A DNA stretch of 64,000 bases from a virus, in IMG/VR virus record IMGVR_UViG_3300036886_000043, positions 33,231 to 97,230 of that record. The stretch is one strand, 5' to 3'. The notes beneath the pieces are model-generated. The model searched no databases. It had not been told where the DNA came from and was given only the letters and a program-made list of their open reading frames with translations. Made by a program: the position numbers and the translations under genes. Below, in pieces: positions 1 to 64,000 of this stretch. The stretch's first letter is position 1, and each line of letters opens with the position of its first letter.

Positions 1-2
1 CG

Positions 3-284
3 AAGAGGCCAGGAGAATCTCCAATCGGTCCTACAAACGAGACCAGCGAGCAAAAGAAAAGGCCGAAGCGTTACAGTCGTGACATTCAGCATTACGTCCA
101 GTACACGTTGCTGACTGTCCAGTACAGTCGGCGGATGTCAGCACAGGAAGAAGCAGAGGAAGAAGCAGAGGGAGATATAGAATCAGAAGAAGAAAATCCC
201 CCGCAAGGCCGCTACGAAGTAGCGAGACTTGCAAGCTCAGCGCAGCGTAAAAGCCAGTATAGTGAAATACGCGAGACACATTAG
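3..284 (+). CDS. C-terminal part of an unidentified charged protein (cut by window edge)
   Basis: This frame is open from the left edge to a TAG at 282-284, about 93 residues, with no start inside the window. The product is hydrophilic, with a basic stretch followed by a run of Glu-rich repeats (EEAEEEAEGD). No family is recognised. A second frame (2-82) is also open to the edge, so the assignment is tentative. It ends 18 bases before the next gene, as expected in a packed phage operon. Confidence 0.4.
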   Translation, partial: KRPGESPIGPTNETSEQKKRPKRYSRDIQHYVQYTLLTVQYSRRMSAQEEAEEEAEGDIESEEENPPQGRYEVARLASSAQRKSQYSEIRETH

Positions 285-302
285 GAAAAACGGAGGGAAG
301 AA

Positions 303-455
303 ATGAAGGTCCGGGTGATAAACAAGTTCAGCAACAACTACGACAAGGTTGGAATCGCGGACGTAGCCGCATGGGATCGAGACGATTTCTGGATTCCTGT
401 AACCATCAACGGGGAAAGACACTTGGTTGCCAAGAGGGATTTGGTGGAAGCGTAG
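303..455 (+). CDS. Small hypothetical protein, 50 aa
   Basis: The ATG at 303 follows a strong Shine-Dalgarno (GGAGGG at 292-297). The product is short and mixed-charge, with a central WDRDDFWIP segment that suggests a small beta-rich fold. No family is recognised. The gene is followed by a near-copy of the dispersed palindrome and then the promoter of the LexA-like gene, so it probably ends a transcription unit. Confidence 0.55.
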   Translation: MKVRVINKFSNNYDKVGIADVAAWDRDDFWIPVTINGERHLVAKRDLVEA

Positions 456-458
456 CCA

Positions 459-473
459 TTCCAAATTTTTGAA
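459..473 (+). repeat. Dispersed palindrome, imperfect copy
   Basis: TTCCAAA-T-TTTTGAA, one mismatch from the repeat consensus TTCCAAA-N-TTTGGAA. It lies in the gap just upstream of the promoter of the LexA-like gene, a position suited to an operator. Confidence 0.4.
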
Positions 474-485
474 TTTGCTACCCTC

Positions 486-513
486 TTGACGAAAACTGCC
501 AACGTGGTACGCT
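486..513 (+). promoter_or_regulatory. Putative sigma70-type promoter for the LexA-like gene
   Basis: TTGACG (486-491), 16-bp spacer, TACGCT (508-513). It lies 20 bp before the ATG at 534, which also has an AGGGG ribosome-binding site. A palindrome copy sits just upstream. Confidence 0.45.
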
Positions 514-533
514 TGTCAGGTGAAGGGGAATAA

Positions 534-839
534 ATGGCGGCTGTCACGAAGAGTCAAAGACGGGTTCTCGACTTCATCAAGGAGTTCATCGAGAAGAGGC
601 AATACTCTCCATCGTTTCAGGAAATCGCGGATGGGCTCGGGCTGAAATCATTAGCAACGGTTTTCAAGCACGTTGGGCACCTGAAGAAGAAGGGGCTGTT
701 GAAGGATTCTTTCAATCGTTCGCGGTCTTTGGAGATCGTGGAGCCGGGATCTTTAGAGGCTCGGTTTGTTCTTAATGCTACCCACTCGCATCTTTGGGAC
801 AATGTTGAGAAGTGCTGGTGGGTGAGGGAGAAGCGGTGA
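534..839 (+). CDS. LexA-type winged-helix DNA-binding protein lacking the peptidase domain
   Basis: Residues 1-65 match the N-terminal DNA-binding domain of LexA: a first helix (TKSQRRVLDFIKEFIEKRQYSPS), then the turn 'QEIADGLGLKSLATVFKHVGHLKKKGLL', which corresponds to the LexA helix-turn-helix and wing. LexA is about 200 residues with a Ser-Lys autopeptidase. Here the protein ends at 101 residues, so RecA-stimulated self-cleavage is not possible from this chain. It is likely a phage repressor or regulator. Its gene has its own promoter and overlaps the next start by one base (TGATG). Whether it binds the dispersed palindrome is untested inference. Confidence 0.8.
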   Translation: MAAVTKSQRRVLDFIKEFIEKRQYSPSFQEIADGLGLKSLATVFKHVGHLKKKGLLKDSFNRSRSLEIVEPGSLEARFVLNATHSHLWDNVEKCWWVREKR

Positions 840-1450
840 TGAAGAAAATCGATGTGACAGAAGAGCGAGAACTGAAGTGGCCGGATGGTTGTGACCGCAC
901 GCGGATTCAGGATCGCAAGGGTCAACCGGCATGGAAGAAGAACTTGGCGCAGTACAAGGATGCGCTAGTGACGGAATTGGGAAGGCTAGGCGCAACCTCT
1001 GTTCTGGTTTGCCGCGGCCCGAATGAGCGACTGGACCCCGGCGTAGCTGTATGGTTCTCAATGGCAACGGCCGACTTTGGTTGGCAGCAAGGATTAGGCA
1101 TTGACAATCCCGCCCCGCGCTTGGAGGAGATTGACGCTGCCTTCCGTGAAAAAACGCGCTCTTGTCATCCTGACCGGCCTGACGGTGGGGACAGTGAACT
1201 ATTTAAGCGGCTCGTGGACTGGCGCCAACAGGCAAAGGCTTGGGTGATGGGTACTCACGACCAGAAGCATGACTACGTGATGGCGATTGACCAGTACACG
1301 GAGCAGCGGCTTAATCTGTGCGCCCTGCGTCTGGCCTTCAGTTATATTCGTGGGCTCAAGCGCGTGGGGGCGCCGGCGATTGTGACGCAGACCCTTGGAG
1401 CGTTCCGGGCGAAGTTGACAGGAGGTTCCAGTGCCGCAGCTACAGCTTGA
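839..1450 (+). CDS. J-domain (DnaJ-like) protein
   Basis: About residues 93-140 form a J domain: helix II (RLEEIDAAFREKTRSC) runs into the HPD tripeptide at 110-112, followed by DGGDSELFKRLVDWRQQAKAWV as helix III. J domains stimulate the ATPase of DnaK/Hsp70, so the protein may recruit host DnaK to a phage complex. No Gly/Phe region or CxxCxGxG zinc domain is present, so it is not a full DnaJ. The N-terminal 90 residues and the C-terminal 60 residues are unrecognised and may bind the client. The start ATG overlaps the preceding stop (TGATG), indicating coupled translation. Confidence 0.7.
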   Translation: MKKIDVTEERELKWPDGCDRTRIQDRKGQPAWKKNLAQYKDALVTELGRLGATSVLVCRGPNERLDPGVAVWFSMATADFGWQQGLGIDNPAPRLEEIDAAFREKTRSCHPDRPDGGDSELFKRLVDWRQQAKAWVMGTHDQKHDYVMAIDQYTEQRLNLCALRLAFSYIRGLKRVGAPAIVTQTLGAFRAKLTGGSSAAATA

Positions 1451-1889
1451 AGGCCGTGTTGACGATCCCTATCAGACCATCGAATCTCTGACGGAAGAAC
1501 TGAGCCAAAGGGACGCAGAGTTACGTGCCGAGCGCAGAAAGAACGCTGGAGTTGAAGCGGGAGTCCGTGACCTGAGAGGGATCCTCGGGCCTCTTTACAA
1601 GGCTCTGCGGCTTGTGTTTGGCGAGATCGAGGCGATGGGCGTTACAGATGGTGCGAATGGGGCGGCAAGTCCGCGAAACAGCGCCGCGTGGGAGCAGTGG
1701 AAGCAGCGGCTTGGCGGAGCGACGGCACGGGCAATCGATGCGCTGATGGTGCATGGAGAGATGAATCAGACCCAACTCCGCATCATTCTTGGATGCGCTA
1801 CGCGGACTGTTACGAATGTAGTGGCTGCGTTGAACCAGGCGAAGCTCATTGATAAGAACGGCGGAAAAATCAGCCTCAAGCAACTGTGA
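1431..1889 (+). CDS. Coiled-coil protein with C-terminal winged-helix-like domain
   Basis: GTG start chosen because AGGAGG lies at about 1420-1425; the gene overlaps its predecessor by 20 bases. Residues 12-50 are strongly helical and charged (EELSQRDAELRAERRKN), a likely coiled coil. Residues 95-150 (ARAIDALMVHGEMNQTQLRIILG, then CATRTVTNVVAALNQAKLI) look like a winged helix-turn-helix that would sense or bind DNA. No known family is named. Probably a regulator acting with the two genes before it. Confidence 0.6.
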   Translation: MPQLQLEGRVDDPYQTIESLTEELSQRDAELRAERRKNAGVEAGVRDLRGILGPLYKALRLVFGEIEAMGVTDGANGAASPRNSAAWEQWKQRLGGATARAIDALMVHGEMNQTQLRIILGCATRTVTNVVAALNQAKLIDKNGGKISLKQL

Positions 1890-1904
1890 TTCCAAATTTT
1901 GGAG
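1890..1904 (+). repeat. Dispersed palindrome copy
   Basis: TTCCAAATTTTGGAG, one mismatch at the last base. It sits directly after the stop codon at 1889, and its right arm supplies the GGAGAGAG ribosome-binding site of the glycosyltransferase gene at 1914. Confidence 0.7.
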
Positions 1905-1913
1905 AGAGTAAGA

Positions 1914-3125
1914 ATGTCGCGCACCCCGGTTCTCATCATTTCCGATAACCCAAACGGATCAACGGGTTTGGGCATGATTGCGCGAGAGATCGCAACCCGC
2001 GTTCAAAAGCACCTGTCTGACGTGTGCTATGTCGGAGTAGCGGGATACGGCGGGGATAACGAGAACAAATTGCCTTTTCCTGTCTACCCATTTAGCGAAT
2101 TGAGGAACTTGACAATCCCATCCTTACCGTGGATTTGGAGGCAGTTCGCCGGCGAACGCAAGGGAATCATCATGACGATCTGGAACATTGCATGGCTTCC
2201 TTGGTTTGCGAACCCTGAAAATCTTCAAGTGAAAGACCGCAAAGACTTAAAACTCAAAGACTTTCTGATGTCAGAAAAGTTCAAGCTCTGGTCCTACGTT
2301 CCGGTTGATTCCGTGGGTCCGAACGATAGGCTATCGGTGCATGAAGAGAGGATTCTGAAGGGACTGAACAGGGTTCTGGCATACACGAAGTTCGGAGCCG
2401 ACGCGATTGACCGAACTCTTGGAAATGATTTAGGGACGACTCCGCACATCTCGCACGGAACGGACCCGTCGATCTTCTATCCGCGGGACCGCAAGGAAGC
2501 CCGGAAGACGCTTTTGAGCCGCATTGGAAGGGGGAACGGCGTTGTATCCGACGACATCATCCTCGTAGGTATTTTTGCCACAAACACTCCTCGAAAAGAT
2601 TGGGCGTTGGGGATTGAAATCTGCGGGCGATTGGTCGAGAAGGGCTATAACATTGGCTTGTTGATTCACGTCAATGCTATGCAGGGGAACTGGAACCTCA
2701 CAGAGTTGTGCTTAGGTTTTGGTTTACAGGGCAGGACGATTGAATCAACACGGCCGCTAGACCGCGAAGACGTTGCGTGGCTCTATGCGGCTTGCGATGT
2801 GACATTGGGCATCGGCTCTGGAGAGGGATGGGGTCTGCCTCTCTCGGAGAGCATGGCGATGGGGGTTCCGGTTGTGCATGGCCGGTATGCGGGCGGGACC
2901 GGGTTCATGCCTGAAGAGTGGACCGTGGAACCCTGCGGGTGGAGATACGAAGGGCCGTTCTCGAACAAGCGGCCAGTGTTCAATCCCGACGACTGGGCAG
3001 AGGTTGTAGGAAAAATCATGATTCCAAACAACAATCCTCGCACATCGTTTCTCGGAAAAGAGTTGATGTGGAACGTGGTTTGGTCACAGTTTGAGAGGTG
3101 GATCAGGGATGGGCTCAATGGATAG
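1914..3125 (+). CDS. Glycosyltransferase, GT-B fold (GT4-like)
   Basis: The C-terminal half carries the GT4 nucleotide-sugar signature GSGEGWGLPLSESMAMGVPV, the E-x7-E region that binds the donor. The N-terminal TGLGMIAREIA segment is the glycine-rich acceptor-side loop of GT-B enzymes. Length (403 aa) is normal for the family. Start ATG 1914 was chosen over the upstream TTG because GGAGAGAG precedes it. It opens a seven-gene run of glycosyltransferases, methyltransferases and an epimerase, suggesting synthesis of a decorated glycan on virion, DNA or host surface. Acceptor and sugar cannot be read from sequence. Confidence 0.85.
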   Translation: MSRTPVLIISDNPNGSTGLGMIAREIATRVQKHLSDVCYVGVAGYGGDNENKLPFPVYPFSELRNLTIPSLPWIWRQFAGERKGIIMTIWNIAWLPWFANPENLQVKDRKDLKLKDFLMSEKFKLWSYVPVDSVGPNDRLSVHEERILKGLNRVLAYTKFGADAIDRTLGNDLGTTPHISHGTDPSIFYPRDRKEARKTLLSRIGRGNGVVSDDIILVGIFATNTPRKDWALGIEICGRLVEKGYNIGLLIHVNAMQGNWNLTELCLGFGLQGRTIESTRPLDREDVAWLYAACDVTLGIGSGEGWGLPLSESMAMGVPVVHGRYAGGTGFMPEEWTVEPCGWRYEGPFSNKRPVFNPDDWAEVVGKIMIPNNNPRTSFLGKELMWNVVWSQFERWIRDGLNG

Positions 3126-3678
3126 AAACTTCGAGTCTCTTTGGGAGCCAATTGCAGGCATCAAAGGAGAATACGCCATCTCCAAGGAATCCTTGCGCTA
3201 CGTGCATTCCAAAGCAGCCATCCCTCTCAATCCGGTGTTTTTGGAAATAGGCGTCTGTCATGGACGGACCTTGGCTTTTCTTAGTCAGTGGGCCGCGTCT
3301 GTCAGCGGACGAGCCTACGGAATAGATAACTTCCTTATGGTGGAGGGAAGCCTTGAAGGGGTATTTGTAGAGTTCGAGTCAAGAAAATTGACGAACTGGA
3401 TAGTCATTGCGTCCGACACGCAGACGGCCCATTGGCGCTTGCCTATTGATCTTCTTATTGTCGATGGTGGTCACGCCGAAGAAGTTGTTTCAAGAGATAT
3501 TGAAAAATATCTTCCATTTGTGAAATTCGGTGGGTATGTGTTTTTCCATGATTATGACGACCCTTACACGCGGGACAGTTGCCATTGGGCGATACGGTAC
3601 TATGCGGATCAAGCCTGCAAAAAATGGGAAGATTTAGGCGCCAGAGTCGAGGGCCTGAAAGGATGGAGAAAGCCATGA
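3109..3678 (+). CDS. SAM-dependent methyltransferase (class I, Methyltransf_24-like)
   Basis: Motif I is seen as VFLEIGVCHGRTLAFLSQWA near residue 45, followed by GRAYGIDNF (acidic residue binding the ribose), DLLIVDGGH and a GGYVFFHDYDD segment. This is the order seen in small-molecule or sugar methyltransferases related to the cephalosporin hydroxylase-like group. Length is 189 aa. It overlaps the glycosyltransferase before it by 17 bases, so it likely modifies the same glycan. An alternative start is the ATG at 3118. Confidence 0.7.
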   Translation: MGSMDRNFESLWEPIAGIKGEYAISKESLRYVHSKAAIPLNPVFLEIGVCHGRTLAFLSQWAASVSGRAYGIDNFLMVEGSLEGVFVEFESRKLTNWIVIASDTQTAHWRLPIDLLIVDGGHAEEVVSRDIEKYLPFVKFGGYVFFHDYDDPYTRDSCHWAIRYYADQACKKWEDLGARVEGLKGWRKP

Positions 3679-4232
3679 TTCCAATTCCTTATTATCCGAA
3701 GTTCTATCGTGTTCCGCTCCGCTTGGCCGATGTCCCTACGGCTTGGGGTCCGAACGAGTCTATCCTCATGGATATGATTCAGCGGTTCGATATTCCCACA
3801 AACAGAGCCCTTGAGTTTGGGGTGGACTATGGGTATTCCGCGTCGGCGCTGGCAAACTACTTCGATGAAGTAATCGCTGTAGACCACTTCCAGGGAGATC
3901 CGCAGACCGGGGAACGGGACAACTTGTATGAGCAGGCTTTGAAGGCCCTTCAGAACTTTCCTAACATTCGTTTGGTCTGCCAAGACTATCGAGAGTTCAT
4001 TAAGGTCGATAAAGACGAATACGGACTTATCCATGTAGACATGTTCCACGATTACGAATGTACCTACGGTGCCGGCCGGTGGGCCGCAGATCATGCCAGG
4101 GTAGTGATCTTCCACGATACTGAAGGGTGGGTAGAAGTGAAGGACGCGGCAGGGAAGATTTCTGAGGAGACAGGGATGAAGTTCTACAACTACGCCGTGA
4201 ACTTTGGTCTCGGAATTCTAGTGAGGCAATAA
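3675..4232 (+). CDS. SAM-dependent methyltransferase-like protein
   Basis: ATGA overlap with the previous gene defines the start. Residues about 40-65 (RALEFGVDYGYSASALANYFDEVIAVDHF) form motif I and the second strand of a Rossmann methyltransferase, and 'YGLIHVDMFHDYE' plus 'ARVVIFHDTEGW' give the later strands. It resembles the preceding gene in layout, so the two may be ancient duplicates. Substrate unknown; context indicates glycan modification. Confidence 0.65.
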   Translation: MIPIPYYPKFYRVPLRLADVPTAWGPNESILMDMIQRFDIPTNRALEFGVDYGYSASALANYFDEVIAVDHFQGDPQTGERDNLYEQALKALQNFPNIRLVCQDYREFIKVDKDEYGLIHVDMFHDYECTYGAGRWAADHARVVIFHDTEGWVEVKDAAGKISEETGMKFYNYAVNFGLGILVRQ

Positions 4233-4750
4233 TGCACCCCTCGGCGCTGAAGAGCGGAAAGCAGTTTTTCGAGAAGTACGCCATCCGCGGCTCTATCGTG
4301 GAGATCGGAAGTTGCGTGGTCGGTGGGGGGAGCCTTCGGGATGTTTCTCCCGCCGGCTGTAAATATCTTGGCTTGGATATATGTGAAGGCCCTGGGGTAG
4401 ACGTGGCGATGCCAGACCCGTACAGCTTTCCTATTCTTGACGGCTGTGCGGATTGTGTGGTTTGCTCCTCGGTTTTTGAGCATGTTGAGTTCTTTTGGCT
4501 GACCTTCTTGGAAATGGTCAGGGTCGTTAAAGTCGGGGGATTGATCTACGCGAACGCCCCAAGTAACGGCATAGTTCACGGTTACCCTGTAGACTGTTGG
4601 AGGTTTTACCCTGATGCTGGACAGGCTTTGGCAAAATGGGCATTGAGGAGTGGTCTTCCGGTCGAAGTGGTGGAAACGTGGATAGGTCCGCCCGACGGGG
4701 CAGATTCCGCAAGGTGGGAAGACTGGGTGTGCGTGTGGAGGAAACTGTGA
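4232..4750 (+). CDS. SAM-dependent methyltransferase (Methyltransf_11-like)
   Basis: Residues about 20-32 (GSIVEIGSCVVGG) are the SAM-binding loop, GLDICEG the acidic post-motif, and CVVCSSVFEHVEFFWLTFLEM with VVKVGGLIYANAPS the typical post-III region of class I enzymes. The 172-residue length is short but complete. ATG overlaps the previous TAA (TAATG). Third methyltransferase in a row; probably acts on the glycan made by the cluster. Confidence 0.7.
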   Translation: MHPSALKSGKQFFEKYAIRGSIVEIGSCVVGGGSLRDVSPAGCKYLGLDICEGPGVDVAMPDPYSFPILDGCADCVVCSSVFEHVEFFWLTFLEMVRVVKVGGLIYANAPSNGIVHGYPVDCWRFYPDAGQALAKWALRSGLPVEVVETWIGPPDGADSARWEDWVCVWRKL

Positions 4751-5784
4751 TGGAAAACATTCTAGTAACGGGCGGCGCGGGGTTCATCGGGAGCCATTTG
4801 ACGGACTACCTGCTCAACCAAGAACACAATGTTGTAGTCCTCGACGACCTCAGCGGAGGGTTCAAGAAGAATCTCGAATTTCTACTTTCCGGCAAGTCGT
4901 CTGACGAGCCAATTGTGAGGAGGGACTGCATTTTTGTTAAAGGGTCCATCCTCGACGTTCCGCTGGTGGACAAGTTGTTCGACCAGTATCGTTTTTCTCG
5001 TGTCTACCATCTTGCAGCATACGCAGCGGAGGGGCTTTCTCACTTTATCAAGCGGTTCAACTACCAGAACAATCTTATCGGTTCGGTGAACCTCATCAAC
5101 GCGGCCGTAAAATACGGGACGGAATGTTTTGTGTTCACTTCTTCAATGGCCGTGTACGGGTCGGCCCAAGTTCCATTTGATGAAAGCATGAGGCCGGCGC
5201 CGGAGGACTCCTACGGAATTGCCAAGTATGCGGTAGAGCAGGAATTGGCAATCAGCAAAGATGTGTTCGGATTGGACTATGTGATATTCCGTCCGCACAA
5301 CGTAATTGGAGAGAGGCAGAATATCGGCGACCCCTACCGAAACGTAGTCGGAATTTTCATGAATAAAACTCTCTTAGGGGAGCCCATGACCATCTTTGGC
5401 GACGGAGAGCAGGCCCGAGCTTTCAGTTACATCGGGGACATCGTTCCCACGATTGCGGACTCCCCCTCTATTTCGGCGGCAAGGGGGAATATCTTCAACA
5501 TTGGCGGAGACACGCCCTGCACCATCAATGAACTGGCGAATCTTGTTGCGGAGGCTATGGGTGTTGAAAAGAAAGTGGTTCACCTGGAAGAGAGGCATGA
5601 GGTAAAGTACGCCTACTGCAATCATGACCGAGCCGCCGAAACATTCAACTATGCGCCGCGAACATCGTTGCGCGATGGGATCTCTCTGATGGCGGAGTGG
5701 GTTAAGAGGCATGGTTCGCGGCGGGGAAAGGATTTTGACGGCATTGAAATTACAAAGAATTTACCGACTTTCTGGAGGAGATAG
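4750..5784 (+). CDS. NAD-dependent nucleotide-sugar epimerase/dehydratase (extended SDR)
   Basis: Rossmann motif GGAGFIGSH at residues 8-16, acidic D32-D33 for the NAD ribose, VYHLAAYA strand, catalytic S131-S132 and Y155-G-I-A-K159. This is the extended SDR signature of UDP-glucose 4-epimerase and dTDP-glucose 4,6-dehydratase enzymes. Length (344 aa) is typical. It would make a nucleotide-sugar donor for the neighbouring glycosyltransferases. TGATG overlap with the preceding gene. The exact sugar cannot be assigned. Confidence 0.88.
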   Translation: MENILVTGGAGFIGSHLTDYLLNQEHNVVVLDDLSGGFKKNLEFLLSGKSSDEPIVRRDCIFVKGSILDVPLVDKLFDQYRFSRVYHLAAYAAEGLSHFIKRFNYQNNLIGSVNLINAAVKYGTECFVFTSSMAVYGSAQVPFDESMRPAPEDSYGIAKYAVEQELAISKDVFGLDYVIFRPHNVIGERQNIGDPYRNVVGIFMNKTLLGEPMTIFGDGEQARAFSYIGDIVPTIADSPSISAARGNIFNIGGDTPCTINELANLVAEAMGVEKKVVHLEERHEVKYAYCNHDRAAETFNYAPRTSLRDGISLMAEWVKRHGSRRGKDFDGIEITKNLPTFWRR

Positions 5785-5786
5785 GG

Positions 5787-6614
5787 ATGGAAATACTGCA
5801 AATGTCAGATAGGCCGCTAAGTAGTCGTATGCTGCTTGGAAGACCATCTGCGCGTTGGTTGGGTCAGTCAGAAAAAACCGGGGAAGGCTGGGGGTATCAG
5901 TCATGCTGGTTCTCGCATGATGTAACGGCCGCTAACAGGTATCCCATCTGCGAAGTGTATGACACTCCCATGATGGAGGCGTACCAAAAGTGCTTTGAAG
6001 CGTCGTTTCGGGAGGGCTGTGAATTCGTTGGAATGATCCACGATGACCTCTCGATTTATGAAATGGGATGGGACTTGCGCGTTCTGGAAGAATTCGAAGA
6101 TCCCGAGGTCGGAGCGGTGGGATTCTTTGGGGCGTTCTCTCATTGCCAGCCGCAACTTTATGATGAGCCATGCAAGCCGGTGAACTTTACTCGCTCTGGG
6201 GTGGTTTCCAACCTGCGCCGCGACGCTCATTTTTGTGGGGAGAGGTACACGGGGTCGTGTGATGTGGCGGTGTTCGATGGACTGGCCTTGTTCATCCGGC
6301 GAGACGCATTAGTTAAGATCAACGGTTGGCCGGTTGGTACTGCAATTCAATACTGGGCGTATGATTATTGGCTGTCTATGGAGCTTCGACGTATAGGGTA
6401 TCGCCTGCGCGTGGTTGGAATCGATTGCGACCATTGGAGCGGAAAGGGAATGCCGATCGCTAAACAACTGGCCGAAGCTGTCGGTAAAATCAACCCCTGC
6501 GGCGATGAGGCACACATTCTCGCTCATCAGTATCTCTACGACCTCTACAAAGGAACAGGCGTTATTCCGTACACGGTTGTGGACCAACATCGAAAGGAGA
6601 AATCTCTTGGATAA
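5787..6614 (+). CDS. Putative GT-A glycosyltransferase
   Basis: The segment GCEFVGMIHDDLSIYEMGWDLRVLEEFEDPEVGAVG resembles the DxD-containing core of GT-A enzymes, here HDD. The later AVFDGLALFIRRDALVKINGWP and YDYWLSMELRRIGYRLRVV follow the GT2 pattern of an acceptor loop and an ED-like catalytic region. 275 aa. It sits between the epimerase and another GT-A-like gene. Family-level call only; donor and acceptor unknown. Confidence 0.65.
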   Translation: MEILQMSDRPLSSRMLLGRPSARWLGQSEKTGEGWGYQSCWFSHDVTAANRYPICEVYDTPMMEAYQKCFEASFREGCEFVGMIHDDLSIYEMGWDLRVLEEFEDPEVGAVGFFGAFSHCQPQLYDEPCKPVNFTRSGVVSNLRRDAHFCGERYTGSCDVAVFDGLALFIRRDALVKINGWPVGTAIQYWAYDYWLSMELRRIGYRLRVVGIDCDHWSGKGMPIAKQLAEAVGKINPCGDEAHILAHQYLYDLYKGTGVIPYTVVDQHRKEKSLG

Positions 6615-7296
6615 TCAGGACTACGCAATCTTTTGCCCAGTAGTCAATCGATTTGACTTACTTGACGCGGCGGTAGCCAGCACTGCGCCATACAACATGA
6701 CCGTCATCGACAACTCGAACGGGAAGTTAGGTGACCGCTACAAGGGCGCCGAGCATGTCACTGTCTATATTCCGTCGGTTCCTCTTACGTTTCAACAGAC
6801 CTCAAATCTTGAATGTTGGTTGGCGAAACAGCGTGGTGCGAAGTATTACGTTCACATGCACTCTGATGCTCAGTTCCCGACAGAGCGCATTGGCGAACTA
6901 CTGGATATTGCACGCAGGGCCGATGGAAAGCGGTGGCTGGTAATCTTCACGCTCTATGACATTCTCTGCGTCTACAATGTCGCCGCGATGGAAGACCTGG
7001 GGGGCTATGACGCGCATCTCTTCCATCTTTACCACGGGGACAACGATCTTTGGCGAAGGGCGAAACTTTCCGGGTATGAGCGCATCGAGGCCGGTGGGGA
7101 AGGCATCATTCACAATGGAGGAGGGTCGGCAACAATCAACTCCGATTCGCGTTGGAAAATCTGCAACGACAATCAATTTCCGTTATCGGCGGAAATTTTC
7201 AGGCGCAAGTGGGGAGGCAATCCCGAGCATGAGACTTACACTGCTCCCTTCAACCGGCCAGACGTATTTACCGACATGAAGCCTGTCATCCCATAG
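6607..7296 (+). CDS. Putative GT-A glycosyltransferase, TTG start
   Basis: TTG 6607 is preceded by AAGGAG at the right distance, and the gene overlaps its predecessor by 8 bases. Residues about 3-110 (CPVVNRFDLLDAAVAST, then YYVHMHSDAQFP) look like a GT2-type core with HSD in place of DxD. The 'VAAMEDLGGYDAHLF' plus 'HGDNDLWRRAKLSGYERIEAGG' segment matches the acceptor and ED/W region. 229 aa. Last gene of the glycan cluster; a palindrome copy follows its stop. Confidence 0.6.
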   Translation: MDNQDYAIFCPVVNRFDLLDAAVASTAPYNMTVIDNSNGKLGDRYKGAEHVTVYIPSVPLTFQQTSNLECWLAKQRGAKYYVHMHSDAQFPTERIGELLDIARRADGKRWLVIFTLYDILCVYNVAAMEDLGGYDAHLFHLYHGDNDLWRRAKLSGYERIEAGGEGIIHNGGGSATINSDSRWKICNDNQFPLSAEIFRRKWGGNPEHETYTAPFNRPDVFTDMKPVIP

Positions 7297-7298
7297 GG

Positions 7299-7313
7299 TT
7301 CCAAAATTTGGAG
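7299..7313 (+). repeat. Dispersed palindrome copy
   Basis: TTCCAAAATTTGGAG, one mismatch at the last base, placed 2 bp after the stop of the glycosyltransferase. Its right arm gives the GGAG ribosome-binding site of the next small gene. Confidence 0.7.
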
Positions 7314-7319
7314 TGGACG

Positions 7320-7499
7320 TTGAATCTTCAGAGAATGACAAACCGGGATCTATGGAACGAATGGACTGAAGCCCTGGAGTCCGCGGCATTGGATGAGAGC
7401 AACGACTCCGCGAAGCGCCGGGAAGAGCAGTGCTTGAACGAGATCATCAGACGGATGCAGGAAGCGTCCACGAGGCCGCTGGTGCGGCAGGAGGCATGA
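7320..7499 (+). CDS. Small helical hypothetical protein, 59 aa
   Basis: TTG 7320 is 8 bases after GGAG; ATG 7335 is an alternative start. The product is highly charged and helical (WNEWTEALESAALDESNDSAKRREEQCLNEIIRRMQEA). No family recognised. Its stop overlaps the next start (ATGA). Confidence 0.5.
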   Translation: MNLQRMTNRDLWNEWTEALESAALDESNDSAKRREEQCLNEIIRRMQEASTRPLVRQEA

Positions 7500-7771
7500 T
7501 GGGAAATGAAGTCATTGTCGAAGAGCACGAGAACATACGGCCTACGTGGAAGGTGTCCTGTAATATCGGGACATTGTTGTTTACTGGATGGAAAAAGGGG
7601 TGCGCTCAGTTACAATGGACTCCGCCTGATGATATTCATTGCTTGCAGTGTTACGTGAATTTCTCTCCGGCGCCGAAAATGTGGAGGATTGTCGAAATTC
7701 TGAATCGCTTTATACGCCAAGAGTCGCACAGAGAAGACATCGTGGTAAAGGCTCAGGAGGTGCAGGCGTGA
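7499..7771 (+). CDS. Hypothetical protein, 90 aa
   Basis: Start ATG 7499 fits AGGAGG at 7489-7494 better than the ATG three bases upstream. The middle (KVSCNIGTLLFTGWKKGCAQLQW) suggests a small beta domain. Three cysteines but no zinc-ribbon spacing. Overlaps its neighbours on both sides. Function unknown. Confidence 0.5.
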   Translation: MGNEVIVEEHENIRPTWKVSCNIGTLLFTGWKKGCAQLQWTPPDDIHCLQCYVNFSPAPKMWRIVEILNRFIRQESHREDIVVKAQEVQA

Positions 7772-7998
7772 GTCGTGAAGTTATAGTCCGCGACGAGTTC
7801 TATCGGTTAGGGAAAGAGGTTCGGCAACGCCGATGGATAGGCGGTGTGCTGATATTTGATATTGGTTCTCCGGTTGTCGCCGTGGACTGCTGGAACCTCC
7901 AGAGCGCGTGGACTACTCTTGTGAAGCTGCCAGCCGCTCTTATGAAAGAGGGACCAAAGTCCCTGATGATTAAGAAATCTGTAGCATCTACGGCTTAG
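7768..7998 (+). CDS. Hypothetical protein, 76 aa, GTG start
   Basis: GTG 7768 overlaps the preceding TGA and has AGGAGG 7 bases upstream. A hydrophobic beta-like core (IGGVLIFDIGSPVVAVDCW) lies between basic ends. No family recognised. It precedes a structural gene that appears to have its own leaderless promoter. Confidence 0.5.
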   Translation: MSREVIVRDEFYRLGKEVRQRRWIGGVLIFDIGSPVVAVDCWNLQSAWTTLVKLPAALMKEGPKSLMIKKSVASTA

Positions 7999-8005
7999 AC
8001 AGCGG

Positions 8006-8011
8006 TACGAT
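8006..8011 (+). promoter_or_regulatory. -10-like box 6 bp before an ATG
   Basis: TACGAT, then six bases, then the ATG at 8018, with no Shine-Dalgarno. No good -35 is seen. The spacing matches the other leaderless-type starts in this genome. Confidence 0.35.
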
Positions 8012-8017
8012 ACACCT

Positions 8018-11000
8018 ATGCCGGACGCTGTTTACAAAGAGTACCCTCTCATCTTCCAAAGCAAGGGAATCTTCGCCCGCCAGGTCGATGACCTTGTGGA
8101 CCCGCAAGGGCTTTTGAATGAGGATAATGTTGAGGAGTTGGCAGAAGGCGCTTATGCTCAAAAATTGGGCAGTGTCCTCGTAAACGCCCAGGGGACCATC
8201 GGCCAGCCGGTCTACCCGTTATCGGGGAAAGTGGTCAGCCTATCCAAATTAGGCCAGTTGGCGGGGGCATACGCAAGATATGCGGTTACGGCAGACGGGG
8301 CTCTCTGGCGCAGATCGTTGCTTTCGGCGGGGCAGTTCACAAAGATTTCTACATCCTTCAGCGGGAGCCCTTGCTCGATTCAGTCTTACTGCAACACGGA
8401 TTTTACCTCAGTATCGACGGAATTTTTTGCAGACGCCGCAGGGATGTTCAAGGACGACGGAACCTTTGCGGCTCCACAGCAGATGGGCATCTTCCAGCCC
8501 CAGTTTCCAGTGCAGGCGCAGGCGCAGCCGCCCTCATCCGTGATACTTGACAACTATGTGACCTCGGCGGGGAGCTATTCATACACCGGGATCTCTGGAG
8601 GAACCAACGCAGGATACGTGAATACGACGATCCCTGCTGGAGTTCCCGCCGCAGGGCTTCAATCGGTAACGGTGGTCGATCCTACGCAGCCGGGCCTATT
8701 CCAGCTTTTGACTGTTGACTCAGGCGGAAATGCGGAGACGGTCCTTGTCCTCTTAGTGACTCCCACGGGGTTTGTGGCGAACTTCACAAAGATTCACTCA
8801 AGTGGAGTCACGGTCACGAGCGCAGACCTCTCGGTTTCGGTTCCTGCAAGCACTACGGCAACAATAAGTGCCTCATTCGGCATCCTTCCATGTGGGGCTA
8901 AACCGATACTTGTGAACTGGCCCGTTACAAACCAGCCACTACAGCAAGCGGACTACCTTGGCTTGTATCTTTTTGTCAGTGATCCAACCCAGATACAGAG
9001 CATCACGCTCAAGCTCGATTGCGGGGATGGTTCATTCGATAGTGATTATTTCTACAAGGTCATTGCTCAAGGTCCACTCCAAAATTTGGTATCTTCGGCA
9101 ACCTCTTCAACAGACCCAACAACTGCATTGACGGACGCGCTCCTGTCAGACAGCCTCAATCTCTACGGCAACCAAGCCGGAGGGATCGGTGAACTGAATA
9201 CCGGGCTCGACAACTGGACACCGCTCCTCTTTCAACTCTCCGACTTTGCCGGCTCAGGCCGTGCGGACTTCAACGATCCGGTCTACAACTGGGCCAACGT
9301 CAACGGCTACCAGATTCAGATTGTCACCAACGACAACACGAGCGTGACGGTCAATCTTGCGGCCCTGGTGCTCTTTGGCGGAGCCGGTCCAGATACGCTC
9401 GGAGGCGTAGCTTACGACTACGTGTGGACGTTTTTCAATCCGGTGGATGGAACAGAGTCAAACCCGTCAATGATTGTGACGAACCAGAACCCGCCGAATC
9501 AGACGAACCGGGTCTATCCGCGGCGCCAGCCGGTGTTGTTGAACATGGACGTTACCACTTACGGACCATTAGGGCAGTTGCAAGACGGTCAGATCGGGTA
9601 TCTGAGAATCTACAGGCGAGGTGGAACACTCGGGGACAACTTCCGAAGGGTAGATCAAATTCCGGTCAACATAGCGGCCGGGGGAATCGTCCAGTACATC
9701 GACACAGCGCCGGACTACCTAGTAGCCGGAGCAGATATTGTCTCGTTTACCAACGATGTTCCGGTCCCGAGCCTACTCCCGGTCCCGGTCAACACGACAT
9801 TGATGACTCCGATCTATACAGAAAATCAGGTGACGAACGTCTTCCCTGTGTCGATGGCAAACATCTCTGTGCGCCAGCAGGTAACAATCGGAAGTCCTAC
9901 TGCAATAGCAAACAACTTTGAAACCGTAATTGTTCTAACCCTCGACGAAGCAAGTTTTACTGCGTTTGTGCAAAACGCTCATGCGGCTGGAGAGCCGGTA
10001 CAGGCAAGCTATCAGGTAGGCCAGCCGGTTTATGGAATGGTCATAGCCTTCAACAAGGCATGGTATTGGGGAGATCCGAATAACCCGTCTACCCTCTACT
10101 TCAGCACCGGAAATGCTCCGCAGTACGTGGGAGAGGCGAACAACGTCATTGTCTCCACCCCGGACGACTACATCACAACAGTTAAGCCTTACAAGGGAAA
10201 CATCTTCGTCAGTTGCGTCAAAAGCGGGTGGTGGATGATTCCTCCGGGCTCTCCTGCCAGCCAGCCGCCGTATCCTACGGCCTGCGTACATGGCTGCGTG
10301 GCTCCGTTCGGGGCCGTGGCGACAGAGGAAATGATTCTCTATCAGGCGGCGGACGGAATACGCGCTTTCGCTGGAGGGGCATCGGAGTATATGAGTCTCC
10401 CGATTGAATTCATTTTTCAAGGCGTGGGTTCTACTCCGATTGTCGAAGCGGATCAAACGAAGTTGTCTCAGACGGTGGCCGCGTATTGGAACTCGATGGT
10501 ATTTTTCAGCTACATCGGGACGGATGGGAACCGGCATCGAGTGATTGCCCACGCTCAATACAAGAGGTTCAGGAATGACGACGTGGACGCTCAATGCCTC
10601 TTGCTTGAGGCCGACACGAATCAGTTGCTCTATGGAGACTCAAACGGACTGGTTCACATCGACCGTCAGAACCTTCCCTATGACCAGGTAAACAGCGGCG
10701 GTGTGCTGGCCGCGGGACCGATTGCGATCAATTTGCAAACAGCCTATAGCTTCCAAGGAAGCCCCGCGAACCAGAAACAGTATCAGGCCGTTCAGATCGA
10801 CTGCAACACAGGGGGCCAAACGCTCAACGTCAACCTTCTCTTCAATGATGGAGAGATCACAGTCGCGCTCGGAACGATCAGCAATGCACAGCGCGGCAAG
10901 ATCAATCTGCCAGTGAACTTAGGGTTGGGCCAACAGGCGTATAAGATTTCGCTTCAGATCACCGGCAACGTGTCTGCCTTCGCGTACCTCTATCAAGCCG

Positions 11001-11359
11001 CAGTTGAGGCTCTGGTGCTGCCGAGGACGCGGAAAACCGTAGATACCTACGACCTGAATTGCGGATTTGCAGACTCGAAATACTGCAAGGATTTTTGGGC
11101 ACAGTACACGGCTACGGCTCCGATCAACGTGCAAGTGTATTATGACGACAACGCAACCCCAGGGTTCACTTTCACGATGCCTCAAGCCGGAGGCGTCAGG
11201 AACCCTCTTAGGGTAAGATTACCGGCAGTCTCATTCAGGACGATCCGCGTGGTAGCGGAATCGACAGGGGACTTTCTCTGGTGGCCCGATACCTGTCTTT
11301 GGGTCAAGCCCCAGTGCGCTTCGAGGGGCTATGAGAAGGTGTTGATTGTTGAGAACTAA
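8018..11359 (+). CDS. Large virion structural protein, 1113 aa
   Basis: Long, Gly/Ser/Thr/Gln-rich protein built of many short beta segments, without signal peptide or membrane helices. The stretch KPYKGNIFVSCVKSGWWMIP, then CVHGCVAPFGAVATEEMILYQAADGIRAFAGG, resembles beta-propeller-like regions of podovirus tail-hub or DNA-stabilisation proteins (P22 gp10 type). That relation is only suggestive. The N-terminal 70 residues (KGIFARQVDDLVDPQGLLNEDNVEEL) may form the attachment part. Start ATG 8018 has no ribosome-binding site and probably lies at the transcription start. A palindrome copy lies inside the coding sequence. Confidence 0.55.
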   Translation: MPDAVYKEYPLIFQSKGIFARQVDDLVDPQGLLNEDNVEELAEGAYAQKLGSVLVNAQGTIGQPVYPLSGKVVSLSKLGQLAGAYARYAVTADGALWRRSLLSAGQFTKISTSFSGSPCSIQSYCNTDFTSVSTEFFADAAGMFKDDGTFAAPQQMGIFQPQFPVQAQAQPPSSVILDNYVTSAGSYSYTGISGGTNAGYVNTTIPAGVPAAGLQSVTVVDPTQPGLFQLLTVDSGGNAETVLVLLVTPTGFVANFTKIHSSGVTVTSADLSVSVPASTTATISASFGILPCGAKPILVNWPVTNQPLQQADYLGLYLFVSDPTQIQSITLKLDCGDGSFDSDYFYKVIAQGPLQNLVSSATSSTDPTTALTDALLSDSLNLYGNQAGGIGELNTGLDNWTPLLFQLSDFAGSGRADFNDPVYNWANVNGYQIQIVTNDNTSVTVNLAALVLFGGAGPDTLGGVAYDYVWTFFNPVDGTESNPSMIVTNQNPPNQTNRVYPRRQPVLLNMDVTTYGPLGQLQDGQIGYLRIYRRGGTLGDNFRRVDQIPVNIAAGGIVQYIDTAPDYLVAGADIVSFTNDVPVPSLLPVPVNTTLMTPIYTENQVTNVFPVSMANISVRQQVTIGSPTAIANNFETVIVLTLDEASFTAFVQNAHAAGEPVQASYQVGQPVYGMVIAFNKAWYWGDPNNPSTLYFSTGNAPQYVGEANNVIVSTPDDYITTVKPYKGNIFVSCVKSGWWMIPPGSPASQPPYPTACVHGCVAPFGAVATEEMILYQAADGIRAFAGGASEYMSLPIEFIFQGVGSTPIVEADQTKLSQTVAAYWNSMVFFSYIGTDGNRHRVIAHAQYKRFRNDDVDAQCLLLEADTNQLLYGDSNGLVHIDRQNLPYDQVNSGGVLAAGPIAINLQTAYSFQGSPANQKQYQAVQIDCNTGGQTLNVNLLFNDGEITVALGTISNAQRGKINLPVNLGLGQQAYKISLQITGNVSAFAYLYQAAVEALVLPRTRKTVDTYDLNCGFADSKYCKDFWAQYTATAPINVQVYYDDNATPGFTFTMPQAGGVRNPLRVRLPAVSFRTIRVVAESTGDFLWWPDTCLWVKPQCASRGYEKVLIVEN
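9077..9091 (+). repeat. Dispersed palindrome copy inside a gene
   Basis: CTCCAAAATTTGGTA; the central CCAAAATTTGG is intact but the outer arms are degraded. Inside the 8018-11359 coding sequence. Confidence 0.5.
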
Positions 11360-11385
11360 GGTGTATGCTGTATCTGAGGTGATTT

Positions 11386-11553
11386 ATGCTCAACATCATT
11401 TTGGTAATTCTGATGTTTCTGTGCGGATTTGGCGGATATGCGATCCCAGTTACGCAGCCGGCCGGTTTCCGGTATGGCGTCGGTCTTCTCGGCGCTGTGC
11501 TTTTTATCTTGTTTTGCCTCATCAACCTTGGCCTGATTCACCCAGGGCTATAA
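11386..11553 (+). CDS. Small membrane protein, 55 aa
   Basis: Two hydrophobic segments (LNIILVILMFLCGFGGYA and VGLLGAVLFILFCLINLGL) joined by a polar PVTQPAGFRYG loop. GAGGTG precedes the ATG. The layout, two helices around a Gly/Tyr loop, is like the next gene and like DUF3309-type small membrane proteins. It may help envelope permeabilisation, but no lysis function can be shown. Confidence 0.6.
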   Translation: MLNIILVILMFLCGFGGYAIPVTQPAGFRYGVGLLGAVLFILFCLINLGLIHPGL

Positions 11554-11556
11554 GCG

Positions 11557-11721
11557 ATGATTATCTTGCTCATCATTGTTCTAGTTCTGCTCTTTGGCGG
11601 CGGCTTCGGTTACTACGGCCACACTCAATGGGGCGCGAATAACGTCTATGCAGGGCCGGGAATCGGCCTTGGAACCATCCTGATTATCCTGCTGATTCTG
11701 TTCCTGCTCGGCGTCATTTGA
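11557..11721 (+). CDS. DUF3309-like small membrane protein, 54 aa
   Basis: A first hydrophobic helix (IILLIIVLVLLFGGG), a short polar loop with GYYGHTQWGAN, then GPGIGLGTILIILLILFLLG. This hydrophobic-loop-hydrophobic pattern with GxGLGxILxILLILxLLG is that of DUF3309 proteins. Follows the previous gene by 3 bases, so the two are probably a duplicated pair. Confidence 0.65.
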   Translation: MIILLIIVLVLLFGGGFGYYGHTQWGANNVYAGPGIGLGTILIILLILFLLGVI

Positions 11722-11816
11722 GTCGTGTCCGCATGTGCATGTAGGACAGTGTTTAGTCGTTCCCGCTCTGTGGAAATCTCTCCGGTTGTCGAGAAGGGGT
11801 TACTATTCAGGTAGCC
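11722..11816 (+). other. Short gap before the first tRNA leader cassette
   Basis: No convincing gene is seen between the small membrane protein and the leader promoter at 11817. A 7-bp inverted repeat (AAATCAT/ATGATTT) lies just downstream, inside the promoter spacer and -10 region. Confidence 0.4.
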
Positions 11817-11845
11817 TTGACGCAAATCATTTTCCGTGCGATGAT
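11817..11845 (+). promoter_or_regulatory. Promoter of tRNA block A leader
   Basis: TTGACG (11817-11822), 17-bp spacer, GATGAT (11840-11845). The leader ATG at 11852 is 6 bases beyond the -10, so transcription should start at or next to the A of the ATG. Confidence 0.65.
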
Positions 11846-11851
11846 TTTGAT

Positions 11852-11923
11852 ATGAGATTTGACCGCAACAGTTTATGCCTCTCCTATTCACTCCTGTCGA
11901 GTGACGGGGAGGCTGCGGTCTGA
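11852..11923 (+). CDS. Leader peptide of tRNA block A, 23 codons
   Basis: Short ORF that appears leaderless. It has 4 Leu, 5 Ser, 2 Asp, 1 Cys, 1 Tyr and 1 Glu codons. Downstream in block A lie tRNA-Leu(TAA, CAA, TAG), Cys, Ser(GCT, TGA), Tyr, fMet, Asp and Glu(TTC, CTC). Specific matching codons are tta, tgc, ctg, agt, tca, tat, atg (the start), gac and gag; ttg and gaa are absent, giving 9 of 11. Its last codons form one strand of an antiterminator, and an intrinsic terminator follows. Interpreted as an attenuation leader that reports tRNA availability. Confidence 0.7.
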   Translation: MRFDRNSLCLSYSLLSSDGEAAV

Positions 11924-11957
11924 TTCCAAAGTTTGGAATTTCAGCGAAGCGGCCTCC
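11908..11957 (+). promoter_or_regulatory. Antiterminator hairpin, block A
   Basis: GGAGGCTGC (11908-11916, in the last leader codons) can pair over 9 bp, with one G-U, with GCGGCCTCC (11949-11957). The 3' strand is the 5' arm of the terminator, so the two structures exclude each other. A ribosome at the stop codon (11921-11923) would cover the 5' strand and favour termination. The dispersed palindrome hairpin lies in the loop. Confidence 0.6.
11924..11938 (+). repeat. Dispersed palindrome, perfect copy
   Basis: TTCCAAA-G-TTTGGAA, perfect 7-1-7 arms (8 bp each side counting the flanking A/T). It starts right after the stop codon of the block A leader and lies inside the antiterminator loop. 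Confidence 0.85.
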
Positions 11958-11974
11958 AGAAATGGAGGCTTTTT
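11952..11974 (+). terminator. Intrinsic terminator, block A attenuator
   Basis: GCCTCCA-GAAA-TGGAGGC followed by TTTTT: a 7-bp stem with a GAAA tetraloop. It lies 5 bp before the first tRNA gene, so transcription must read through it to make block A. Confidence 0.85.
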
Positions 11975-11979
11975 GTTGT

Positions 11980-12063
11980 GCGGGATTGGCGAAACGGCAG
12001 CCGCGCCCGATTTAAGATCGGGTGTCTTAGGACGTGGGAGTTCAAGTCTCCCATCCCGCACCA
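11980..12063 (+). tRNA. tRNA-Leu(TAA)
   Basis: Acceptor GCGGGAT/ATCCCGC, A73, encoded CCA, long variable arm as in Leu tRNAs, anticodon loop TTTAAGA. First gene of block A, directly after the attenuator terminator. Confidence 0.92.
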
Positions 12064-12064
12064 T

Positions 12065-12141
12065 GTATCGGAAGGTAAAGTTTTGGAACCAGTGGTCCGC
12101 AAAACCACTTTTAGCCGGTGGGACTCCGGCCCGGTACTCCA
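12065..12141 (+). tRNA. tRNA-Cys(GCA), C33
   Basis: Acceptor GTATCGG/CCGGTAC, T73 as expected for Cys, CCA encoded. Anticodon arm GTGGT-CCGCAAA-ACCAC gives anticodon GCA but C rather than U at position 33. Confidence 0.85.
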
Positions 12142-12153
12142 AAGTTTAGTAGT

Positions 12154-12232
12154 GCTCGCGTAGCCCAATTTGGCAGGAGGCACTTCATTCAAAACGAAGA
12201 CAGTGCTGGTTCAAATCCAGCCGCGAGTACCA
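12154..12232 (+). tRNA. tRNA-Leu(CAA)
   Basis: Acceptor GCTCGCG/CGCGAGT with a G1-U72 wobble, A73, CCA. Anticodon arm CTTCA-TTCAAAA-CGAAG (A31-C39 mismatch) gives CAA. Variable region is short, unusual for a Leu tRNA; body closely resembles the next gene. Confidence 0.75.
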
Positions 12233-12240
12233 AAATATGT

Positions 12241-12319
12241 GCCCCGTTAGCCCAATTGGCAGGAGGCGTCTGACTTAGGATCAGAACAGTGATGAGTTCG
12301 AATCTCTCACGGGGTACCA
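12241..12319 (+). tRNA. tRNA-Leu(TAG)
   Basis: Acceptor GCCCCGT/ACGGGGT with G1-U72 wobble, A73, CCA. Anticodon arm TCTGA-CTTAGGA-TCAGA. T stem has mismatches and the variable region is short. Likely duplicated from or with the preceding gene. Confidence 0.75.
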
Positions 12320-12328
12320 AAATTTAGA

Positions 12329-12357
12329 TTGCAACGGGTACCAATCTACTGTAAAAT
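12329..12357 (+). promoter_or_regulatory. Promoter of HNH gene within the tRNA array
   Basis: TTGCAA (12329-12334), 17-bp spacer, TAAAAT (12352-12357), then 6 bases to the ATG at 12364. No Shine-Dalgarno is present, so the mRNA is predicted leaderless. Confidence 0.65.
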
Positions 12358-12363
12358 ATTGGT

Positions 12364-12963
12364 ATGAATGGTGATTCGAGTATTTGCAATGGATGTGGTT
12401 TAAGTGAGCCAGAAGTGAGATTTCGATTGCGGAAGGCGAACGGGAAAACTTACAGAAAACACTTGTGTACAAAATGTGATGATGAATATCAAAAGAAGTA
12501 CACTAAACCTCAAGGCGTAAAAGATAGGAATAGAAAATCGTATCTGAAAAGAAAGGAGAGAAGAGCACGGGGAGAAATAGTCGAGATTTTCCTTCTTGAG
12601 GACTGTCGAAGAATTGACAGAAAAAAAGGTATCAAATCCGATTTAGACTCTGAATATATTGCGGAGATAATAAAGGATGGATGCGCGTATTGCGGAGATA
12701 TAGAATCACGCATTGGGCTTGATCGGATAGATAATTCACTGGGCCACATGAAGGGAAATGTTAACGCCTGTTGTATGAGATGTAATCTTATTCGTAGGGA
12801 TATGCCATACGAAGCATGGCTGATTGTAGCGCCCACGATGAAGATTGCGAGAGAATCAAAAGCGTTTGGGAATTGGAATGTGCTTTTTGGAAACAAGAAG
12901 AAAACGGAGCGCGGGCCGGACGATAAGGCAACGGGTTGCTACCCCGCACAGCCGCAAGGCTGA
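12364..12963 (+). CDS. HNH homing-type endonuclease inside the tRNA array
   Basis: Residues about 9-38 hold a CNGC...CTKC zinc site. Residues about 100-140 hold a CAYCGD...GLDRIDNSLGHMKGNVNACCMRCN segment, the usual zinc-ribbon HNH core of intron-free homing endonucleases. Such genes often invade tRNA clusters. The last 58 bases, including the stop codon, lie inside tRNA-Ser(GCT). Base composition is clearly more A+T-rich than the surroundings, suggesting recent arrival. It carries its own promoter. Confidence 0.85.
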   Translation: MNGDSSICNGCGLSEPEVRFRLRKANGKTYRKHLCTKCDDEYQKKYTKPQGVKDRNRKSYLKRKERRARGEIVEIFLLEDCRRIDRKKGIKSDLDSEYIAEIIKDGCAYCGDIESRIGLDRIDNSLGHMKGNVNACCMRCNLIRRDMPYEAWLIVAPTMKIARESKAFGNWNVLFGNKKKTERGPDDKATGCYPAQPQG

Positions 12964-12991
12964 CTGAGTTTGACTCTCAGGCGCTCCGCCA
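12906..12991 (+). tRNA. tRNA-Ser(GCT)
   Basis: Acceptor GGAGCGC/GCGCTCC, G73, CCA, long variable arm (AGCC-GCAA-GGCT). Anticodon loop TTGCTAC. Its 5' 58 bases double as the 3' end of the HNH gene. Confidence 0.9.
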
Positions 12992-12995
12992 GTTC

Positions 12996-13080
12996 GGAAG
13001 GTACCGCTGAAAGGTCGGCAAACGGTCCTGAAAACCGTGGCTCCTTCGGGATGGGCGTTCGATTCGTCTACCTTCCGCCA
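12996..13080 (+). tRNA. tRNA-Ser(TGA), C33
   Basis: Acceptor GGAAGGT/ACCTTCC, G73, CCA, long variable arm (CTCCTTCGGGATGG region). Anticodon arm ACGGT-CCTGAAA-ACCGT: anticodon TGA, C at position 33. Confidence 0.88.
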
Positions 13081-13085
13081 AGTTT

Positions 13086-13172
13086 GGGAGTGATGCTCTG
13101 TAGGGAGAGCAGCAGGCCGTAACCCTGCCGTCACTTGTGGCATAGGGGGTTCGATTCCCTCCACTCCCACCA
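13086..13172 (+). tRNA. tRNA-Tyr(GTA), C33
   Basis: Acceptor GGGAGTG/CACTCCC, A73, CCA, long variable arm as in bacterial Tyr tRNAs. Anticodon arm GCAGG-CCGTAAC-CCTGC: anticodon GTA, C33. Confidence 0.88.
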
Positions 13173-13175
13173 TAC

Positions 13176-13204
13176 TTGTCAACACGGAAGAGTAGTGGTA
13201 TACT
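13176..13204 (+). promoter_or_regulatory. Promoter of the initiator tRNA sub-block
   Basis: TTGTCA (13176-13181), 17-bp spacer, TATACT (13199-13204). The expected start (about 13211) coincides with the 5' end of the initiator tRNA at 13210, so the primary transcript would need almost no 5' trimming. Confidence 0.7.
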
Positions 13205-13209
13205 GAAAT

Positions 13210-13284
13210 CGCGGGTTGGTAGCGCAGCGTCATACGTCAGGCTCATACCCTGAAGATCCGGTGCAAATCCGGTACCCGCAACCA
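13210..13284 (+). tRNA. Initiator tRNA-fMet(CAT)
   Basis: Position 1 C faces A72, the unpaired end that marks bacterial initiator tRNAs. The 3' end reads GCAACCA as in E. coli fMet, and the anticodon loop is CTCATAC. The anticodon stem TCAGG/CCTGA has two rather than three of the usual G-C pairs next to the loop. Own promoter directly upstream. Confidence 0.85.
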
Positions 13285-13285
13285 A

Positions 13286-13361
13286 GGTCACGTCGTCTAA
13301 CTGGAAGGATACTTCCCTGTCTAGGAAGCTGGCGCGGGTTCGATTCCCGTCGTGATCGCCA
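13286..13361 (+). tRNA. tRNA-Asp(GTC)
   Basis: Acceptor GGTCACG/CGTGATC, G73, CCA. Anticodon arm CTTCC-CTGTCTA-GGAAG. Confidence 0.9.
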
Positions 13362-13367
13362 AGTTTA

Positions 13368-13446
13368 GCCGATGCACTCTGTACTGGATTCGGAGCACTC
13401 CCCTTCAAGGAGTTGGATGCGAGTTCGATTCTCGTCGTCGGCGCCA
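13368..13446 (+). tRNA. tRNA-Glu(TTC), C33
   Basis: Acceptor GCCGATG/CGTCGGC, G73, CCA. Anticodon arm ACTCC-CCTTCAA-GGAGT gives TTC with C33. Confidence 0.85.
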
Positions 13447-13454
13447 AGTTTTAC

Positions 13455-13531
13455 GGGGTCACCGTCTAATTGGTCTGGACGCCAGATTCTCAATCTGGAA
13501 ACTGTGAGTTCGATCCTCACTGGCCCTACCA
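13455..13531 (+). tRNA. tRNA-Glu(CTC)
   Basis: Acceptor GGGGTCA/TGGCCCT with G1-U72 wobble, A73 (Glu usually has G73), CCA. Anticodon arm CCAGA-TTCTCAA-TCTGG. Last gene of block A. Confidence 0.85.
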
Positions 13532-13540
13532 GAAAATGAT

Positions 13541-13569
13541 TTGACAGAAATTGCGAACGGCGGTACAGT
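13541..13569 (+). promoter_or_regulatory. Promoter of tRNA block B leader
   Basis: TTGACA (13541-13546), 17-bp spacer, TACAGT (13564-13569). The leader ATG at 13580 is 10 bases beyond the -10, leaving a 5' untranslated part of only a few bases. Confidence 0.75.
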
Positions 13570-13579
13570 AGAAAACGAG

Positions 13580-13648
13580 ATGAAAAACCGAGTCAATCAC
13601 GGATTTACACCAGCGACGGCGCAACCGACGCAGGGTAATCCTATGTAG
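13580..13648 (+). CDS. Leader peptide of tRNA block B, 22 codons
   Basis: Codons include aac/aat, cag, caa, ggt, acg, aca, cac, gcg, ttt, ccg, cca/cct and cga. Block B downstream encodes exactly tRNA-Asn(GTT), Gln(CTG), Gln(TTG), Gly(GCC), Thr(CGT), Thr(TGT), His(GTG), Ala(TGC), Phe(GAA), Pro(CGG), Pro(TGG) and Arg(ACG), so every downstream anticodon is sampled at least once. Codons outside this set are aaa, gtc, gga and atg. Shares an HG-aromatic/aliphatic-T motif with the block C leader. An antiterminator and a terminator follow. Best read as an attenuation leader. Confidence 0.8.
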   Translation: MKNRVNHGFTPATAQPTQGNPM

Positions 13649-13649
13649 C

Positions 13650-13685
13650 GGCTCGTGGAGTTTGAAGCAAAGCGCCCACCGAGCC
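13650..13685 (+). promoter_or_regulatory. Antiterminator hairpin, block B
   Basis: GGCTCGTGG (13650-13658), starting 2 bp after the leader stop codon, pairs with CCACCGAGCC (13676-13685) with one bulged C. The 3' strand contains the 5' arm of the terminator (13675-13681), so the two folds exclude each other. A ribosome at the stop codon would mask the 5' strand. Confidence 0.65.
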
Positions 13686-13705
13686 AATCAGCCGGTGGGT
13701 TTTTT
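13675..13705 (+). terminator. Intrinsic terminator, block B attenuator
   Basis: CCCACCG / CGGTGGG with an 11-base loop, followed by six T. It lies 8 bp before tRNA-Asn. Confidence 0.88.
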
Positions 13706-13713
13706 GTTGATGT

Positions 13714-13789
13714 TCCAGCGTAGCAAAAAGGTAATGCGCCGCACTGTTAATGCGGAAATGTGCAGGTTCGAGTCCTGCCGCTGGAGCCA
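13714..13789 (+). tRNA. tRNA-Asn(GTT)
   Basis: Acceptor TCCAGCG/CGCTGGA, G73, CCA. Anticodon arm CCGCA-CTGTTAA-TGCGG. First tRNA after the block B attenuator; the leader has three Asn codons. Confidence 0.92.
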
Positions 13790-13798
13790 GTTTGAAGT

Positions 13799-13873
13799 TG
13801 CCCGTTCGTTCATGTGGCAGGACGGCTGACTCTGGATCAGCGGAGCGAGGTTCAAGTCCTCGACGGGCAGCCA
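13799..13873 (+). tRNA. tRNA-Gln(CTG)
   Basis: Acceptor TGCCCGT/ACGGGCA (U1-A72 as usual for Gln), G73, CCA. Anticodon arm GCTGA-CTCTGGA-TCAGC. Confidence 0.92.
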
Positions 13874-13881
13874 AGTTTTAC

Positions 13882-13957
13882 AGGGAGATGGCCGAGCGGC
13901 TTAGGCGACAGCCTTTGGAACTGTCTCAGGTAGGTTCGACTCCTACTCTCCCTGCCA
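13882..13957 (+). tRNA. tRNA-Gln(TTG)
   Basis: Acceptor AGGGAGA/TCTCCCT, G73, CCA. Anticodon arm ACAGC-CTTTGGA-ACTGT with a C31-A39 mismatch; anticodon TTG. Confidence 0.82.
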
Positions 13958-13958
13958 T

Positions 13959-14034
13959 GCGGACGTAGCTCAATTGGTAGAGCACAGCGTTGCCAATGCT
14001 GAGGTTGCCGGATCGTTGCCGGTCGTTCGCTCCA
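13959..14034 (+). tRNA. tRNA-Gly(GCC)
   Basis: Acceptor GCGGACG/CGTTCGC, T73 as in Gly tRNAs, CCA. Anticodon arm CAGCG-TTGCCAA-TGCTG. Its 3' end forms the left arm of a perfect palindrome copy (14030-14044). Confidence 0.9.
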
Positions 14035-14044
14035 AATTTTGGAG
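14030..14044 (+). repeat. Dispersed palindrome copy at a tRNA 3' end
   Basis: CTCCAAA-T-TTTGGAG, perfect 7-1-7 palindrome. The left arm is the CCA end of tRNA-Gly; the right arm gives the GGAGGT ribosome-binding site of the ORF at 14051. Confidence 0.7.
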
Positions 14045-14050
14045 GTTGAC

Positions 14051-14212
14051 ATGCCGCACAGGTATCATTTCAATGCCGATCTCCGAGAAGTGTACAGAAG
14101 GCTGGCGGGACAATTTCGAGCACCGTTAGTTGAGTCGGCACAACACGACACTCGTAACGTCGAGGCTCCGGTTCGAGGCCGGGACGGTGCTCCAGAATTG
14201 GAAGGTGAGTGA
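14051..14212 (+). CDS. Small ORF (53 aa) containing a complete tRNA gene
   Basis: ATG 14051 has a strong GGAGGT 6 bases upstream, and the stop overlaps the next ATG (TGATG), so it looks translated and coupled to the HNH gene. Yet its second half is tRNA-Thr(CGT) read in frame. The N-terminal 25 residues (PHRYHFNADLREVYRRLAGQF) could be an independent helical peptide. Either the tRNA inserted into a small gene or the ORF is fortuitous. Confidence 0.4.
   Translation: MPHRYHFNADLREVYRRLAGQFRAPLVESAQHDTRNVEAPVRGRDGAPELEGE
14120..14194 (+). tRNA. tRNA-Thr(CGT)
   Basis: Acceptor GCACCGT/ACGGTGC, T73, CCA. Anticodon arm CGACA-CTCGTAA-CGTCG with A31-C39 mismatch. Nested inside the ORF 14051-14212. 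Confidence 0.85.
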
Positions 14213-14748
14213 TGAATTTGATGCGGAAGCCGGTATTGCAGTTGAATGCAAGCTACGAGCCGCTTCGCATCATCGCGGCAAGAAGGGCATTGACGCTCAT
14301 AACCAAGGGCGTAGCCGTGGTGGAAGTGCCAACCAGCACAGTAGTCTATCCTGGCATCTACTTGCCCTCAGTGATTCGGTTGCGGACTTACCGGCATGTG
14401 CCTATTAGGATGCAGGTGATGAGCCGCAAGAACATTCTCCTTCGGGATGGCGGCCGCTGCATGTATTGCGGACAGAGGTCAAACGAATTGACGCTTGACC
14501 ATGTGATTCCGCGTTCCCGTGGCGGATTGAATACGTGGGACAATCTTGTGGCTTGCTGCAAACGCGACAATCACAAGAAGAACGACAGGACTCCAGAGGA
14601 AGCGGGAATGAACTTGATTCACAGGCCGCTTCCGCAAACGATCCACACGCCGCGGTTTGTTCTACGGTCTATGGGTTTGGAAGTAAATGAGTGGAGCCCG
14701 TACTTGTGGGCCGACTCCGAAGGCGACAAGAAGTATGCGTTTAACTGA
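14212..14748 (+). CDS. HNH endonuclease (McrA-like family)
   Basis: CMYCGQRSNELTLDHVIPRS, then RGGLNTWDNLVACC and KRDNHKK is a classic zinc-containing HNH nuclease core at about residues 84-125. The N-terminal PVLQLNASYEPLRIIAARRAL is the usual start of this widespread 170-190 aa bacterial/phage group. AAGGTG precedes ATG 14212. It sits exactly between tRNA-Thr(CGT) and tRNA-Thr(TGT): its stop codon ends the base before the next tRNA starts. Confidence 0.88.
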   Translation: MNLMRKPVLQLNASYEPLRIIAARRALTLITKGVAVVEVPTSTVVYPGIYLPSVIRLRTYRHVPIRMQVMSRKNILLRDGGRCMYCGQRSNELTLDHVIPRSRGGLNTWDNLVACCKRDNHKKNDRTPEEAGMNLIHRPLPQTIHTPRFVLRSMGLEVNEWSPYLWADSEGDKKYAFN

Positions 14749-14820
14749 GCCGGGTGAACATCGAATGTTGCGGGCGCTTGTATCGCTTGCTAGTGGGTTC
14801 GACTCCCACATCCGGCCCCA
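14749..14820 (+). tRNA. tRNA-Thr(TGT)
   Basis: Acceptor GCCGGGT/ATCCGGC, C73 (atypical), CCA. Anticodon arm GGGCG-CTTGTAT-CGCTT with two G-U pairs. Starts directly at the end of the HNH gene. The aca codon in the block B leader supports the anticodon call. Confidence 0.72.
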
Positions 14821-14830
14821 ACAAGTTCAT

Positions 14831-14905
14831 GGGGAATATCGTTCAGCGATAGGACGCTAAGTTGTGGCCTTAGTCACCGCAGTTTGATTCTGCGTATTCC
14901 CCCCA
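14831..14905 (+). tRNA. tRNA-His(GTG)
   Basis: An extra G at -1 pairs with C73, the identity mark of His tRNA, outside acceptor GGGAATA/TATTCCC. CCA encoded. Anticodon arm CTAAG-TTGTGGC-CTTAG. Confidence 0.92.
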
Positions 14906-14918
14906 AGTTTTAAGTAGT

Positions 14919-14993
14919 GGGCGTGTGGTGCTAATGGGAACACATCCGGCCTGCACCCGGAAGTTGAGAGTTCGATTCTCTCCATGTCCACCA
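14919..14993 (+). tRNA. tRNA-Ala(TGC), C33
   Basis: Acceptor GGGCGTG/CATGTCC includes the G3-U70 wobble that defines Ala tRNA; A73, CCA. Anticodon arm TCCGG-CCTGCAC-CCGGA, C33. Confidence 0.9.
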
Positions 14994-14999
14994 AGTTTT

Positions 15000-15075
15000 G
15001 CCGACTTAGCTGATGAGGTCATAGCGGTCGCCTGAAGAGCGATAGAAGCCCGCTCGATACGGGCAGTCGGCACCA
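15000..15075 (+). tRNA. tRNA-Phe(GAA)
   Basis: Acceptor GCCGACT/AGTCGGC, A73, CCA. Anticodon arm GTCGC-CTGAAGA-GCGAT. Confidence 0.92.
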
Positions 15076-15076
15076 T

Positions 15077-15154
15077 CGGTGTGTAGCGTAGTCTGCTTAA
15101 CGCGCTCCGTTCGGGACGGAGAGATCGCAGGTCGAAATCCTGCCACGCCGACCA
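15077..15154 (+). tRNA. tRNA-Pro(CGG)
   Basis: Acceptor CGGTGTG/CACGCCG (C1-G72 as in Pro), A73, CCA. Anticodon arm CTCCG-TTCGGGA-CGGAG. Confidence 0.9.
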
Positions 15155-15160
15155 GTTTAC

Positions 15161-15234
15161 CGGGGTGTAGTGTAAAGGAAACATCCGTGGCCTGGGACCA
15201 CGTGTTGGGCTTTCGAGATGCCCCACCCCGACCA
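15161..15234 (+). tRNA. tRNA-Pro(TGG), C33
   Basis: Acceptor CGGGGTG/CACCCCG, A73, CCA. Anticodon arm CGTGG-CCTGGGA-CCACG, C33. T stem has a mismatch next to the loop. Confidence 0.85.
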
Positions 15235-15240
15235 ATTTAC

Positions 15241-15315
15241 GGCCCGTTCGTTCAATGGACAGGACTTCGGATTACGAATCCGACAATCAGAGTTCGACTC
15301 TCTGGCGGGCTACCA
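15241..15315 (+). tRNA. tRNA-Arg(ACG)
   Basis: Acceptor GGCCCGT/GCGGGCT with G1-U72 wobble, A73, CCA. Anticodon arm TCGGA-TTACGAA-TCCGA; A34 would need host TadA to become inosine. Last gene of block B. Confidence 0.87.
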
Positions 15316-15316
15316 C

Positions 15317-15345
15317 TTGCAAGAAAAGAAAAGTTGATGTACAGT
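15317..15345 (+). promoter_or_regulatory. Promoter of tRNA block C leader
   Basis: TTGCAA (15317-15322), 17-bp spacer, TACAGT (15340-15345). The leader ATG at 15353 is 7 bases beyond the -10, predicting a leaderless transcript. Confidence 0.72.
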
Positions 15346-15352
15346 GGAATTC

Positions 15353-15421
15353 ATGCAGATCAGGACCAAACACGGAATAACCAGAATGACCAAGCGGGTC
15401 ATTTGGGGGATCGTGTGTTGA
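15353..15421 (+). CDS. Leader peptide of tRNA block C, 22 codons
   Basis: Codons include tgg, atg, ata, aag, aaa, aga, agg, cgg, gtg, acc, atc/att and gga/ggg. Block C downstream encodes tRNA-Trp(CCA), Met(CAT), Ile(TAT), Lys(CTT), Lys(TTT), Arg(TCT), Arg(CCT), Arg(CCG), Val(TAC), Thr(GGT), Ile(GAT) and Gly(TCC): all 12 anticodons are sampled, including the rare ata, aga and agg. Other codons are cag, cac, gtc and tgt. Same architecture and an HG-I-T motif as the block B leader. Attenuation leader. Confidence 0.82.
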   Translation: MQIRTKHGITRMTKRVIWGIVC

Positions 15422-15422
15422 G

Positions 15423-15450
15423 GGTCTGAGCATTTTGGTACGCACAGACC
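15423..15450 (+). promoter_or_regulatory. Antiterminator hairpin, block C
   Basis: GGTCTG (15423-15428), starting 2 bp after the leader stop, pairs with CAGACC (15445-15450). The last three bases are also the 5' base of the terminator stem. A second alternative, CTGAGC (15426-15431) with GCTCAG (15454-15459), would invade the terminator more deeply. Confidence 0.55.
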
Positions 15451-15472
15451 TTCGCTCAGGCGAGGGTTTTTT
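15448..15472 (+). terminator. Intrinsic terminator, block C attenuator
   Basis: ACCTTCGC-TCAG-GCGAGGGT stem of 8 bp (one G-U) running into six T. Located 16 bp before tRNA-Trp. Confidence 0.85.
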
Positions 15473-15488
15473 ATTGCTCTTTGAAAAT

Positions 15489-15563
15489 AGGGGAGTGCTG
15501 GCGGCACAGCGGTTGGTCTCCAAAACCAACGTCACGGCGGTTCGAGTCCGCTCTCCCCTGCCA
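15489..15563 (+). tRNA. tRNA-Trp(CCA)
   Basis: Acceptor AGGGGAG/CTCCCCT, G73, CCA. Anticodon arm TTGGT-CTCCAAA-ACCAA. First gene after the block C attenuator, whose leader contains the only Trp codon of the three leaders. Confidence 0.93.
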
Positions 15564-15568
15564 TTTTT

Positions 15569-15637
15569 GGCACGTACCCAAGGCGGGAAGCGATCCTCAT
15601 AAGATCGTAAACTGGTTCGAGTCCAGGCGTGCTACCA
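15569..15637 (+). tRNA. tRNA-Met(CAT), elongator
   Basis: Acceptor GGCACGT/GCGTGCT with G1-U72 wobble, A73, CCA. Anticodon arm CGATC-CTCATAA-GATCG. Short D arm (69 nt in total). Because Ile(TAT) is encoded next door, Met is preferred over a lysidine-type Ile. Confidence 0.8.
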
Positions 15638-15642
15638 GTTTT

Positions 15643-15736
15643 GGGCGATAGCACCGGCCGTGCGGCGGAGTCTTATAAACTCTGGAGAGCGCCAGATTAG
15701 CGCAACGGGAAGGATCGACACCTTCATCGCCTACCA
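15643..15736 (+). tRNA. tRNA-Ile(TAT), irregular architecture
   Basis: Acceptor GGGCGAT/ATCGCCT with G1-U72 wobble, A73, CCA. Anticodon arm GGAGT-CTTATAA-ACTCT. About 24 bases with a D-loop-like TTAGCGCAACGGGAAGG stretch lie between the anticodon arm and the T arm, and the T loop begins ATCGACA. At 94 nt it is longer than a normal Ile tRNA. The ata codon in the block C leader supports the anticodon. Confidence 0.6.
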
Positions 15737-15739
15737 TGT

Positions 15740-15814
15740 GGGTCGCAGATGTTTTTGGCGGCATACCCGGCTCTTACCCGGAATGGCGGGGTTCGACTCC
15801 CCGGCGACCCACCA
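15740..15814 (+). tRNA. tRNA-Lys(CTT)
   Basis: Acceptor GGGTCGC/GCGACCC, A73, CCA. Anticodon arm CCCGG-CTCTTAC-CCGGA with a 27-43 mismatch. Confidence 0.82.
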
Positions 15815-15823
15815 TCTGTTTTC

Positions 15824-15897
15824 GGACTGCGAGTGTGATGGTGCATAACGCCCTTTTAAGGCGTTTGGATAGAGTTCGATTCTCTAGCGGTCCACCA
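15824..15897 (+). tRNA. tRNA-Lys(TTT)
   Basis: Acceptor GGACTGC/GCGGTCC, A73, CCA. Anticodon arm ACGCC-CTTTTAA-GGCGT. Confidence 0.9.
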
Positions 15898-15898
15898 T

Positions 15899-15973
15899 GG
15901 CCCTATAGCTCAAGGGGATAGAGTGCGGTCTTCTAAGCCGTCGATCACCGTTCGACTCGGTGTAGGGCTCCCA
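15899..15973 (+). tRNA. tRNA-Arg(TCT)
   Basis: Acceptor GGCCCTA/TAGGGCT with G1-U72 wobble, C73, CCA. Anticodon arm GCGGT-CTTCTAA-GCCGT. Confidence 0.82.
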
Positions 15974-15978
15974 GTTTT

Positions 15979-16055
15979 GCCGCTGTATCTCTCCGGTTTC
16001 CTAAACCGGCAAGAGTAGTTGGATGACGCCGGTTCGACTCCGGCCAGCGGCCCCA
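15979..16055 (+). tRNA. tRNA-Arg(CCT), D arm displaced
   Basis: Acceptor GCCGCTG/CAGCGGC, C73, CCA; T arm GCCGG-TTCGACT-CCGGC. The anticodon arm CCGGT-TTCCTAA-ACCGG begins only 7 bases after the acceptor stem, and an 18-base stretch with TAGTTGGAT, normally D-loop sequence, follows it. CTCT/AGAG pairing extends the anticodon stem. Total 77 nt, as for a normal tRNA. The agg codon in the block C leader supports the anticodon. Confidence 0.65.
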
Positions 16056-16060
16056 GGTTT

Positions 16061-16138
16061 GCTGCCGTATTCGGTTCTGGTTCCGAACCAGAGGGCCGTA
16101 GATGGAGAAGGCAGGTTCGAGTCCTGTCGGCAGCGCCA
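16061..16138 (+). tRNA. tRNA-Arg(CCG), D arm displaced
   Basis: Acceptor GCTGCCG/CGGCAGC, G73, CCA; T arm GCAGG-TTCGAGT-CCTGT. Anticodon arm TCTGG-TTCCGAA-CCAGA starts 8 bases after the acceptor stem, followed by 18 bases including TAGATGGAGA. Same unusual order as the gene before it. The cgg codon in the block C leader supports the anticodon. Confidence 0.65.
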
Positions 16139-16143
16139 GTTTA

Positions 16144-16219
16144 GCCGGGTTCGCCCAAAGGCTTAGGGCCGATGGTCTACACCCATCTGATAGGGGTTCG
16201 AGTCCTCTACCCGGCACCA
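16144..16219 (+). tRNA. tRNA-Val(TAC), C33
   Basis: Acceptor GCCGGGT/ACCCGGC, A73, CCA. Anticodon arm GATGG-TCTACAC-CCATC gives TAC with C33. Confidence 0.88.
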
Positions 16220-16224
16220 AGATT

Positions 16225-16298
16225 GTCGATGTAGCTCAGTGGTAGAGCACCGCAATGGTAATGCGGCGACGAGGGTCCGATTCCCTCCTTCGGCTCCA
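16225..16298 (+). tRNA. tRNA-Thr(GGT)
   Basis: Acceptor GTCGATG/CTTCGGC (one mismatch, one G-U), T73, CCA. Anticodon arm CCGCA-ATGGTAA-TGCGG. The leader carries three acc codons. Confidence 0.85.
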
Positions 16299-16302
16299 TT
16301 TT

Positions 16303-16377
16303 GCCGATGTAGCTCAATGGCAGAGCATTCGCTTGATAAGCGAAAGGTCAGTGGATCAGTACCACTCATCGGCACCA
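16303..16377 (+). tRNA. tRNA-Ile(GAT)
   Basis: Acceptor GCCGATG/CATCGGC, A73, CCA. Anticodon arm TTCGC-TTGATAA-GCGAA. T loop starts with A rather than T (ATCAGTA). Confidence 0.88.
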
Positions 16378-16383
16378 AGTTGA

Positions 16384-16458
16384 GCGGGATTAGCCAAGTG
16401 GAAAGGCAATGGGCTTCCAACCCATTATGCGTCGGTTCAACCCCGACATCCCGCTCCA
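16384..16458 (+). tRNA. tRNA-Gly(TCC)
   Basis: Acceptor GCGGGAT/ATCCCGC, T73, CCA. Anticodon arm ATGGG-CTTCCAA-CCCAT. Last tRNA of the array. Confidence 0.92.
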
Positions 16459-16477
16459 CTTTTCTGCCAACAAGCGT

Positions 16478-16483
16478 TATACT
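16478..16483 (+). promoter_or_regulatory. -10 box 6 bp before an ATG
   Basis: TATACT at 16478-16483, then ACTTTC, then ATG 16490. No Shine-Dalgarno and no clear -35. Predicted leaderless start for the fibre-like gene. Confidence 0.5.
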
Positions 16484-16489
16484 ACTTTC

Positions 16490-17425
16490 ATGCCGAAGTC
16501 GCCCAAACTCGGAAAGATTACATTCTCCTCTTTGTCTCTTCCAGAGCAAATCCAGATGAGCAACTTGCAGGATGCCGTGAACATCCTCGGCGGTCATTCG
16601 GGGGAAGTCGAGTTAAGCAATCATCTAAACCTCGGCGGGAACAAAATAACGAACGTGGCGGCGCCGGCCGCGGATAGCGATGTGTTGACGAGCGGAGCGG
16701 CAGAAACAAAGTATTCCGCGGCGGCTTTACGTCCGCAGCTTGAGTCGAGCGGGACGCATCCATTCGTAGGCTACAGACAAGTCAATAATCAAGGACAGCG
16801 CGAAAAAACCTCAAGCTGGCTCAACGAGCTTCTCTCTACCCCTCCGAACTCCAACAACATCAATCCCATCGTCAGTTCTTCGGGAGGCTCAACGAGCGTC
16901 ACGATCCCGGCCAGCATCTTGCAGATGGGGGATGGAACCACGCGATACCTTCCTTCGCGGACGGACACGTTGACCAACCCGGCAAGCTACTCCATTACCT
17001 CGTTTACGATTGCTTTGGGAGTGGCAACGGTGGTTTTGTCCTCGACTCCATCGCCGGCTTTGGCTGCGCCTACGGTGGTGTACATTTCAGGGACGAGTGA
17101 GATTGACGGGACGTTCCCGATTGCAAGCATTGTCAGCCCGACGACGTTCACGATCAACGTAAGCAGTGGGGTGTCTGGCACTGGAGGGACGGTAGAGACG
17201 GGAGGAATCTGCTACTATTACCTCAACAAGTCATTCCAGAAGGTGATGCTATCCGTCCTTCCGTCATCTTCAGACACCCCGTTTAGGCGTCTCGGAATTT
17301 CTGGAGACGGATACCAGTTGCTTGCGGTTGTCAGCATCAATTCGAGCGGAACTGTCCAAGTGGGGACGGCCGGAGGGGGAACGCCGAGCGTCGTTAGCAC
17401 AGCCAATGCAGGAAGCAGGTTCTAA
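16490..17425 (+). CDS. Tail fibre or baseplate-associated protein, 311 aa
   Basis: Residues about 36-75 (ELSNHLNLGGNKITNVAAPA followed by ADSDVLTSGAAETKYSAAAL) match the repeat seen at the start of many tail-fibre proteins, where 'NKITNVxxPxADxDA' links the fibre to the tail. The rest is Ser/Thr/Gly-rich beta structure. ATG 16490 lies 6 bases beyond a TATACT box. Separated from the other fibre genes by 30 kb. Confidence 0.6.
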   Translation: MPKSPKLGKITFSSLSLPEQIQMSNLQDAVNILGGHSGEVELSNHLNLGGNKITNVAAPAADSDVLTSGAAETKYSAAALRPQLESSGTHPFVGYRQVNNQGQREKTSSWLNELLSTPPNSNNINPIVSSSGGSTSVTIPASILQMGDGTTRYLPSRTDTLTNPASYSITSFTIALGVATVVLSSTPSPALAAPTVVYISGTSEIDGTFPIASIVSPTTFTINVSSGVSGTGGTVETGGICYYYLNKSFQKVMLSVLPSSSDTPFRRLGISGDGYQLLAVVSINSSGTVQVGTAGGGTPSVVSTANAGSRF

Positions 17426-17610
17426 TGGGAATTCGAATTACAAAAGAACAAGAAGTCCATGATGGAGAAAAGCTATGGCGCATCAAAGCAACATGGGACT
17501 CTAAGCATGGAGGAACTGAATCTCATGTACGTTTTGCCAAAACTCTAGTTGCGCAGCGAAGGATAGTCTACGGATTTAAGATGAAGTTCCGTATGGGGGA
17601 GTACGACTGA
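17425..17610 (+). CDS. Small hypothetical protein, 61 aa
   Basis: ATG overlaps the previous TAA (TAATG). Basic, beta-like protein (KLWRIKATWDSKHGG, RRIVYGFKMKFRMGEYD). No family recognised. Lies between a fibre-like gene and the terminase nuclease gene. Confidence 0.55.
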   Translation: MGIRITKEQEVHDGEKLWRIKATWDSKHGGTESHVRFAKTLVAQRRIVYGFKMKFRMGEYD

Positions 17611-17630
17611 TCCAAAAATCAGGAGGAAAT

Positions 17631-18275
17631 ATGGAAACGAAAATTCTCGAAGCGGTTGAAACGAGTAAGATGTCAGTTTGTTCACCAGTCAAAGTATGGA
17701 AGTTCCCAGAACCGGGAAAGAACTACATCTTGTCGGCAGACCCCTGCTTGGGGACTGAAACAGATAGCTCCAATGCCGCAATCGAAGTAATTGATGCGGA
17801 GACTGGGGAACAGTGTGCAGAGTTTGCTCAGGTGGTGTCTCCTGAAAACCTAGCACCGATAATCTTCGATTTGGCGAAGAGATACAATAATGCGGAAGTG
17901 GCGGTAGAGGTAAACAGTGTCGGCATGTTGACGAACAAACTCCTGATTCACAAGTTTAATTACGAAAACATCTACCGCTTCAAACGGCTTGATCGCCTTC
18001 AAAATACCATGACGGACATCGTTGGATGGTGGACCGATTACAAGTCTAAGGCGCAAATGGAAGCCATATTCAGGGATTTTTTGGGGAATAATATAGGATT
18101 GATCCACAGTAAAAAATTGCTAAATGAGATTCTTTTCTACAACGAAGATAGTCCTAAACCGAATGATCGGTTTGCAGCCATGATGATTGCTCTGGCCGTT
18201 CGGGACGAGTTACTGAAGTCTAGGGCTTCTATTCTGAAGGCAGAAGAGAAGATGAGGAATAGGGGAGTGGATTGA
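17631..18275 (+). CDS. Terminase large subunit nuclease domain (stand-alone)
   Basis: The 214-residue protein has the RNase H-like fold of TerL C-terminal nucleases: first Asp strand ILSADPCLGTETDSSNAAIEVID (D37), an acidic strand VAVEVNSVG near residue 90, and a C-terminal NDRFAAMMIALAVRDEL helix in place of the usual HDD. AGGAGG precedes the ATG. TerL is normally 450-700 residues with an N-terminal Walker ATPase; that half is not next to this gene. Thus a split terminase, or a gene whose ATPase partner lies elsewhere. Role: DNA cleavage during packaging. Confidence 0.72.
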   Translation: METKILEAVETSKMSVCSPVKVWKFPEPGKNYILSADPCLGTETDSSNAAIEVIDAETGEQCAEFAQVVSPENLAPIIFDLAKRYNNAEVAVEVNSVGMLTNKLLIHKFNYENIYRFKRLDRLQNTMTDIVGWWTDYKSKAQMEAIFRDFLGNNIGLIHSKKLLNEILFYNEDSPKPNDRFAAMMIALAVRDELLKSRASILKAEEKMRNRGVD

Positions 18276-18321
18276 CGAACTGGAAGCGATCTGCCGAGCA
18301 GATGGATTGGAGCTTCCGACA

Positions 18322-18480
18322 ATGTACGTGGCGTGGAATCCACGTTGCCCAGTCCACGGCTTTCCTGAAGGTTCCGAGGAATATCAGAACGCTGCAATCT
18401 TGTCTGAAACTAAGGTAATGGAGACGAAGTGGTATCAGCGTTGGCGTGACCTGATGGCAAAGGAAATGGAAGCCCAATGA
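18322..18480 (+). CDS. Small hypothetical protein, 52 aa
   Basis: The frame is open from 18256 and ATG 18322 is preceded by GGAG. The stop overlaps the next start (ATGA). Contains CPVHGFPEGSEEY and a helical WYQRWRDLMAKEME tail. The start is uncertain; non-ATG starts upstream are possible. Confidence 0.45.
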   Translation: MYVAWNPRCPVHGFPEGSEEYQNAAILSETKVMETKWYQRWRDLMAKEMEAQ

Positions 18481-18731
18481 AAATCATCGTCAAAGACGTG
18501 AAGGTTCATCCGGTAACCGGCTACATGGAAGTGGACGTGGTGGCCGTGAACGATAAGGGCGTGGAGGGTCCGAAGAAGACGTATGGAACGGACGCTCATC
18601 AACTTCAATCGGCATACAGTGGGGACATTAACTTGTGGCTGGCATCGGTGAAGGGGACTCACGAACAGCACCATGGGCACCACGAGGTTTTGGCCGCGCA
18701 GTTGTTGGGGATGAAAGGGAAGGAACTATGA
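18477..18731 (+). CDS. Hypothetical protein, 84 aa
   Basis: Beta-rich N-terminus (KIIVKDVKVHPVTGYMEVDVVAV) and a His-rich HEQHHGHHEV segment near residue 65 that could bind metal. ATGA overlaps on both sides. No family recognised. Confidence 0.55.
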   Translation: MKIIVKDVKVHPVTGYMEVDVVAVNDKGVEGPKKTYGTDAHQLQSAYSGDINLWLASVKGTHEQHHGHHEVLAAQLLGMKGKEL

Positions 18732-18922
18732 AGAAGTTTAGAGGCAAGCCGAATCCAACACGAACAAATAGGGCATTTGAGGCTTTAGCTAAAAACTTCT
18801 ACACGGACACTCCAATGTGGAGGTTTGTTGCGAGGGGTGGTAGGGGGCGTAGGTTGATGATCTTGTATCGGCGGCTGAAGGGGAGTCGGAGGCCGCAGTG
18901 CTTTCGGCAGGATGTTTGGTGA
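18728..18922 (+). CDS. Small basic protein, 64 aa
   Basis: Strongly basic (Arg/Lys-rich, RGGRGRRLMILYRRLKGSRR), possibly nucleic-acid binding. Overlaps the previous stop (ATGA). A perfect palindrome copy follows its stop codon. Confidence 0.5.
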   Translation: MKKFRGKPNPTRTNRAFEALAKNFYTDTPMWRFVARGGRGRRLMILYRRLKGSRRPQCFRQDVW

Positions 18923-18937
18923 TTCCAAAATTTGGAA
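18923..18937 (+). repeat. Dispersed palindrome, perfect copy
   Basis: TTCCAAA-A-TTTGGAA directly after a stop codon and just before the GGAGGG ribosome-binding site of the gene at 18949. Confidence 0.85.
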
Positions 18938-18948
18938 TGGAGGGTGAT

Positions 18949-19419
18949 ATGGGATTGATTTTCAAAGACGAAGTAACGTCATCGGAGCCGCTGGATATGC
19001 CTCCTGTCAATCGACGGATTGCAAAGAACTCCGTTACAGGCGAGGACTACATCCCTGGATATGTGATTGGCCGCGGCGTAAATGTTGGCACAGAAACCTG
19101 TATTTACAGTCTTGAACAAGTGGACGGTCAGCCGCCAATGACCGCGGCGCAGAAAGCATTCGGAGTTCTTTGGTATGGGGATCTAAAACCAGACCTCATA
19201 CTTTCTTCTGAGGTATACATGAAGAAGATGGTCCGCCGCATAATTCCGAATCAGCGCAAGGCGGGGATGTACGGCTGTAATTTTGGCTTCTTTCTTAACG
19301 GGGCAATATGGTCCTATAGCGAAGAGGTTGATTGCAGTGAAGGATGGGTGTTTATTTTGAACACGAAATACCCGACAGCACCGCATCTCAATGGGTGCTA
19401 TAAGGCGATGGAGGAGTGA
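18949..19419 (+). CDS. Hypothetical protein, 156 aa
   Basis: ATG 18949 chosen for GGAGGG at 18939-18944. Mixed alpha/beta soluble protein. Segments such as GYVIGRGVNVGTETCIYSLEQ and CNFGFFLNGAIWSYSEEVDC do not match a family known to me. Coupled by TGATG to the GNAT gene. Confidence 0.55.
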   Translation: MGLIFKDEVTSSEPLDMPPVNRRIAKNSVTGEDYIPGYVIGRGVNVGTETCIYSLEQVDGQPPMTAAQKAFGVLWYGDLKPDLILSSEVYMKKMVRRIIPNQRKAGMYGCNFGFFLNGAIWSYSEEVDCSEGWVFILNTKYPTAPHLNGCYKAMEE

Positions 19420-20027
19420 TGGACGGCTGGAAGTACATGACGAAGAATGCAGCGGTGGTTCCGTTCTCCCCCGGAACCGTGGTCTATCAAGATGGGATGC
19501 TCTCGACGCTTTACTACCGCAGCAAGGAACTTGGGCGTCTGGAGTATATGTTCTGTGGCGACAAGCCAGGTCATGACCAGTTCATCCGAATGTTCGACGA
19601 GTCCAAAAGGATTACTCAGATACTTTGCGAGGTTGAGAATCAGGGCACACCGCAGGAGGTTTGTCATCCGGCTGGATGTTCTTGGGTTGAGCTTTCAAAG
19701 GGCGTCGATGGCGAGAGAGCCGCAATGTGCGGGTTTGCGTTTATCAAGCGAAGCCGCTACATGGTTGATTTGGGGATGCTTGGAATTGCATATTGGATGG
19801 AGGGGCTGAAGATCGACGTTCTTCATGGCGTTTTGCTTGAGGAGAACAAGGCGGCGCAACACTTTGCTGAAAGGCTCGGGTTCAAAAAAGAAGGCGTAGT
19901 CCGACGTTTTCACTCCTACCGAGGCAAGTTGGTTTCTGCGGTTGCCATGATGATTGAGAAGGAATTTTTCCTCCCCGGATACGAAGAATGGTATGAATCG
20001 AAGAAAGTTGTAGAAACTGTAGAGTGA
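19419..20027 (+). CDS. GNAT-family acetyltransferase
   Basis: The C-terminal half carries the GNAT core: 'MCGFAFIKRSRYMVDLGMLG' as the central strands, then EENKAAQHFAERLGFKKEGVVRRF, the AcCoA-binding helix followed by the GF-x-E-G turn. 202 aa. Similar genes are common among structural genes of large phages and may acetylate a capsid or host protein; target unknown. Confidence 0.72.
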   Translation: MDGWKYMTKNAAVVPFSPGTVVYQDGMLSTLYYRSKELGRLEYMFCGDKPGHDQFIRMFDESKRITQILCEVENQGTPQEVCHPAGCSWVELSKGVDGERAAMCGFAFIKRSRYMVDLGMLGIAYWMEGLKIDVLHGVLLEENKAAQHFAERLGFKKEGVVRRFHSYRGKLVSAVAMMIEKEFFLPGYEEWYESKKVVETVE

Positions 20028-20061
20028 TTTAACGTAACCTCCCATTTAGGGAGAGACTTCC

Positions 20062-20619
20062 TTGAGCAAGCCAACAGGCGAGGACCAGCAACTTCAGGCC
20101 AGTCAGGCGAATCTTGCCGACGTAATGAGTGCAACCGGCAAGCAATCGGCCCAAGAGGGTGCAACTCTCTTCAATCTCGGTCTGCCTGGATTAGAGAAGT
20201 CGGAATCGTATTATGGCAAACTGGCCAGCGGCGACCCGAACGCATTGGCAAGGGCAAACGCGCCAGCTATCCAGTCGATTACCGGACAATCCGATCAACA
20301 ACTCAAAAACATCATGCAGAACTCCCCGAGGGGGGGAGCGCGAGACCTTGCGGCCTCGGAAGCGGATTTGTCTAAGGGCGCTGGTATCAGCAACCTTACG
20401 ACAGGCTCGTACACAAATGCCTTTCCGTCCCTCGCCAGCCTTGGAGGGCAGAACGTGGGGCAGGGGAATCAGGCTACGTCCACGGGCATTTCTGGTATGA
20501 ATGCCGCGGCTAACCAGTACGGACAGTTGCAGCAGTTGAATAACGAGCAGAAGGCGACTCAGCTTGGTCTGTTCTCGTCCTTGGCCGGAGCCGGTGCATC
20601 GGCAGCGGGGGCGATGTGA
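20062..20619 (+). CDS. Putative virion protein, Ala/Gly/Ser/Gln-rich, 185 aa
   Basis: TTG start with GGGAGAG upstream. Mostly helical in the N-terminal half, then a low-complexity Gln/Asn/Gly-rich region and a hydrophobic Ala/Gly C-terminus (LGLFSSLAGAGASAAGAM). Such proteins often precede internal virion or ejection proteins in podovirus-like gene orders, which fits the two large genes that follow. No catalytic motif. Confidence 0.5.
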   Translation: MSKPTGEDQQLQASQANLADVMSATGKQSAQEGATLFNLGLPGLEKSESYYGKLASGDPNALARANAPAIQSITGQSDQQLKNIMQNSPRGGARDLAASEADLSKGAGISNLTTGSYTNAFPSLASLGGQNVGQGNQATSTGISGMNAAANQYGQLQQLNNEQKATQLGLFSSLAGAGASAAGAM

Positions 20620-20620
20620 T

Positions 20621-22681
20621 ATGCCAGTAAACGCCGATCAGTTCGCAGTGACCCCGTACACCTCGACGGTGCCTCTTCTCCAGATCCCGCCAGGGGCGAT
20701 AGAGCAGCAGAGCCGACCGGCGCAGCCGCTACAGGGGCAATTTGGCCGGAAGGGGACCGGCGCTCTTGCAATCGGGGACTCTCTACTCAAGGGGTTTATG
20801 CTCGGCCACGAACAGAAGGAGCAGAGGAAAAACGAGCAGGCCAAGGCGACAATCAACGCGGCCGATGCCGCAAGCGAAGCGGCCTACCGGGCATACCAGG
20901 ATGCGCTTACGAAGGTTGGAGGCAAGCAGGACGATCCGGCGGCTCAGTCTGCGTATGAGGCGTATAAGGCTACCTTTAATGCCGGAAAGCAGGCCAAGGC
21001 GCAGTTTGTCATTCCAGAGAAGGGGCAGAAGGGGAAGAAGAGTTCTTCAGATAGTGTTGGCTCAACGGGAACTGGCGGCAAAGGCGGCAAAGACAAGAAA
21101 CAGGCCAGTGCGGGCTTCAACAATATCAGGGAATTCTTTGAGGCGAACCCTCATATCGTTCCTCAGATTGCATTGATGACTATGCAGCCAAAGCCGCAGG
21201 GGCTTGAGCCGCAGCGTCAAGTCCAAAGTTTGGAATTGGATACAGCCCAGCGCCAGAACAACGACTTGAAGCAAAAAGATTCTGACCGAAACATGATCGC
21301 CATGTACGGCAAGCTGACCCCAGAGGAGATAGCCAAACTACCGGCAGACGTACAAAAGCAGATCAATGACCCGCAGAATGGTCTTAAAGTTGCTCAGTCC
21401 CGGTATGCGATGGAGGCTCCTCAGAAGGGCAAGGACCGCATCTGGACGAACGGAAAGGGAGATTTTAGCTCTCTTCCTGAAGGGGAAGCTCCTCCAGTTA
21501 ATTCTGGATACTACCCGTATGAGAAGACTCCAGCAAACGGCCCGAAGGGCGAGGAAGCGTTCGTTGCCGAATATGCCACGAAGAACAATATCAGTCCTGC
21601 TTCGATGGACCCGGCAACCCGGAAGTACCTGCACGATGTTTGGACGTATCGGAACCCGCAGACGACTTCATCGGTAAGCGGGGCTACGGTTGATGCGCAA
21701 GGAAACCGCACCGCTACGAACAGGTCTACTCGTGGCTCTGCCGAGCCTAGACCGCCATCGGGTGTGGCTCCTGTTAGCGGGATGGGCATACAGCCTCCAC
21801 CGGGGGCAGCAGCGGCCCCTACAGCCCAAGGAGTACCACCCACAGCGCCTCAAGGATCGACTCAGTACACGGTTGGAGAGAAGCCGCAAGGAATTGTCGA
21901 GGAAGGCAACCTACCGATTTGGAATCGTCCTACGGTACAGAATTCCGATGGTAAGCACAGCACTGAATATTCGACATCGATGGAGGAGGACGGTAAAGAG
22001 GTTCTTGTCCCAACGGTGGTCAACGGGAAGTTTCTTACTCCAGACGGAAAGAAACCGAAAGAAGGTTCTCCGGAAGAGAAAGCCATGTTCAAGTCAGCAT
22101 GGCAGCACTATAAGGACACCGGAGAAAATCTCGGAAAGTTCAAGAGCGCAAAGGATGCCAATGCATACGCGGACACTTTGCATAATCGGGGATCGGCAAA
22201 GTCTGATTCAAGGGGAGGTATCCCCCATCCTCCAACAGTGAAGTCGGCCTCTAGCGGGCAAGGAATTACTCGTCCTCCGCAGGCTGGAAAGACCGCAAAG
22301 GCTGGAATGACACCGCCGCCAAGAGGCAAGGAAACGGCCCTCACGGCTTCAGTGACCCGGCAGGCAGTCAAGGCTCAGCAGGAAGGCTACCGGAAGGCGG
22401 AAGCACAGTACACGAAGGATATTGCCGACGCGGACAAGGCATTTGCGACGATTCAGGAGAATGCTTCCAAGAACACCGATCCGACGATTCTCCAAGCCGC
22501 CCAACAGGCCAAGGATGCAGCCTACGCCAGAGCAAAAACCTTTCTTGAAGGAGCAAAGGCCAGTGTTGCAGAGGAGTACGATGCTGCCGTAAAGTCGATT
22601 AGGGGGACGCCGGGAGGCCAATCTGGAGGAACGGCGGGAGGGCAGCAACCGAGCGGTAATTTACCTCCAGGGTGGCAATGA
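20621..22681 (+). CDS. Putative internal virion protein, 686 aa
   Basis: Long low-complexity protein with helical, coiled-coil-prone regions (residues about 60-130 and 580-660). One compact domain near residues 425-525 reads NSDGKHSTEYSTSMEEDGKEVLVPT and on to YADTLHNRG. This N-x-DG-x-x-ST...EVL(I/V)PTV module recurs in phage internal or ejection proteins. Start ATG 20621 follows the previous TGA by 2 bases. Probably packaged in the virion with the giant protein downstream. A palindrome copy lies inside. Confidence 0.55.
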   Translation: MPVNADQFAVTPYTSTVPLLQIPPGAIEQQSRPAQPLQGQFGRKGTGALAIGDSLLKGFMLGHEQKEQRKNEQAKATINAADAASEAAYRAYQDALTKVGGKQDDPAAQSAYEAYKATFNAGKQAKAQFVIPEKGQKGKKSSSDSVGSTGTGGKGGKDKKQASAGFNNIREFFEANPHIVPQIALMTMQPKPQGLEPQRQVQSLELDTAQRQNNDLKQKDSDRNMIAMYGKLTPEEIAKLPADVQKQINDPQNGLKVAQSRYAMEAPQKGKDRIWTNGKGDFSSLPEGEAPPVNSGYYPYEKTPANGPKGEEAFVAEYATKNNISPASMDPATRKYLHDVWTYRNPQTTSSVSGATVDAQGNRTATNRSTRGSAEPRPPSGVAPVSGMGIQPPPGAAAAPTAQGVPPTAPQGSTQYTVGEKPQGIVEEGNLPIWNRPTVQNSDGKHSTEYSTSMEEDGKEVLVPTVVNGKFLTPDGKKPKEGSPEEKAMFKSAWQHYKDTGENLGKFKSAKDANAYADTLHNRGSAKSDSRGGIPHPPTVKSASSGQGITRPPQAGKTAKAGMTPPPRGKETALTASVTRQAVKAQQEGYRKAEAQYTKDIADADKAFATIQENASKNTDPTILQAAQQAKDAAYARAKTFLEGAKASVAEEYDAAVKSIRGTPGGQSGGTAGGQQPSGNLPPGWQ
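21221..21235 (+). repeat. Dispersed palindrome copy inside a gene
   Basis: GTCCAAA-G-TTTGGAA, one arm mismatch, within the 20621-22681 gene where it encodes part of VQSLEL. Confidence 0.7.
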
Positions 22682-22684
22682 TAA

Positions 22685-25600
22685 ATGGCAGACCAACAGA
22701 CTTGGAATCCAGTACCGGAACTCAAGCAGAAGTATCCGGGCTTGAAGGACTGGTCGGATGAGAAAATCTACAATAATTTGTCGGACCCGAATAAGTTTCG
22801 GTCTGCTTTCCCGCAGTACGCCAATCTTGGCGACGATGTAATCAAGCGGAACATTGACCATCTGAAGCCCTCAATCCAACCACAGGCCGCGCCAGCGAAT
22901 GTACAGGCTCCGGTTATGCCTTCAAAGGCGCCTGAGCAACGCCCACCGGATGAATTGAGGGCATGGACTCCCACTCCGCTTCAAGAAGCGTCTATCTGGT
23001 TTCGCAACACTCAGACCGGCAAGACTCTGGCGAATTCTTTTAACGATATTCGCCAAATGGCAAGCAGCGCGTGGACTAAAGCTCAAGAGCCGTTCGGCGG
23101 TGATCCTGAAGATGTTGAAAACTTGCGTAAGAAGCAAAACCAGTTCATTGATGACTATTTTCCAGAGAGTATTGCGGGAAGCAAAAAAGTCGCCTCTGCT
23201 GTAAGAGGAGGAGCTAAAGGGGCGCTCCAGTTTGGAGAAGAGCTGACCTCTCCGGTCCAGATCGGATTGATGGTCGGGACGTTTGGCGAGAGTGCTCTTG
23301 CTCGGACTGCGGCTTCGATGGGACTACCGAAGTTGGTCCCAGCGGCTCGGGTAATGGGAAAGCTAATTCAGGCTCAGTTCATCTCTCAGATGGTCGAAGG
23401 TGGATACACGAGCATTCGTGATTCCGTGAAGACCTATATTAGCGGGGATTGGGACACGGCGACACAGCAGGCGGTAGTCGGATTGGGTAGCCTACTGATG
23501 GCAAGGGCTGGCATCAGCCACGCTGAGGCTACAGAGAAAATACACGCCGACTTGGACAAGACCGCTGTCGAAAAGCACGGCCAGAAATTCAATAAGCTCT
23601 CTCCAGAAAATCAAGGTCTGGTTATCGAAGAAACTGTCAATCGTTCGCCAGAGTACAAGGCGATGATGGAGACGGTTGACGCCAAGAACGCCGAAGTCGC
23701 AGACAGCATTCAGAAAAAGCGGCAGATGCAAGTTGCACGCTACTCTGGAATCGCATGGGATCAGGCGTGGAATCCAGATGCCGCGCATCGGGCGGTAGAT
23801 GCTCTCCACGCGGAACGCGCTGAAACTGCGAGGAAGGAACAAGTACAAAAAGTCGTCGGAACAATCAGGGCCAGGGTCAAGCAGCGCACCGACGAGATCA
23901 AAGCGGAAAACGAGGAACGTCTGGCCGCTGCCCGTGAGGGTCGCGAAGAGAAGCGCAAGGCCGCGGCTGAGGATCGTGAATCCGTACAGCAAACCGCAGA
24001 GGAAATCATCAAAGGCAGAGATGAGACCTTCGCTGGACGACAGGCAATCGGTGAAATCCCAACTGAAGAGGAAATGTCGCGCCCAGTCGAGGCCGCAGTT
24101 GACAACTCAGGCCACGTCAGCTACCCGGTCCAATACTGGGGAGAGGAAAACAGGTTCGGAGTCGGAACTGACGGAGAGAGGCATTCGGTTTACCGTCAGA
24201 CTCCACGCGGAGTCGAGTGGCTGGACCGCAGCGGCAATTTCACTGAAACTCCAGAGGCGCTTTACTTCAATACCGACGACAAGACTTCAGATACAGTTGC
24301 AAGACTCTCTTCGCTGAAACTTGAGTCCGACGGCGTAGCAGCGCAGCCGGAAGCTACTGCCGAGCAAGTTAAGGACGCTGAGACGCTGGGCGAGATTCGC
24401 CGGCAGTTGATTGAAGGGGAGATCAACGCAGCCGAAGCGCAGAAACGCGCCGGCATCGCAGAGAAGACTACTCTTCCAGACGTGTATGCGGCGGCTCGGG
24501 AAGGCCGTCTCAGTGGACCCTTCAGTGAGAAGTCTGCAACGGATTACGAACATGAAGTTGTGTTGGAACTACTCAACAACGGCGCCAGCGAAGAAGAAGT
24601 CCAGGCGACACTTGAAAGCCTGCCAGCACTCGCAAGGGTGGACATCGAAAGAAACCTTCATCACGTCTACCAGCCGGGAGACTATATCATCTCGAAGCGT
24701 GACGTGAAGTGGACACTTGACGCAAAAGGCTTGTTGCATCCTTCGGATGGTGGAATATCTGTACCTTTAATGAAGCGGGGAACGTACTCGAATCAAGCTA
24801 TGCAACTTGCGGCTTCGGGCAGGGTTGGGTATGGTACGAAGACCCGGCTGGAGCGGAGAGCCGACTTCTCAAGAAACCGCGACATCAAGAGGCAAATCGC
24901 AGTCCGGCAAGAAGAGTTTGACCGGGAGATGCGGGTTGCTCAACAGAACGCCGGCCTGGAAGCAATTCCACAGGAAGGCGACGTTCACTACGAAGGGGAG
25001 CGTGAAGAACGCCGCAAGCAGTTCCTTGGCAGACCTCCGGTTCCCGAGGAAACTCACAAGGCAAGAGTAGAACGCAGGGCGGCTTACAAAGCCTCGAACG
25101 ATCCAAACAACATCATCAACCAACTGGCAAAGCAGTTTGGAGTGACACCGGATGAAGTGATGCGGATTGGACTGTCTGAGAGGACTCCGACCATCGAGGC
25201 AAAGGTGGCTTCGCTTGAAGTCGGGGACAGGGTTTCAGATCCATTCAGGCCGGACAGACCTTGGATTGTCGAGGAGAAGAATGGCCAAACCTACCTGCGG
25301 TCTGGACAGGCCAACCCGATTCCGTTTGACAGGCTGAATCCGAGCCCTCGCGTTTTCCAAATTTTGGAAAAAGGCGACATCACGCATGACCGCGACTGGA
25401 CCGCAGAGGAGAAGGAAAAAGTCGCGTTTGAGAAACCGTACCTGGTTCACCAAAGATTCCTCGTAGATGGCGTTCGGGACCGGATGGAGGGCAAAGTCGT
25501 TGACCCAGAGCCGAAGACACAGGTGCAGGCCGAAACGCAGGCGGCCGCGGCAGAGAGCCGGAAAGCCGCAGCCCACTCAGTGGCAGTGGAAGCCGCGGAG

Positions 25601-28600
25601 AAGGCCACAAATCCAGAGATTGCCCATGACGACACTCCAGAGAAGGCAGTAGCCAAGGCAGAAGAACTCGCAAGGAAGGCCGAAGACGCGAAGAAGGTAG
25701 CGAAGGAAGCTGTAGCTCAATCCGCGGAAGCAAAGGCTAAAACTGGACCGAAGGGGAACTTCCCGCAGCGTTATGTCCCAAATTATCCTCTTGGGAAACC
25801 GACGACTATAGATCAAAATGGCCGTCAGTTAAAAGCGCACTATCGTCTTGTTCCAGTGGGGGCGGTAATCATTTCGCATACTTGGAAGGGTGACACATTG
25901 GTGCGGACGCCGGAGAATGAATATCCGAAGGTCTTGCAGCCAAGGGAGCCAAACGAAAGAACGATTCTCCAAAGACGCATCGACGCGCAGCGGTTTTCTC
26001 GATCTGAAGATGGAAGAATTTCTGGTTACAACTTCGACAAGTACGCAAACAAGACGATTGATGCTATGTCGGGGCCGACAGTAGTTGAGCATGGTCTCCG
26101 GTCGGTAGCTGGTACGGGTAGATTCCAGCGGTTCCTGATGCACATTCAAGTTCTCAAAGAGATACCAGACGTTGAAGAGAGGGAGGGCGCCCTTGCCGTC
26201 CTGAAGGAAAGGTTAGTTAAACTCGCCGAAGATTCAGGATTTAGGGTTTATCCAGAGGACGGACAATTTCACATTGTTGTTAGAGAATTAGACGATCCAA
26301 TTCAGACAATGGAAGAGGCAACCAAACTCGGACTTCTCTTTAACGAATCAGAAGCCGACAACATCAGCGACTCACAGAAAGGATTGGTCTACAGCCGCAG
26401 TTTCGATCAGGATGTAATCAACAAAATCGGTCGCATGGTGGAAGGCTCTGAAGGCGGAATGAACGCGGCCATGCGTGACAATCCTCTCTTCTTCGCGGAG
26501 GTTGTCGCGTCGAGATTCGATATTCCGGTATCGCAGGCGTCCGCATGGTTCGTGAAAGATAAGATGGGCAACGACGTTCTTACTGAAGAGGGAGAACGTC
26601 TGTTCCGCAGAGCCATGAACGGGTACGTCATACAAGACCCGGACTTACTGGCCGGCGTGGAGAATGAGGTTGCTTACAGGGCTTTTGAGAATGCCATCGG
26701 GTACATCTCGCGGCTGAAGGCGTTCCCCGAGTTGGACCTTACCGGAAAGATCAAGGAGTCTCTCGAAGCGGCGCGGTTGACAGGGAGCGTCAATCGGGAT
26801 TTGGCGGCAAGCGGCGATCCTTGGGATGCGGTCTATCAGCCGAGCCAGATTGACTTGGCTGGAATGGAAGAAGAACCGCCGCCGGAACCGGATCGAATGA
26901 CGGAGACTTTATGGAGATCACTCAATGCCTCTAAGGTGGCGGCTCCCCGCGTATTCAGCGACCGGATGAAGCGGTGGATTTCAGATGAAGATACTCAGGC
27001 CGGTATGTTTGATTCAACAGAGAAGGCGCTGGAGAAACCAGTTGACAAGTTCAACAGGGTATTCGCTCCAGAGTTGAAGCAAGTCGCTCTACGGCGCAAT
27101 AAGGGGACGCCCAGAGAGGGAACACCGGACGGATGGATGCTTTCTCAGACCGAGTACGATGCGGCTATGCAGGGCCGTGAAGTGAGCGACGAAGAGAGGG
27201 TAGAGGAGAAGCCGGAAGCGACTCCAAAATTCGAGCACATGGATCTCGTGACGGTAGTTCGTGGGCCTGGAGATTTGACCACGAACGTACCGGGATGGGT
27301 CTCCGATGTCCTTCCAGACGGAAGATTGAAAGTTGTCCCCGACAGTAAACTTCACGGCGGAATGATGACCGTTCCGGCTGAGTGGGTCGTTAAGAGGGAA
27401 GAGACTCCAAAATTTGGACCTCCGCCCAAGGCCGCATCCACCGTTGAAGTTGGGAAGCGTGTTACGTTCACCCCGACAAACTTTAATCACAATGAAATAG
27501 TCGGCGTAGTGCGAGATACCATTACCAGTACGTCTGGAGCCAAAGGCTATCAAATTGTCGATGATGCAGGCATCGAGCATAGGGTGTGGGAGAAAGATGG
27601 GACAATCGGCGCAGAGACGAAGGCGGTAGATCAAAAAGCGATCAACGGTCTCAATGACGAAGAAAGAAGTTTGCGGAAGCGGCAGGCGGTTTTGGAGGCC
27701 CAAGTCAAGAAGCCTTCTGGAATGATTCCTCCAGCTATTACGTCCGAACTAAACGTCAAGCGTAGCGCCGAGTTACATGATATTCAGAAGCGCCTCGATG
27801 CGATTATCGATGAACGGCGAAAGTTAATGAAGGGCGGCATCAAACCCCCGCCCGAGGCCGCATCTCCAGCGGTTGTCGCAGACCGCAAGATAGCAGCAGA
27901 GAAGACAGAGCAGGGGTACATCACCCCTCACACCTTTAAGGAAATGTTGAATGCTTTCCCGGTAACCAAGGAGAATGCTGGAACTATATACGACACTGCT
28001 AAGGCTTTGGCGGCAGCGAGATGGGAGCGCCGCAAACCGGAGGGAGTGGAGCATAAAGACGCCCTAGCATGGGTATTGAAAGAAATTGGCTTCAAGGGTA
28101 TCGAAAAGGGAGACGACCCTCGTCATCGCGGGGAATATGACTTTGCGACCGGGGTTATGCGGCTAAACAAAGCCGCAGACAAAACGACGGCTATTCACGA
28201 GTTCATCCATGCAATTTCTCCCCTTCTCGACGAAGAGGAGTGGGAACAAATCGATACAATCAAGGTCAATAAGGCTGCTTACAAGAGGGAATACGGAAAA
28301 GATTGGGCCTACACAGGTCAAAACGAAAGGATGGAAAAACTGGCTTATGGAAGCGAGAAATTCTTTCGTGACGAAAATGCGGTGGACTTTCAGCCAGGAT
28401 TTGAACTGCGGAAAGTCCTCAAAGACATCAAAGAAATGTTCATCTCCGTCTATCGTAAACTGCAAAGTGATCCTCTATCTCCGTTCAAACTCAGCGACGA
28501 CTTCAGGCAGTGGATGGCAGACAACCTCGGAATTACCGGCTTCGATGTCGCGGACGATTGGCGTGAGGAAGTTAAGAAGGCCAGAGCAGCAGAGAAAAAG

Positions 28601-31600
28601 ATTGTTAGGCCGGAAGAGCAGCCGCATCCCGTGGTCACATTGGCAAGAGAGCTTGGAGGAACGGGACTAAGGGAATCAATCGATGGAAAAGTTGTCGATG
28701 AGGTTGGGGACCGCGTAGACCCGAAGAAGCCGGTTGTGGTAATCATGTTCCCATCCGAAGAGGAGGCGACTTCGGCAGTGAGCCGAATTGCCGATGGCAA
28801 GGACAAGATTAACGGCGCCGAACTGATTCATGGGAAAGACGGAACCTGGGCGATGAAGATCAGCGCTGCGACGAAGATTCCGCGGGGAAGTTTGTTCCAA
28901 GAGTTGCCAAAAAGTGAAATTATGCTGGCAAACAGACGGCCAAATGTCGTTGTTCGCCAACTGAAAGACATCGATGGCAATGTACTTGGACAAATTGTTG
29001 AACCCTATGATGGGACAGAGGAAGGAGCAATTAAAGCTGCTCGTATAACATACGACAAAATGATTAGACTGCCACGTTACGGTATGTCGGGGATGAGTAG
29101 AGTTGCGGCTACAGATGCAGAAGGAACCCCGAAATGGATGATTTCTCCCTATAGCAGTTCCGCCTACAAAGAAAGCATAGCGGAAATTGGCACAGATGAA
29201 GCTCGTGAGATGTTCGATTTTCCAGAGAAGGTAGGATCGAGAACAAGACGTGTTGATACACGCGCTTTACTGGCTAAGTGGGACGAAGAAGCAAAACAGG
29301 CAATAGAAGCGAAGAAAAAAGATTTTCTCGAAAAGACGGCGCAGCGTTCACCGATTGCTCCGCCTTCTGCTCATCCATCTGCGGATGTTATGACGATTGC
29401 CGAGCGTCATCCCGGCCTTCAACTCGAAGACCTTGAGAAGCGGCTGCGCGAAACACCATCGTACAAAACATTTGAGCGCCGGTTGGTTCAAGGCCAGATT
29501 GACAGACTCAAGGCGAGAATCAGGAACGAAGCAGGGCTCAATGAACCGGAGCCGCAGCGTGATCCTGAATTGCCAAAACAAGTATTGCAAGAGGTGAAAA
29601 ATGCCCAAGCATCCGACAGAGGAAGAACAGCGAATGATGACGCTCCTGGGATTTCAAAGCCTCCGCGAGTTGGAGGAATTCCTAAACCTCCCCAGTTGGG
29701 GGTGTCAGGATATGCAGGAGCCAAGCGTGGAGGGCCAACTCCAAGAAGCAGCGTACCAAGAGCGCCAGTAAACCTTGAGAACGTCAAGCCGGTGACTCTG
29801 GAGCCGCTGGCAGGCGTCCGCGGTGAGCCGGTAGGAATGACCACTGGCGAGAAGTTCGACCAGAAGGCGTGGGTTGAGAGAAAGAAAAAAGGTGGTATAG
29901 CTGAGGGCACGCCGTATCCTACGTGGGCACTTGAGCATAAGACTGCATCGCAATTGATGAGCGGACAGCCAGTAGTTGTCCAGACCGTGATGAGTGCGTT
30001 GGAACAAGGAGATGGTGTTGTCGTCGTGACGCCTCCTGGCACGGGGAAATCGAAATATGTTGGTCCGGCTATCATCAAGGAATACTTGCGTAAGAAACCA
30101 GACGCGAACATCCTAAATGTGTCGATGAATAAGCGTCTGCTTAAAGAAGCAAAGAAGAGTGCTGCAAACAATTTCGGACTTGACTATGATCTTGATCCCC
30201 CAAGTGGTGAGCCGGGAATCTATTGTGTGAGTTTTATGGGGATGCTAAACAACGAGATTTACAAGAATACGAAGTGGGATTTGGTGTTAGTAGACGAGAG
30301 CGGTGGGGCTCGAAGGGCGCATGACGAAAATACGCAGTGGGGTCCAATGTTGATGGATGTGGTTGCTAACTCAGAGAAGGCTGTCTACATGAGCGCCACT
30401 CCCTTCCACTCCCCAAATGAATACTTTTATATCTACGATAAGCTGAATCTCGGGCCGAAGGGACAGTTCGACAAGTGGATTCAGGAGAACTTCGCTCACG
30501 AGAAGATTGGAGACAAGATCGTTGCGCGTCTCGACCCCGGCAAACAGGCGAAGTTGAGAGAGCAGTTAATCGCGGATGGCCGGTTTGTTTCTCAGGCAAT
30601 CTCGTATGACGGCTATAACGCGCATTTTGGAGTAGTGCCGGTCACTGACCACATGAAGCGCGGCCTCGACCGCATCAGAGAAGGGTTTGACAGGGCCAGG
30701 GATCAGTTTGTGCGGATGGGCAAGCAGGGGCTCGCAAGGAAAGCCGCAGCGTTTGAGGCGGTTTACACGAAGAACTTCCTTGAGCGCGAGAGACTGCCGC
30801 AAGCGATCGAACTCGCAAAACAGGCAAGAGAGCAGGGCTGGAGAGTCCTCTTCTTCTCTGAGCACACGGCAGATGATTTGTTCCGCAGAGAGAGAACCGA
30901 AGGGGAAGAACCGGGCACCTACCAGCAACTTGACGATGCGATGGGAGGACAACTCTCGAAGATCATTCCTGCGTACCCGAGCATCTACAACGAACTCTAT
31001 GCGGAGTTTGGCGATAAGGTTGGAGACTACAGCGGCCGTGGAAATACCGATGCGGCTCGTGAAAAGACTCGCACTGATTTCCTCAAGGGCGAAGTTCCTA
31101 TGATGTATACCTCGTATGCCGGCGGCGGCATTGGGGTTGATATGCACGATGCGGACTACCCCGAGTTGAACGTCAAGGGCGGAAGCAAGCCGATAGTCGC
31201 AATCTACCTTGGACCGCCGTACTCGGGCGTGTTGCTTGAGCAGGCGATGGGCAGGCCGTGGCGGTTTGGCGTCAAGAGCGACGTTCACGCTGTCTTCCTT
31301 GCAACGGACTCGGAGCCGGATATTCGCTTGATGCAGACGAAGGTTGGACCCCGCATGAAGGCGCTGAGGGCCGCAGTTTTGGGAGAGAGAGACTCTCTTG
31401 GAAATGTGATGTCCACATACACCGACGAAGAGAAAGTGAGGGAGCGTCAAGACCAGTTGGCTTATGCCGAAGGCAACGAAGTGAAGGTGAACGCGACTCA
31501 GTTCCAAGTCCGCAGCAAACAGAGGAACGTGGGCATTCAAGATTGGTCTGCAATCACTTTCCCATCGGCTGAAGAAGCAAAGAATAAAGGCATGAAATAT

Positions 31601-34117
31601 GGGGAGGCAGTAACAGGTGGGGATTGGAGCAGTCTCTACCAGTCGAAGTTTGAACTGCGGCCTCCAGACTCAACCGAATCCATAAGGGGCAAGGAAGAGA
31701 TCGACGCCATCGGGATTGGGGCGACATTCAATCCGCCGCCGTCACTCCAAAATTTGGAACCGGCAGACCGCAATGCGGTAGTGGGCGGAGCATCGGCAAT
31801 GGCGGCTGATGGGGTAGAACTGCCTGTGGACCGCGATAAAGAGGCTGTCGCAAGGCAGACGATGCAGTGGGCGCTTCACATCCCGAAGGGAATGGAACTT
31901 ACCTACGAGCGCCAAAGGACAAGATTCGGACTCAAGAAGGCAAAGGCGGTTTGGAAGTTCCCTGAAGGAAAAGAACCGTATAACCGGCCCATCGGTCCAT
32001 TTGGCGAAGGAGAAATGGAGGACAAGACAACCCGTTATATCGGATGGGGAAGCATGAAGGGCGGCATTGAATCAATGACCCGCCAGGCCGGTGTTCCTGA
32101 AATCGGCTTGCAGTTGACGGACATGATCGGCTCCGCGCAGCGAGACCAGGACGTGTTCAAGAGCATGTATCGCTACCATGCAGTTCATGCTTTTGAGGAC
32201 AACGGCTTGAAGAGGGATGGGAACACTGTTGCCGAAGTCCGTGATGTCGTAGAAGGAAAGACAAGTTCCGCAAATCCGGCAATCACCAAAGCCGCGGCCG
32301 AGATGCGCGATCTCAACGAATGGGCCGCGAGTGAAGTGCAAAAGGCAGGAGTCAAGAGGCATTTGTCTGGAGGAAATTGGGAGCCGTGGGTTCCGCGTGC
32401 AAATTATTTTACGCACCAGATCGACTGGGATGCCGATGTGGAGTATCAAGATCCACACACAGGGAATACGGAACGTCATCCACTCAAGGATGTGATGAAG
32501 CGGACCTTCCCTGAAGAGAAACATCGTGACATCATGGCGCGGTTGGCGTCAAGGGCGAGGAATTCGGATGGAACCGCTGTCAGCCCAGAGGCGATGGACA
32601 ATTGGCTGCGCCAGCACTATCGGCGCGGTACACCAGTTCAGCCGAACATCCAAGAGCAAAGGACAATCGAGTTCCCGGTTCTAAAAAACGATTGGGGCGT
32701 GATCGACAGCTACGGCGACCAGCTAGGAAAGGCTATTGGGATAGCGCGTAACTTTGGCTCAGAGAGAGAGAAGATCAACGAACTGGTAGCTAAGATCCCG
32801 AGCGCAGGCGCCCGTAGGGACATCACCACAATCTTTGACTCCATACTCTCTCCGCAGCAATTGAGCGGAAACTGGAGAAAGTTCACCAACGCATTCACGG
32901 CATTTACGGCTCTCACGAAGATGCCGCTTTCATTTGCCAAAGTTCCCTTTCACTCGCTGCACATGATCTACGCATTGCATGGCGACGTGCGACCGATGGT
33001 GAAGGCCGCAGCGAAGATGATGGTCGATTTCAAGAACGTGCATGACGAGAACGTGTACATGGGAACGCTTGCGCGACAGACGGACTTCACTGGCGCCATT
33101 GAAGGCTGGCAGAGTAAAGGAGCGCAACATTGGATGTTCGACGTGACTGGCTTCAACGCCATGTACAACGTGAGCCGCATCTTTGCTTCGGAGGCCGCAA
33201 GAATCCACATGGAGCAGTACGCTATGAACGATCTCTTGAAGGGAGGAAAGAGGGCAGAGGAAGCGAGACGGATACTCAATCATACGATGCTGATTGGTGA
33301 TGGAGACATCGACCAAGCAATTGCGAACAGGCGTTTCAGCGCAGAGGACATCAGGAGAGCTCAAGTCGCATTTGCCAACGAGGTGATGTTCACGGACAAT
33401 CCTACAGAAATGCCGAAGTGGGCTCGTGAGCCGATTACTAGGGAAACGGCAGGATCGGCGGCGAACGTCTTTAAGGCAATGCGGCTGGCGTATTCGATGG
33501 CTTCGTTCACGGTCAAGACGAGAATGTTCCTGCGGAAGCATATTTGGGATGAGACGTTCCGCTACCACAATCCGAAGATGCTTGCTCTGTTTGCGGTGAT
33601 GGAGCCGATAATCGGAGCCGGAGTAACGACCGTGGGATCTACGCTGAAGTCTGGCATCCAACGTTCAATCGGAGGGATTACAGGCCAGCCGAAGAAAGAA
33701 GATGCTCTCGACCGCGAGAAATTGTTATTTGAGAACGCATGGAAGGGCGGATGGGGCAAGAAGGGGCTGGCGGAAAAGGCGGAACTGTACATCGACTTGT
33801 TGACCTGGGGAACGGCTCAGGAGCAAGTCCGTTTGTGGGGGGATATGCTTCTGAACGTAGCGGCCAGCCCGAAGAAAGCCATAGCGGAAGCGCGGTACTT
33901 TGGTCCCGACTTGCTGGAAGGGGCGGTTGGTCCTATCTGGAACAGCACGGTCATCAGGCCGCTTGGATGGGCCACAGACGAAGTGGCAATCTGGGCTCGT
34001 GGCGGGCCGAAGGAAAACAAACGTGCATGGGCACGCCTGTGGAAAGAGATTTTCGGAGAGTCGTCAATCTCCTCAAACATCCCGCAAGTGAAGAAGTTGG
34101 AAGCACCACCGAAGTAA
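22685..34117 (+). CDS. Giant polyvalent virion protein (3810 aa) with HExxH peptidase and SF2 helicase
   Basis: A single uninterrupted frame. A hydrophobic/amphipathic segment near residues 170-260 (GLMVGTFGESALARTAASMG and on) could insert in membranes. Long Lys/Glu helical linkers follow. H1838-E-F-I-H1842 in TTAIHEFIHAISPL is a zinc metallopeptidase motif. A DNA/RNA helicase domain spans about 2430-2900: Walker A PPGTGKS at 2450-2456, DE 2537-2538, SATP at 2570, and QAMGRPWRFG (motif VI-like) from 2853. The C-terminal 900 residues are helical and resemble large polyvalent-protein-associated domains. Polyvalent proteins are thought to be injected with phage DNA and to act early against host defences. 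Contains three palindrome copies. Confidence 0.75.
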   Translation: MADQQTWNPVPELKQKYPGLKDWSDEKIYNNLSDPNKFRSAFPQYANLGDDVIKRNIDHLKPSIQPQAAPANVQAPVMPSKAPEQRPPDELRAWTPTPLQEASIWFRNTQTGKTLANSFNDIRQMASSAWTKAQEPFGGDPEDVENLRKKQNQFIDDYFPESIAGSKKVASAVRGGAKGALQFGEELTSPVQIGLMVGTFGESALARTAASMGLPKLVPAARVMGKLIQAQFISQMVEGGYTSIRDSVKTYISGDWDTATQQAVVGLGSLLMARAGISHAEATEKIHADLDKTAVEKHGQKFNKLSPENQGLVIEETVNRSPEYKAMMETVDAKNAEVADSIQKKRQMQVARYSGIAWDQAWNPDAAHRAVDALHAERAETARKEQVQKVVGTIRARVKQRTDEIKAENEERLAAAREGREEKRKAAAEDRESVQQTAEEIIKGRDETFAGRQAIGEIPTEEEMSRPVEAAVDNSGHVSYPVQYWGEENRFGVGTDGERHSVYRQTPRGVEWLDRSGNFTETPEALYFNTDDKTSDTVARLSSLKLESDGVAAQPEATAEQVKDAETLGEIRRQLIEGEINAAEAQKRAGIAEKTTLPDVYAAAREGRLSGPFSEKSATDYEHEVVLELLNNGASEEEVQATLESLPALARVDIERNLHHVYQPGDYIISKRDVKWTLDAKGLLHPSDGGISVPLMKRGTYSNQAMQLAASGRVGYGTKTRLERRADFSRNRDIKRQIAVRQEEFDREMRVAQQNAGLEAIPQEGDVHYEGEREERRKQFLGRPPVPEETHKARVERRAAYKASNDPNNIINQLAKQFGVTPDEVMRIGLSERTPTIEAKVASLEVGDRVSDPFRPDRPWIVEEKNGQTYLRSGQANPIPFDRLNPSPRVFQILEKGDITHDRDWTAEEKEKVAFEKPYLVHQRFLVDGVRDRMEGKVVDPEPKTQVQAETQAAAAESRKAAAHSVAVEAAEKATNPEIAHDDTPEKAVAKAEELARKAEDAKKVAKEAVAQSAEAKAKTGPKGNFPQRYVPNYPLGKPTTIDQNGRQLKAHYRLVPVGAVIISHTWKGDTLVRTPENEYPKVLQPREPNERTILQRRIDAQRFSRSEDGRISGYNFDKYANKTIDAMSGPTVVEHGLRSVAGTGRFQRFLMHIQVLKEIPDVEEREGALAVLKERLVKLAEDSGFRVYPEDGQFHIVVRELDDPIQTMEEATKLGLLFNESEADNISDSQKGLVYSRSFDQDVINKIGRMVEGSEGGMNAAMRDNPLFFAEVVASRFDIPVSQASAWFVKDKMGNDVLTEEGERLFRRAMNGYVIQDPDLLAGVENEVAYRAFENAIGYISRLKAFPELDLTGKIKESLEAARLTGSVNRDLAASGDPWDAVYQPSQIDLAGMEEEPPPEPDRMTETLWRSLNASKVAAPRVFSDRMKRWISDEDTQAGMFDSTEKALEKPVDKFNRVFAPELKQVALRRNKGTPREGTPDGWMLSQTEYDAAMQGREVSDEERVEEKPEATPKFEHMDLVTVVRGPGDLTTNVPGWVSDVLPDGRLKVVPDSKLHGGMMTVPAEWVVKREETPKFGPPPKAASTVEVGKRVTFTPTNFNHNEIVGVVRDTITSTSGAKGYQIVDDAGIEHRVWEKDGTIGAETKAVDQKAINGLNDEERSLRKRQAVLEAQVKKPSGMIPPAITSELNVKRSAELHDIQKRLDAIIDERRKLMKGGIKPPPEAASPAVVADRKIAAEKTEQGYITPHTFKEMLNAFPVTKENAGTIYDTAKALAAARWERRKPEGVEHKDALAWVLKEIGFKGIEKGDDPRHRGEYDFATGVMRLNKAADKTTAIHEFIHAISPLLDEEEWEQIDTIKVNKAAYKREYGKDWAYTGQNERMEKLAYGSEKFFRDENAVDFQPGFELRKVLKDIKEMFISVYRKLQSDPLSPFKLSDDFRQWMADNLGITGFDVADDWREEVKKARAAEKKIVRPEEQPHPVVTLARELGGTGLRESIDGKVVDEVGDRVDPKKPVVVIMFPSEEEATSAVSRIADGKDKINGAELIHGKDGTWAMKISAATKIPRGSLFQELPKSEIMLANRRPNVVVRQLKDIDGNVLGQIVEPYDGTEEGAIKAARITYDKMIRLPRYGMSGMSRVAATDAEGTPKWMISPYSSSAYKESIAEIGTDEAREMFDFPEKVGSRTRRVDTRALLAKWDEEAKQAIEAKKKDFLEKTAQRSPIAPPSAHPSADVMTIAERHPGLQLEDLEKRLRETPSYKTFERRLVQGQIDRLKARIRNEAGLNEPEPQRDPELPKQVLQEVKNAQASDRGRTANDDAPGISKPPRVGGIPKPPQLGVSGYAGAKRGGPTPRSSVPRAPVNLENVKPVTLEPLAGVRGEPVGMTTGEKFDQKAWVERKKKGGIAEGTPYPTWALEHKTASQLMSGQPVVVQTVMSALEQGDGVVVVTPPGTGKSKYVGPAIIKEYLRKKPDANILNVSMNKRLLKEAKKSAANNFGLDYDLDPPSGEPGIYCVSFMGMLNNEIYKNTKWDLVLVDESGGARRAHDENTQWGPMLMDVVANSEKAVYMSATPFHSPNEYFYIYDKLNLGPKGQFDKWIQENFAHEKIGDKIVARLDPGKQAKLREQLIADGRFVSQAISYDGYNAHFGVVPVTDHMKRGLDRIREGFDRARDQFVRMGKQGLARKAAAFEAVYTKNFLERERLPQAIELAKQAREQGWRVLFFSEHTADDLFRRERTEGEEPGTYQQLDDAMGGQLSKIIPAYPSIYNELYAEFGDKVGDYSGRGNTDAAREKTRTDFLKGEVPMMYTSYAGGGIGVDMHDADYPELNVKGGSKPIVAIYLGPPYSGVLLEQAMGRPWRFGVKSDVHAVFLATDSEPDIRLMQTKVGPRMKALRAAVLGERDSLGNVMSTYTDEEKVRERQDQLAYAEGNEVKVNATQFQVRSKQRNVGIQDWSAITFPSAEEAKNKGMKYGEAVTGGDWSSLYQSKFELRPPDSTESIRGKEEIDAIGIGATFNPPPSLQNLEPADRNAVVGGASAMAADGVELPVDRDKEAVARQTMQWALHIPKGMELTYERQRTRFGLKKAKAVWKFPEGKEPYNRPIGPFGEGEMEDKTTRYIGWGSMKGGIESMTRQAGVPEIGLQLTDMIGSAQRDQDVFKSMYRYHAVHAFEDNGLKRDGNTVAEVRDVVEGKTSSANPAITKAAAEMRDLNEWAASEVQKAGVKRHLSGGNWEPWVPRANYFTHQIDWDADVEYQDPHTGNTERHPLKDVMKRTFPEEKHRDIMARLASRARNSDGTAVSPEAMDNWLRQHYRRGTPVQPNIQEQRTIEFPVLKNDWGVIDSYGDQLGKAIGIARNFGSEREKINELVAKIPSAGARRDITTIFDSILSPQQLSGNWRKFTNAFTAFTALTKMPLSFAKVPFHSLHMIYALHGDVRPMVKAAAKMMVDFKNVHDENVYMGTLARQTDFTGAIEGWQSKGAQHWMFDVTGFNAMYNVSRIFASEAARIHMEQYAMNDLLKGGKRAEEARRILNHTMLIGDGDIDQAIANRRFSAEDIRRAQVAFANEVMFTDNPTEMPKWAREPITRETAGSAANVFKAMRLAYSMASFTVKTRMFLRKHIWDETFRYHNPKMLALFAVMEPIIGAGVTTVGSTLKSGIQRSIGGITGQPKKEDALDREKLLFENAWKGGWGKKGLAEKAELYIDLLTWGTAQEQVRLWGDMLLNVAASPKKAIAEARYFGPDLLEGAVGPIWNSTVIRPLGWATDEVAIWARGGPKENKRAWARLWKEIFGESSISSNIPQVKKLEAPPK
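25353..25371 (+). repeat. Dispersed palindrome, longest copy
   Basis: TTTTCCAAA-T-TTTGGAAAA, perfect over 9-1-9 bases, inside the giant gene (encodes FQILEK). Confidence 0.85.
27405..27419 (+). repeat. Dispersed palindrome copy inside the giant gene
   Basis: CTCCAAA-A-TTTGGAC; central 13 bases intact. Confidence 0.65.
31745..31759 (+). repeat. Dispersed palindrome copy inside the giant gene
   Basis: CTCCAAA-A-TTTGGAA; one mismatch at the outer base. Encodes part of LQNLE. Confidence 0.7.
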
Positions 34118-34124
34118 AATGATT

Positions 34125-34130
34125 TATACT
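34125..34130 (+). promoter_or_regulatory. -10-like TATACT before a small gene
   Basis: TATACT directly after the giant gene, about 20 bp before the ATG at 34152, which has its own AAGGAGG site. No clear -35. Confidence 0.35.
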
Positions 34131-34151
34131 GCTAACAAGGAGGAAAAGACG

Positions 34152-34385
34152 ATGAAAGCATTGCTTACGAAAAAGATCGCAACCGAAAAAGCCATGGGCG
34201 GTATTAAATCCGCAGTGGAATCATTTGTAAATTGGGAGCTTGAATTTAATACAAGGAATGTCTTAAATGGAACTCCTGAGTTCGTGCTTGACGTTGACGA
34301 GGATACATTCAATCGGGTGAAGGTTGGACAACACTACCAGATCAACATTGAACCAATCGGTTCTGAGGCATTTCCCACCGTTTGA
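34152..34385 (+). CDS. Small hypothetical protein, 77 aa
   Basis: AAGGAGG precedes ATG 34152, preferred over an upstream in-frame ATG that lacks one. Helical N-terminus and a beta C-terminus (PEFVLDVDEDTFNRVKVGQHYQI). No family recognised. Confidence 0.6.
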   Translation: MKALLTKKIATEKAMGGIKSAVESFVNWELEFNTRNVLNGTPEFVLDVDEDTFNRVKVGQHYQINIEPIGSEAFPTV

Positions 34386-34431
34386 GGATGCGTTTGGCAT
34401 CAAGCCGCCACCGAAATGAGAAGGAGATGTG

Positions 34432-34692
34432 ATGGGGAAAGAAATGGTATGCGAGGGATGCGGGGAACCGCTAGGTCTATTCCTTAATGGGAGATGTCAC
34501 CCCGACGCGCTTGTAGAAATCTTCATGGTGGGGTCAATGAAGGTTCCAGGGAAGTTGATAGCGCGTTGCGGCGAGTGCAAAAAGGAGTTTGCGGAGTTTG
34601 CTGTGTCTGAGATCGTAGACCTTGAAAAGCATCCGAAGATCAGTAGAAAACTTCCAAGGTGCTCACATCACGCTGAGCCGCCACCGAAGTAG
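34432..34692 (+). CDS. Zinc-ribbon protein, 86 aa
   Basis: CEGCGE (C7, C10) and CGECKK give a four-cysteine zinc ribbon, and a further C-S-H-H near the C-terminus may add a site. AAGGAG lies 5 bases before ATG 34432. One of a series of small zinc-binding proteins in this region; function unknown. Confidence 0.65.
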   Translation: MGKEMVCEGCGEPLGLFLNGRCHPDALVEIFMVGSMKVPGKLIARCGECKKEFAEFAVSEIVDLEKHPKISRKLPRCSHHAEPPPK

Positions 34693-34705
34693 GAGGTAAA
34701 CCGCA

Positions 34706-34897
34706 ATGCCAATGAAGAGGGGAACGAGTAAGCGAACCACGGAAGAGAACTTCCACGAGTTCCGTCACGGCAAGACGTTCAAACGCACCGCAGCAAAGTC
34801 CGGCAAAGAGAAAGCACACAAGCAGATGATCGCGGCGGTTTTGACGAATAAACGGAAGGCGAAGCGCAAAGCGAAGACCCGCAAAACCTCAAGGTGA
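34706..34897 (+). CDS. Small very basic protein, DUF6496-like
   Basis: Starts PMKRGTSKRTTEENFHEFRHG and ends in a Lys/Arg tail (KRKAKRKAKTRK). The KRGTSKxT...F/L...G..KQ pattern resembles DUF6496-type small proteins found in phages and bacteria. Likely binds nucleic acid. AGGAGG lies 10 bases upstream. Confidence 0.5.
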   Translation: MPMKRGTSKRTTEENFHEFRHGKTFKRTAAKSGKEKAHKQMIAAVLTNKRKAKRKAKTRKTSR

Positions 34898-34899
34898 TG

Positions 34900-34905
34900 T
34901 AAACT
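34900..34905 (+). promoter_or_regulatory. -10 box 6 bp before an ATG
   Basis: TAAACT, GCGTAC, then ATG 34912. No Shine-Dalgarno within 15 bases. Predicted leaderless start; -35 is weak. Confidence 0.45.
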
Positions 34906-34911
34906 GCGTAC

Positions 34912-35289
34912 ATGGCCTTTAAGGACATCCCGCCTTATAAGATTCCATGCCCGACGTGTGGGGCGCAGATAGGGAAACCGTGTTTCTTCAATGAGCTACC
35001 GGGGGAGCATAAATACAAAATTGCTCATCATGAACGATGGAATGCTGCGCCGAAAGCGTGTAGGGTTCCGCAGAGTCGTTCGCTAGATCCTCCGAAGATC
35101 AAAAAAATTAAGAAGGAGCGGCTACTAGGAATTCCGAGAGGCAACAAATCCGTATCGGGTGCGTGTTCAAGGGAAAAGCATACGATATGTTTTAGCAGTC
35201 AGTGCAAGTGCTGGTGTCATCCGGGGAACGTAAAGCCTCTACAACCTGTTTCGCCAACTCCATCTTGTCCAGAAAATCTGCAAGCATGA
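34912..35289 (+). CDS. Zinc-finger protein with CPxCGAxxGxPC motif
   Basis: CPTCGAQIGKPCFF...HKYKIAHHERW near the N-terminus matches a small zinc-finger unit common in phage proteins, where CPxCxAxxGxPC is followed by H...HxxR. The C-terminal half adds a Cys/His-rich CSREKHTICFSSQCKCWCH segment, possibly a second zinc site. Its last 98 bases overlap the 3' end of the convergent - strand gene. Predicted leaderless translation. Confidence 0.6.
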   Translation: MAFKDIPPYKIPCPTCGAQIGKPCFFNELPGEHKYKIAHHERWNAAPKACRVPQSRSLDPPKIKKIKKERLLGIPRGNKSVSGACSREKHTICFSSQCKCWCHPGNVKPLQPVSPTPSCPENLQA

Positions 35290-35875
35290 CTTCTCTCTGG
35301 GGGGATGGCTGGCGCATCATCCACTGAATCTTCTTTTGGAGTTCGGCGTCTTCCTTGAAAGCCGCATCTGTGGGGACGATGGCTTCCTCTGTGGCCTGAA
35401 ACCTTCTGTAGAACAAAATTACGTCACTGAGAAGAATTGGGGCTAGTTGTTTCGAGTATCGGCCTCGGCCATTCCTCTTGAAAATCATATCTCTAACCGC
35501 AGAGACGGAAAAGAGCAATGCGCGTTTTTTAGAATTCTCAAACCTAAAGCATGGAATCTTTTTTTCTGCCAAGTATACTTTGGCGTACCGTGGGCTCCAC
35601 CCCATGATCTCTGCGACTTCTCGGCTGGTGAGCAGGAAGGTTGTGGGGAGGTCAATTTTGAAAGTTACGGCAGCGTTTCGAGAGAGCAGGACGGCGGCAA
35701 GCCGCAGTCTTTCTGCGTACTCAGGGGTGGGATCTAGGTAGCGATAGTCGGGTGGATTCTTCCCGATCCGCACGAGGTACTTCTGCTTGTAGAGAGACTT
35801 CACTTGGGACGGGGTGAGGTTGAGGACCGTGCAGATTCCAGAGAGGGAGAGCCAGCGTTGGGGGAGATCAGGCAT
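35192..35875 (-). CDS. DNA-binding regulator, MerR/excisionase-like helix-turn-helix
   Basis: Residues about 1-50 (LSLSGICTVLNLTPSQVKSLYKQKYL) and 80-125 (LLTSREVAEIMGWSPRYAKVYLAEKKIP, then FSVSAVRDMI) each look like a MerR-type winged helix-turn-helix in which 'TSREVAEIMGWSPRYAKVY' is the recognition unit. 227 aa with a helical C-terminus. It overlaps the small basic gene upstream by 8 bases and forms with it the only - strand unit in the window, divergent from an XRE-type gene. Likely part of a regulatory switch. Confidence 0.6.
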   Translation of the reverse strand: MPDLPQRWLSLSGICTVLNLTPSQVKSLYKQKYLVRIGKNPPDYRYLDPTPEYAERLRLAAVLLSRNAAVTFKIDLPTTFLLTSREVAEIMGWSPRYAKVYLAEKKIPCFRFENSKKRALLFSVSAVRDMIFKRNGRGRYSKQLAPILLSDVILFYRRFQATEEAIVPTDAAFKEDAELQKKIQWMMRQPSPQREVMLADFLDKMELAKQVVEALRSPDDTSTCTDC

Positions 35876-36128
35876 TCTCGGCGTCTACCTTCTTCTTGCG
35901 GCCTCCGTGGTAGCCGCCTGGACGATGGCCGGCGCCGTGACTTAGCTTCGCCATTTCGGAGAAATAGTCTGACTTGAGCTTCCTTTTTGCCGCGGAGATA
36001 GCGCCGATCTTCGCGTAGTAGCCGGGATCGGCCTTGGTGAGCTTCACTTTGACCGCCTGGGCCTTCTGGACCTTCTTGGGGACTACGGCTTTGGGCTTCT
36101 TTATTGTCAGTTTCTTCATAGAAATCAT
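35868..36128 (-). CDS. Small basic protein, 86 aa
   Basis: Lys-rich N-terminus (KKLTIKKPKAVVPKKVQKAQ) followed by PGYYAKIGAISAAKRKLKSDYF and a Gly/His/Arg tail. Likely nucleic-acid binding. Two starts are possible (36128 and 36119); the second has GATAAT 7 bases upstream, fitting a leaderless mRNA. Operon partner of the regulator at 35192. Confidence 0.55.
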   Translation of the reverse strand: MISMKKLTIKKPKAVVPKKVQKAQAVKVKLTKADPGYYAKIGAISAAKRKLKSDYFSEMAKLSHGAGHRPGGYHGGRKKKVDAENA

Positions 36129-36159
36129 TATCCTATATGCCTACATGATGTTTCCACTG

Positions 36160-36169
36160 CCAAATTTGG
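36160..36169 (+). repeat. Short palindrome related to the dispersed repeat
   Basis: CCAAATTTGG, same arms without the central base, between the two divergent regulatory genes and just upstream of the TTGACA box. A good operator candidate. Confidence 0.5.
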
Positions 36170-36176
36170 GGTCGAT

Positions 36177-36205
36177 TTGACAACTCTAAACGACTGTGCA
36201 ACGAT
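36177..36205 (+). promoter_or_regulatory. Promoter of the XRE-type gene
   Basis: TTGACA (36177-36182), 17-bp spacer, AACGAT (36200-36205), then 7 bases to ATG 36213. No Shine-Dalgarno: predicted leaderless. Confidence 0.55.
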
Positions 36206-36212
36206 AGTGTGC

Positions 36213-36506
36213 ATGGGAAACAAGACACGACAATACAGCGCAAACAACCTGTTGACTATCGATGGGGCGGCTTTGACTCGGGCTAGAATCAAGTCGCAGC
36301 TTTCGATGGAAGACTTGGTGCAGGGTTTCCCTGGGTGCAACAAAAGCACAGTCAGCCGATGGGAGCAGGGGGTTCTATCGCCTTCGACCGAAAGATTATT
36401 CATGCTGGTGGACCTGTTGGGGACGCATGATTTTGTCCGGTTGAACGGCAAGGCCGTATTGACGGCTGAGGAGATCGAGGTAGTCAGGAAGTTGAGGGAG
36501 GGGTGA
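36213..36506 (+). CDS. XRE-family helix-turn-helix regulator, 97 aa
   Basis: The central part (TIDGAALTRARIKSQLSMED, then LVQGFPGCNKSTVSRWEQG and LSPSTERLFMLVDLLG) is a clear Cro/CI-type helix-turn-helix, including the STVSRWEQG recognition helix. Start ATG 36213 was preferred to the upstream TTG at 36177, which belongs to the -35 box. Divergent from the MerR-like gene with a palindrome between them, an arrangement typical of a phage switch. Confidence 0.8.
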   Translation: MGNKTRQYSANNLLTIDGAALTRARIKSQLSMEDLVQGFPGCNKSTVSRWEQGVLSPSTERLFMLVDLLGTHDFVRLNGKAVLTAEEIEVVRKLREG

Positions 36507-36507
36507 A

Positions 36508-37905
36508 ATGGCAGAAAAAGGACTGGCAGTAGTCGAACATCGTGAAAGTCAACTTGCGCATCCGGTTGAATTCAGCAATGAGCAGGTGCGGCTCCTCGCA
36601 GAAACTATTGCGAGGGGATGCGACCAAAATGAACTGGCGTTCTTTTTGAACGTCTGCAAACTGAAGCGGCTCGATCCGTTTACCGGACAGGTCCACTGCG
36701 TCAAGCGGTGGGATTGGGACTTGGGTCGAGAAAAGATTACCGTCCAGGTGGGCATTGATGGTCTGCGTGTGATCGCAGCGAGGACGGGAGAATTGGCCGG
36801 CAACGATGAGCCAATCTTTGACACCGAAGAAGGGGAACATCCCAATAAAGCAACTGTCACTGTTTATCGGTGGAGCCAAGGGAAGGGTCTTGGAGAACGC
36901 ATCACGTATACGGCGTCGGCTCGTTACAGCGAGTATGCGCAACTGAAAAAGGATGGAAATCCGAACATCATGTGGGCCACAAAGCCTTACATCATGCTCG
37001 GAAAGTGCGCAGAGGCCCTTGCTCTCAGGAAGGCTTTTCCAGACGAACTCAGCGGTATGTATTCTGACGAGGAGATGGATCAGGCTGATAATGATGGCGG
37101 CGTGACCCCTGCATCCTTGGCTAAGAAACCCGTCACTCAGCCGCAGCGTGCCAGCGAACGGGCCGCAAAGGAGGCGGACACGAAGATTTCGCCCGCATCG
37201 ACGACGACTGGTTCAACGACTGGTGGGAACGCAGCCGAGACTAGAGCCGCAGAGAAGCCGGGCGAGAAGGAAGTCTCCGGCATCATCGAAAGCGCAAAGC
37301 AAGCCAAGAGCGGAACCTTGTGGGTCATAGTCAAGGGCGAACCGTTGGTAGTGGCCGTGGACGGGAAGGACATCGACGGCGACATGGTAGCCGGGAACTT
37401 CATCAAGTTCCGCGGCTTGCACAAGTGGAATGACAAGCTGAAGACCGAGCAGAATCCGCATGGAGATTTCTGGTCTCTTGTCGGCTTGATTGAGCTATCT
37501 CCGGTTCAAGAGGCAGAGGTAACGAAGGCCGATGATGGGAAGATGGCTCCTGATGCCTCGGCTACGGCCGATGAGATGTTTGGCAAGCAGGCGCCAGCTG
37601 GCAATGCCGCAATCGAGGACTTGAAGAACAAGGGGCAGGTCACAACTGCTGCGCAGTTGCCGGAGGGGAGCGGGAAGAAGCCGGGAACCATCGGGATCAA
37701 CAGGGCAAAACGGCTTTATGCTATCGCCGGCCAGAATAAGAAAACGACAGGCTTCACCGACGACGACATCAAGAAGGTGTTGGCGAAGTTTCCTCCGCCT
37801 GTTGGTCCTCTCGAACATCTTCGGGATCTCCCGATGGACCTTTACGAGACGTTCGAGAAACTCTGCACAGGAGAAGTGGACTGGAAAGAATACTTGGCTG
37901 ACTGA
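36508..37905 (+). CDS. bet: Single-strand annealing recombinase, Bet/RecT family
   Basis: Residues about 18-190 carry the Bet/RedBeta family core: 'FSNEQVRLLAETIARGCDQNELAFFLNVCKLKRLDPF', QVHCVKRWD, QVGIDGLRVIAARTGELAG, and KPYIMLGKCAEALALRKAFPDELSGMYSDEEM. The family anneals complementary DNA ends in phage recombination. Length 465 aa is greater than lambda Bet (261), with an Ala/Thr-rich linker and a C-terminal domain of about 150 residues possibly for SSB or helicase contact. The exonuclease partner is at 38892. A perfect palindrome copy follows the stop. Confidence 0.88.
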   Translation: MAEKGLAVVEHRESQLAHPVEFSNEQVRLLAETIARGCDQNELAFFLNVCKLKRLDPFTGQVHCVKRWDWDLGREKITVQVGIDGLRVIAARTGELAGNDEPIFDTEEGEHPNKATVTVYRWSQGKGLGERITYTASARYSEYAQLKKDGNPNIMWATKPYIMLGKCAEALALRKAFPDELSGMYSDEEMDQADNDGGVTPASLAKKPVTQPQRASERAAKEADTKISPASTTTGSTTGGNAAETRAAEKPGEKEVSGIIESAKQAKSGTLWVIVKGEPLVVAVDGKDIDGDMVAGNFIKFRGLHKWNDKLKTEQNPHGDFWSLVGLIELSPVQEAEVTKADDGKMAPDASATADEMFGKQAPAGNAAIEDLKNKGQVTTAAQLPEGSGKKPGTIGINRAKRLYAIAGQNKKTTGFTDDDIKKVLAKFPPPVGPLEHLRDLPMDLYETFEKLCTGEVDWKEYLAD

Positions 37906-37910
37906 GCGGT

Positions 37911-37925
37911 TTCCAAAATTTGGAA
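37911..37925 (+). repeat. Dispersed palindrome, perfect copy
   Basis: TTCCAAA-A-TTTGGAA six bases after the bet stop codon and just upstream of the small membrane gene at 37936. Confidence 0.85.
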
Positions 37926-37935
37926 TGAGGTAGAG

Positions 37936-38088
37936 GATGCGCAAGCCGCAGAGCAGCGAAGAGATTAGGTGGACGCTCTACTTTTGGGCGGTGGTAATCA
38001 TTGTGGGCGGTGGAACGGTTGTGGGAGCCTTTTTCATCGCCAGAGCCGCAGTAAGACTTTTGTCACACAGTTTTGGTTTACCGATGTG
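37936..38088 (+). CDS. Single-pass membrane peptide, 50 aa
   Basis: ATG 37936 after GAGGTAGAGG. Charged N-terminus (RKPQSSEEIRW), one strongly hydrophobic helix (YFWAVVIIVGGGTVVGAFFIA), then a basic C-terminus. Inner-membrane peptide of unknown role. Confidence 0.55.
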
Positions 38089-38102
38089 AGGAGGGAACGG
38101 GG

Positions 38103-38375
38103 ATGAACGCACAGGAAATACGCAAACGGCAAGAGATCATTGAAAAGGTGATTCTCAAGCGGAATGATTCAATGAACGACGCGCAAGGGATGGGGTATGG
38201 CCTTTGCTTCTGGCTCTCCGAGCTTGCCTTGCAGTTTGCCGAAGCCAATGAGCACCTGGCGAAGATCGCCAACCCGCCGATGGTGGTGGAAAATCAAGAG
38301 GTAGTCCAATGCGCGTTTTGCAATGATCCTGCTACGACAACTACGCAGACATGCGAAAAGCACCAACCGCAGTAA
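38103..38375 (+). CDS. Hypothetical protein with C-terminal zinc knuckle, 90 aa
   Basis: Helical N-terminal 60 residues (QEIRKRQEIIEKVILKRNDS) and a CAFCNDPATTTTQTCEKH segment that could bind one zinc. ATG 38103 follows GGAGGGAACGGGG. Function unknown; lies among recombination genes. Confidence 0.55.
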   Translation: MNAQEIRKRQEIIEKVILKRNDSMNDAQGMGYGLCFWLSELALQFAEANEHLAKIANPPMVVENQEVVQCAFCNDPATTTTQTCEKHQPQ

Positions 38376-38390
38376 AGGAGGGAAAGTAAC

Positions 38391-38636
38391 ATGGCAGATG
38401 AAAGCGGTTTTGAGGTAATTCCGTCGCAGTCAAGTTCACAGATCGACGGAGTTCAGTTCAACGCAGAAACCAGCCAGGGGAGAATTTCGTTCATCAAGAA
38501 CGGCTCGCTCTATGAGTACGACGACTGCACCCAGGACGAAGCGACTCAGATCGCCAGCGGCGCTATCGGCGGCTCGGTGGGGATTACTTTCGGTCAACTG
38601 TGGAAGGGCGTCAAGCCGTTTCGCAGGATAAGCTGA
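38391..38636 (+). CDS. KTSC-domain protein, 81 aa
   Basis: SSSQIDGVQFNAETSQGRIS followed by FIKNGSLYEYDD and GSVGITFGQLWKGV matches the small KTSC fold: an initial S-x-I strand, F-x-NG-x-x-Y-x-Y, then S-x-G...F. These domains occur beside phage replication and recombination genes, role unresolved. Stop overlaps the next ATG. Confidence 0.65.
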   Translation: MADESGFEVIPSQSSSQIDGVQFNAETSQGRISFIKNGSLYEYDDCTQDEATQIASGAIGGSVGITFGQLWKGVKPFRRIS

Positions 38637-38881
38637 TGGCCTACTTGGAATTCATCCTCGGCAAGCGTCCCAAGGGCAGGAAGACCGATGTTTGGAAAGT
38701 AGTATCGGCAGGCAAGACTAATGATCTTCTTGCTTCTAGTGGGATAGGTACGGTTGGTTGGTACTCGCATTGGAGACGCTACGTGTTCGAGCCGCGCGTC
38801 GAAACCATCTTCGATCCGGCGTGTCTGCGGGAACTGGCAGACTTTGTGGAGCGGCAAACCGTAGCGCAGAAGGCGAAGTAG
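38636..38881 (+). CDS. Phage hypothetical protein, 81 aa (WKV...W/WRxYxF...CL)
   Basis: TDVWKVVSAGKTNDLLASSGIGTVGWYSHWRRYVFEP and TIFDPACLRELADF form a pattern seen in small phage proteins near recombination genes: a short beta sheet with a WxxWRxYxFxP core and a C-terminal helix. TGATG overlap with the KTSC gene. Biochemical role unknown. Confidence 0.5.
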   Translation: MAYLEFILGKRPKGRKTDVWKVVSAGKTNDLLASSGIGTVGWYSHWRRYVFEPRVETIFDPACLRELADFVERQTVAQKAK

Positions 38882-38891
38882 GGAGGGTGAC

Positions 38892-39539
38892 GTGGGGAAT
38901 AGCGAATGGGGCGTCGAAATTCCGGGAGGTTCCTTTAGGGAAAAGGACCATGCCTATTTCAACGAGCGGCACACGCGAGTTCCGTCAACGACCCAGGTTT
39001 TCTCCATCCTTGGCTGTAATGATTTTGATGGGGTTCCGCCGGATGTTTTGGAGTGGAAGCGAAACTACGGAATCGCGGTTCACCGGGCCATTGAATTTCT
39101 AGTTGCCGGGGATCTGGATTGGGACTCGCTCGATGAAGCGATCATTCCGGCCGTGACCGGGTTGGAGCAGAAGCTCAAGGCGATGCAATTCAAGTACGAA
39201 GCCGCAGAGGAAATGAAAATCCACTCGCTTTACGGAATGGAATTTGGACTGACGGTTGACTTGCGGGGAACCATCGTTCATCAGGGAAAGACGCGGAACG
39301 CTGTGATCGACCTGAAGAGCGGAGTGAAGTTCTCTCCAACGTGGCGCTGGCAGTTAGGCGGCTACACCGTGGCTCAGGAGAAGATAAACGGTGGCTGGAT
39401 GGGGGTAGTCCTCCAGTTCGACAAACTTGGAGAGGTCCATCCGCATTACATCGACTTGTTGCCGGCACAGAGGGAATTTCAGACATTGCTTGCGGCTTCG
39501 ATTTTGAAGCTCAATGCGGGATTGGCGAAGTTGGGGTAG
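38892..39539 (+). CDS. PD-(D/E)XK nuclease, likely recombination exonuclease
   Basis: GTG start after GGGAGGG. GIAVHRAIEFL supplies the helix with the conserved His, GLTVDLRGTI the acidic strand, AVIDLKSG the D-x-K catalytic pair, and WRWQLGGYTVAQ the Q-x-x-x-Y helix: the full order of the Cas4/RecB-like PD-(D/E)XK group. 215 aa. With the annealing protein at 36508 it makes a likely exonuclease/SSAP pair analogous to Red alpha/beta. Confidence 0.8.
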   Translation: MGNSEWGVEIPGGSFREKDHAYFNERHTRVPSTTQVFSILGCNDFDGVPPDVLEWKRNYGIAVHRAIEFLVAGDLDWDSLDEAIIPAVTGLEQKLKAMQFKYEAAEEMKIHSLYGMEFGLTVDLRGTIVHQGKTRNAVIDLKSGVKFSPTWRWQLGGYTVAQEKINGGWMGVVLQFDKLGEVHPHYIDLLPAQREFQTLLAASILKLNAGLAKLG

Positions 39540-39576
39540 TATTGTTCATGTAGGCAGATTCAAATTGGAGGGTGAA

Positions 39577-40326
39577 ATGGGAACAACAACGATTAACGGC
39601 GCATTGGTTTTGAAGGTTCCGGCCGAGCTTCTTGGACCGGGTGGGGAGTACGACCGCAGAAGGATCGCACTTCAGAAAGACATCAATCAACTTGTTCTGG
39701 ACGCCAGCAAGATCGTGCAGGTGACGACGCCGGAAGAGTTGGAAAACGCCAACAACGCCGGCCGCGTACTTCAAGCCTCGACGAAGGAAGTCGAGTTGTT
39801 TTACAAGCCGCTGAAGCAGCAGGTGGACGCTTTCAAGGCCCCTCTGTTGGCACACGAGAAGGAGTTCGCAGGGCCGATTGACGCGGAGAAGCGGCGGCTT
39901 GGGGGGCTCATCACCGGCTTCATGCAGGAGCAGGAGCGCAAGCGTCAGGAAGCGGAGCGGATTGCTCGTGAGGAAGCGGACAGGGTTGCCCGCGAGGAGC
40001 AGTTGGCGAGGGCAGTTGAACTGGAGCAGGCTGGAGACACCGAGGCCGCGGAGCAAGTTCTGAATGAGCCTACCATGGCGGCGCCGGTTGTGATTCAGCA
40101 GGAAGCACCTGTGCGGATGGTCGGGCAGGTGGAGACCACGCGATTTGTAGTGACGGTGACGGACGCAAAGGAGATATACAGGGCCATCGCCGAAGGAAAG
40201 TTGTCGATGGAATGTGCGCCGATCAACGTGGCTTGGCTGAATAAGAAAGCCAACCTGGAGAAGCAGGGCTTCGATGTTGTCGGGTGCGTGGCGAAACCGG
40301 AATCAAGCACCCATTTCAGGGCATAG
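39577..40326 (+). CDS. Coiled-coil hypothetical protein, 249 aa
   Basis: ATG 39577 after TTGGAGGG. The central 100 residues (KPLKQQVDAFKAPLLAHEKEF to EEADRVAREEQLARAVELEQ) form a long charged coiled coil, followed by a compact C-terminal domain (TTRFVVTVTDAKEIYRAIAE, then APINVAWLNKKANLEKQGFDVVG). Proteins of this layout accompany RecT/exonuclease pairs in many phages, but no activity is known to me. Confidence 0.55.
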   Translation: MGTTTINGALVLKVPAELLGPGGEYDRRRIALQKDINQLVLDASKIVQVTTPEELENANNAGRVLQASTKEVELFYKPLKQQVDAFKAPLLAHEKEFAGPIDAEKRRLGGLITGFMQEQERKRQEAERIAREEADRVAREEQLARAVELEQAGDTEAAEQVLNEPTMAAPVVIQQEAPVRMVGQVETTRFVVTVTDAKEIYRAIAEGKLSMECAPINVAWLNKKANLEKQGFDVVGCVAKPESSTHFRA

Positions 40327-40615
40327 CAGTTTAGGTTCCTTGGGTGTTGCCTCCCAAGGGAAACGGCAAGGGAGCGAATCCCACTGCCGGTGGCGGCAGG
40401 TAACAGGTATGGCCGGATGGCCTATCCCTGAGCCGAGCCTGGGGGACGCCTTGGGATGCCGCCACGAAGATTTAGCTTTCGGCCGCGACATGCTCTGGCG
40501 AGGCTGAAGGATGCGCGGGTCATTCTGAGGGAAGCGTGACGGGAGTTATCCCAAACAGTCCACACCCCGAACGCATAGAGGAACGGCCCGCGCATTGAAG
40601 ATTGAGGAGGAAAGC
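40327..40615 (+). ncRNA. Structured non-coding region before the acyl carrier protein gene
   Basis: 289 bases without a convincing gene but rich in hairpins. TTCCTTGGG/CCCAAGGGAA (40331-40362 area), CGGCA..GGGA-GCGAA-TCCC..TGCCG, and an 11-bp closing stem ATGCGCGGGTC (40511-40521) with GGCCCGCGCAT (40585-40595). The last element resembles one at 58465-58540. A 27-codon ORF at about 40456-40539 is possible but has little support. Parts recall a cobalamin riboswitch, but the match is too loose to name. Confidence 0.4.
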
Positions 40616-40852
40616 ATGGACGTTGAAGCAAAAGTGAAGACCATCATCGCCGAACAGTTAATGGTGGATGAAAGCGAAGTGACTCCCGGCTCGAACCTTG
40701 TGGACGACCTCGGGGCTGACTCTCTCGATGTAGTCGAGATTGTCATGCAGGTTGAAGAGGATCTCGACCTTGAAATTTCCGATGAGGAAGCCGAGAACGT
40801 CAAGACCGTGCAGGACATCATTGACGGCATCAAAAGGAAACTGAATCTGTGA
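40616..40852 (+). CDS. acpP: Acyl carrier protein
   Basis: 78 residues, the normal ACP length. [20 protein letters not shown] contains the GADSLD phosphopantetheine site with Ser36, flanked by the acidic helix II and the TVQDIIDGI helix IV. ACP carries acyl groups in fatty-acid, lipid A and related synthesis after modification by a host phosphopantetheinyl transferase. AGGAGG precedes the ATG. No other lipid gene is in the window. The sequence looks intact and functional. The next gene overlaps its stop. Confidence 0.92.
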
Positions 40853-41010
40853 GCGGCGAGAAGGAAGCGGCGTGCTTGCGGCTTTGCGGCGATTCAGCGA
40901 CTCGCGGCATCCACTTCCAAGGGTGTCCTATTCTGCGGGACATCTGGCTTGGGAAAAAGAGGCCAACACAGAAATTCCAAAATTTGGAAAGTGGAGAGAA
41001 GAAACCATGA
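40849..41010 (+). CDS. Small hypothetical protein, 53 aa, GTG start
   Basis: GTG overlaps the ACP stop (GTGA) and the stop overlaps the next ATG (ATGA), which argues that it is translated. Three Cys ([17 protein letters not shown]) and a basic C-terminus. A perfect palindrome copy encodes its FQNLESG segment. No family recognised. Confidence 0.45.
40975..40989 (+). repeat. Dispersed palindrome, perfect copy
   Basis: TTCCAAA-A-TTTGGAA at the end of the small ORF 40849-41010 and 18 bp before the ATG at 41007. Confidence 0.85.
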
Positions 41011-41600
41011 GCAAATGGCTTTACGAGCGGTGGATGGAAGGGGGGTGGGAGATTCTGCCTGTTTACAAGAGGGCCATATTCGTCCACACTCCGTCAGCAC
41101 CAGGAGCCCATGACGACATGGTGATGGCAGCGGCTTTGGCAACGAAGATGTTTATGGACAGAATGCCGTGGTGGAAGAAGTTGTTACGCAAGATCAAAAT
41201 CTTTTTCAAGGAGAGAATCATGAAGCGAATTGCAATCATTTTCGGATTAACGGCGCTGATGCTTGGAGCAGCGGTAGCGCAGCAGCCACCGGCTCAACCG
41301 CCTGCTCGACCGCAGGTCGTAACCCCGAAGGCCCCTTACGACAGCGACAAGGCTCAGTTGGCAGTCAAGCAGGAGACGATTCTTCAGTTGACGGCTACTG
41401 CCGATCAGACGGCATTCCAGGCCCACATGAAAGACCTTCAGCAGCAGTATCAAGCCGAGGAAGCCAAACTCATTGCATGGATTGCGGATGTGAAGAAGGT
41501 CAACGCCTGGGACGACAGCTACACCTACGACCGTGTCGGCGACAAGTGGACGCACGCGCCGAAGGCAGAACCCAAACCGGCTGAGACGCCGAAGAAGTAA
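41007..41600 (+). CDS. Fusion ORF: terminase-like C-terminal fragment plus secreted protein
   Basis: The first 70 residues include PGAHDDMVMAAALATKMFMD, the HDD-x-V-M-A helix that ends large terminase nucleases. The frame then runs without a stop into a signal-peptide sequence (RIAIIFGLTALMLGAAVAQQ). An internal ATG at 41220 has AAGGAG upstream and would give a 126-residue secreted protein with a Pro-rich start and a helical body. Two products from one frame, or a decayed terminase end fused to another gene, are both possible. Confidence 0.5.
   Translation: MSKWLYERWMEGGWEILPVYKRAIFVHTPSAPGAHDDMVMAAALATKMFMDRMPWWKKLLRKIKIFFKERIMKRIAIIFGLTALMLGAAVAQQPPAQPPARPQVVTPKAPYDSDKAQLAVKQETILQLTATADQTAFQAHMKDLQQQYQAEEAKLIAWIADVKKVNAWDDSYTYDRVGDKWTHAPKAEPKPAETPKK
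41220..41600 (+). CDS. Secreted/periplasmic protein (internal start)
   Basis: ATG 41220 after AAGGAG. Signal peptide with positively charged start, hydrophobic core and AVA-Q cleavage site at about residue 20; then Pro/Gln-rich linker, a helical segment (QETILQLTATADQTAFQAHM) and a Pro/Lys-rich tail. Host-envelope role possible. Overlaps, in frame, the longer ORF from 41007. Confidence 0.6.
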   Translation: MKRIAIIFGLTALMLGAAVAQQPPAQPPARPQVVTPKAPYDSDKAQLAVKQETILQLTATADQTAFQAHMKDLQQQYQAEEAKLIAWIADVKKVNAWDDSYTYDRVGDKWTHAPKAEPKPAETPKK

Positions 41601-41956
41601 TGCCCACTAACCTCCAGCGCACGATAGAGCGGCAACGGGCGGTGTACGAAACACTAGCTACGCCGCTCTTGTACCAGTTAGCTCGGATACACGGGTTGAG
41701 CATCAGGGAGTTTGCGGACATCTTTGGGATATCGAAGAACCACGCCGAAGCGGTTTTGAAGCATCGGACATCGCCTTCACTGGAGTTGGCATTTCAGATC
41801 GCGCGGTACTTTGATGTGAAGGTGGACGAATTGTTTGGGTGGATGTTCGACGACACTGGGAACCGCAGGCCGTTGGTTGTGGAAGTGAAGGGAAAAGCGT
41901 TCAGGGTGAAGTCTACGGACTCTCCGCTGGAATTGGTGGAGGTTGAGAAGGGGTGA
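41600..41956 (+). CDS. XRE-family helix-turn-helix regulator, 118 aa
   Basis: LLYQLARIHGLSIREFADIF, then GISKNHAEAVLKHRTSPSLE and LAFQIARYFDVKVDELFGWM is a complete Cro/CI-type DNA-binding domain of the kind whose helix 5 ends 'V.VDELF'. A small beta C-terminus follows. TAATG overlap with the previous gene. May regulate the small-gene operon around it. Confidence 0.78.
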   Translation: MPTNLQRTIERQRAVYETLATPLLYQLARIHGLSIREFADIFGISKNHAEAVLKHRTSPSLELAFQIARYFDVKVDELFGWMFDDTGNRRPLVVEVKGKAFRVKSTDSPLELVEVEKG

Positions 41957-41959
41957 GTG

Positions 41960-42121
41960 ATGGTTGAGGACAAGGCAGGGAAGGCGACGGCGTTCGAGGT
42001 CACGAGAAAACGCCGCTCACCTGTATTTGGGATGAAGCGCCCACTTAAACCAAAGCCGCACGACTGTCCCAACGCTGGCAAGCGGTTCAAGGTGGCTACT
42101 GTTCAATTGGAGGAGTTATGA
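41960..42121 (+). CDS. Small basic hypothetical protein, 53 aa
   Basis: Basic throughout (TRKRRSPVFGMKRPLKPKPH) with one Cys. ATGA overlap with the next gene, and GGAGGAG in its last codons serves as that gene's ribosome-binding site. No family recognised. Confidence 0.45.
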   Translation: MVEDKAGKATAFEVTRKRRSPVFGMKRPLKPKPHDCPNAGKRFKVATVQLEEL

Positions 42122-42288
42122 GCTATAGAAGCCGTCGTATGATCCGTCGCTATAGGCGAAAGCAAGAAGCGCGTCGGGAGGCATGGGGGGATTTTTGGTA
42201 CGGCGTGTTGGTCTTTGTGTTGCATCCCGTAAAAGTGATGCGACGGTTGCGGCGGGTGGCTACCGTGGAACTGGAGGAACTAGCGTGA
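42118..42288 (+). CDS. Small basic protein, 56 aa
   Basis: Arg-rich N-terminus (SYRSRRMIRRYRRKQEARRE), a short hydrophobic FWYGVLVFVLHP core and another Arg cluster. Could be membrane- or nucleic-acid-associated. Overlaps both neighbours. Confidence 0.45.
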   Translation: MSYRSRRMIRRYRRKQEARREAWGDFWYGVLVFVLHPVKVMRRLRRVATVELEELA

Positions 42289-42392
42289 AGTGTCCAAAGT
42301 GCGGCGGGAGCCTTTACCGGGGTCTGAGTACAGGAACCCTTATATGCCGCAACAGAAAGTGTGGCTACAGGGTTAAGGGAGGGAAGCGATGA
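42285..42392 (+). CDS. Mini zinc-ribbon protein, 35 aa
   Basis: GTG start with GGAGG 8 bases upstream. Two CxxC-like pairs (CPKCGG and CRNRKCG) make a minimal zinc ribbon in a basic peptide. Coupled to both neighbours by overlaps. Confidence 0.5.
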   Translation: MKCPKCGGSLYRGLSTGTLICRNRKCGYRVKGGKR

Positions 42393-42685
42393 GTCATCAA
42401 GGGTTGCCGTCAAGGAGAATGGGAGGTCGCATGGCTGAAGACAAGATGAGAGCGATGAGCGAGATCGAAAAAGGTATTCCGATTCCAGGAGAGAAGCGTC
42501 TTAATCTCGAAGACAAATTCCCGCAATTCCTGAAACTAGAAGTTGGCGATTCCTTTGTCATTTCTGAAAAAGACTTTAGTGCTACCTGCTTTATAGAGAT
42601 AGCCAACTTTGGGACCAGAAACAGACAGTGCCATGAAGTTCGGGAATTAAGCAACAAGAATTTTCGGGTGTGGAGGACAGCATGA
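42389..42685 (+). CDS. Hypothetical protein, 98 aa
   Basis: ATG overlaps the previous TGA (ATGA). FLKLEVGDSFVISEKDFSAT and IANFGTRNRQCHEVRELSNKNFRVWR suggest a small beta domain. No family recognised. Confidence 0.5.
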   Translation: MSHQGLPSRRMGGRMAEDKMRAMSEIEKGIPIPGEKRLNLEDKFPQFLKLEVGDSFVISEKDFSATCFIEIANFGTRNRQCHEVRELSNKNFRVWRTA

Positions 42686-43176
42686 CGCAACGCTACGCAG
42701 TACCGGAAGACGGCTTGAAGGCAATCTCCGTCGTATTCGATGAGTTTTTAGACAAGCTCGAAGATGCTGATCCTTTTCTCAAGTCAACTATAGAGCGCGA
42801 AGAATTTAAGCGCAAAACTGCCGAAGCCTTGATCCGCTGGCAGTCGGAGAACCCGCAGGTGCCAACTTGGGAACAAAAGAAAGCGTTGCGCTGTCACCTT
42901 CACCCGGCAGAATCTAAAGGCAATGGTGCATGGATGGGAACAACCGACATCGAAGATGGTGCTGTCGAGTGGCAGCGCCGGATGTACCTTGCCCCGGAGC
43001 CGGAAGTGCCGAAGGATGCCAATCGCTTCGGTGCTTTCAATCCCGAGGAGCGCAGCATTTTGCTTGTGCTACTTCAGGAGCGTGCTAACGCAGTGAGCCA
43101 GATTGCATCTGGAGAGCACAGGGTATCAGCCTACCTATTGGCGATTGAACGGCTAGAAGCGGAGGCCCAAGGATGA
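42682..43176 (+). CDS. Hypothetical protein, 164 aa
   Basis: Helical, acidic N-terminal half (LKAISVVFDEFLDKLEDADP) and a C-terminal helical part. ATGA overlaps on both sides, directly before the RuvC-like gene. No family recognised. Confidence 0.5.
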   Translation: MTQRYAVPEDGLKAISVVFDEFLDKLEDADPFLKSTIEREEFKRKTAEALIRWQSENPQVPTWEQKKALRCHLHPAESKGNGAWMGTTDIEDGAVEWQRRMYLAPEPEVPKDANRFGAFNPEERSILLVLLQERANAVSQIASGEHRVSAYLLAIERLEAEAQG

Positions 43177-43721
43177 GTGTATTTTTAGGAATTGACCCAG
43201 GGGCATTGGGGGCAGTGGCGCTTATCAGACGGGATGGTTCTGTGACCTTTTGGGATACGCCGGTCGTGCATATCAAGAGCGGAAAGAAGACAAGAACGGA
43301 GATGAACGCGGTCGCGGCATCGATGCTACTTTCTGACATCCGAGACGGCAACAAGGATAGCGTATTTGTGACGATTGAAAAGGTCGGAGCAATGCCTGGG
43401 CAGGGGGTCACTTCGATGTTCTCCTTTGGGAAAAACTTTGGAACATGGCTGGGAATCTTGGCGGCCCTCAAGCTCCCCCATCAGCAAGTAGCGCCTGTCA
43501 GTTGGAAGAAAAGGATGATGACCGACATGGGGAAGGACAAGGACGCGAGTCGGGTTCGCGCTATGCAGTTATTTCCAAACGCTCAACGCGATTTGTACCT
43601 GAAGAAGCATCATGGAAGAGCGGACGCATTGTTGATCGCAGAGTACGGAAGGCGGCAACTGGGCGAACCTCAGTGGGAACCGGCAGCGGAAGTTGCCGGG
43701 GCAAGAACGCTGTTTCAATAG
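43173..43721 (+). CDS. RuvC-like Holliday junction resolvase
   Basis: LGIDPGALGAVALI (D8), VTIEKVGAMPGQG (Glu of the second acidic strand), and HGRADALLIAEYGRRQL (C-terminal Asp) are the three RuvC-fold catalytic elements. The 'MPGQGVTSMFSFGKNFG' loop is characteristic of phage RuvC-like crossover junction enzymes. 182 aa. It would resolve branched DNA produced by recombination and replication before packaging. Confidence 0.85.
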   Translation: MSVFLGIDPGALGAVALIRRDGSVTFWDTPVVHIKSGKKTRTEMNAVAASMLLSDIRDGNKDSVFVTIEKVGAMPGQGVTSMFSFGKNFGTWLGILAALKLPHQQVAPVSWKKRMMTDMGKDKDASRVRAMQLFPNAQRDLYLKKHHGRADALLIAEYGRRQLGEPQWEPAAEVAGARTLFQ

Positions 43722-43730
43722 GAGAAACTC

Positions 43731-44309
43731 ATGGCAAAGCAACTCGCACGTCTCAAGGACTTCTTTGAAGGCAAGCGGCGCAGGTGTACGCTCGACGACT
43801 ACCACCAACTGAAGAGCGTCGGCAACGAGAACCGGATGAAGTTGATGATCTCGATGCCGCTCTCGAATCACCCAGTCAGCGGACTCCCTGATGAATTCGT
43901 GGAAGAGTACGCGCTGATGGAGAAGGGAAACTCGGCCGCGAACTTCAAGAAGATTTCGGTTGAGGTCAAGGCCGCAAAGTTCACGATCTTCACCACCGAC
44001 ACGATTAAGAGCCATGTGGTGCGGACGGACGGATGCACATTGAACAGCTTCCGTCTTATCGGCGCCGGCGTGGAAGAGAAGCGAACGGTGTCTCTGGACT
44101 TCATCGTGTATATTCCCTGGAGCGACAACCTGCACAAGTGGTGCGCGGAAAATCTTCATGCTGACTTCTTCTGTGAGACAGTGCCATCACAGATGGAGTT
44201 GGTTGAAGAGGAGCTGGAAAAGCCGAAGGGGAAGAAGAAAGACAAGCGAACAGAGTTTGATCCAGAGGCCATTCAGAAAGCCGCAAAGCAGGGCGATTTG
44301 ATCCAGTAG
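43731..44309 (+). CDS. Hypothetical replication-associated protein, 192 aa
   Basis: Soluble mixed alpha/beta protein with a Lys/Glu-rich C-terminal tail (EEELEKPKGKKKDKRTEFD). Its place between a resolvase and the replication initiator-like gene suggests a single-strand DNA-binding or accessory role. A conserved fold is not recognised. Confidence 0.5.
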   Translation: MAKQLARLKDFFEGKRRRCTLDDYHQLKSVGNENRMKLMISMPLSNHPVSGLPDEFVEEYALMEKGNSAANFKKISVEVKAAKFTIFTTDTIKSHVVRTDGCTLNSFRLIGAGVEEKRTVSLDFIVYIPWSDNLHKWCAENLHADFFCETVPSQMELVEEELEKPKGKKKDKRTEFDPEAIQKAAKQGDLIQ

Positions 44310-44338
44310 TTGCGGCTGTATGCAAATTGGGGTAGTCT
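44310..44338 (+). promoter_or_regulatory. Putative promoter before the replication genes
   Basis: TTGCGG (44310-44315), 17-bp spacer, TAGTCT (44333-44338). It would start transcription about 110 bp before ATG 44459, leaving a long 5' leader. Confidence 0.4.
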
Positions 44339-44404
44339 GTAGTTGCCTGGTCATGTTGGCCGGGAAGTGACCGCAGAATGCAGGCTGCGAGTTGCGCCCT
44401 CCAG

Positions 44405-44431
44405 CGGCGGGTGGACCCCATCCACCCGCTG
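44405..44431 (+). promoter_or_regulatory. Strong stem-loop in the leader of the replication operon
   Basis: GCGGGTGGA-CCCCA-TCCACCCGC, 9-bp perfect stem extendable by two pairs, no T run after it. It lies 28 bases before ATG 44459. Could be an RNA control element or part of an origin. Confidence 0.55.
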
Positions 44432-44458
44432 CCCTCCGAATGGGGCGGAAAGGGAATC

Positions 44459-45088
44459 ATGGAAGTGACAATCGACACATTGATTATTGAGAAGCTGTCG
44501 TCCAAAGGCATCTTAGCGTATATCGCTGTGTCTCTGGCAGAGGATACAGAGGCCACCACCGCAGCCTTGGCGGGGCTTGTACGGGCTCAGACGGGGGTAA
44601 TGCTTGAGGGGCTGAAGGAACTCGCTGTAGCGGCTCCTGAGTTTATTGCGAAGGCTCCCAAGAATAAGTGGCGGTGTGGGGTAGTGAAAGCCGGCGAGGG
44701 CGTCATACTCCAAAGTTTGGAATCGGAGCGGTACAGGGTTTTCGTGGACGACCTGAAAAAGTATTGGGACTTCCTGAATCCTGGGTTACCGTTTGAGATG
44801 GGCGGCAAAGACGGTGTGCAGATCCGGCGGTTCCTTGCGGACCATCGGCAGTGGACTCAGGAGCAGTGTTTGATAGCCTTGCGGCATCGGGCAATCAGCG
44901 TAGTAAAGTTCGGAGCGGAAAGCCGGACTAGGCCGTTGTGGACCTGGGTGGGACAATTAGACAACTACGCAGCAGGGCCGCTAGACAGGTTCAACAAGCC
45001 GGTGGAGGGGAATGGGAATGGCAAAGCCGCAATCAGAGAGCAAAGCAATCGTCAAGGTGACGAAGCCTACATTGCTAGTCATCTGTGA
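44459..45088 (+). CDS. Replication initiator-like protein, 209 aa
   Basis: The N-terminal part (LSSKGILAYIAVSLAEDTEA, TTAALAGLVRAQTGVMLEGLKEL) resembles a winged helix; the C-terminal region FLNPGLPFEMGGKDGVQIRR, then FLADHRQWTQEQCLIALRHRA, is the pattern of phage O-like/helicase-recruiting proteins. Start ATG 44459 follows AAGGGA. It heads an operon ending with DnaB, so it may load the helicase at the origin. A palindrome copy lies inside. Confidence 0.6.
   Translation: MEVTIDTLIIEKLSSKGILAYIAVSLAEDTEATTAALAGLVRAQTGVMLEGLKELAVAAPEFIAKAPKNKWRCGVVKAGEGVILQSLESERYRVFVDDLKKYWDFLNPGLPFEMGGKDGVQIRRFLADHRQWTQEQCLIALRHRAISVVKFGAESRTRPLWTWVGQLDNYAAGPLDRFNKPVEGNGNGKAAIREQSNRQGDEAYIASHL
44708..44722 (+). 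repeat. Dispersed palindrome copy inside a gene
   Basis: CTCCAAA-G-TTTGGAA, one mismatch, inside the replication initiator-like gene (encodes LQSLE). Confidence 0.7.
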
Positions 45089-45320
45089 AGACTACGAGGC
45101 GAAGGGCGTAGCGATTCTCGGATACCTGAGACAATTTGCTGCAATCGACCGGCGAGAAGTGACGGACGAACTCCGCGACTCGTACATCAAGGCGATTTGC
45201 GGTCGTAAGCCGGAGTTGTCTTTGCGGCAGGTGGAGAAGGGGTTGGCGGCTTACCTGGAGAGCGGGGACCGTTGGCCGTGGCCGGGGACGTTGATAGAGA
45301 TGATGGAGGAAGAAGTCTGA
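45018..45320 (+). CDS. Replication accessory protein candidate, 100 aa
   Basis: Overlaps the previous gene by 71 bases; ATG 45018 fits GGAGGGG better than ATG 45012. Helical (DELRDSYIKAICGRKPELSL, RQVEKGLAAYLESG) and ends WPWPGTLIEMMEEE, a tail also seen in small phage proteins between O-like and DnaB-like genes. Possible helicase loader partner. Confidence 0.5.
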   Translation: MAKPQSESKAIVKVTKPTLLVICEDYEAKGVAILGYLRQFAAIDRREVTDELRDSYIKAICGRKPELSLRQVEKGLAAYLESGDRWPWPGTLIEMMEEEV

Positions 45321-45604
45321 TGCCAGTCAGAATTCAACGCAAGCGCACTAAAGGCTGGAGGGCACCTACGGGTGTTGTGAACTGCACACGACCGGGGAAG
45401 TGGGGAAACCCGTTTCGAGTAGGCATCGATGGCACTGCCGAGGAATGTGTTGCCAAATATCGCGCTAAAATTGACAGCAATGTGTGGACGTTCCCCACGA
45501 AGAAAGACATTCAAGAGCAACTGCGCGGCAAAGACCTGATGTGCTTTTGCGGACCAGACTCGGTGTGTCATGTAGATATTCTTCTGGAGATAGCCAACAA
45601 GTGA
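45320..45604 (+). CDS. DUF4326 domain protein
   Basis: RKRTKGWRAPTGVVNCTRPGKWGNPF, then LRGKDLMCFCGPDSVCHVDILLE, matches DUF4326: R-x-x-G-W-x-x-P...xxRPxxWGNPF and L-x-G-K-x-L-x-C-(F/W)-C-x-P-x-x-CHxDxLxE. 94 aa. The Cys/His set suggests metal binding; function unknown. TGATG start overlap and a 4-base overlap with DnaB. Confidence 0.82.
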   Translation: MPVRIQRKRTKGWRAPTGVVNCTRPGKWGNPFRVGIDGTAEECVAKYRAKIDSNVWTFPTKKDIQEQLRGKDLMCFCGPDSVCHVDILLEIANK

Positions 45605-46959
45605 CGCAATCATACGAAGACTCCCCACTCCCGGCCAGTGTTGACGCTGAGAAAGCAATTCTCGGGGGGATCCTTTTAGATAATGAAGCCTTCTTTGATG
45701 ACTCCCTAGACCTTACAGCCGAAGATTTCAGTTTAGACTCGCACCGCCGCATTTTTCTGCGGATGAGCGAGATCATGTTTGGGCTTACACCGGATGCTCA
45801 CCACGTAGACATCGTTACGCTGGCAAACGAATTGGCCCGGAACAAGGAAATCGAATCCATCGGCGGAGTTGCTTACTTGGCCTCGTTGACGGAAGGATTA
45901 CCGCGGCGCCCGGTGATCGAAGAATATGTACGGATCGTCAAGGACAAGGCGCGGCTGCGCAAGCTCATGCTTGTCTGCTCGACAACCATTGCCCGTGCTG
46001 CCGACCAAAGCGAGAGTTCTCTTGGAGTCCTCGGTGAACTGGAAAACAAGCTCATGGAGATCAGCGCCGATGGGCCAGAGCATTCGACACCGATAGGGTC
46101 TATCGACGTTGAATCGGGAATCAGGGGGAAGCGGACCATCTCCAATGAGCGGACGGCCTTGGAAATGACATGGGGAGTGAAGGGCTTGGACGAGTTCACA
46201 CACGGCGCGTTCAAAGGGGAGTTCACGATTGTTGGCGGAGAAGAAAGTTCTGGAAAATCGGCGTTCCTTTTGCAGATGCTCGTTGCGAATGCTCTGGAAG
46301 GTACTCCCTGCGGACTGTTTTCTTTAGAGATGTCGAAGGATCAGGTCAAGCGGAGATGCTACCCGCTGTTGAGCGATATTCTGACCAGCGGCCAAATCCG
46401 CGATCCACGGTTGATGAACCTCCACACTCACGTACCGGAAATGGAGCGGGTGACGGAGGAACTGGCAAAGCTCCCCATCTACATCGACGACACGCGAGAG
46501 TTGCGGATCGACAAGCTGATCGTCAGGATGCGGATGATGCGACGGAAATTTGGGGTGAGGCTGTTTGGAGTAGATTTTATGCAGTTGATAAAAGTCATGC
46601 CGAAGATGCAGCACTTGGAAGCGTTCATCGACATGGTAATCAAGCTCAGGGATTTTCCAGCGATGATCGAGCCGGACTGCCATCTGGTAGCACTCAGTCA
46701 ATACTCGAATCAGGACAACTTTTTGAAGTCGAAGAAGCGAGGGACGAGCAGTTATTATGGTGGATCAGTGATCCGGTATGCGGCTCAGAACCTTCTAATG
46801 ATTTCGGTTGAAGATCCAGAGAAAACCGAGAATGACTTGTTGGAAGCCGCATTCAGAATCGCAAAGCAACGCGACGGCAAGCGCGGAACGGTGAAGTGTT
46901 CTTATGACAAAAATCACTACAAGTTCACGTACCCAACTCCATACCTGAAAGGAACATGA
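45601..46959 (+). CDS. dnaB: Replicative DNA helicase (DnaB family)
   Basis: GTG 45601 overlaps the previous stop and gives 452 aa, a normal DnaB length. Residues about 8-115 form the N-terminal helical domain (LPASVDAEKAILGGILLDNEAFF). The C-terminal RecA fold has Walker A GGEESSGKS (212-220), CGLFSLEMSKDQV (H1a), RLFGVDFMQLI (Walker B) and YGGSVIRYAAQNLLM with a late arginine-finger region. It unwinds DNA at the phage fork, acting with the upstream initiator-like gene. Confidence 0.93.
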   Translation: MTQSYEDSPLPASVDAEKAILGGILLDNEAFFDDSLDLTAEDFSLDSHRRIFLRMSEIMFGLTPDAHHVDIVTLANELARNKEIESIGGVAYLASLTEGLPRRPVIEEYVRIVKDKARLRKLMLVCSTTIARAADQSESSLGVLGELENKLMEISADGPEHSTPIGSIDVESGIRGKRTISNERTALEMTWGVKGLDEFTHGAFKGEFTIVGGEESSGKSAFLLQMLVANALEGTPCGLFSLEMSKDQVKRRCYPLLSDILTSGQIRDPRLMNLHTHVPEMERVTEELAKLPIYIDDTRELRIDKLIVRMRMMRRKFGVRLFGVDFMQLIKVMPKMQHLEAFIDMVIKLRDFPAMIEPDCHLVALSQYSNQDNFLKSKKRGTSSYYGGSVIRYAAQNLLMISVEDPEKTENDLLEAAFRIAKQRDGKRGTVKCSYDKNHYKFTYPTPYLKGT

Positions 46960-46960
46960 G

Positions 46961-47740
46961 ATGGCAACAATCAGTATTTTGCAGCCAATATCCGAAGACG
47001 CAGAGCTTCGGAAGAAGGAAGCCAAAGAGCATTGGAAGGCGATCCAGCAGTCGGGACCGCTGGTATCCACTAACAGCCTGCGGATTGGGTTTCATGCTGC
47101 GGCTTTGAAACGAAACAATCTCTTCGGTCTACTCGGTTACGCCAGCGAGAAGGACGCCCAGGAAGCATCAGGAATCAAACAGGCGACTTGGTACAACGTC
47201 ATGCGGATAGCTGAAGCGTTCCCGAACGTCGAGGAAAAGCTCTTCATCGCCATGAAACTCACGAACGCAGAAGCCGCTATGGACTTGCCCGAGTCGAAGC
47301 GGTTTACGGAATACTGGCTGCGCCGGGCTGCAACCGATCCGATTGACCTCTTTCAAGCCGCTGTGGATACAGAACTGGACGGCAAAGCAAAGGAATCGGA
47401 CGGCAAAGAGCGAGTGGTTTCCTACAGCGTTCGGATGCCGAAGTCGAGGAAGACGGCGGTCGATGCCGGCCTGAAGGAGTACGCCAAAGAAGTTGGGTGT
47501 GAAGGTGACGATAGCAAAGCTCTGGAACTTATGGTGGCAGAGCATACTGGCGGCGGCGTTTCTCTTGTTGGCAGTGTGCATTTCGCACTTCGTAAGATTG
47601 CGGAAATCAAGAAACTAAATAAGACCAACATGAGTGCGTCCGAGATGTTGGAAATGTCGTATGAGATGCTGGACGAGGTGGTTGAGCATTTCAGGAAGGC
47701 GCTGGAAGGATTCCAAAATTTGGAATCGAGTGGAAAATGA
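46961..47740 (+). CDS. Hypothetical protein with helix-turn-helix-like segment, 259 aa
   Basis: EKDAQEASGIKQATWYNVMRIAEAF resembles a helix-turn-helix, and LPESKRFTEYWLRRAATDPIDLFQAAVD continues as helices, recalling the middle of ParB-type or replication regulators. The C-terminus is helical. Follows DnaB by one base, so operonic. A perfect palindrome copy lies at its 3' end. Confidence 0.5.
   Translation: MATISILQPISEDAELRKKEAKEHWKAIQQSGPLVSTNSLRIGFHAAALKRNNLFGLLGYASEKDAQEASGIKQATWYNVMRIAEAFPNVEEKLFIAMKLTNAEAAMDLPESKRFTEYWLRRAATDPIDLFQAAVDTELDGKAKESDGKERVVSYSVRMPKSRKTAVDAGLKEYAKEVGCEGDDSKALELMVAEHTGGGVSLVGSVHFALRKIAEIKKLNKTNMSASEMLEMSYEMLDEVVEHFRKALEGFQNLESSGK
47711..47725 (+). repeat. Dispersed palindrome, perfect copy (last in window)
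   Basis: TTCCAAA-A-TTTGGAA in the last codons of the gene 46961-47740, just before the HNH start. No further copy was found in the remaining 16 kb. Confidence 0.85.
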
Positions 47741-48072
47741 ACCTGCCTGCCTTCCCAAAACCCAGTCAAGTGAAGAAGCCCCCTGTGGCTGTCCGCGTTT
47801 TCAGGGGCGGCCGCGAAGTTTGCAACCACCTGATAAAAGCCGGGAGGGACGAATACGAACGCCGGAAACGGAAGGCTTGGGAGGACCAAAAGCACATCTG
47901 TGCAATTTGCCATAAGCCTTTGAACTGGGCAGATACGACAGCAGACCATATTAAGGTTCGCGGCATGGGCGGCGGCTCCCGTGATGACAGACAGGAGAAC
48001 TTGGCGGCGGTTCATTGGACCTGCAATACGCAACGTGGCTCAAGAACAAAGGGATTCTATGGGGTAGATTGA
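47737..48072 (+). CDS. HNH endonuclease, 111 aa
   Basis: HICAICHKPLNWADTTADHI, then KVRGMGGGSRDDRQENLAAVHWTCNTQRG is a complete HNH core with the CxxC and CN...Q zinc-side residues. Small HNH proteins near packaging genes can assist terminase; those near replication genes may be free-standing homing enzymes. ATGA overlap with the previous gene. Confidence 0.85.
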   Translation: MNLPAFPKPSQVKKPPVAVRVFRGGREVCNHLIKAGRDEYERRKRKAWEDQKHICAICHKPLNWADTTADHIKVRGMGGGSRDDRQENLAAVHWTCNTQRGSRTKGFYGVD

Positions 48073-48117
48073 AAATGTTGTGGCAGAACGGGGCCGATTT
48101 CCCTTACCATTGGGGAT

Positions 48118-49479
48118 ATGAAGCGTCTCTGGATAATCATTTGCGCTCTGGTTCTGTCTCCGCTCGGGTGGGCGCAGTCCATCCCAATCTCAGGGTTCGT
48201 CGTGGACCAGTACGGAAGTCCGGTAGCTGGGGCACAGGTTTTCATTTGCTCCGCGGCCGGATCGAGCGGCCTTCCCTGTACCCCGCCAGCGTCGATCTTT
48301 CAGGACTACGACCTCGCAACGCCGGCGCCGAACCCGACGCAAACCGATGCAAACGGGAATTTCAACGTCTACGTTGGGCCGCTGGCCTTCCCAAACACCT
48401 ATGTCGTCAACATGGTAACGCCATCGGGTCCGACTTACACCCAACTCTACCCTGGTCCGAGTTGCCCTTTGGGCGGCTGCACCTTCACGGGGCCGATAAC
48501 GGGAACACTGTTTAACGCCACGGCGAGTCCGTATTTTGAAGTGAATGGGACGCAGCTTGCCAGCACGAATCTCTTGGATACGGCCAATATCGCCTACCTC
48601 AACGCTCAAAACACCTTCACGGGCAGCAAGCAGACGGCGCCGATTTGGAACGCGACGACGGGGTTTCAGGTAGGCGGAGTGGCTCTAGCCTCGGCAAACT
48701 TGTCGGACACCGCAAATCTTGCTTACTTGAATCTCTCGAACACGTTTACGGGGACCACCAACACGTTCAAAGCCGTAGTGGGGACAACGATCACAGGGAC
48801 CACGATCAACGCCACAACGGGCTTTCAAGTTGGCGGGGTCGCACTATCAGCCGCGAACCTGAGCAACGGCGTCTCGGGAACCGGCGCTGTTTGCTTGGCA
48901 TCTGGTAGCATTTGCTCGACTTCTTCTTCGGAGTATTACCAGACGGTAGCGGCGAACGGTGTAGCGCAGACTCAACGCCCTACATTGAATTTCTCGCCAC
49001 GCTTTACTCTTACGGACTCGGCTTCTCCTGCTAAGACCACTGTTGACCTTGCGACAAGCGGAGTGACAGCGGGGAGCTACACACTTGTCAGTATTATTGT
49101 AGATGCTTACGGACGCATCACAACGGCAACGAATGGGAGCATCGCAACAAGTCAAAAGAACTGTCTGAGTGTAGCTTGCGCGGGAGGAAGCACTTACACA
49201 ACTGGAGTGACATACACCAACTCAAGCGGCGTGCCGGTGATGGAGGAAGTGACGTATTCAACACTTGCCGCATCGGAGTGTACTGGGGCGAACTCTTACA
49301 TCACAGCATATGTAAATAGCAGCATCGTAGGGGCAGCCGGCGTGTCCAATGAGTGTCAAGGCACCAATTCCACATCTTTCATTGTTCCGCCAGGCTCCAC
49401 GTTCGAGGTTGTCTACGGAACTTTTGGTACGGCCCCTAGCTCTTGGGCGATTTCTGGTTGGGCAGAGGTGTCTCTATGA
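48118..49479 (+). CDS. Fibre-like protein with signal peptide, 453 aa
   Basis: Residues 1-20 (KRLWIIICALVLSPLGWAQ) look like a Sec signal peptide with a WAQ-S cleavage site. Residues about 22-110 (IPISGFVVDQYGSPVAGAQV, then TQTDANGNFNVYV) match a carboxypeptidase-regulatory-like beta domain. Then repeats 'LASxNLxDTANxAYLNxxNTFTG' and GFQVGGVAL, twice, as in tail fibres, and a Ser/Thr/Gly-rich C-terminus. A signal peptide is unexpected in a virion protein. The stop overlaps a potential start of the next gene. Confidence 0.6.
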   Translation: MKRLWIIICALVLSPLGWAQSIPISGFVVDQYGSPVAGAQVFICSAAGSSGLPCTPPASIFQDYDLATPAPNPTQTDANGNFNVYVGPLAFPNTYVVNMVTPSGPTYTQLYPGPSCPLGGCTFTGPITGTLFNATASPYFEVNGTQLASTNLLDTANIAYLNAQNTFTGSKQTAPIWNATTGFQVGGVALASANLSDTANLAYLNLSNTFTGTTNTFKAVVGTTITGTTINATTGFQVGGVALSAANLSNGVSGTGAVCLASGSICSTSSSEYYQTVAANGVAQTQRPTLNFSPRFTLTDSASPAKTTVDLATSGVTAGSYTLVSIIVDAYGRITTATNGSIATSQKNCLSVACAGGSTYTTGVTYTNSSGVPVMEEVTYSTLAASECTGANSYITAYVNSSIVGAAGVSNECQGTNSTSFIVPPGSTFEVVYGTFGTAPSSWAISGWAEVSL

Positions 49480-49490
49480 GAGGGACAAGT

Positions 49491-52400
49491 ATGAAAAAGA
49501 TTTTAGCTGTAGTGTCACTAGCAATAGCGGCTTCGGCGACCTATGGGCAGACGATCTCAAATGTTTATGTGAGCGCCAGTACGTCAACGACGGCAACGAT
49601 TGTCTGGACGACCAGCACGCCGGCCAAGTCTCAGATCCGCTACGGCCTCGACAACACGCTGCCATTTTCTAACAACACAAACTACGCGCTCGTCACTTCG
49701 CACTCGATGACGTTGACGCTGTTGAACGCTGCACAGCCGTACTATTTCGCGGTAGTCTCGGTGGATGGCGGGGGGCACTCAACGCAGTCCTCGACCTACG
49801 AGTTTGCTCTTTGCGGTCAAGGAATTGTTCCTGCGACGGGGACTGTGAATCTCTTTTACGGATTTGGGACAGCGACGTTGACGTGGGTTCCACCGGCCGG
49901 CGCCAGCGGAAGTCCGACGATCTGTGGGCAACCAGTGCAAACTACCATGACCGCGACTCTGAGCCAAATGGGAAGTTTCTCAACAAGCGTAGCGGATGCT
50001 TACAAGGTAACGCCGGGACCGGGGACGTGGACAGTGGCGGTAGCGGACATAGGGGACATTGCCCCAATCAGCATCACGGAGCCGCTGTCAGTTGCCAACC
50101 AAGATGTATCTGTACCTTTGCAGGCCGCAGCCGCGGGGGCGGGGCTCACGTGGTTTTATGGAAACATGATCACCCATGCAACCTATCCGTCGATTGCGCC
50201 CTTGTTCGGTTTGCCGACAAATAATCCCACATTCACGGGAACGATAACAGGGCCGCAATATGTTCTTGGGACATCTCCTTTCGTGTCGAGTACGGATGGG
50301 ACGGGATCTCAGGTTGTCACAAAGACTCCGAGTGGAGCATGTGCAATTGCAAGTGGTTGCACGGGCGCAACCACGCCATCCGCGGCGTTGGCGAACCTAT
50401 TTGCTGGCCCGGTTATCAGCATCCATAACTCGCAATGCGGCGGCGTGGTAAACGGGACGACGGACGATACAGCGGCATGGACAGCTTGCATTGCAATAGC
50501 GTCGGCGCAGAATGGTACCGTCACGACGGATGGGTTGTCGCTGCTGAAAAGCACGCCAACGATTCCGAGTGCGGGAAACTTCCGCATCCAAGGCACAACT
50601 CCCGGCGCGGGGATGTACTTCTCGAATCCGGCCGGATTTCCAAACACGACTGTATCTCCCTGGCTCTACGGCTCGGTTATCAACGCGGGGCTGTTTTTTC
50701 CGACTGGAACCTCCAATGTAGAGATCGACCACATGAATCTGACCTGCGACCCTTCGACTTCTACCGGATGCAGGCAGGTGGTGTTCCTGCTGGACGACAA
50801 TAATATCAATCTGCACGACAACCATTACAGCGGAGGTTGGGGCGGAACAGGCAGCAACATCGACCTACAGGGCGGCCACGACCTTACTTTCAAGGACAGC
50901 ACGGGGACCGGCTATTACACGGCGGCAGTGTTGACGAACGATAGTAGCGGCTTGGTCGGGGCACCGCTGCGCGTGCATGTGCAGAACTTTACGGCTTCTG
51001 GCGGAAACCCCGCCAGCACAAATGACCCCACTCCATTTATATTCTTTGACACGCAGTTCAGCGATCTGACGGACAGCACTATAGACCAAGGCAACGTACC
51101 AGTTCAACCCGGCACGGGCGGGTCATACGGCGCTGGATTTTACACCGTGAGCAACACTTCCTTGCGCATCTTGTCACTGACAGGCAAGGGGCCGACGATG
51201 GCAGCAACGGTGCCGGGAAGCGCACCAGTCTCAGTGAGCAGCGCCAGCGGAAACGGCACCACTCTCACCCTTAATCTTGGCACACCTATCTTTGCGGGGG
51301 TGCCTTCGCCGGCGGCGAGTCCGGTGGGCGGCATTTCAGGGATTACCTGCGGAAGCGGATCGTTGCCGAGCGGAGCCTACTACACGATTACAGGAACAAG
51401 CCAAGTAACCATTCCGGCCAGTTGCGCATCCCCGACTTTGAGCAGCGCGGTGTTTTGGATGTACGGCTATTTGCCAGACATCGGCCAGTCTTTCTATGTA
51501 AACTTGCTTGGCGTTCTCAACGGCACTGGCGCGCCGATCAGCAGTCTTTCCTACACTTATCCCTACATCACATCGACCATTTCTACAGGACACTTCTCAC
51601 CGCTTAATGCAGGGATATTCTCCTGCTCCCTGGCCGGAATCACAGTACCGACCGTGCCGACCGTCACAGCAAATATAGTTGCCGGGGCAATCACCAGTTA
51701 CACCGTGAACACCGGGGGGGCCAATGCCACCATCGACTACACAATTGTAGTTACCGATCCTACAGGAACGGGAGCTACAGTCGGAGCGCAGACTTTCAAT
51801 TCCAGCGGAGCGTTGACCGCACTGGGGACTGGACTGATTACCGGCACTGGCTATACAAACCCCACCGTGACCTTAACCGGGGGCGATGGGTTGTCTGGAG
51901 CCTATGGATGCCAGATTGCCAGCGTCGCGCCAGACACGTTTACAGTGCAGGCACAGCTTGGATTACACGCTACGATCCCCGCCGGAGCGGTTTCTTCCGC
52001 CGTGATGCAGACCACCTTGAGCGGCCCTGTGATGGCGACCGTCACGGGATATGGCGCGTTCAGCTTCGATCTTGAGGGCGGGGACTCGGCTGGAGTGAAT
52101 CTGTCGAACGCGATCACGGCAATCAGCGGCACGACGACGATCACGGTGACAGTAGGCGCAGGCTTGCTTCCCCCTGTAGGAACACAGTTCAGAGACTTAA
52201 TTACCGGGGTGACCGGGGGGAGCCTCCTGAATGGCGGGTGGGTCGTAACGGTCACGTCGCCGACGACATTCACATTCACCAATGCAGGGTCTACTGCGGT
52301 GGGCGCATCTGTCTCAGGTGCGTACTCTGTTGCGGAAGCGTATATCTATTCTGCTTTCGATGTCTCTAAGGGAAACACCTACAAGAACACGGGGGGCAGC

Positions 52401-55400
52401 GGGCTTTACCTGCAAGGATGCGATTACTGCTCTTCTAAGAATGACCAGTTTTTTAATATAGACCAACAAGAGCAAGATACTACGCTGCCTGCTGGTGGTG
52501 TCGCAATCAACAACGGCATCGGCGCTCAGATCGTTGGAGACAGCGTAGTCGGCTCTGGGCAGAACTGCTATGAGGCGGAAAGTGTCTACGGCCTTGTATT
52601 CTCCGGGAATTACTGTGAGAACCCGAAGGAAGCGGGGATTAAGTTATCTGTCGTCTTTGGCTATACGATTGGGGACTACAAGCAGCGCGGAACCTCCAGG
52701 TATGGCTTCTACGCCACTGGTCCAGTCAGCGGCACGACAGGCTTGATGGACATTGAAGGATCGAGCGCAATAGCGATTAACCCTGCTGGAAGCGGGTCAA
52801 CCCTCTTGAAGTTTGGAGGGCCAACCAGGGTGGCGAATGGCAGCGGGTACTGCCTGATGGACGATACGACCGGCTCAAGTTATGCGAACCTCGACTGCAA
52901 CGGACTGCCGATTCTACTCAGCGGTGTCAATCAGGCCTTTGACAGCCTGCATATCGAGAACATCGCCAGGGGCTTTGCCATCGCGTTGCAAGGTGCGACC
53001 AGTCCCCATTTCAACAATCTCACTGCGGCAAATATCTGGAGTCTGTTTTACACGCAAGGTAATACGACCGATCTGGAAGTCAACGTGGCGAACCTGTCTG
53101 GTATCCTTGGCGGAACCTATCAAGATCAAGGTCCGGGCTATGTGATTGGGACAACGACGAACAACTCCTACGTCATTAGTTCCATGCCCTCGGCAAGTAC
53201 CCTAACCGTTGGAGATATTGTCTCTGATTCTGTAAGTTTCAGTGGAAGCGGATATATCCCGGCAGGCACTACCGTTATGTCTATCAACTCCGGGTCTGGA
53301 TGCTCGTCAAACTGTGTGGTCATGTCGCAAAAGGCAACTGGTGCCGCGTCGGGCGAAACCATCGCCGTTTTCGGTTCCATTCTCACCGGCCTGAAATGGT
53401 ACAACGTGACAACGAGCGGTACTGCGGGTCAGGGTTTTGTCTCGTATTCCACGCAGGGAATCGACATGCAGGGTGGAAGTTTCACAGGATTCGCGGGGGC
53501 GTCCAATGGGTCTGTTGACTTTAGCGGGGTTTCTGGGGTACTGGCTGGAAACAGCGTTCAAGGTGTAACCATCGTGGGCGGTTACATCGGCCTCGGTGTT
53601 GCGCAGCAGGTATCCAACCTGACGGCTTTCAACAATACGATTTCAGGCGCAATCCTGACAGGAATCAGCGACCAAACATCCAATCTGGGCAACAGCTACT
53701 TAGGCAACATCCTAAAAGGTAATCCAACTCCCACGACGATCACGAATGTCAACGCTGTAGTCGGCGGGAACGTGGCCGGGGAAGGTACCGGGACACCCAC
53801 ATCGGCGGGCATCCCTTGCAATGCGGCCTCAGTTACGAATCTCTACTATCAGGCGTCGAGTGGGAGCGGAAGACAGTCGTGGATGTGCGACCCGGTGACC
53901 GTGGCGTGGGTCCAGGTGCCGGCGCCGAGCGCGGCTACATCAGGTACAGTGACCAGCGTGGATGGCTCGGCTTCTGAAGGAGTAGAAACGGCAGTCGCCG
54001 GCGCCGTGGCTGCGATTACTACCTCTGGCATCGTTCGAGGAGCGTTTCCCTATCTAGTCGAGACTGGCGGTGTAACGCTGACCGAGGCTATGCGCGGACA
54101 CTTCATCGTCACCAGCGATTCAGGAAATGACGTTTACGTGCTACCCACACCCAGCGGGACAAGTCTCCAGAATGGCTGGTACATAGAGGTCAAGAACACC
54201 GGCACAGGAACGGTGACACTAACTCCGGCGGGCAGTACAACAATCGACGGACAGACCACTGTGGTGCTGCCAGCGAAGACTTCTATCAAGTTTCAGAGTG
54301 ATGGGACAAACTACCACTCGATGATGATTTCGCCGGGGAGTAGTAATGCGCAGAATCTTGTTTATGCTAGTCCCGCCGCCGCTACTGGTCCGCCCAGCAT
54401 GAGGGCATTGGTAGGGACAGACATTCCAGCTATCAATCTCGCGGCAAGCGGCCCAGGGGGTGTTACCGGGACTTTGCCGACAGGTAACGGAGGAACTGGC
54501 GAGGCCGGAACCATCACCGGCGTCGCGTTCCACAACGGAGCCTCAGCCGACACCGCAGCCACAACTGCGCAGCTTCAGACGGCGATTGGCTCTGGTGTCT
54601 ACGCGCCGATCACCAACGCGCCCTCTGCTTTAATCTCTGTCGCTCCAACCAGCGATATACTCTGCGCGTCAGGGAATAACTCATGGCCGAACAGCAAGAA
54701 CGTCAGCATCGCGCCATTGGCGGTCAGCAATATCATTTACAGTGCGCCCACTTTCACGTTTACAGTCGCTAGTGGGTTGAAGACGGACGGGTATATTGTC
54801 GGGCAGACAGTGCAAATTACCAGCACGACAGGCGGCACGGGAAACTTCAACGTCTCCGACTACGCAATTACCGCAGTTACCAGCCAAACATCCTTCACGG
54901 CAACCTCTGCCACAGCGACAGGCACAGCCTATGGAAGCGGCGGGACGCTTTCGATGGTCTGCAATAACAGCAGCGATGATCTGACCGTGGCACCCTTTGC
55001 TTCGACGCTTCCGTTGCCCATCATGTCCACCTACACGAGGTTTGCTGTCGAAGCGGATTTCTCTGTATTCACAGCTGCCACTGCGCCGAACGTTCAGGTT
55101 CCCAGACTATATTACAACAACAATGTATTAGTGATAGGCAGTGCAGCCCTGACTCTTCCCGCGAGTTCGGTTGCAAACCTGGGCGGCTCTTACTATACAT
55201 TTACATCGCAAAGTTCCGGGCTGGTGGATGGCGTCTTTAAAAGCCAGACGTTATCTACAACTCCGGAGTATTCCAACAGCTATGGAGTTCAATACATTTC
55301 CACTGCGGCCAGATATAATCTGGCGTTGGAAGACTTCTTCTCGGCGAGTGGCTTAGGCGGGACACTGGCGCTGACTTACAGCACTGGCGGGTTAACCTGT

Positions 55401-55652
55401 ACGAACGGCACGCAGACGGTAGGAACCTTCAATGGCGCGGGAACCGGCGGGACGGGAACGATTACGGTATCTGGCAATATCCCAAGCGGCGCGATTACAT
55501 TCACGAATCCAGGGTATGGCTACACTAGCATCCCAACCACGGCGCAAGTGGCAACGTGTACGGGCCTCACGACATTCACCAACACAGGAGCCTTGGGTGG
55601 AGCGGGACAGACGGCGCTGAGGCTGATTTCATTCACAGCGAAGCAGCAGTAG
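49491..55652 (+). CDS. Giant tailspike/fibre protein with signal peptide, 2053 aa
   Basis: N-terminal Sec-like signal (KKILAVVSLAIAASATYGQ). Residues about 22-115 form a fibronectin type III domain (SNVYVSASTSTTATIVWTTS, SKSQIRYG-like, LLNAAQPYYFAVVSVDGGG). Around residue 315 CGGVVNGTTDDTAAWTACIAIA is the pectate-lyase-type beta-helix start found in tailspikes, followed by about 900 residues of Gly/Asn/Ser-rich beta repeats. The C-terminal 450 residues are Ser/Thr/Gly-rich with typical fibre tip strands. Likely binds or degrades a surface polysaccharide. Confidence 0.65.
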   Translation: MKKILAVVSLAIAASATYGQTISNVYVSASTSTTATIVWTTSTPAKSQIRYGLDNTLPFSNNTNYALVTSHSMTLTLLNAAQPYYFAVVSVDGGGHSTQSSTYEFALCGQGIVPATGTVNLFYGFGTATLTWVPPAGASGSPTICGQPVQTTMTATLSQMGSFSTSVADAYKVTPGPGTWTVAVADIGDIAPISITEPLSVANQDVSVPLQAAAAGAGLTWFYGNMITHATYPSIAPLFGLPTNNPTFTGTITGPQYVLGTSPFVSSTDGTGSQVVTKTPSGACAIASGCTGATTPSAALANLFAGPVISIHNSQCGGVVNGTTDDTAAWTACIAIASAQNGTVTTDGLSLLKSTPTIPSAGNFRIQGTTPGAGMYFSNPAGFPNTTVSPWLYGSVINAGLFFPTGTSNVEIDHMNLTCDPSTSTGCRQVVFLLDDNNINLHDNHYSGGWGGTGSNIDLQGGHDLTFKDSTGTGYYTAAVLTNDSSGLVGAPLRVHVQNFTASGGNPASTNDPTPFIFFDTQFSDLTDSTIDQGNVPVQPGTGGSYGAGFYTVSNTSLRILSLTGKGPTMAATVPGSAPVSVSSASGNGTTLTLNLGTPIFAGVPSPAASPVGGISGITCGSGSLPSGAYYTITGTSQVTIPASCASPTLSSAVFWMYGYLPDIGQSFYVNLLGVLNGTGAPISSLSYTYPYITSTISTGHFSPLNAGIFSCSLAGITVPTVPTVTANIVAGAITSYTVNTGGANATIDYTIVVTDPTGTGATVGAQTFNSSGALTALGTGLITGTGYTNPTVTLTGGDGLSGAYGCQIASVAPDTFTVQAQLGLHATIPAGAVSSAVMQTTLSGPVMATVTGYGAFSFDLEGGDSAGVNLSNAITAISGTTTITVTVGAGLLPPVGTQFRDLITGVTGGSLLNGGWVVTVTSPTTFTFTNAGSTAVGASVSGAYSVAEAYIYSAFDVSKGNTYKNTGGSGLYLQGCDYCSSKNDQFFNIDQQEQDTTLPAGGVAINNGIGAQIVGDSVVGSGQNCYEAESVYGLVFSGNYCENPKEAGIKLSVVFGYTIGDYKQRGTSRYGFYATGPVSGTTGLMDIEGSSAIAINPAGSGSTLLKFGGPTRVANGSGYCLMDDTTGSSYANLDCNGLPILLSGVNQAFDSLHIENIARGFAIALQGATSPHFNNLTAANIWSLFYTQGNTTDLEVNVANLSGILGGTYQDQGPGYVIGTTTNNSYVISSMPSASTLTVGDIVSDSVSFSGSGYIPAGTTVMSINSGSGCSSNCVVMSQKATGAASGETIAVFGSILTGLKWYNVTTSGTAGQGFVSYSTQGIDMQGGSFTGFAGASNGSVDFSGVSGVLAGNSVQGVTIVGGYIGLGVAQQVSNLTAFNNTISGAILTGISDQTSNLGNSYLGNILKGNPTPTTITNVNAVVGGNVAGEGTGTPTSAGIPCNAASVTNLYYQASSGSGRQSWMCDPVTVAWVQVPAPSAATSGTVTSVDGSASEGVETAVAGAVAAITTSGIVRGAFPYLVETGGVTLTEAMRGHFIVTSDSGNDVYVLPTPSGTSLQNGWYIEVKNTGTGTVTLTPAGSTTIDGQTTVVLPAKTSIKFQSDGTNYHSMMISPGSSNAQNLVYASPAAATGPPSMRALVGTDIPAINLAASGPGGVTGTLPTGNGGTGEAGTITGVAFHNGASADTAATTAQLQTAIGSGVYAPITNAPSALISVAPTSDILCASGNNSWPNSKNVSIAPLAVSNIIYSAPTFTFTVASGLKTDGYIVGQTVQITSTTGGTGNFNVSDYAITAVTSQTSFTATSATATGTAYGSGGTLSMVCNNSSDDLTVAPFASTLPLPIMSTYTRFAVEADFSVFTAATAPNVQVPRLYYNNNVLVIGSAALTLPASSVANLGGSYYTFTSQSSGLVDGVFKSQTLSTTPEYSNSYGVQYISTAARYNLALEDFFSASGLGGTLALTYSTGGLTCTNGTQTVGTFNGAGTGGTGTITVSGNIPSGAITFTNPGYGYTSIPTTAQVATCTGLTTFTNTGALGGAGQTALRLISFTAKQQ

Positions 55653-55725
55653 GCAGGACCGGCCTTACGCAGTAATGGCTCCGTGGAATCGGGACGGCTG
55701 GACGAAGGGAACGAGGTAAGATGAA

Positions 55726-56166
55726 ATGGACAGACAAGACGCGGATGACCTTCGAGAACTTCGGAAGGATGTCGGAGAAATGGAACATCAAGTTGCCGAA
55801 TTAAAACCGCAAGTAGCTGTCGCGCTGGCGGGCGTCTCGAACTTCCGCGACTTCCAGGAGGAGGAGAGGGGGAACTGGTCTGAACTCAAGGCGGAACGCA
55901 AGGTTGTAGCGGATCGCCTATGGACGCGGATGCAGAAGATTGCCTTAGCCGCAATCATAGTTCCCATTGCCGTCACACTCTTAGTTTGGGGGATACGCAG
56001 CGCCTATTATTTCATCAAAGATGTGAGCCAAGCCATTCAACAAATACGTGAGCTTCACAAGGGCAATCTCGACAAGAAAAACGTGATACCGCCAACCACC
56101 GGAGAAGTCTATACTGTACGTATGAACCCGCCGCAGGACGCGGCTCTCAAACCGCACTACCAGTAA
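55726..56166 (+). CDS. Membrane-anchored coiled-coil protein, 146 aa
   Basis: ATG 55726 after ACGAGG. N-terminal charged coiled coil (DDLRELRKDVGEMEHQVAEL), then one membrane helix (KIALAAIIVPIAVTLLVWGI) and a C-terminal part with QAIQQIRELHKGNLDKKN. Layout fits a lysis accessory or spanin-like inner-membrane protein, but it could equally anchor something else. Confidence 0.5.
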   Translation: MDRQDADDLRELRKDVGEMEHQVAELKPQVAVALAGVSNFRDFQEEERGNWSELKAERKVVADRLWTRMQKIALAAIIVPIAVTLLVWGIRSAYYFIKDVSQAIQQIRELHKGNLDKKNVIPPTTGEVYTVRMNPPQDAALKPHYQ

Positions 56167-56175
56167 AGGAGAATC

Positions 56176-56352
56176 ATGGGAACCACATGGCCAGACCCTC
56201 CACCGCCCGATCCGCCAGGAAAGAAGCCAACACCCCCGCAGCAGCCGTGCGCCGTCATCACCGACCCGCCGCCGGAAGCTACCGCAGACGATTTGGACGC
56301 CGTGGCTAGGGAGCGACAGGCCGCGCAGGACACCGCCGAAAATACCGCTTGA
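56176..56352 (+). CDS. Pro-rich small protein, 58 aa
   Basis: GGAGAATC precedes the ATG. The first half is Pro-rich (PDPPPPDPPGKKPTPPQQP), the second acidic and helical. Possibly a periplasmic linker or disordered accessory. Its stop codon overlaps the -35 box of the next gene's promoter. Confidence 0.45.
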   Translation: MGTTWPDPPPPDPPGKKPTPPQQPCAVITDPPPEATADDLDAVARERQAAQDTAENTA

Positions 56353-56377
56353 CAGGCTCAGCGTGTGATGGGACAAT
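56349..56377 (+). promoter_or_regulatory. Consensus promoter with leaderless start
   Basis: TTGACA (56349-56354), 17-bp spacer, GACAAT (56372-56377), GTCCAC, then ATG 56384. The clearest case of a promoter placing the transcription start at the start codon. Confidence 0.75.
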
Positions 56378-56383
56378 GTCCAC

Positions 56384-56578
56384 ATGAGCAAACCGCGCGT
56401 AATCGAGATTCGCCCCTTCCGCAACCTGCCGTCCGGAGAACTCAAAAGGATTTTGGTCGCGGCGGCTGAGTGCGGAGTACGCCCTAGTGAATTCTGTCGC
56501 AGCGCGGTCTCGGACTGGTGCAGGAAACACGAAGCAGAGCAGAACGCGGCCAAACGCCTCACAACGAAGGAGCCGTAA
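56384..56578 (+). CDS. Small regulator, ribbon-helix-helix-like, 64 aa
   Basis: RVIEIRPFRNLPSGELKRILVAAAECGVRPSEFCRSAVSDWC has a basic strand, a helix, a short G-V-x-PSEF turn and a second helix, the layout of ribbon-helix-helix and mobilisation-type small proteins. Transcribed from a strong promoter and predicted leaderless. Target unknown. Confidence 0.5.
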   Translation: MSKPRVIEIRPFRNLPSGELKRILVAAAECGVRPSEFCRSAVSDWCRKHEAEQNAAKRLTTKEP

Positions 56579-56580
56579 CC

Positions 56581-56796
56581 GTGACTCAAACAGGGCATGA
56601 ACAGCAGAGACTGCGCATCGCAGCGGCGCGGCGGTTTTTACACTGCTCCATAGCGGAGTCTGGTGGACGTAGGGACTCAGCCTTGAACGCGGCAGCACGC
56701 GAGAACAATGCTATCGCACTCTTCGAGATACGCTTGCAAGACATGGACAAGCTGGAAGCGGAACTCAGGGCTGCGAAAATCAAGAAGGAGAAGTAA
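56581..56796 (+). CDS. Small helical hypothetical protein, 71 aa
   Basis: GTG 56581 with GGAG 9 bases upstream, 3 bases after the previous stop. Charged helices (RRDSALNAAARENNAIALFE, DMDKLEAELRAAKIKKEK). No family recognised. Confidence 0.45.
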   Translation: MTQTGHEQQRLRIAAARRFLHCSIAESGGRRDSALNAAARENNAIALFEIRLQDMDKLEAELRAAKIKKEK

Positions 56797-56799
56797 CCC

Positions 56800-57189
56800 A
56801 TGCAATTCATCCAACACGTAAACCTGTACTGGTTGGTGTTTGAACTGCTTGCGGGATTGGCGGTAATCGCGCTGGTGTGGCGATACTTCGACGTAATCCT
56901 GGCATGGCTCAAGAGCAAGAACTGGACCACGCATACCGTCGGTGCCGCGTGTATATCGGCAGCCATCTATATTTCTGCCAGCCAGCAAGCGCAGCAGTTC
57001 CTTTTAGACTTGCTCAAAGCGCATCCTGCTTTGGCTGCGGACGCAATTCTCTTGGCGACGTTGATTGCCAAGGCCAGTCGCTCCAGTTCACCTGCTGGCA
57101 CGATGGCAGCGGCAAGGGCTATACGGGCCGATGGCGACCAGCCGACAACCAAACAGGTAGACGAGGCAGACACGGCCATCACCAAGTAG
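56800..57189 (+). CDS. Membrane protein, holin candidate, 129 aa
   Basis: Hydrophobic segments at about residues 9-33 (YWLVFELLAGLAVIALVWRYF), 45-62 (HTVGAACISAAIYISA) and 75-92 (ALAADAILLATLIAKA), then a soluble charged tail. Two to three helices and about 130 residues fit a holin. The peptidoglycan-active gene lies 3 kb downstream. Homology cannot be shown from sequence alone. Confidence 0.5.
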   Translation: MQFIQHVNLYWLVFELLAGLAVIALVWRYFDVILAWLKSKNWTTHTVGAACISAAIYISASQQAQQFLLDLLKAHPALAADAILLATLIAKASRSSSPAGTMAAARAIRADGDQPTTKQVDEADTAITK

Positions 57190-57203
57190 CGCATCCAGCA
57201 GCG
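57187..57203 (+). repeat. 17-bp direct repeat, copy 1
   Basis: TAGCGCATCCAGCAGCG, starting with the stop codon of the holin candidate; identical copy at 57350-57366. Confidence 0.85.
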
Positions 57204-57214
57204 AGAGGACGGCT

Positions 57215-57352
57215 ATGCCTTTTATCAAAGACCCCGAAATGCCGAAAATCCGACCTTGGTGGCTAAACTTTCTAGTCTATTGGCGGCTCATCTTCATGGG
57301 CGGAAAATGGGTAGACCCGCGAGACGGTCAAGAATGGATGATTTGGTATTAG
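57215..57352 (+). CDS. Small aromatic protein, 45 aa
   Basis: GAGAGGA precedes ATG 57215. Trp-rich (IRPWWLNFLVYWRLIFMGGKW) and short enough to be one membrane-associated helix. No family recognised. Flanked by the two copies of a 17-bp repeat. Confidence 0.45.
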   Translation: MPFIKDPEMPKIRPWWLNFLVYWRLIFMGGKWVDPRDGQEWMIWY

Positions 57353-57366
57353 CGCATCCAGCAGCG
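57350..57366 (+). repeat. 17-bp direct repeat, copy 2
   Basis: TAGCGCATCCAGCAGCG, again starting with a stop codon, identical to 57187-57203. Confidence 0.85.
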
Positions 57367-57381
57367 GCAGAGGAGATGAAG

Positions 57382-57558
57382 ATGCTTAATCCCGTTTATT
57401 GTAGGCAGTTGGAAGATCACAGCGGTTTCGGCATATTCCAGGGAATCGTCAAGTGGAGTAAGCACTTGTCCGCAGAAGTTCTTGATGAGAAATGGGAAGT
57501 ATGCCTGGGCTTAGGAAGCACAAGAAAGGCCGCTTGGAAAGATTATCGCAACCAGTAA
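57382..57558 (+). CDS. Hypothetical protein, 58 aa
   Basis: GAGGAG lies 6 bases before ATG 57382; ATG 57376 is an alternative. HSGFGIFQGIVKWSKHLSAE with EVCLGLGSTRKAAWKDYRNQ, small alpha/beta protein of unknown role. Confidence 0.45.
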   Translation: MLNPVYCRQLEDHSGFGIFQGIVKWSKHLSAEVLDEKWEVCLGLGSTRKAAWKDYRNQ

Positions 57559-57598
57559 CCGCACCATCAACCCGCAGGACACGCCATAGGAGGCGCAC

Positions 57599-57961
57599 AT
57601 GAAACGAATCGCAATCGCCGCAGTTCTGGCGCTGGTCGCAGTTGGGATGGTAGGATGCGCGAATTGGGAGCGTACCACTTTCCAAACGCTATCGACCAGC
57701 CAAGCCGTTATCAACCAAGCGCAGGCCGACTACACGACCGGGACTGCCATTCCACGCAGCACCGCCGCCTACAATGCCATCAACACAGCCAAGACCGCAC
57801 AGAACACCGCTGTGAACCTGATGGTCACTTACGAGGAAATCAAGGCCGCTGGCGGGACTACTGCCAGTCTGACCGCCGCGCAGAATGACGTGACAATCGC
57901 GCTGACAAATCTTCCAACCATCATCGCCAACGTGAAGGCGCTCTATTCGGGGGTGAAATAA
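57599..57961 (+). CDS. Lipoprotein, 120 aa
   Basis: Signal with lipobox: IAIAAVLALVAVGMVG-C, Cys at about residue 20. The mature part is helical and Ala/Thr-rich (NTAVNLMVTYEEIKAAGG). AGGAGG precedes ATG 57599. An outer-membrane lipoprotein of this size near the lysis genes could serve as an outer spanin, though the length is on the high side. Confidence 0.6.
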   Translation: MKRIAIAAVLALVAVGMVGCANWERTTFQTLSTSQAVINQAQADYTTGTAIPRSTAAYNAINTAKTAQNTAVNLMVTYEEIKAAGGTTASLTAAQNDVTIALTNLPTIIANVKALYSGVK

Positions 57962-58206
57962 TGGTAACCGTCGGACAAGTTCTCACTGTTGTACAGCAAG
58001 TTCAAGCAGCCGCCAACATAATTCTGGCCGAAGCCGAAACGCTTGACCCAGGGCTGGCCCTTCCTGTCGGAATCGAGCAAGCTGTTGAGGCGATGGCAGT
58101 AACGGCGCTGACCGCGTGGACAACCTCAGCCGGTACTCCTGTCACTGTGGCATCGGTGCAGGCACTACTGGCAAACCCTGCGCCCTTGCCGCTGCCCACG
58201 AGCTAA
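57961..58206 (+). CDS. Ala-rich small protein, 81 aa
   Basis: TAATG overlap with the lipoprotein. Ala/Val/Leu-rich helices (GQVLTVVQQVQAAANIILAE, VGIEQAVEAMAVTALTAW) without charged residues; possibly a virion or membrane-associated helical protein. No family recognised. Confidence 0.45.
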   Translation: MVTVGQVLTVVQQVQAAANIILAEAETLDPGLALPVGIEQAVEAMAVTALTAWTTSAGTPVTVASVQALLANPAPLPLPTS

Positions 58207-58208
58207 CC

Positions 58209-58457
58209 ATGCCCACTCAACTGACAATCATCGACGCTGATCTCGCCGCGCTTATACAGGCGGCGAAGGCCACTCTAGCGAAGATTGACGCGCTGGCGGA
58301 TTCCCTTTCTTCCTCCGTTATATCGATTCGGCAGGATGTACAGGATGTAGCGAATACTATCACTGCGGCTATCCCAGCGATTCAGGCCGATGTGAAGCAA
58401 GCGGCCGACGCAGTGACGGCGTTCCACATCAAGGGGCCGCTTGGGATAAGCAGCTAA
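58209..58457 (+). CDS. Helical hypothetical protein, 82 aa
   Basis: Continuous heptad-like helix (ALIQAAKATLAKIDALADSL to IPAIQADVKQAADAVTAF), a likely coiled coil. Two bases after the previous stop. Similar in style to the gene before it. Confidence 0.45.
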   Translation: MPTQLTIIDADLAALIQAAKATLAKIDALADSLSSSVISIRQDVQDVANTITAAIPAIQADVKQAADAVTAFHIKGPLGISS

Positions 58458-58464
58458 CCAGTTT

Positions 58465-58540
58465 GCGCGGGCCTCGTGGTAGGTAATACGCGGTGCAGGC
58501 TCGAAGGCGTGCATAGTTCTGAGCACAGGACGGCCCGCGC
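58465..58540 (+). ncRNA. Stem-closed RNA element, copy 2
   Basis: GCGCGGGCC (58465-58473) pairs perfectly with GGCCCGCGC (58532-58540), enclosing about 58 bases with CGAAGGCGTGCATAG. The same closing stem and a CGAACGCATAG motif occur at 40511-40595. Not a tRNA: no anticodon arm and no CCA. Lies in a 257-base gap without a convincing gene. Confidence 0.45.
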
Positions 58541-58714
58541 GAAGCCTGTCGTTTGAACTACAAATCATGTGCGCGGCGGTGTCCAAGACCACGGTAGCAT
58601 GAGCAGGCGCAGGAGACAGGCGCAATTCATCTCGTCCACCACAGCAGCTAAATGCGTGGAAGGAGTCACGGGGCCGTTCACCAGAGCGGCTTCAGTTCAT
58701 TCAGGAGGACAAAC
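58541..58714 (+). other. Rest of the gap before 58715
   Basis: No supported gene. Ends with ATTCAGGAGGACAA, a ribosome-binding segment repeated at about 58970. Confidence 0.4.
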
Positions 58715-58993
58715 ATGGTTAAACCTGTTTGGTATAAGCCTGCCCATGCACGATTGTTTCATGCTTTCCGTGACGGGGTAAGTCTTTGCAGATCATGGAA
58801 GATTACACGGCCTTTGCAGCCAATGAAGGCGGGGGCTAAGGCTAATAGCCAATGCGGAAAGTGCTTTTTGGAATACGCTAAGAGCCTTACCTGTCTATGC
58901 AAAGACGGGAAGCCTGCAAATCCAAGGTGCCGTCTTCATGGCAGGAACCCGCTTGTGCCTATACCTGCTATTCAGGAGGACAACCAGCAATGA
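58715..58993 (+). CDS. Cys-rich hypothetical protein, 92 aa
   Basis: AGGAGG precedes ATG 58715. HARLFHAFRDGVSLCRSWKI followed by CGKCFLEYAKSLTCLCKDGK and CRLHGR gives a Cys/His pattern (CxxC, CxC) compatible with zinc binding. Overlaps the next start (ATGA). No family recognised. Confidence 0.5.
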   Translation: MVKPVWYKPAHARLFHAFRDGVSLCRSWKITRPLQPMKAGAKANSQCGKCFLEYAKSLTCLCKDGKPANPRCRLHGRNPLVPIPAIQEDNQQ

Positions 58994-59208
58994 CCCTTAT
59001 AGGCTCTGATTTTGTCGCCGTGTTCCAAAAGAAGAGAACGCGCTGCTCTGAATGTCAAAGCGTGATTGAAACTGGAGAAGCGGCTTTTGAGTCCATCCGT
59101 GACGGCAAATGCAAGAAGCGTGTCTGCTCCGAGCGTTGCCGCCTTGCTTTCGATGATGCGTTCTGGCAGGCAGCGGCACAGAGAAACCACCCGCAGGAGG
59201 CCCAATGA
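58990..59208 (+). CDS. Zinc-finger protein, 72 aa
   Basis: KRTRCSECQSVIETGEAAFE and RVCSERCRLAFD supply two C-x2-3-C pairs, a small treble-clef-like zinc site. A repeated AGGAGGACAA segment precedes the ATG. Function unknown. Confidence 0.55.
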   Translation: MTLIGSDFVAVFQKKRTRCSECQSVIETGEAAFESIRDGKCKKRVCSERCRLAFDDAFWQAAAQRNHPQEAQ

Positions 59209-59252
59209 ATAGCATCCCCTACACGGCTCCCCACGCAGGTCTGCTCCAATGA
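59205..59252 (+). CDS. Mini-ORF, 15 codons
   Basis: ATGA overlaps at both ends, with AGGAGG upstream, so it may be translated as a coupling link to the methylase. The SIPY...HAGLL pattern recurs in the mini-ORF at 59635. Confidence 0.3.
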   Translation: MNSIPYTAPHAGLLQ

Positions 59253-59635
59253 ATATGGCCGTCCATTTCAGTTCCGCGAGTGAGCATTGGGGCACACCAA
59301 AGGCTGTCTATGCTGCATTGGACGCCGAGTTTCACTTTGATTATGACCCGTGTCCTCTACGTTCTGAGGTTGATGGCCTAGAGGCAAATTGGGGAGGGCA
59401 TAGAGTTTATTGCAATCCGCCTTATGGTCCTGCGATTCGGAAGTTTCTTGACAAGGCGTTAGAGGCTTCGGTCGCCGTGTTTCTCATCCCGGCTAGGACC
59501 GATACGCGCTGGTTCCATGAGATTGTTCTGCCGTTTGCAAACGAGATCCGATTCATCAAAGGAAGACTCAAGTTCGGAGACGCGAAGAACTCAGCGCCAT
59601 TTCCGAGCATGATCGTGGTCTTCAAGGAGAAATAA
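59249..59635 (+). CDS. Phage DNA N6-adenine methyltransferase (Dam-like)
   Basis: Starts with VHFSSASEHWGTPKAVYAAL, then FDYDPCPLRSE, then YCNPPYG, the catalytic (D/N)PPY motif, and FLIPARTDTRWFHEIV with EIRFIKGRLKFGD. This is the order in the small phage DNA N6-methylase family (Dam, PF05869-like). 128 aa is slightly short but complete. It probably methylates phage DNA against host restriction. ATGA start overlap. Confidence 0.85.
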   Translation: MNMAVHFSSASEHWGTPKAVYAALDAEFHFDYDPCPLRSEVDGLEANWGGHRVYCNPPYGPAIRKFLDKALEASVAVFLIPARTDTRWFHEIVLPFANEIRFIKGRLKFGDAKNSAPFPSMIVVFKEK

Positions 59636-59730
59636 TGGTTTCAGCCTACTCAATCCCGTATGCGGTGGTTTCCCCTGTACATCCTGGCCTGCTCTACTCG
59701 AGTGGGCGACGTGGGCCTTATACGCCATAG
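59635..59730 (+). CDS. Mini-ORF, 31 codons
   Basis: TAATG overlap with the methylase stop. SIPYAVVSPVHPGLLYS echoes SIPYTAPHAGLLQ of the mini-ORF at 59205. Translation is plausible but unproven. Confidence 0.3.
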   Translation: MVSAYSIPYAVVSPVHPGLLYSSGRRGPYTP

Positions 59731-59753
59731 TCGGGCTTGCGGCCCTATTCCTC

Positions 59754-59990
59754 ATGCCAAGCCAGCTACGGGAGTCTGTGGCGCGGCTGTGGGCACCGCT
59801 GAGCGCGTTCCTAGCCTGTCTGTGCTGGCCGCTGGCCGTGGCAGGCTGTTGGGCATGGGTACGGCTCTCCGGGGCCGTCCTGGGGCAGATATGGAGCGTT
59901 CTGTGGCCTGTTGAGGACGAATATACAGGGCCACAGGACCAGGAGAGCCGGAAATGGGGCGAGTGGCTGCGGTGGCAGCCGAGGACGTGA
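59754..59990 (+). CDS. Membrane protein, 78 aa (start uncertain)
   Basis: LSAFLACLCWPLAVAGCWAW, then VRLSGAVLGQIWSVLWP, are hydrophobic Trp-rich helices; the C-terminus is charged. The frame stays open upstream to at least 59650 and encodes another hydrophobic run (ALYAIVGLAALFL) but has no ATG there, so the true start may be earlier or a frameshift may be involved. No ribosome-binding site is seen at 59754. Confidence 0.4.
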   Translation: MPSQLRESVARLWAPLSAFLACLCWPLAVAGCWAWVRLSGAVLGQIWSVLWPVEDEYTGPQDQESRKWGEWLRWQPRT

Positions 59991-60200
59991 AAGGGTAGAA
60001 TTGAGTTTGCGCGGCGGTCTACAGGATGCCGGGACGGGAGTCAAGCGCCCGGAATACTGCAAGACCTAAGCTGCGAATGAGCAGCCCACGTAAAGCGTCT
60101 TGGTCCGCAGTAGGCCAAGTGGACGCCGGGGACGTGGGCTTGCTAGTCAATCTGGCAGGCCCACGCAATTCACTTTAGACCGGCCCACACACACGGAGGC
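59991..60200 (+). other. Non-coding, structured gap
   Basis: No gene supported. Hairpins are visible: CTTGG...CCAAG inside GCGT...ACGC (around 60097-60128), and CGTGGGC/GCCCACG around 60133-60167. The segment starts AGTTTGCGCGG, as does the gap at 58461. May be transcribed as the leader of the peptidoglycan-enzyme gene. Confidence 0.4.
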
Positions 60201-60204
60201 ATGA

Positions 60205-60576
60205 ATGGCTTGGACATATCAGCAATCGACAGGCGATTTGACAGACCCGCAAGGGGTCGTTATCGGGCAAGGCTATGCGGGCCATGGGGCAGGCGTGGAC
60301 AATCCCGCCGATGAGCGGATTCACGATGTAGGACCGCTCCCAACCGGAAATTATACTATAGGGCCGTTCTACAATGACCCTGGCGGCAAGGGGCCGATTG
60401 TCGCACACTTGATTTCAGGCCCATCAAATGAGATGTTCGGACGTTCCGGCTTTATGATTCACGGCGACACTACTATCTGCAATCACACGGCCTCTGAGGG
60501 TTGCATTGTGCTGGCCCATGCGCTCCGCCAAGCGATTGCGTCAAGCGACGATAGTGCCCTGATTGTCGTCCCATAA
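60205..60576 (+). CDS. Peptidoglycan-active enzyme, Tlde1/DUF2778-like (endolysin candidate)
   Basis: GGAGG lies 5 bases before ATG 60205. WTYQQSTGDLTDPQGVVIGQ, GYAGHGAGVDNPADERIHDVGPLPTGNYTIG, FMIHGDT and ASEGCIVLAHALRQAI match the DUF2778/Tlde1-type L,D-transpeptidase-like fold, with the His of MIHGD and Cys of SEGCIVL as the catalytic pair. 123 aa is a compact single domain. Most likely the phage lysis enzyme acting on the cell wall, together with the holin candidate at 56800. Confidence 0.75.
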   Translation: MAWTYQQSTGDLTDPQGVVIGQGYAGHGAGVDNPADERIHDVGPLPTGNYTIGPFYNDPGGKGPIVAHLISGPSNEMFGRSGFMIHGDTTICNHTASEGCIVLAHALRQAIASSDDSALIVVP

Positions 60577-60829
60577 TTCCACACTAGGAAACCGGGCCAT
60601 CGTCGCCGCGCACCCGGAGAAGCAAGAATATCTCGCGGGCTGGATTGCCCGCGCCCGGAAGTAAATCCCGCAACGATTACGAAGTCCAGATCCCCGGTCA
60701 CATCGGCCGGGGTTTCGTGCGTTTGAGGATCTCGGGCGCCGGCTACTCCCCTATTTTGCGTAAAAGGTGTAAACTGCCTACATCGCCAATAAATCTGATT
60801 CGTCAGATTAAGGCGTATTGGAGGGAAGC
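60577..60829 (+). other. Gap with hairpins and decayed coding
   Basis: No gene is firmly supported. A short frame (TTG near 60561 to TAA at 60662) ends in a protein-like HPEKQEYLAGWIARARK, suggesting a remnant or mini-gene. A TGTAAACTGC box like that at 34900 occurs near 60768. A perfect hairpin AATCTGA-TTCG-TCAGATT lies at 60792-60809 without a T run. Confidence 0.4.
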
Positions 60830-61081
60830 GTGACGCCAAAAGAGAAAGCATAAGCCATCGACGCTGTTACAAAGGGCGATGCGACAGCCGTGGAAACCTT
60901 GGAAAAGTTGTCTCGGTCCAGTTCCACGCTCAAGAGGGCTGCGGCATGGACGCTGGCTATCGGTGCATCACCTATGCCGGGAACATCGAAAGAAGATGGT
61001 GAGCGTGTCCGTGAGCAGATGGCGCAGTTGGTAGTGGACTGTTACAGCGCGGGATTCATTGCCGCACTTGAAATCAAGTAA
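60830..61081 (+). pseudogene. Small gene with in-frame TAA at codon 8
   Basis: GTG 60830 has GGAGGG upstream and begins TPKEKA, but a TAA at 60851-60853 interrupts the frame. The frame then continues open as AIDAVTKGDATAVETLEKLS to the TAA at 61079-61081. A downstream GTG at 60890 could restart a 63-residue product. Either a nonsense mutation, a sequencing error or stop-codon readthrough. Confidence 0.5.
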
Positions 61082-61120
61082 CCCGCGCTGGCTGTGCTGG
61101 CGCCGTGAAAGGACAGGATA

Positions 61121-61519
61121 ATGGACATCGGAAATGTAACAAATGACATTATGCGCGAAGCGGCTGTGGATAAGGAAATGATGTACTGCTTCGACACGCT
61201 ACTAAGGCCAGAACACCAAGGCGAATCCTTGTCTAAGGCTATGTATAAGGCAAAGACCATCGCACGCAAGGGCATGGTGCCGATTGAGGCGGTGGAGAAG
61301 GCGATACGGGATGAAATCGAAATATGGCTCAACCAGAATGGGAGAAACATCAACACCATTCCTGATGCTGTGATCGCCCGCCTGACCGCGCCGCCCAAGC
61401 CCACGAGGCAGGAGCGCATTGAGGCGATACTAATTGGGAACAATCTCTGGAACGGCCAGACGAAGAAAGTCGCCGCTGAGATCGTAGCGGAACTGGACAA
61501 GGAGGCGCACCATGAATAA
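61121..61519 (+). CDS. Hypothetical protein, 132 aa
   Basis: GGACAGGAT precedes the ATG. Helical, charged; KARKGMVPIEAVEKAIRDEI-like middle and a C-terminal QTKKVAAEIVAELDKEAH. No family recognised. Overlaps the Lar-like gene by 8 bases. Confidence 0.5.
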   Translation: MDIGNVTNDIMREAAVDKEMMYCFDTLLRPEHQGESLSKAMYKAKTIARKGMVPIEAVEKAIRDEIEIWLNQNGRNINTIPDAVIARLTAPPKPTRQERIEAILIGNNLWNGQTKKVAAEIVAELDKEAHHE

Positions 61520-61775
61520 GCCGTGTCCGTTTTGTGGTGGAAAAGCGCGAAAGACAAAGAATCCGTATCCGCATTATGTATATTGCGTAAAATGCGGCGC
61601 GTCAAGTGACGCTTGGAAGGACATGAAAGATTCCATTGCCGCATGGAACACACGCAAGCCAACCAACGCCCTGGTTGCCGCGCTGAGAATCATTGCAAAG
61701 ATTGGCGGCATGAACGAGCGAGACGTGGCACTTGAGGCCCTACGCGCTGCCGGAGAACTGGAGGAAACGAAATGA
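61512..61775 (+). CDS. Lar-family restriction alleviation-like protein
   Basis: NKPCPFCGGKARKTKNPYPH, YVYCVKCGAS and AIAAWNTR-type motif (DSIAAWNTRKP) match the Lar_restr_allev family: an N-terminal zinc ribbon CPFCG...C-x-x-CGA followed by A-x-x-x-WN-x-R. Lar of Rac prophage relieves type I restriction by modulating the host enzyme. The C-terminal 40 residues add a short helix. With the Dam-like methylase this gives two antirestriction candidates in 2.5 kb. Confidence 0.82.
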   Translation: MNKPCPFCGGKARKTKNPYPHYVYCVKCGASSDAWKDMKDSIAAWNTRKPTNALVAALRIIAKIGGMNERDVALEALRAAGELEETK

Positions 61776-62056
61776 GTGAGCCGATTTATGACAGCGAATT
61801 TGCGGAATATAACGAGTCCTGCGTAACTGACCTAAAAGCGGAGAACACTCGTCTTGAGGCCGAGAGGGAAGCAATGCAGCGTCGTGCTGAATCGGCTGAG
61901 TCTGATTGGCAAACGTCCGAGGCTGAGAACGCCACGCTCCGGACGCAAGTGGAGCAACTGGAAACCGACAAATTCAATTTACGAGTGAGGCTCCGTATGG
62001 CTAATCGTGTGGTGAATGAACTTGAGGACGAATTGGAGCCACCGGGAGACTTTTAA
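61772..62056 (+). CDS. Coiled-coil hypothetical protein, 94 aa
   Basis: ATGA overlap. Almost entirely one charged coiled coil (LKAENTRLEAEREAMQRRAE, ENATLRTQVEQLETDKFNLR). No family recognised. Confidence 0.5.
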   Translation: MSEPIYDSEFAEYNESCVTDLKAENTRLEAEREAMQRRAESAESDWQTSEAENATLRTQVEQLETDKFNLRVRLRMANRVVNELEDELEPPGDF

Positions 62057-62079
62057 CGCAGCACGGAAGGAGGCCGGGA

Positions 62080-62418
62080 ATGGCGTTTCCAAGACTGAGT
62101 AGTAAAGACGAACAGGACCGCATCGCCGAGCTAGAGCGGCAGCTTGCCAGTTTCGAAGAGATACGCAGAGCGGAAGAGAAAATCCTCATCGCAGAAATTG
62201 AGGCGGCGCACAGAAACGAAGCGCAGGGGCAAGGAGGGAACGAAGCCATGACAGCGGAACAGCAAGTGAAGGAGATTTACCCGAAGGCAAAGGCACAGTA
62301 CCATCCGGGGTTTCGCCTTTGGTATATCGTTAAGAGTTCCTACTCGAAGTTTGGGCTGGCAGAACCGAACTGCCGCGAATCGTGGGCATGGGCCGACGCT
62401 CTACGCCGCATCAAGTGA
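62080..62418 (+). CDS. Hypothetical protein, 112 aa
   Basis: N-terminal coiled coil (DRIAELERQLASFEEIRRAE), C-terminal small domain (YHPGFRLWYIVKSSYSKFGL, CRESWAWADALRRI) of a type often found in phage accessory operons. GGAGG lies 5 to 8 bases upstream. Function unknown. Confidence 0.5.
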   Translation: MAFPRLSSKDEQDRIAELERQLASFEEIRRAEEKILIAEIEAAHRNEAQGQGGNEAMTAEQQVKEIYPKAKAQYHPGFRLWYIVKSSYSKFGLAEPNCRESWAWADALRRIK

Positions 62419-62430
62419 AGGAGAGAAGTC

Positions 62431-62598
62431 ATGAAGTTGACCAAACTGGAACGGGAGATGTTTGAGGCGTTATGTGACGTTCTCTCTGCATGGCGCAGTT
62501 ACGGCGCAATAGCACTTCGCAGTACTGACGAGTACAAATCATTGTCAGCGGTTCGTCGCGCCCTGAAACACGCGAAAGAGAAGATGGAGAAGCCATGA
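62431..62598 (+). CDS. Small helical protein, 55 aa
   Basis: AAGGAGAG precedes the ATG. LEREMFEALCDVLSAWRSYG...VRRALKHAKEKM: helices only. Overlaps the next start (ATGA). No family recognised. Confidence 0.45.
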   Translation: MKLTKLEREMFEALCDVLSAWRSYGAIALRSTDEYKSLSAVRRALKHAKEKMEKP

Positions 62599-62903
62599 CC
62601 GACAGAGAGTTTGTTGAAAGCGTCGCCGAGATTGAGAAGTACGAGACGGCGCGCGAAATTATTATTTACTGGAAAGGAGAACCGCGCTTCTATACATGGG
62701 CCGGTGCTGCTCAGTATTTCCGCGTCGCGCTAGAGGAGATTCGGCAGGTCAAGGAAGCGGCTGAGTGGGTTCAGGATTGTATTGATATGTCTGGGATAAC
62801 CGAGCCAGAAAAGGGCATACCAGAACAGCGATTTATTCTCGCCCTGTTACGCGTCCATCTGGAAACGCTCAGCCGGGGCATCAAACCAGAGGTGCTGAAA
62901 TGA
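62595..62903 (+). CDS. Hypothetical protein, 102 aa
   Basis: Helical, acidic (REFVESVAEIEKYETAREII, EEIRQVKEAAEWVQDCIDMS). ATGA overlaps at both ends. No family recognised. Confidence 0.45.
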   Translation: MTDREFVESVAEIEKYETAREIIIYWKGEPRFYTWAGAAQYFRVALEEIRQVKEAAEWVQDCIDMSGITEPEKGIPEQRFILALLRVHLETLSRGIKPEVLK

Positions 62904-63205
62904 CCACACATGAGCACCTTTACTTAAAGTTGATGGAGGAGTGTGCCGAGGTCCAGCAGAGAGCATCTAAGCTGTTACAATTCGGCAGCGAAGAATCACA
63001 GCCGGGAGACTATCAGACTAACGAGATGCGGCTACGTGAAGAACTCAACGATCTCCTGACTGTCATCGACATGGTGGAGCAACGCGGGTTTATGATGAAC
63101 GGGCCTGAACGCCTCCATCAGCACATGGATGAGAAGCGCCAAAAGATAGCAAAGTATCTTGCTTACTCACAGGAGCTTGGGCGCGTTGATAGGGGGCCAT
63201 CATGA
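62900..63205 (+). CDS. MazG-like nucleotide pyrophosphohydrolase
   Basis: LKLMEECAEVQQRASKLLQFG and NEMRLREELNDLLTVIDMVEQ supply the E-x-x-E and E-x-x-D metal-binding pairs of the MazG/dUTPase-like all-alpha fold, separated by the usual 25-30 residues. Phage MazG proteins hydrolyse NTPs/dNTPs or ppGpp-like signals. 101 aa is short, as for single-domain phage forms. Confidence 0.68.
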   Translation: MTTHEHLYLKLMEECAEVQQRASKLLQFGSEESQPGDYQTNEMRLREELNDLLTVIDMVEQRGFMMNGPERLHQHMDEKRQKIAKYLAYSQELGRVDRGPS

Positions 63206-63564
63206 CCATACGCCGTATCGGTTTCATCAGCTTAGGTTGTGCAGCCTTCTATTTGGCGCTGTGCATGGCGATTGAGGCCCTGCCGCAGACGCCCTGCCAC
63301 GGCAAGACGGCGCGGGAGCAGTGCGCGTGCCTGGGGCAAGTCTACGATGCCAAGTTCAAGGGCTGTGTCATTACGCCTAAGACGCTAACGGGTTCACCTA
63401 TTGTGCTTCCCGCCTTGCTCATGCCAGAACCTTGCGCCCCGCCAAACTGGTGGACCCCAGACGGGCGCTGTCACATGAAGTTGATAGTCTACGGCCGCTG
63501 TTCGATAAGGGCCACGGCCGGCAAGACCACGGTGGAGTGTAGCTGGAAGCCGAAGGCGGAGTGA
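63202..63564 (+). CDS. Cys-rich exported protein, 120 aa
   Basis: N-terminal hydrophobic stretch (IGFISLGCAAFYLALCMAIEA) resembling a signal or anchor, followed by a Cys-rich body (CHGKTAREQCACLGQ, APPNWWTPDGRCH, YGRCS, VECSW). Disulphide-bonded periplasmic protein is likely. ATGA overlap with the MazG-like gene. Confidence 0.5.
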   Translation: MTIRRIGFISLGCAAFYLALCMAIEALPQTPCHGKTAREQCACLGQVYDAKFKGCVITPKTLTGSPIVLPALLMPEPCAPPNWWTPDGRCHMKLIVYGRCSIRATAGKTTVECSWKPKAE

Positions 63565-63565
63565 A

Positions 63566-63646
63566 ATGACGCAAATGAGTGCATGTCGGTTCGCAGGATA
63601 TATTCTTATGGGAATTATGTATTTAACTTCCTTGGAGGATAAGTGA
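63566..63646 (+). CDS. Mini-ORF, 26 codons
   Basis: Bridges the two flanking genes with a TGATG overlap at its end; GGAGG in its last codons serves the next gene. Hydrophobic middle (FAGYILMGIMYLTS). Possibly a coupling peptide. Confidence 0.35.
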   Translation: MTQMSACRFAGYILMGIMYLTSLEDK

Positions 63647-63927
63647 TGCCGAAACATAAGGAATATCAGTGCGGGCGATGCGGATCGAGCATCATGTTCG
63701 AGGAATGCCCGGACTGCGGCGGTGAGGGGTTTTCTAGCCATGATTGCGGGGAAGATTGCTGTTGCTGCCTTTACCCAGAGGACAATGTGCCCTGCGATGC
63801 GTGCAACGGGGACGGAACATTTGCTCGTTGCTTGTCTTCGCCTGAATGGTGCGAGGCACATCCGATGCGTGGCCGCGAAACAACCGAACGGAGCACAGTG
63901 GAGAGCTTTTCGATAGGGGCGGTATGA
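63646..63927 (+). CDS. Zinc-finger protein with DnaJ-type CxxCxGxG repeats, 93 aa
   Basis: CGRCGSS, CPDCGGEG, a CGEDCCCC cluster and CDACNGDG give at least two CxxCxGxG units as in the DnaJ zinc domain. GGAGG lies 8 bases before ATG 63646. No J domain here; the J-domain protein at 839 has no zinc domain. Confidence 0.6.
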   Translation: MPKHKEYQCGRCGSSIMFEECPDCGGEGFSSHDCGEDCCCCLYPEDNVPCDACNGDGTFARCLSSPEWCEAHPMRGRETTERSTVESFSIGAV

Positions 63928-64000
63928 GCGAGGAAGTTAAGTACGTAAATCCCATTCTTATAGTGCTGGGTCTTGCGTTATGCACATGCCCTGCTGCCCA
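63924..64000 (+). CDS. Start of an exported protein (cut by window edge)
   Basis: ATGA overlap with the previous gene. After EEVKYVN comes a hydrophobic run PILIVLGLALCTCPAA, probably a signal peptide or lipobox region. Only 25 codons are visible. Confidence 0.45.
   Translation, partial: MSEEVKYVNPILIVLGLALCTCPAA

What the first reader, a model, noticed from the sequence alone, without database searches (positions are those of the whole stretch)
11817..16458. Attenuation system for a phage tRNA array: leader peptides whose codons sample the tRNAs directly downstream
Three times in the array the same order occurs: promoter, ORF of 22-23 codons starting at or within a few bases of the predicted transcription start, antiterminator hairpin, competing intrinsic terminator, tRNA block. 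The codons of each ORF correspond to the anticodons of the following block: 12 of 12 for block B (13714-15315), 12 of 12 for block C (15489-16458), 9 of 11 for block A (11980-13531). Rare codons such as ata, aga, agg, cgg, acg and aca are included exactly where tRNA-Ile(TAT), Arg(TCT, CCT, CCG) and Thr(CGT, TGT) follow. Bacterial trp/his/leu operons use leader peptides rich in one amino acid; here each peptide seems to be a multi-tRNA sensor. Proposed logic: if any sampled tRNA is destroyed or uncharged, for example by a host anticodon nuclease, the ribosome stalls, the antiterminator forms and replacement phage tRNAs are made. I know of no described example.
Basis: partly seen in the sequence, partly recalled or inferred. 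Interest (0 to 1): 0.97.

Follow-up and report, generated by a model that had tools for sequence, protein, structure and literature searches.

The report
Phage tRNA genes controlled by leader peptides
Some phages appear to check, by translating a tiny test peptide, whether the cell still has the tRNAs they need, and to switch on their own set of exactly those tRNAs when the test stalls.

Summary
Each of the three tRNA blocks is preceded by a promoter-like site, a 22-23 codon ORF and a terminator hairpin; the ORF's codons fit its own block (33 of 34 elongator tRNAs) and not the other two (14 of 68). In a relative with the whole array (L005) the peptides are diverged or re-ordered but keep their make-up: after the start codon, every residue of its leader B occurs in the window's at 47% identity. 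The fetched stretches of array-less relatives lack the leaders. The same arrangement occurs in unrelated phages: three leader families in Caulobacter phage phiCbK and kin (41 of 44 residues of gp083 belong to the seven amino acids of the tRNAs behind it, 31 of 44 to the five called most strictly), and single leaders in Virus Rctr197k (all 20 amino acids) and, as a candidate, in a 735 kb phage. Folding suggests that a ribosome stalled on sampled codons blocks the terminator; shuffle support is moderate and two leaders do not fit. Best explanation: trp-type attenuation in which one peptide samples many tRNAs and controls genes for those tRNAs. A link to tRNA-cleaving immunity is plausible but unproven. 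My searches found no description in print.

The parts
11817..11845 (+). promoter of block A (TTGACG-17-GATGAT), predicted +1 at the A of the leader ATG
   Evidence: consensus match only
11852..11923 (+). leader ORF A, MRFDRNSLCLSYSLLSSDGEAAV*, samples Leu, Ser, Tyr, Cys
   Evidence: weak with default ARAGORN tRNAs alone; homologues with kept composition in L001 and L005
11949..11976 (+). intrinsic terminator A; by my reading its 5' arm can pair with the end of ORF A (antiterminator)
   Evidence: shuffle control for the contrast p=0.29
11980..13172 (+). tRNA block A1: Leu-TAA, Cys-GCA (by homology), Leu-CAA, Leu-TAG, Ser-GCT, Ser-TGA, Tyr-GTA, with an endonuclease VII/HNH-like ORF at 12364-12963 inside
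13176..13204 (+). separate promoter without leader for tRNA-fMet (TTGTCA-17-TATACT)
   Evidence: matching promoter in L001, L005, L002, L003
13210..13531 (+). tRNA-fMet (relaxed ARAGORN), Asp-GTC, Glu-TTC, Glu-CTC
   Evidence: initiator identity read from the C1:A72 mismatch by eye
13541..13569 (+). promoter of block B (TTGACA-17-TACAGT)
   Evidence: the 23 bases TTGACAGAAATTGCGAACGGCGG recur exactly in L009, the contig of L005
13580..13648 (+). leader ORF B, MKNRVNHGFTPATAQPTQGNPM*, samples Asn, Gln, Gly, Thr, His, Ala, Phe, Pro, Arg
13675..13706 (+). intrinsic terminator B; competing antiterminator half about 13649-13660 by my reading
   Evidence: shuffle control p=0.24
13714..15315 (+). tRNA block B: Asn, Gln-CTG, Gln-TTG, Gly-GCC, Thr-CGT, Thr-TGT (by homology), His, Ala-TGC, Phe, Pro-CGG, Pro-TGG, Arg-ACG; HNH ORF 14209-14748 inside
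15317..15345 (+). promoter of block C (TTGCAA-17-TACAGT)
   Evidence: 8/12, below the threshold
15353..15421 (+). leader ORF C, MQIRTKHGITRMTKRVIWGIVC*, samples Trp, Met, Ile, Lys, Arg, Val, Thr, Gly
15422..15472 (+). antiterminator half 15422-15431 and intrinsic terminator C (arms 15447-15455 and 15460-15468)
   Evidence: shuffle control p=0.05
15489..16458 (+). tRNA block C: Trp, Met-CAT, Ile-TAT, Lys-CTT, Lys-TTT, Arg-TCT, Arg-CCT (by eye), Arg-CCG (by eye), Val-TAC, Thr-GGT, Ile-GAT, Gly-TCC

Best explanation
Each unit is a ribosome-mediated transcription attenuator whose regulated genes are the tRNAs it measures. RNA polymerase starts just ahead of the leader (in many units at or within a few bases of its start codon), and a ribosome translates the roughly 20-50 codon test peptide behind it. 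If every sampled tRNA is available, the ribosome reaches the end of the ORF, covers the antiterminator half, the terminator forms and the tRNA block stays off. If any sampled tRNA is short, the ribosome stalls upstream, the exposed antiterminator half takes the terminator's 5' arm, and polymerase reads on into the block that holds the missing tRNA. The result is negative feedback on tRNA supply, with separate channels for separate sets of tRNAs. Initiator tRNA, which no internal codon can sample, has its own promoter without a leader. Shown by sequence: arrangement, codon match, conservation of composition, recurrence in unrelated phages. Supported only by folding: sign and switching. Inferred: transcription starts, response to uncharged or cut tRNA, and use against tRNA-cleaving immunity.
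For: Own-block coverage 33/34 vs 14/68 for the other blocks. L005: 7/7, 12/12, 12/12 tRNAs covered by leaders A, B, C; L001 leader A 7/7. Multiset overlap vs identity: winB-L5B 1.00 vs 0.47, winA-L5A 0.65 vs 0.35, CbK_ii-Colossus_ii 0.95 vs 0.47, CbK_ii-Marchewka_ii 0.81 vs 0.42, cores of CbK_iii-L085_iii 0.92 vs 0.54; in each pair the identity does not exceed the maximum of 300 letter shuffles, though it is above their mean. Leader probes (up to 5 mismatches) hit the window, L001 and L005, not L002, L003 or L004. phiCbK gp083: 41/44 residues in the set AHKLPST of its block, 2/44 in that of the next block; leader iii 18/31 in its own set FINQRV, 6/31 in the other. A third family (MTHLLTRYEREATGLDTTTA and variants) keeps two Glu codons and an Asp codon ahead of tRNA-Glu and tRNA-Asp in 8 of 8 regions viewed, five of them identical in peptide. 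Rctr197k: 20 of 20 amino acids in the 51 codons after the start (null mean 16.7, p=0.012), 28/30 anticodons covered (p=0.006), then terminator, then array. 735 kb phage candidate: 25/41 residues in set, p=1.3e-6, chosen from 46 candidates. Per-codon fold profiles end lower than they begin or peak in 7 of 7 leaders of the window family, in Colossus, PW, CbK_iii, J4 and Rctr197k and in L027; shuffle control over the 7: Fisher p=3.7e-4; Rctr197k p=0.008, L027 p=0.025. fMet with its own promoter at 5 of 5 loci tested (window and four relatives).
Against: No expression data. Shuffle p for the fold contrast exceeds 0.05 in winA (0.29), winB (0.24), L1A (0.06), Colossus_ii (0.074), CbK_iii (0.37) and J4_iii (0.16); CbK_ii and Marchewka_ii show no contrast (p=0.64, 0.68) and have 69-74 bases between stop and terminator. 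With a ribosome at the stop codon the arm is still held at 0.61 in winA, 0.47 in winB and 0.51 in CbK_iii. At equilibrium the terminator wins at every ribosome position in five of the seven leaders (not winC, and not codons 6-9 of L5A), so switching must rely on order of synthesis. Leader A misses Leu-CAA and is weak with default tRNA calls. In phiCbK several tRNAs of the sets rest on relaxed ARAGORN or my eye: with default calls unit ii is 31/44 (p=1e-6) but unit iii only 12/31 (p=0.08), coverage 8/8 (p=0.03), and the genome paper reports no Thr in any of the six phages, no Arg in phiCbK, His and Asn only in Colossus, no Ser in Rogue, whose leader ii has 9 Ser. Rctr197k's leader has 3 Leu and 1 Tyr codons though ARAGORN finds neither tRNA in its array, and its residue-in-set and codons-decoded counts are not significant (p=0.43, 0.21).
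Confidence: 0.84

Rival explanations
1. Same attenuator, but the purpose is everyday balancing of tRNA supply against the phage's own codon demand (including rare host codons) and not counter-defence.
For: Feedback needs no nuclease; leader C includes ATA, AGA, AGG and CGG. The phiCbK authors link phage tRNAs to codon usage (passage read, PMC3556154).
Against: The blocks cover all 20 amino acids if the by-homology Cys is counted, common codons included. In L005 an RtcB ligase sits between the last tRNA of block B and leader C, and in L003 a PNKP-type kinase-phosphatase and a T4 Rnl1-type ligase occupy the array's place.
Confidence: 0.45
2. A general translation sensor: any slowing of ribosomes early in infection opens the tRNA blocks, and codon identity matters little.
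For: Any stall position within most of the ORF has the same predicted effect.
Against: Does not explain why the codons match the own block and not the others, or why composition is kept while order changes.
Confidence: 0.08
3. The ORFs encode small functional proteins and the codon match is chance or low complexity.
For: phiCbK gp083 is annotated as a protein and is rich in A, S, T, P, L; leader C and unit i are well conserved in sequence.
Against: Re-ordered sequences with the same make-up, between promoter and terminator, matched to separate blocks in several lineages.
Confidence: 0.04
4. A T-box-like RNA binds uncharged tRNA directly.
For: T-boxes control tRNA-related genes through terminator/antiterminator switches (general knowledge).
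Against: No T-box match in window 11000-17000 up to E 0.1 in Rfam.
Confidence: 0.02

Closest known systems
trp/his/ilv-type ribosome-mediated transcription attenuators of enterobacteria (recalled; theory paper PMC1183508 seen in a search listing only)
   Same: Promoter, short leader ORF with regulatory codons, competing antiterminator and intrinsic terminator, regulated genes behind.
   Different: Regulated genes are tRNA genes; the peptide samples 2 to 20 amino acids; several units divide the tRNAs among them; predicted start within 4 bases of the start codon in 8 of 13 leaders examined.
T-box riboswitches
   Same: Measure tRNA state and control a terminator (recalled).
   Different: Bind one tRNA as RNA, no translation; no Rfam match here.
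Phage tRNA arrays that evade tRNA-cleaving immunity (PMC11555353, PMC10264068; passages read)
   Same: Phage replaces attacked host tRNAs.
   Different: The passages and titles seen describe a strong promoter or anticodon-loop changes; 'leader' and 'attenuat' have no occurrence in either text.
T4 PNK/Rnl1 and RtcB RNA repair
   Same: Same locus in relatives L003 (PNKP, RNA_lig_T4_1) and L005 (RtcB).
   Different: Repair of cut tRNA, not new supply.

Membership tests
Ribosome-mediated transcription attenuator | Short ORF directly behind a promoter and ahead of an intrinsic terminator and the regulated genes | tested here: met
   promoters and terminators are predictions, and promoters of CbK_ii and Marchewka_ii are not recognisable close to the ORF (score 6).
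Ribosome-mediated transcription attenuator | Regulatory codons in the ORF related to the regulated genes | tested here: met
Ribosome-mediated transcription attenuator | Mutually exclusive RNA structures chosen by ribosome position | tested here: inconclusive
   right sign in most, Fisher p=3.7e-4 over 7, absent in CbK_ii and Marchewka_ii.
Ribosome-mediated transcription attenuator | Readthrough rises when the cognate charged tRNA is scarce | not testable with these tools
   Needs reporters or RNA-seq.
T-box riboswitch | T-box consensus structure | tested here: not met
   no match up to E 0.1 in window 11000-17000.
Phage tRNA array | Many clustered tRNA genes on a phage genome | tested here: met
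   28 by ARAGORN default, 35 in all, on a virus record.

The most novel reading that the evidence does not exclude
Multi-tRNA leader peptides that gate the genes of the tRNAs they sample are a repeatedly evolved regulator class of large phages: an inventory test of the host's tRNA pool that resupplies the missing set on demand, answering tRNA-destroying immunity. It has been visible but unrecognised in phiCbK for years.
Probability: 0.55. Interest if true: 0.97.

Novelty: new variant of a known kind. Interest (0 to 1): 0.93.

Why it matters
Why phages carry tRNA arrays and how they control them has been debated for decades. These leaders would be readable records of which tRNAs a phage expects to lose and would make the counter-defence hypothesis directly testable in a standard laboratory pair, Caulobacter crescentus and phiCbK. 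They would also be the first case known to me of attenuation in which one peptide samples up to all 20 amino acids and the product is the tRNA itself.

Tried and rejected
Patterns from leader C, the palindrome behind leader A and promoter B in IMG/VR found no new array-bearing relative; L007, L008, L010 and L013 are chance matches. Alignments of the tail protein and of the gene downstream found only the same contigs and nothing in genome contigs. Of 40 loci found with a Rctr197k neighbour protein (L042-L081), none has 3 or more tRNAs.

Survey of other arrays with my scanner: of 12 further unrelated phage loci, picked by me from hit lists and not at random (L011, L021, L023, L024, L025, L026, L027, L029, L030, L039, L040, L041), only L011 and L027 gave a convincing unit; L028 (one annotated tRNA) was not scanned. 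So the feature is not general. L023 had a candidate without terminator at p=0.0065 that I did not pursue. The scanner missed the Colossus and PW leaders (no T-run behind the hairpin), which I found by eye, and in Magneto and Swift it ranked another short ORF (p=0.003) above gp083. Its p-values are best-of-many and not corrected for the 15-65 candidates per locus.

Considered and rejected: full sampling of Asp/Glu by leader A; T-box; the palindrome TTCCAAA-N-TTTGGA as a part special to the attenuator (it recurs across the genome). I did not build a covariance model or predict a protein structure. One search was added as a stricter check, and confidence was lowered from 0.85 to 0.84 for it.
Full report
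WHAT IS THERE. The window is bases 33231-97230 of a 97 kb virus record. Between a large ORF of no known family (8018-11359, no PHROGs match; I call it a tail protein, which is inference) and a downstream gene lie 35 tRNA genes in three blocks: 28 by ARAGORN default, 3 by relaxed ARAGORN, 4 by eye or homology. Each block starts with a sigma-70-like site, an ORF of 22-23 codons and a strong hairpin with a T-run. With the +1 placed 7 bases after the -10 box, ORFs A, B and C start 0, 4 and 1 bases from it.

IS THE CODON MATCH REAL. Leader by block (blocks A, B, C), tRNAs with a cognate codon under ordinary wobble: leader A 9/10, 4/12, 2/12; B 0/10, 12/12, 4/12; C 1/10, 3/12, 12/12. Against random ORFs with the phage's codon usage p is 0.0039, 0.0003 and 0.00006; of 9869 overlapping 21-codon coding stretches of the window 18, 12 and 3 reach the observed coverage. 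With default ARAGORN tRNAs only, B is 11/11 (p=3e-4), C 10/10 (p=6e-4) and A1 3/4 (p=0.23).

RELATIVES. Of five related contigs, the stretch of L005 has all three blocks, L001 has block A up to its contig end, and L002, L003 and L004 have one tRNA, Met, each. L005 leader B is MMNRAHTGQPTTPQAFGNPV against MKNRVNHGFTPATAQPTQGNPM here: after its start codon all its residues are found in the window's peptide, yet identity is 47%, and it covers 12/12 tRNAs. L005 leader A, MRILLSSLSSYCLPLTGRGLM, covers all 7 of its Leu/Cys/Ser/Tyr tRNAs and has no Asp or Glu codon. Leader C differs little and covers 12/12. Leader probes (up to 5 mismatches) are absent from L002-L004. The fMet tRNA keeps its own promoter in window, L001, L005, L002 and L003 (5 of 5 tested), as expected if only elongator tRNAs can be sampled.

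UNRELATED PHAGES. Caulobacter phage phiCbK and kin (Dolichocephalovirinae and contig L085) have three such units. Unit ii (gp083, 45 codons) precedes Pro, Thr, Lys, Leu, His, Ala and Ser tRNAs; 41/44 residues are of these seven amino acids (expected 18.5, p=1.1e-12). With default ARAGORN calls only (Ala, Lys, Leu, Pro, Ser) it is 31/44 (p=1.1e-6). Colossus (35/38) and Brevundimonas phage Marchewka (37/43) have differently ordered peptides of the same seven; with ARAGORN-only sets the counts are 29/38 (p=2.7e-6), 26/43 (p=0.004) and, for Rogue, 33/44 (p=1.3e-6). The genome paper reports no Thr tRNA in these phages, His and Asn only in Colossus, no Arg in phiCbK and no Ser in Rogue; ARAGORN at default finds Thr-GGT in the records matching Karma, Rogue and BL10, and relaxed ARAGORN finds Ser and Arg genes in BL10. 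Unit iii (MSKTYRQFVRQIQVVRNIRAGRSRMADEGFRD) precedes Phe, Val, Ile, Gln and, by relaxed call or eye, Asn and Arg tRNAs (ARAGORN default calls Asn-GTT and Arg in L085); contig L085 has MSKTYINVQQIRVRRNFRAGLLRMADGGTEI. Unit i keeps two Glu codons and one Asp codon ahead of tRNA-Glu and tRNA-Asp in 8 of 8 regions viewed. Virus Rctr197k has one unit ahead of its array of 30 tRNAs: 51 codons after the start, all 20 amino acids, then a terminator; Leu and Tyr are in the peptide though no such tRNA was found in the array. A 735 kb phage record (L027) has a candidate of 41 codons after the start with 12/15 anticodons covered. Ten other unrelated loci gave nothing convincing.

HOW IT PROBABLY WORKS. 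For each position of a stalled ribosome I computed how far the terminator's 5' arm is held by upstream RNA just before the 3' arm is made. In the seven leaders of this family it is mostly 0.6-1.0 over the sampled codons and lower at the stop codon (0.16-0.61; winA 0.61, winB 0.47); exceptions are the first two codons of L1A (0.22, 0.38) and values of 0.56-0.58 at early and late codons of L5C. In Rctr197k it is 0.9 for 45 codons and 0.05 at the stop; in CbK_iii and J4_iii it is 0.8-0.9 up to codon 15, falls to 0, and is 0.51 and 0.28 at the stop. Dinucleotide shuffles: Fisher p=3.7e-4 for seven (8.6e-4 without L1A), single p 0.015-0.29; further leaders 0.008 (Rctr197k), 0.025 (L027), 0.074 (Colossus), 0.16 (J4), 0.37 (CbK_iii), 0.64 (CbK_ii) and 0.68 (Marchewka). 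CbK_ii and Marchewka_ii show no switch by this measure. So the switch is supported as a class, not for each leader.

WHY A PHAGE WOULD DO THIS. In L005 an RtcB ligase gene (PF01139, 2e-69) lies between the last tRNA of block B and leader C; in L003 a PNKP-type protein and a T4 Rnl1-type ligase sit where the array would be. Such enzymes mend cut tRNAs (established for T4; recalled). I infer that this locus deals with tRNA damage, by repair or resupply. Ordinary supply-and-demand feedback would use the same circuit and is not excluded.

LITERATURE. Searches and 105 of the held open-access library listed no description of leader-peptide control of phage tRNA genes; I read listings, and passages of five papers. 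In the phiCbK genome paper (PMC3556154, passages) terminators were predicted by TransTermHP, and 'leader' and 'attenuat' do not occur. The two words are also absent from PMC10264068, PMC11555353 and PMC10865867 (passages) and PMC13015707 (term search without hits). PMC7412058 (passages) mentions Rctr197k as a relative of phage PaBG. Subscription journals are mostly not held, so absence from print is not proven.

VERDICT. Observation confirmed and extended to phages outside the window's lineage. The mechanism is the known one of ribosome-mediated attenuation in a new form and use; membership by response to tRNA loss is untested.

Noticed in passing
window 1890, 7299, 11924, 18923, 25355, 37911, 40975, 47711 on the + strand; also in L014, L015, L016: A palindrome TTCCAAA-N-TTTGGA(A) recurs across the genome, often between a stop codon and the next start; possibly an operator or processing site.
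   Followed up: partly
L005:18236-19414: RtcB-type RNA ligase gene inside the tRNA array.
   Followed up: partly
L003:13575-15604: PNKP-type kinase-phosphatase and T4 Rnl1-type RNA ligase at the place that the tRNA array occupies in the window.
   Followed up: partly
L005:17814-17975: Sequence with matching ends of a tRNA acceptor stem and a long internal stretch, perhaps a tRNA with an insertion (by eye).
   Followed up: no
window 12364-12963 and 14209-14748; L005:16073-17477: HNH/endonuclease VII-like and NUMOD3 genes sit between tRNA genes of the array.
   Followed up: no
L022:1319-1381, 2778-2915, 4579-4677: Three attenuator-like units in phiCbK; gp083 is annotated as a hypothetical protein.
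   Followed up: yes
window 22685-34117: A single ORF of 3810 codons.
   Followed up: no
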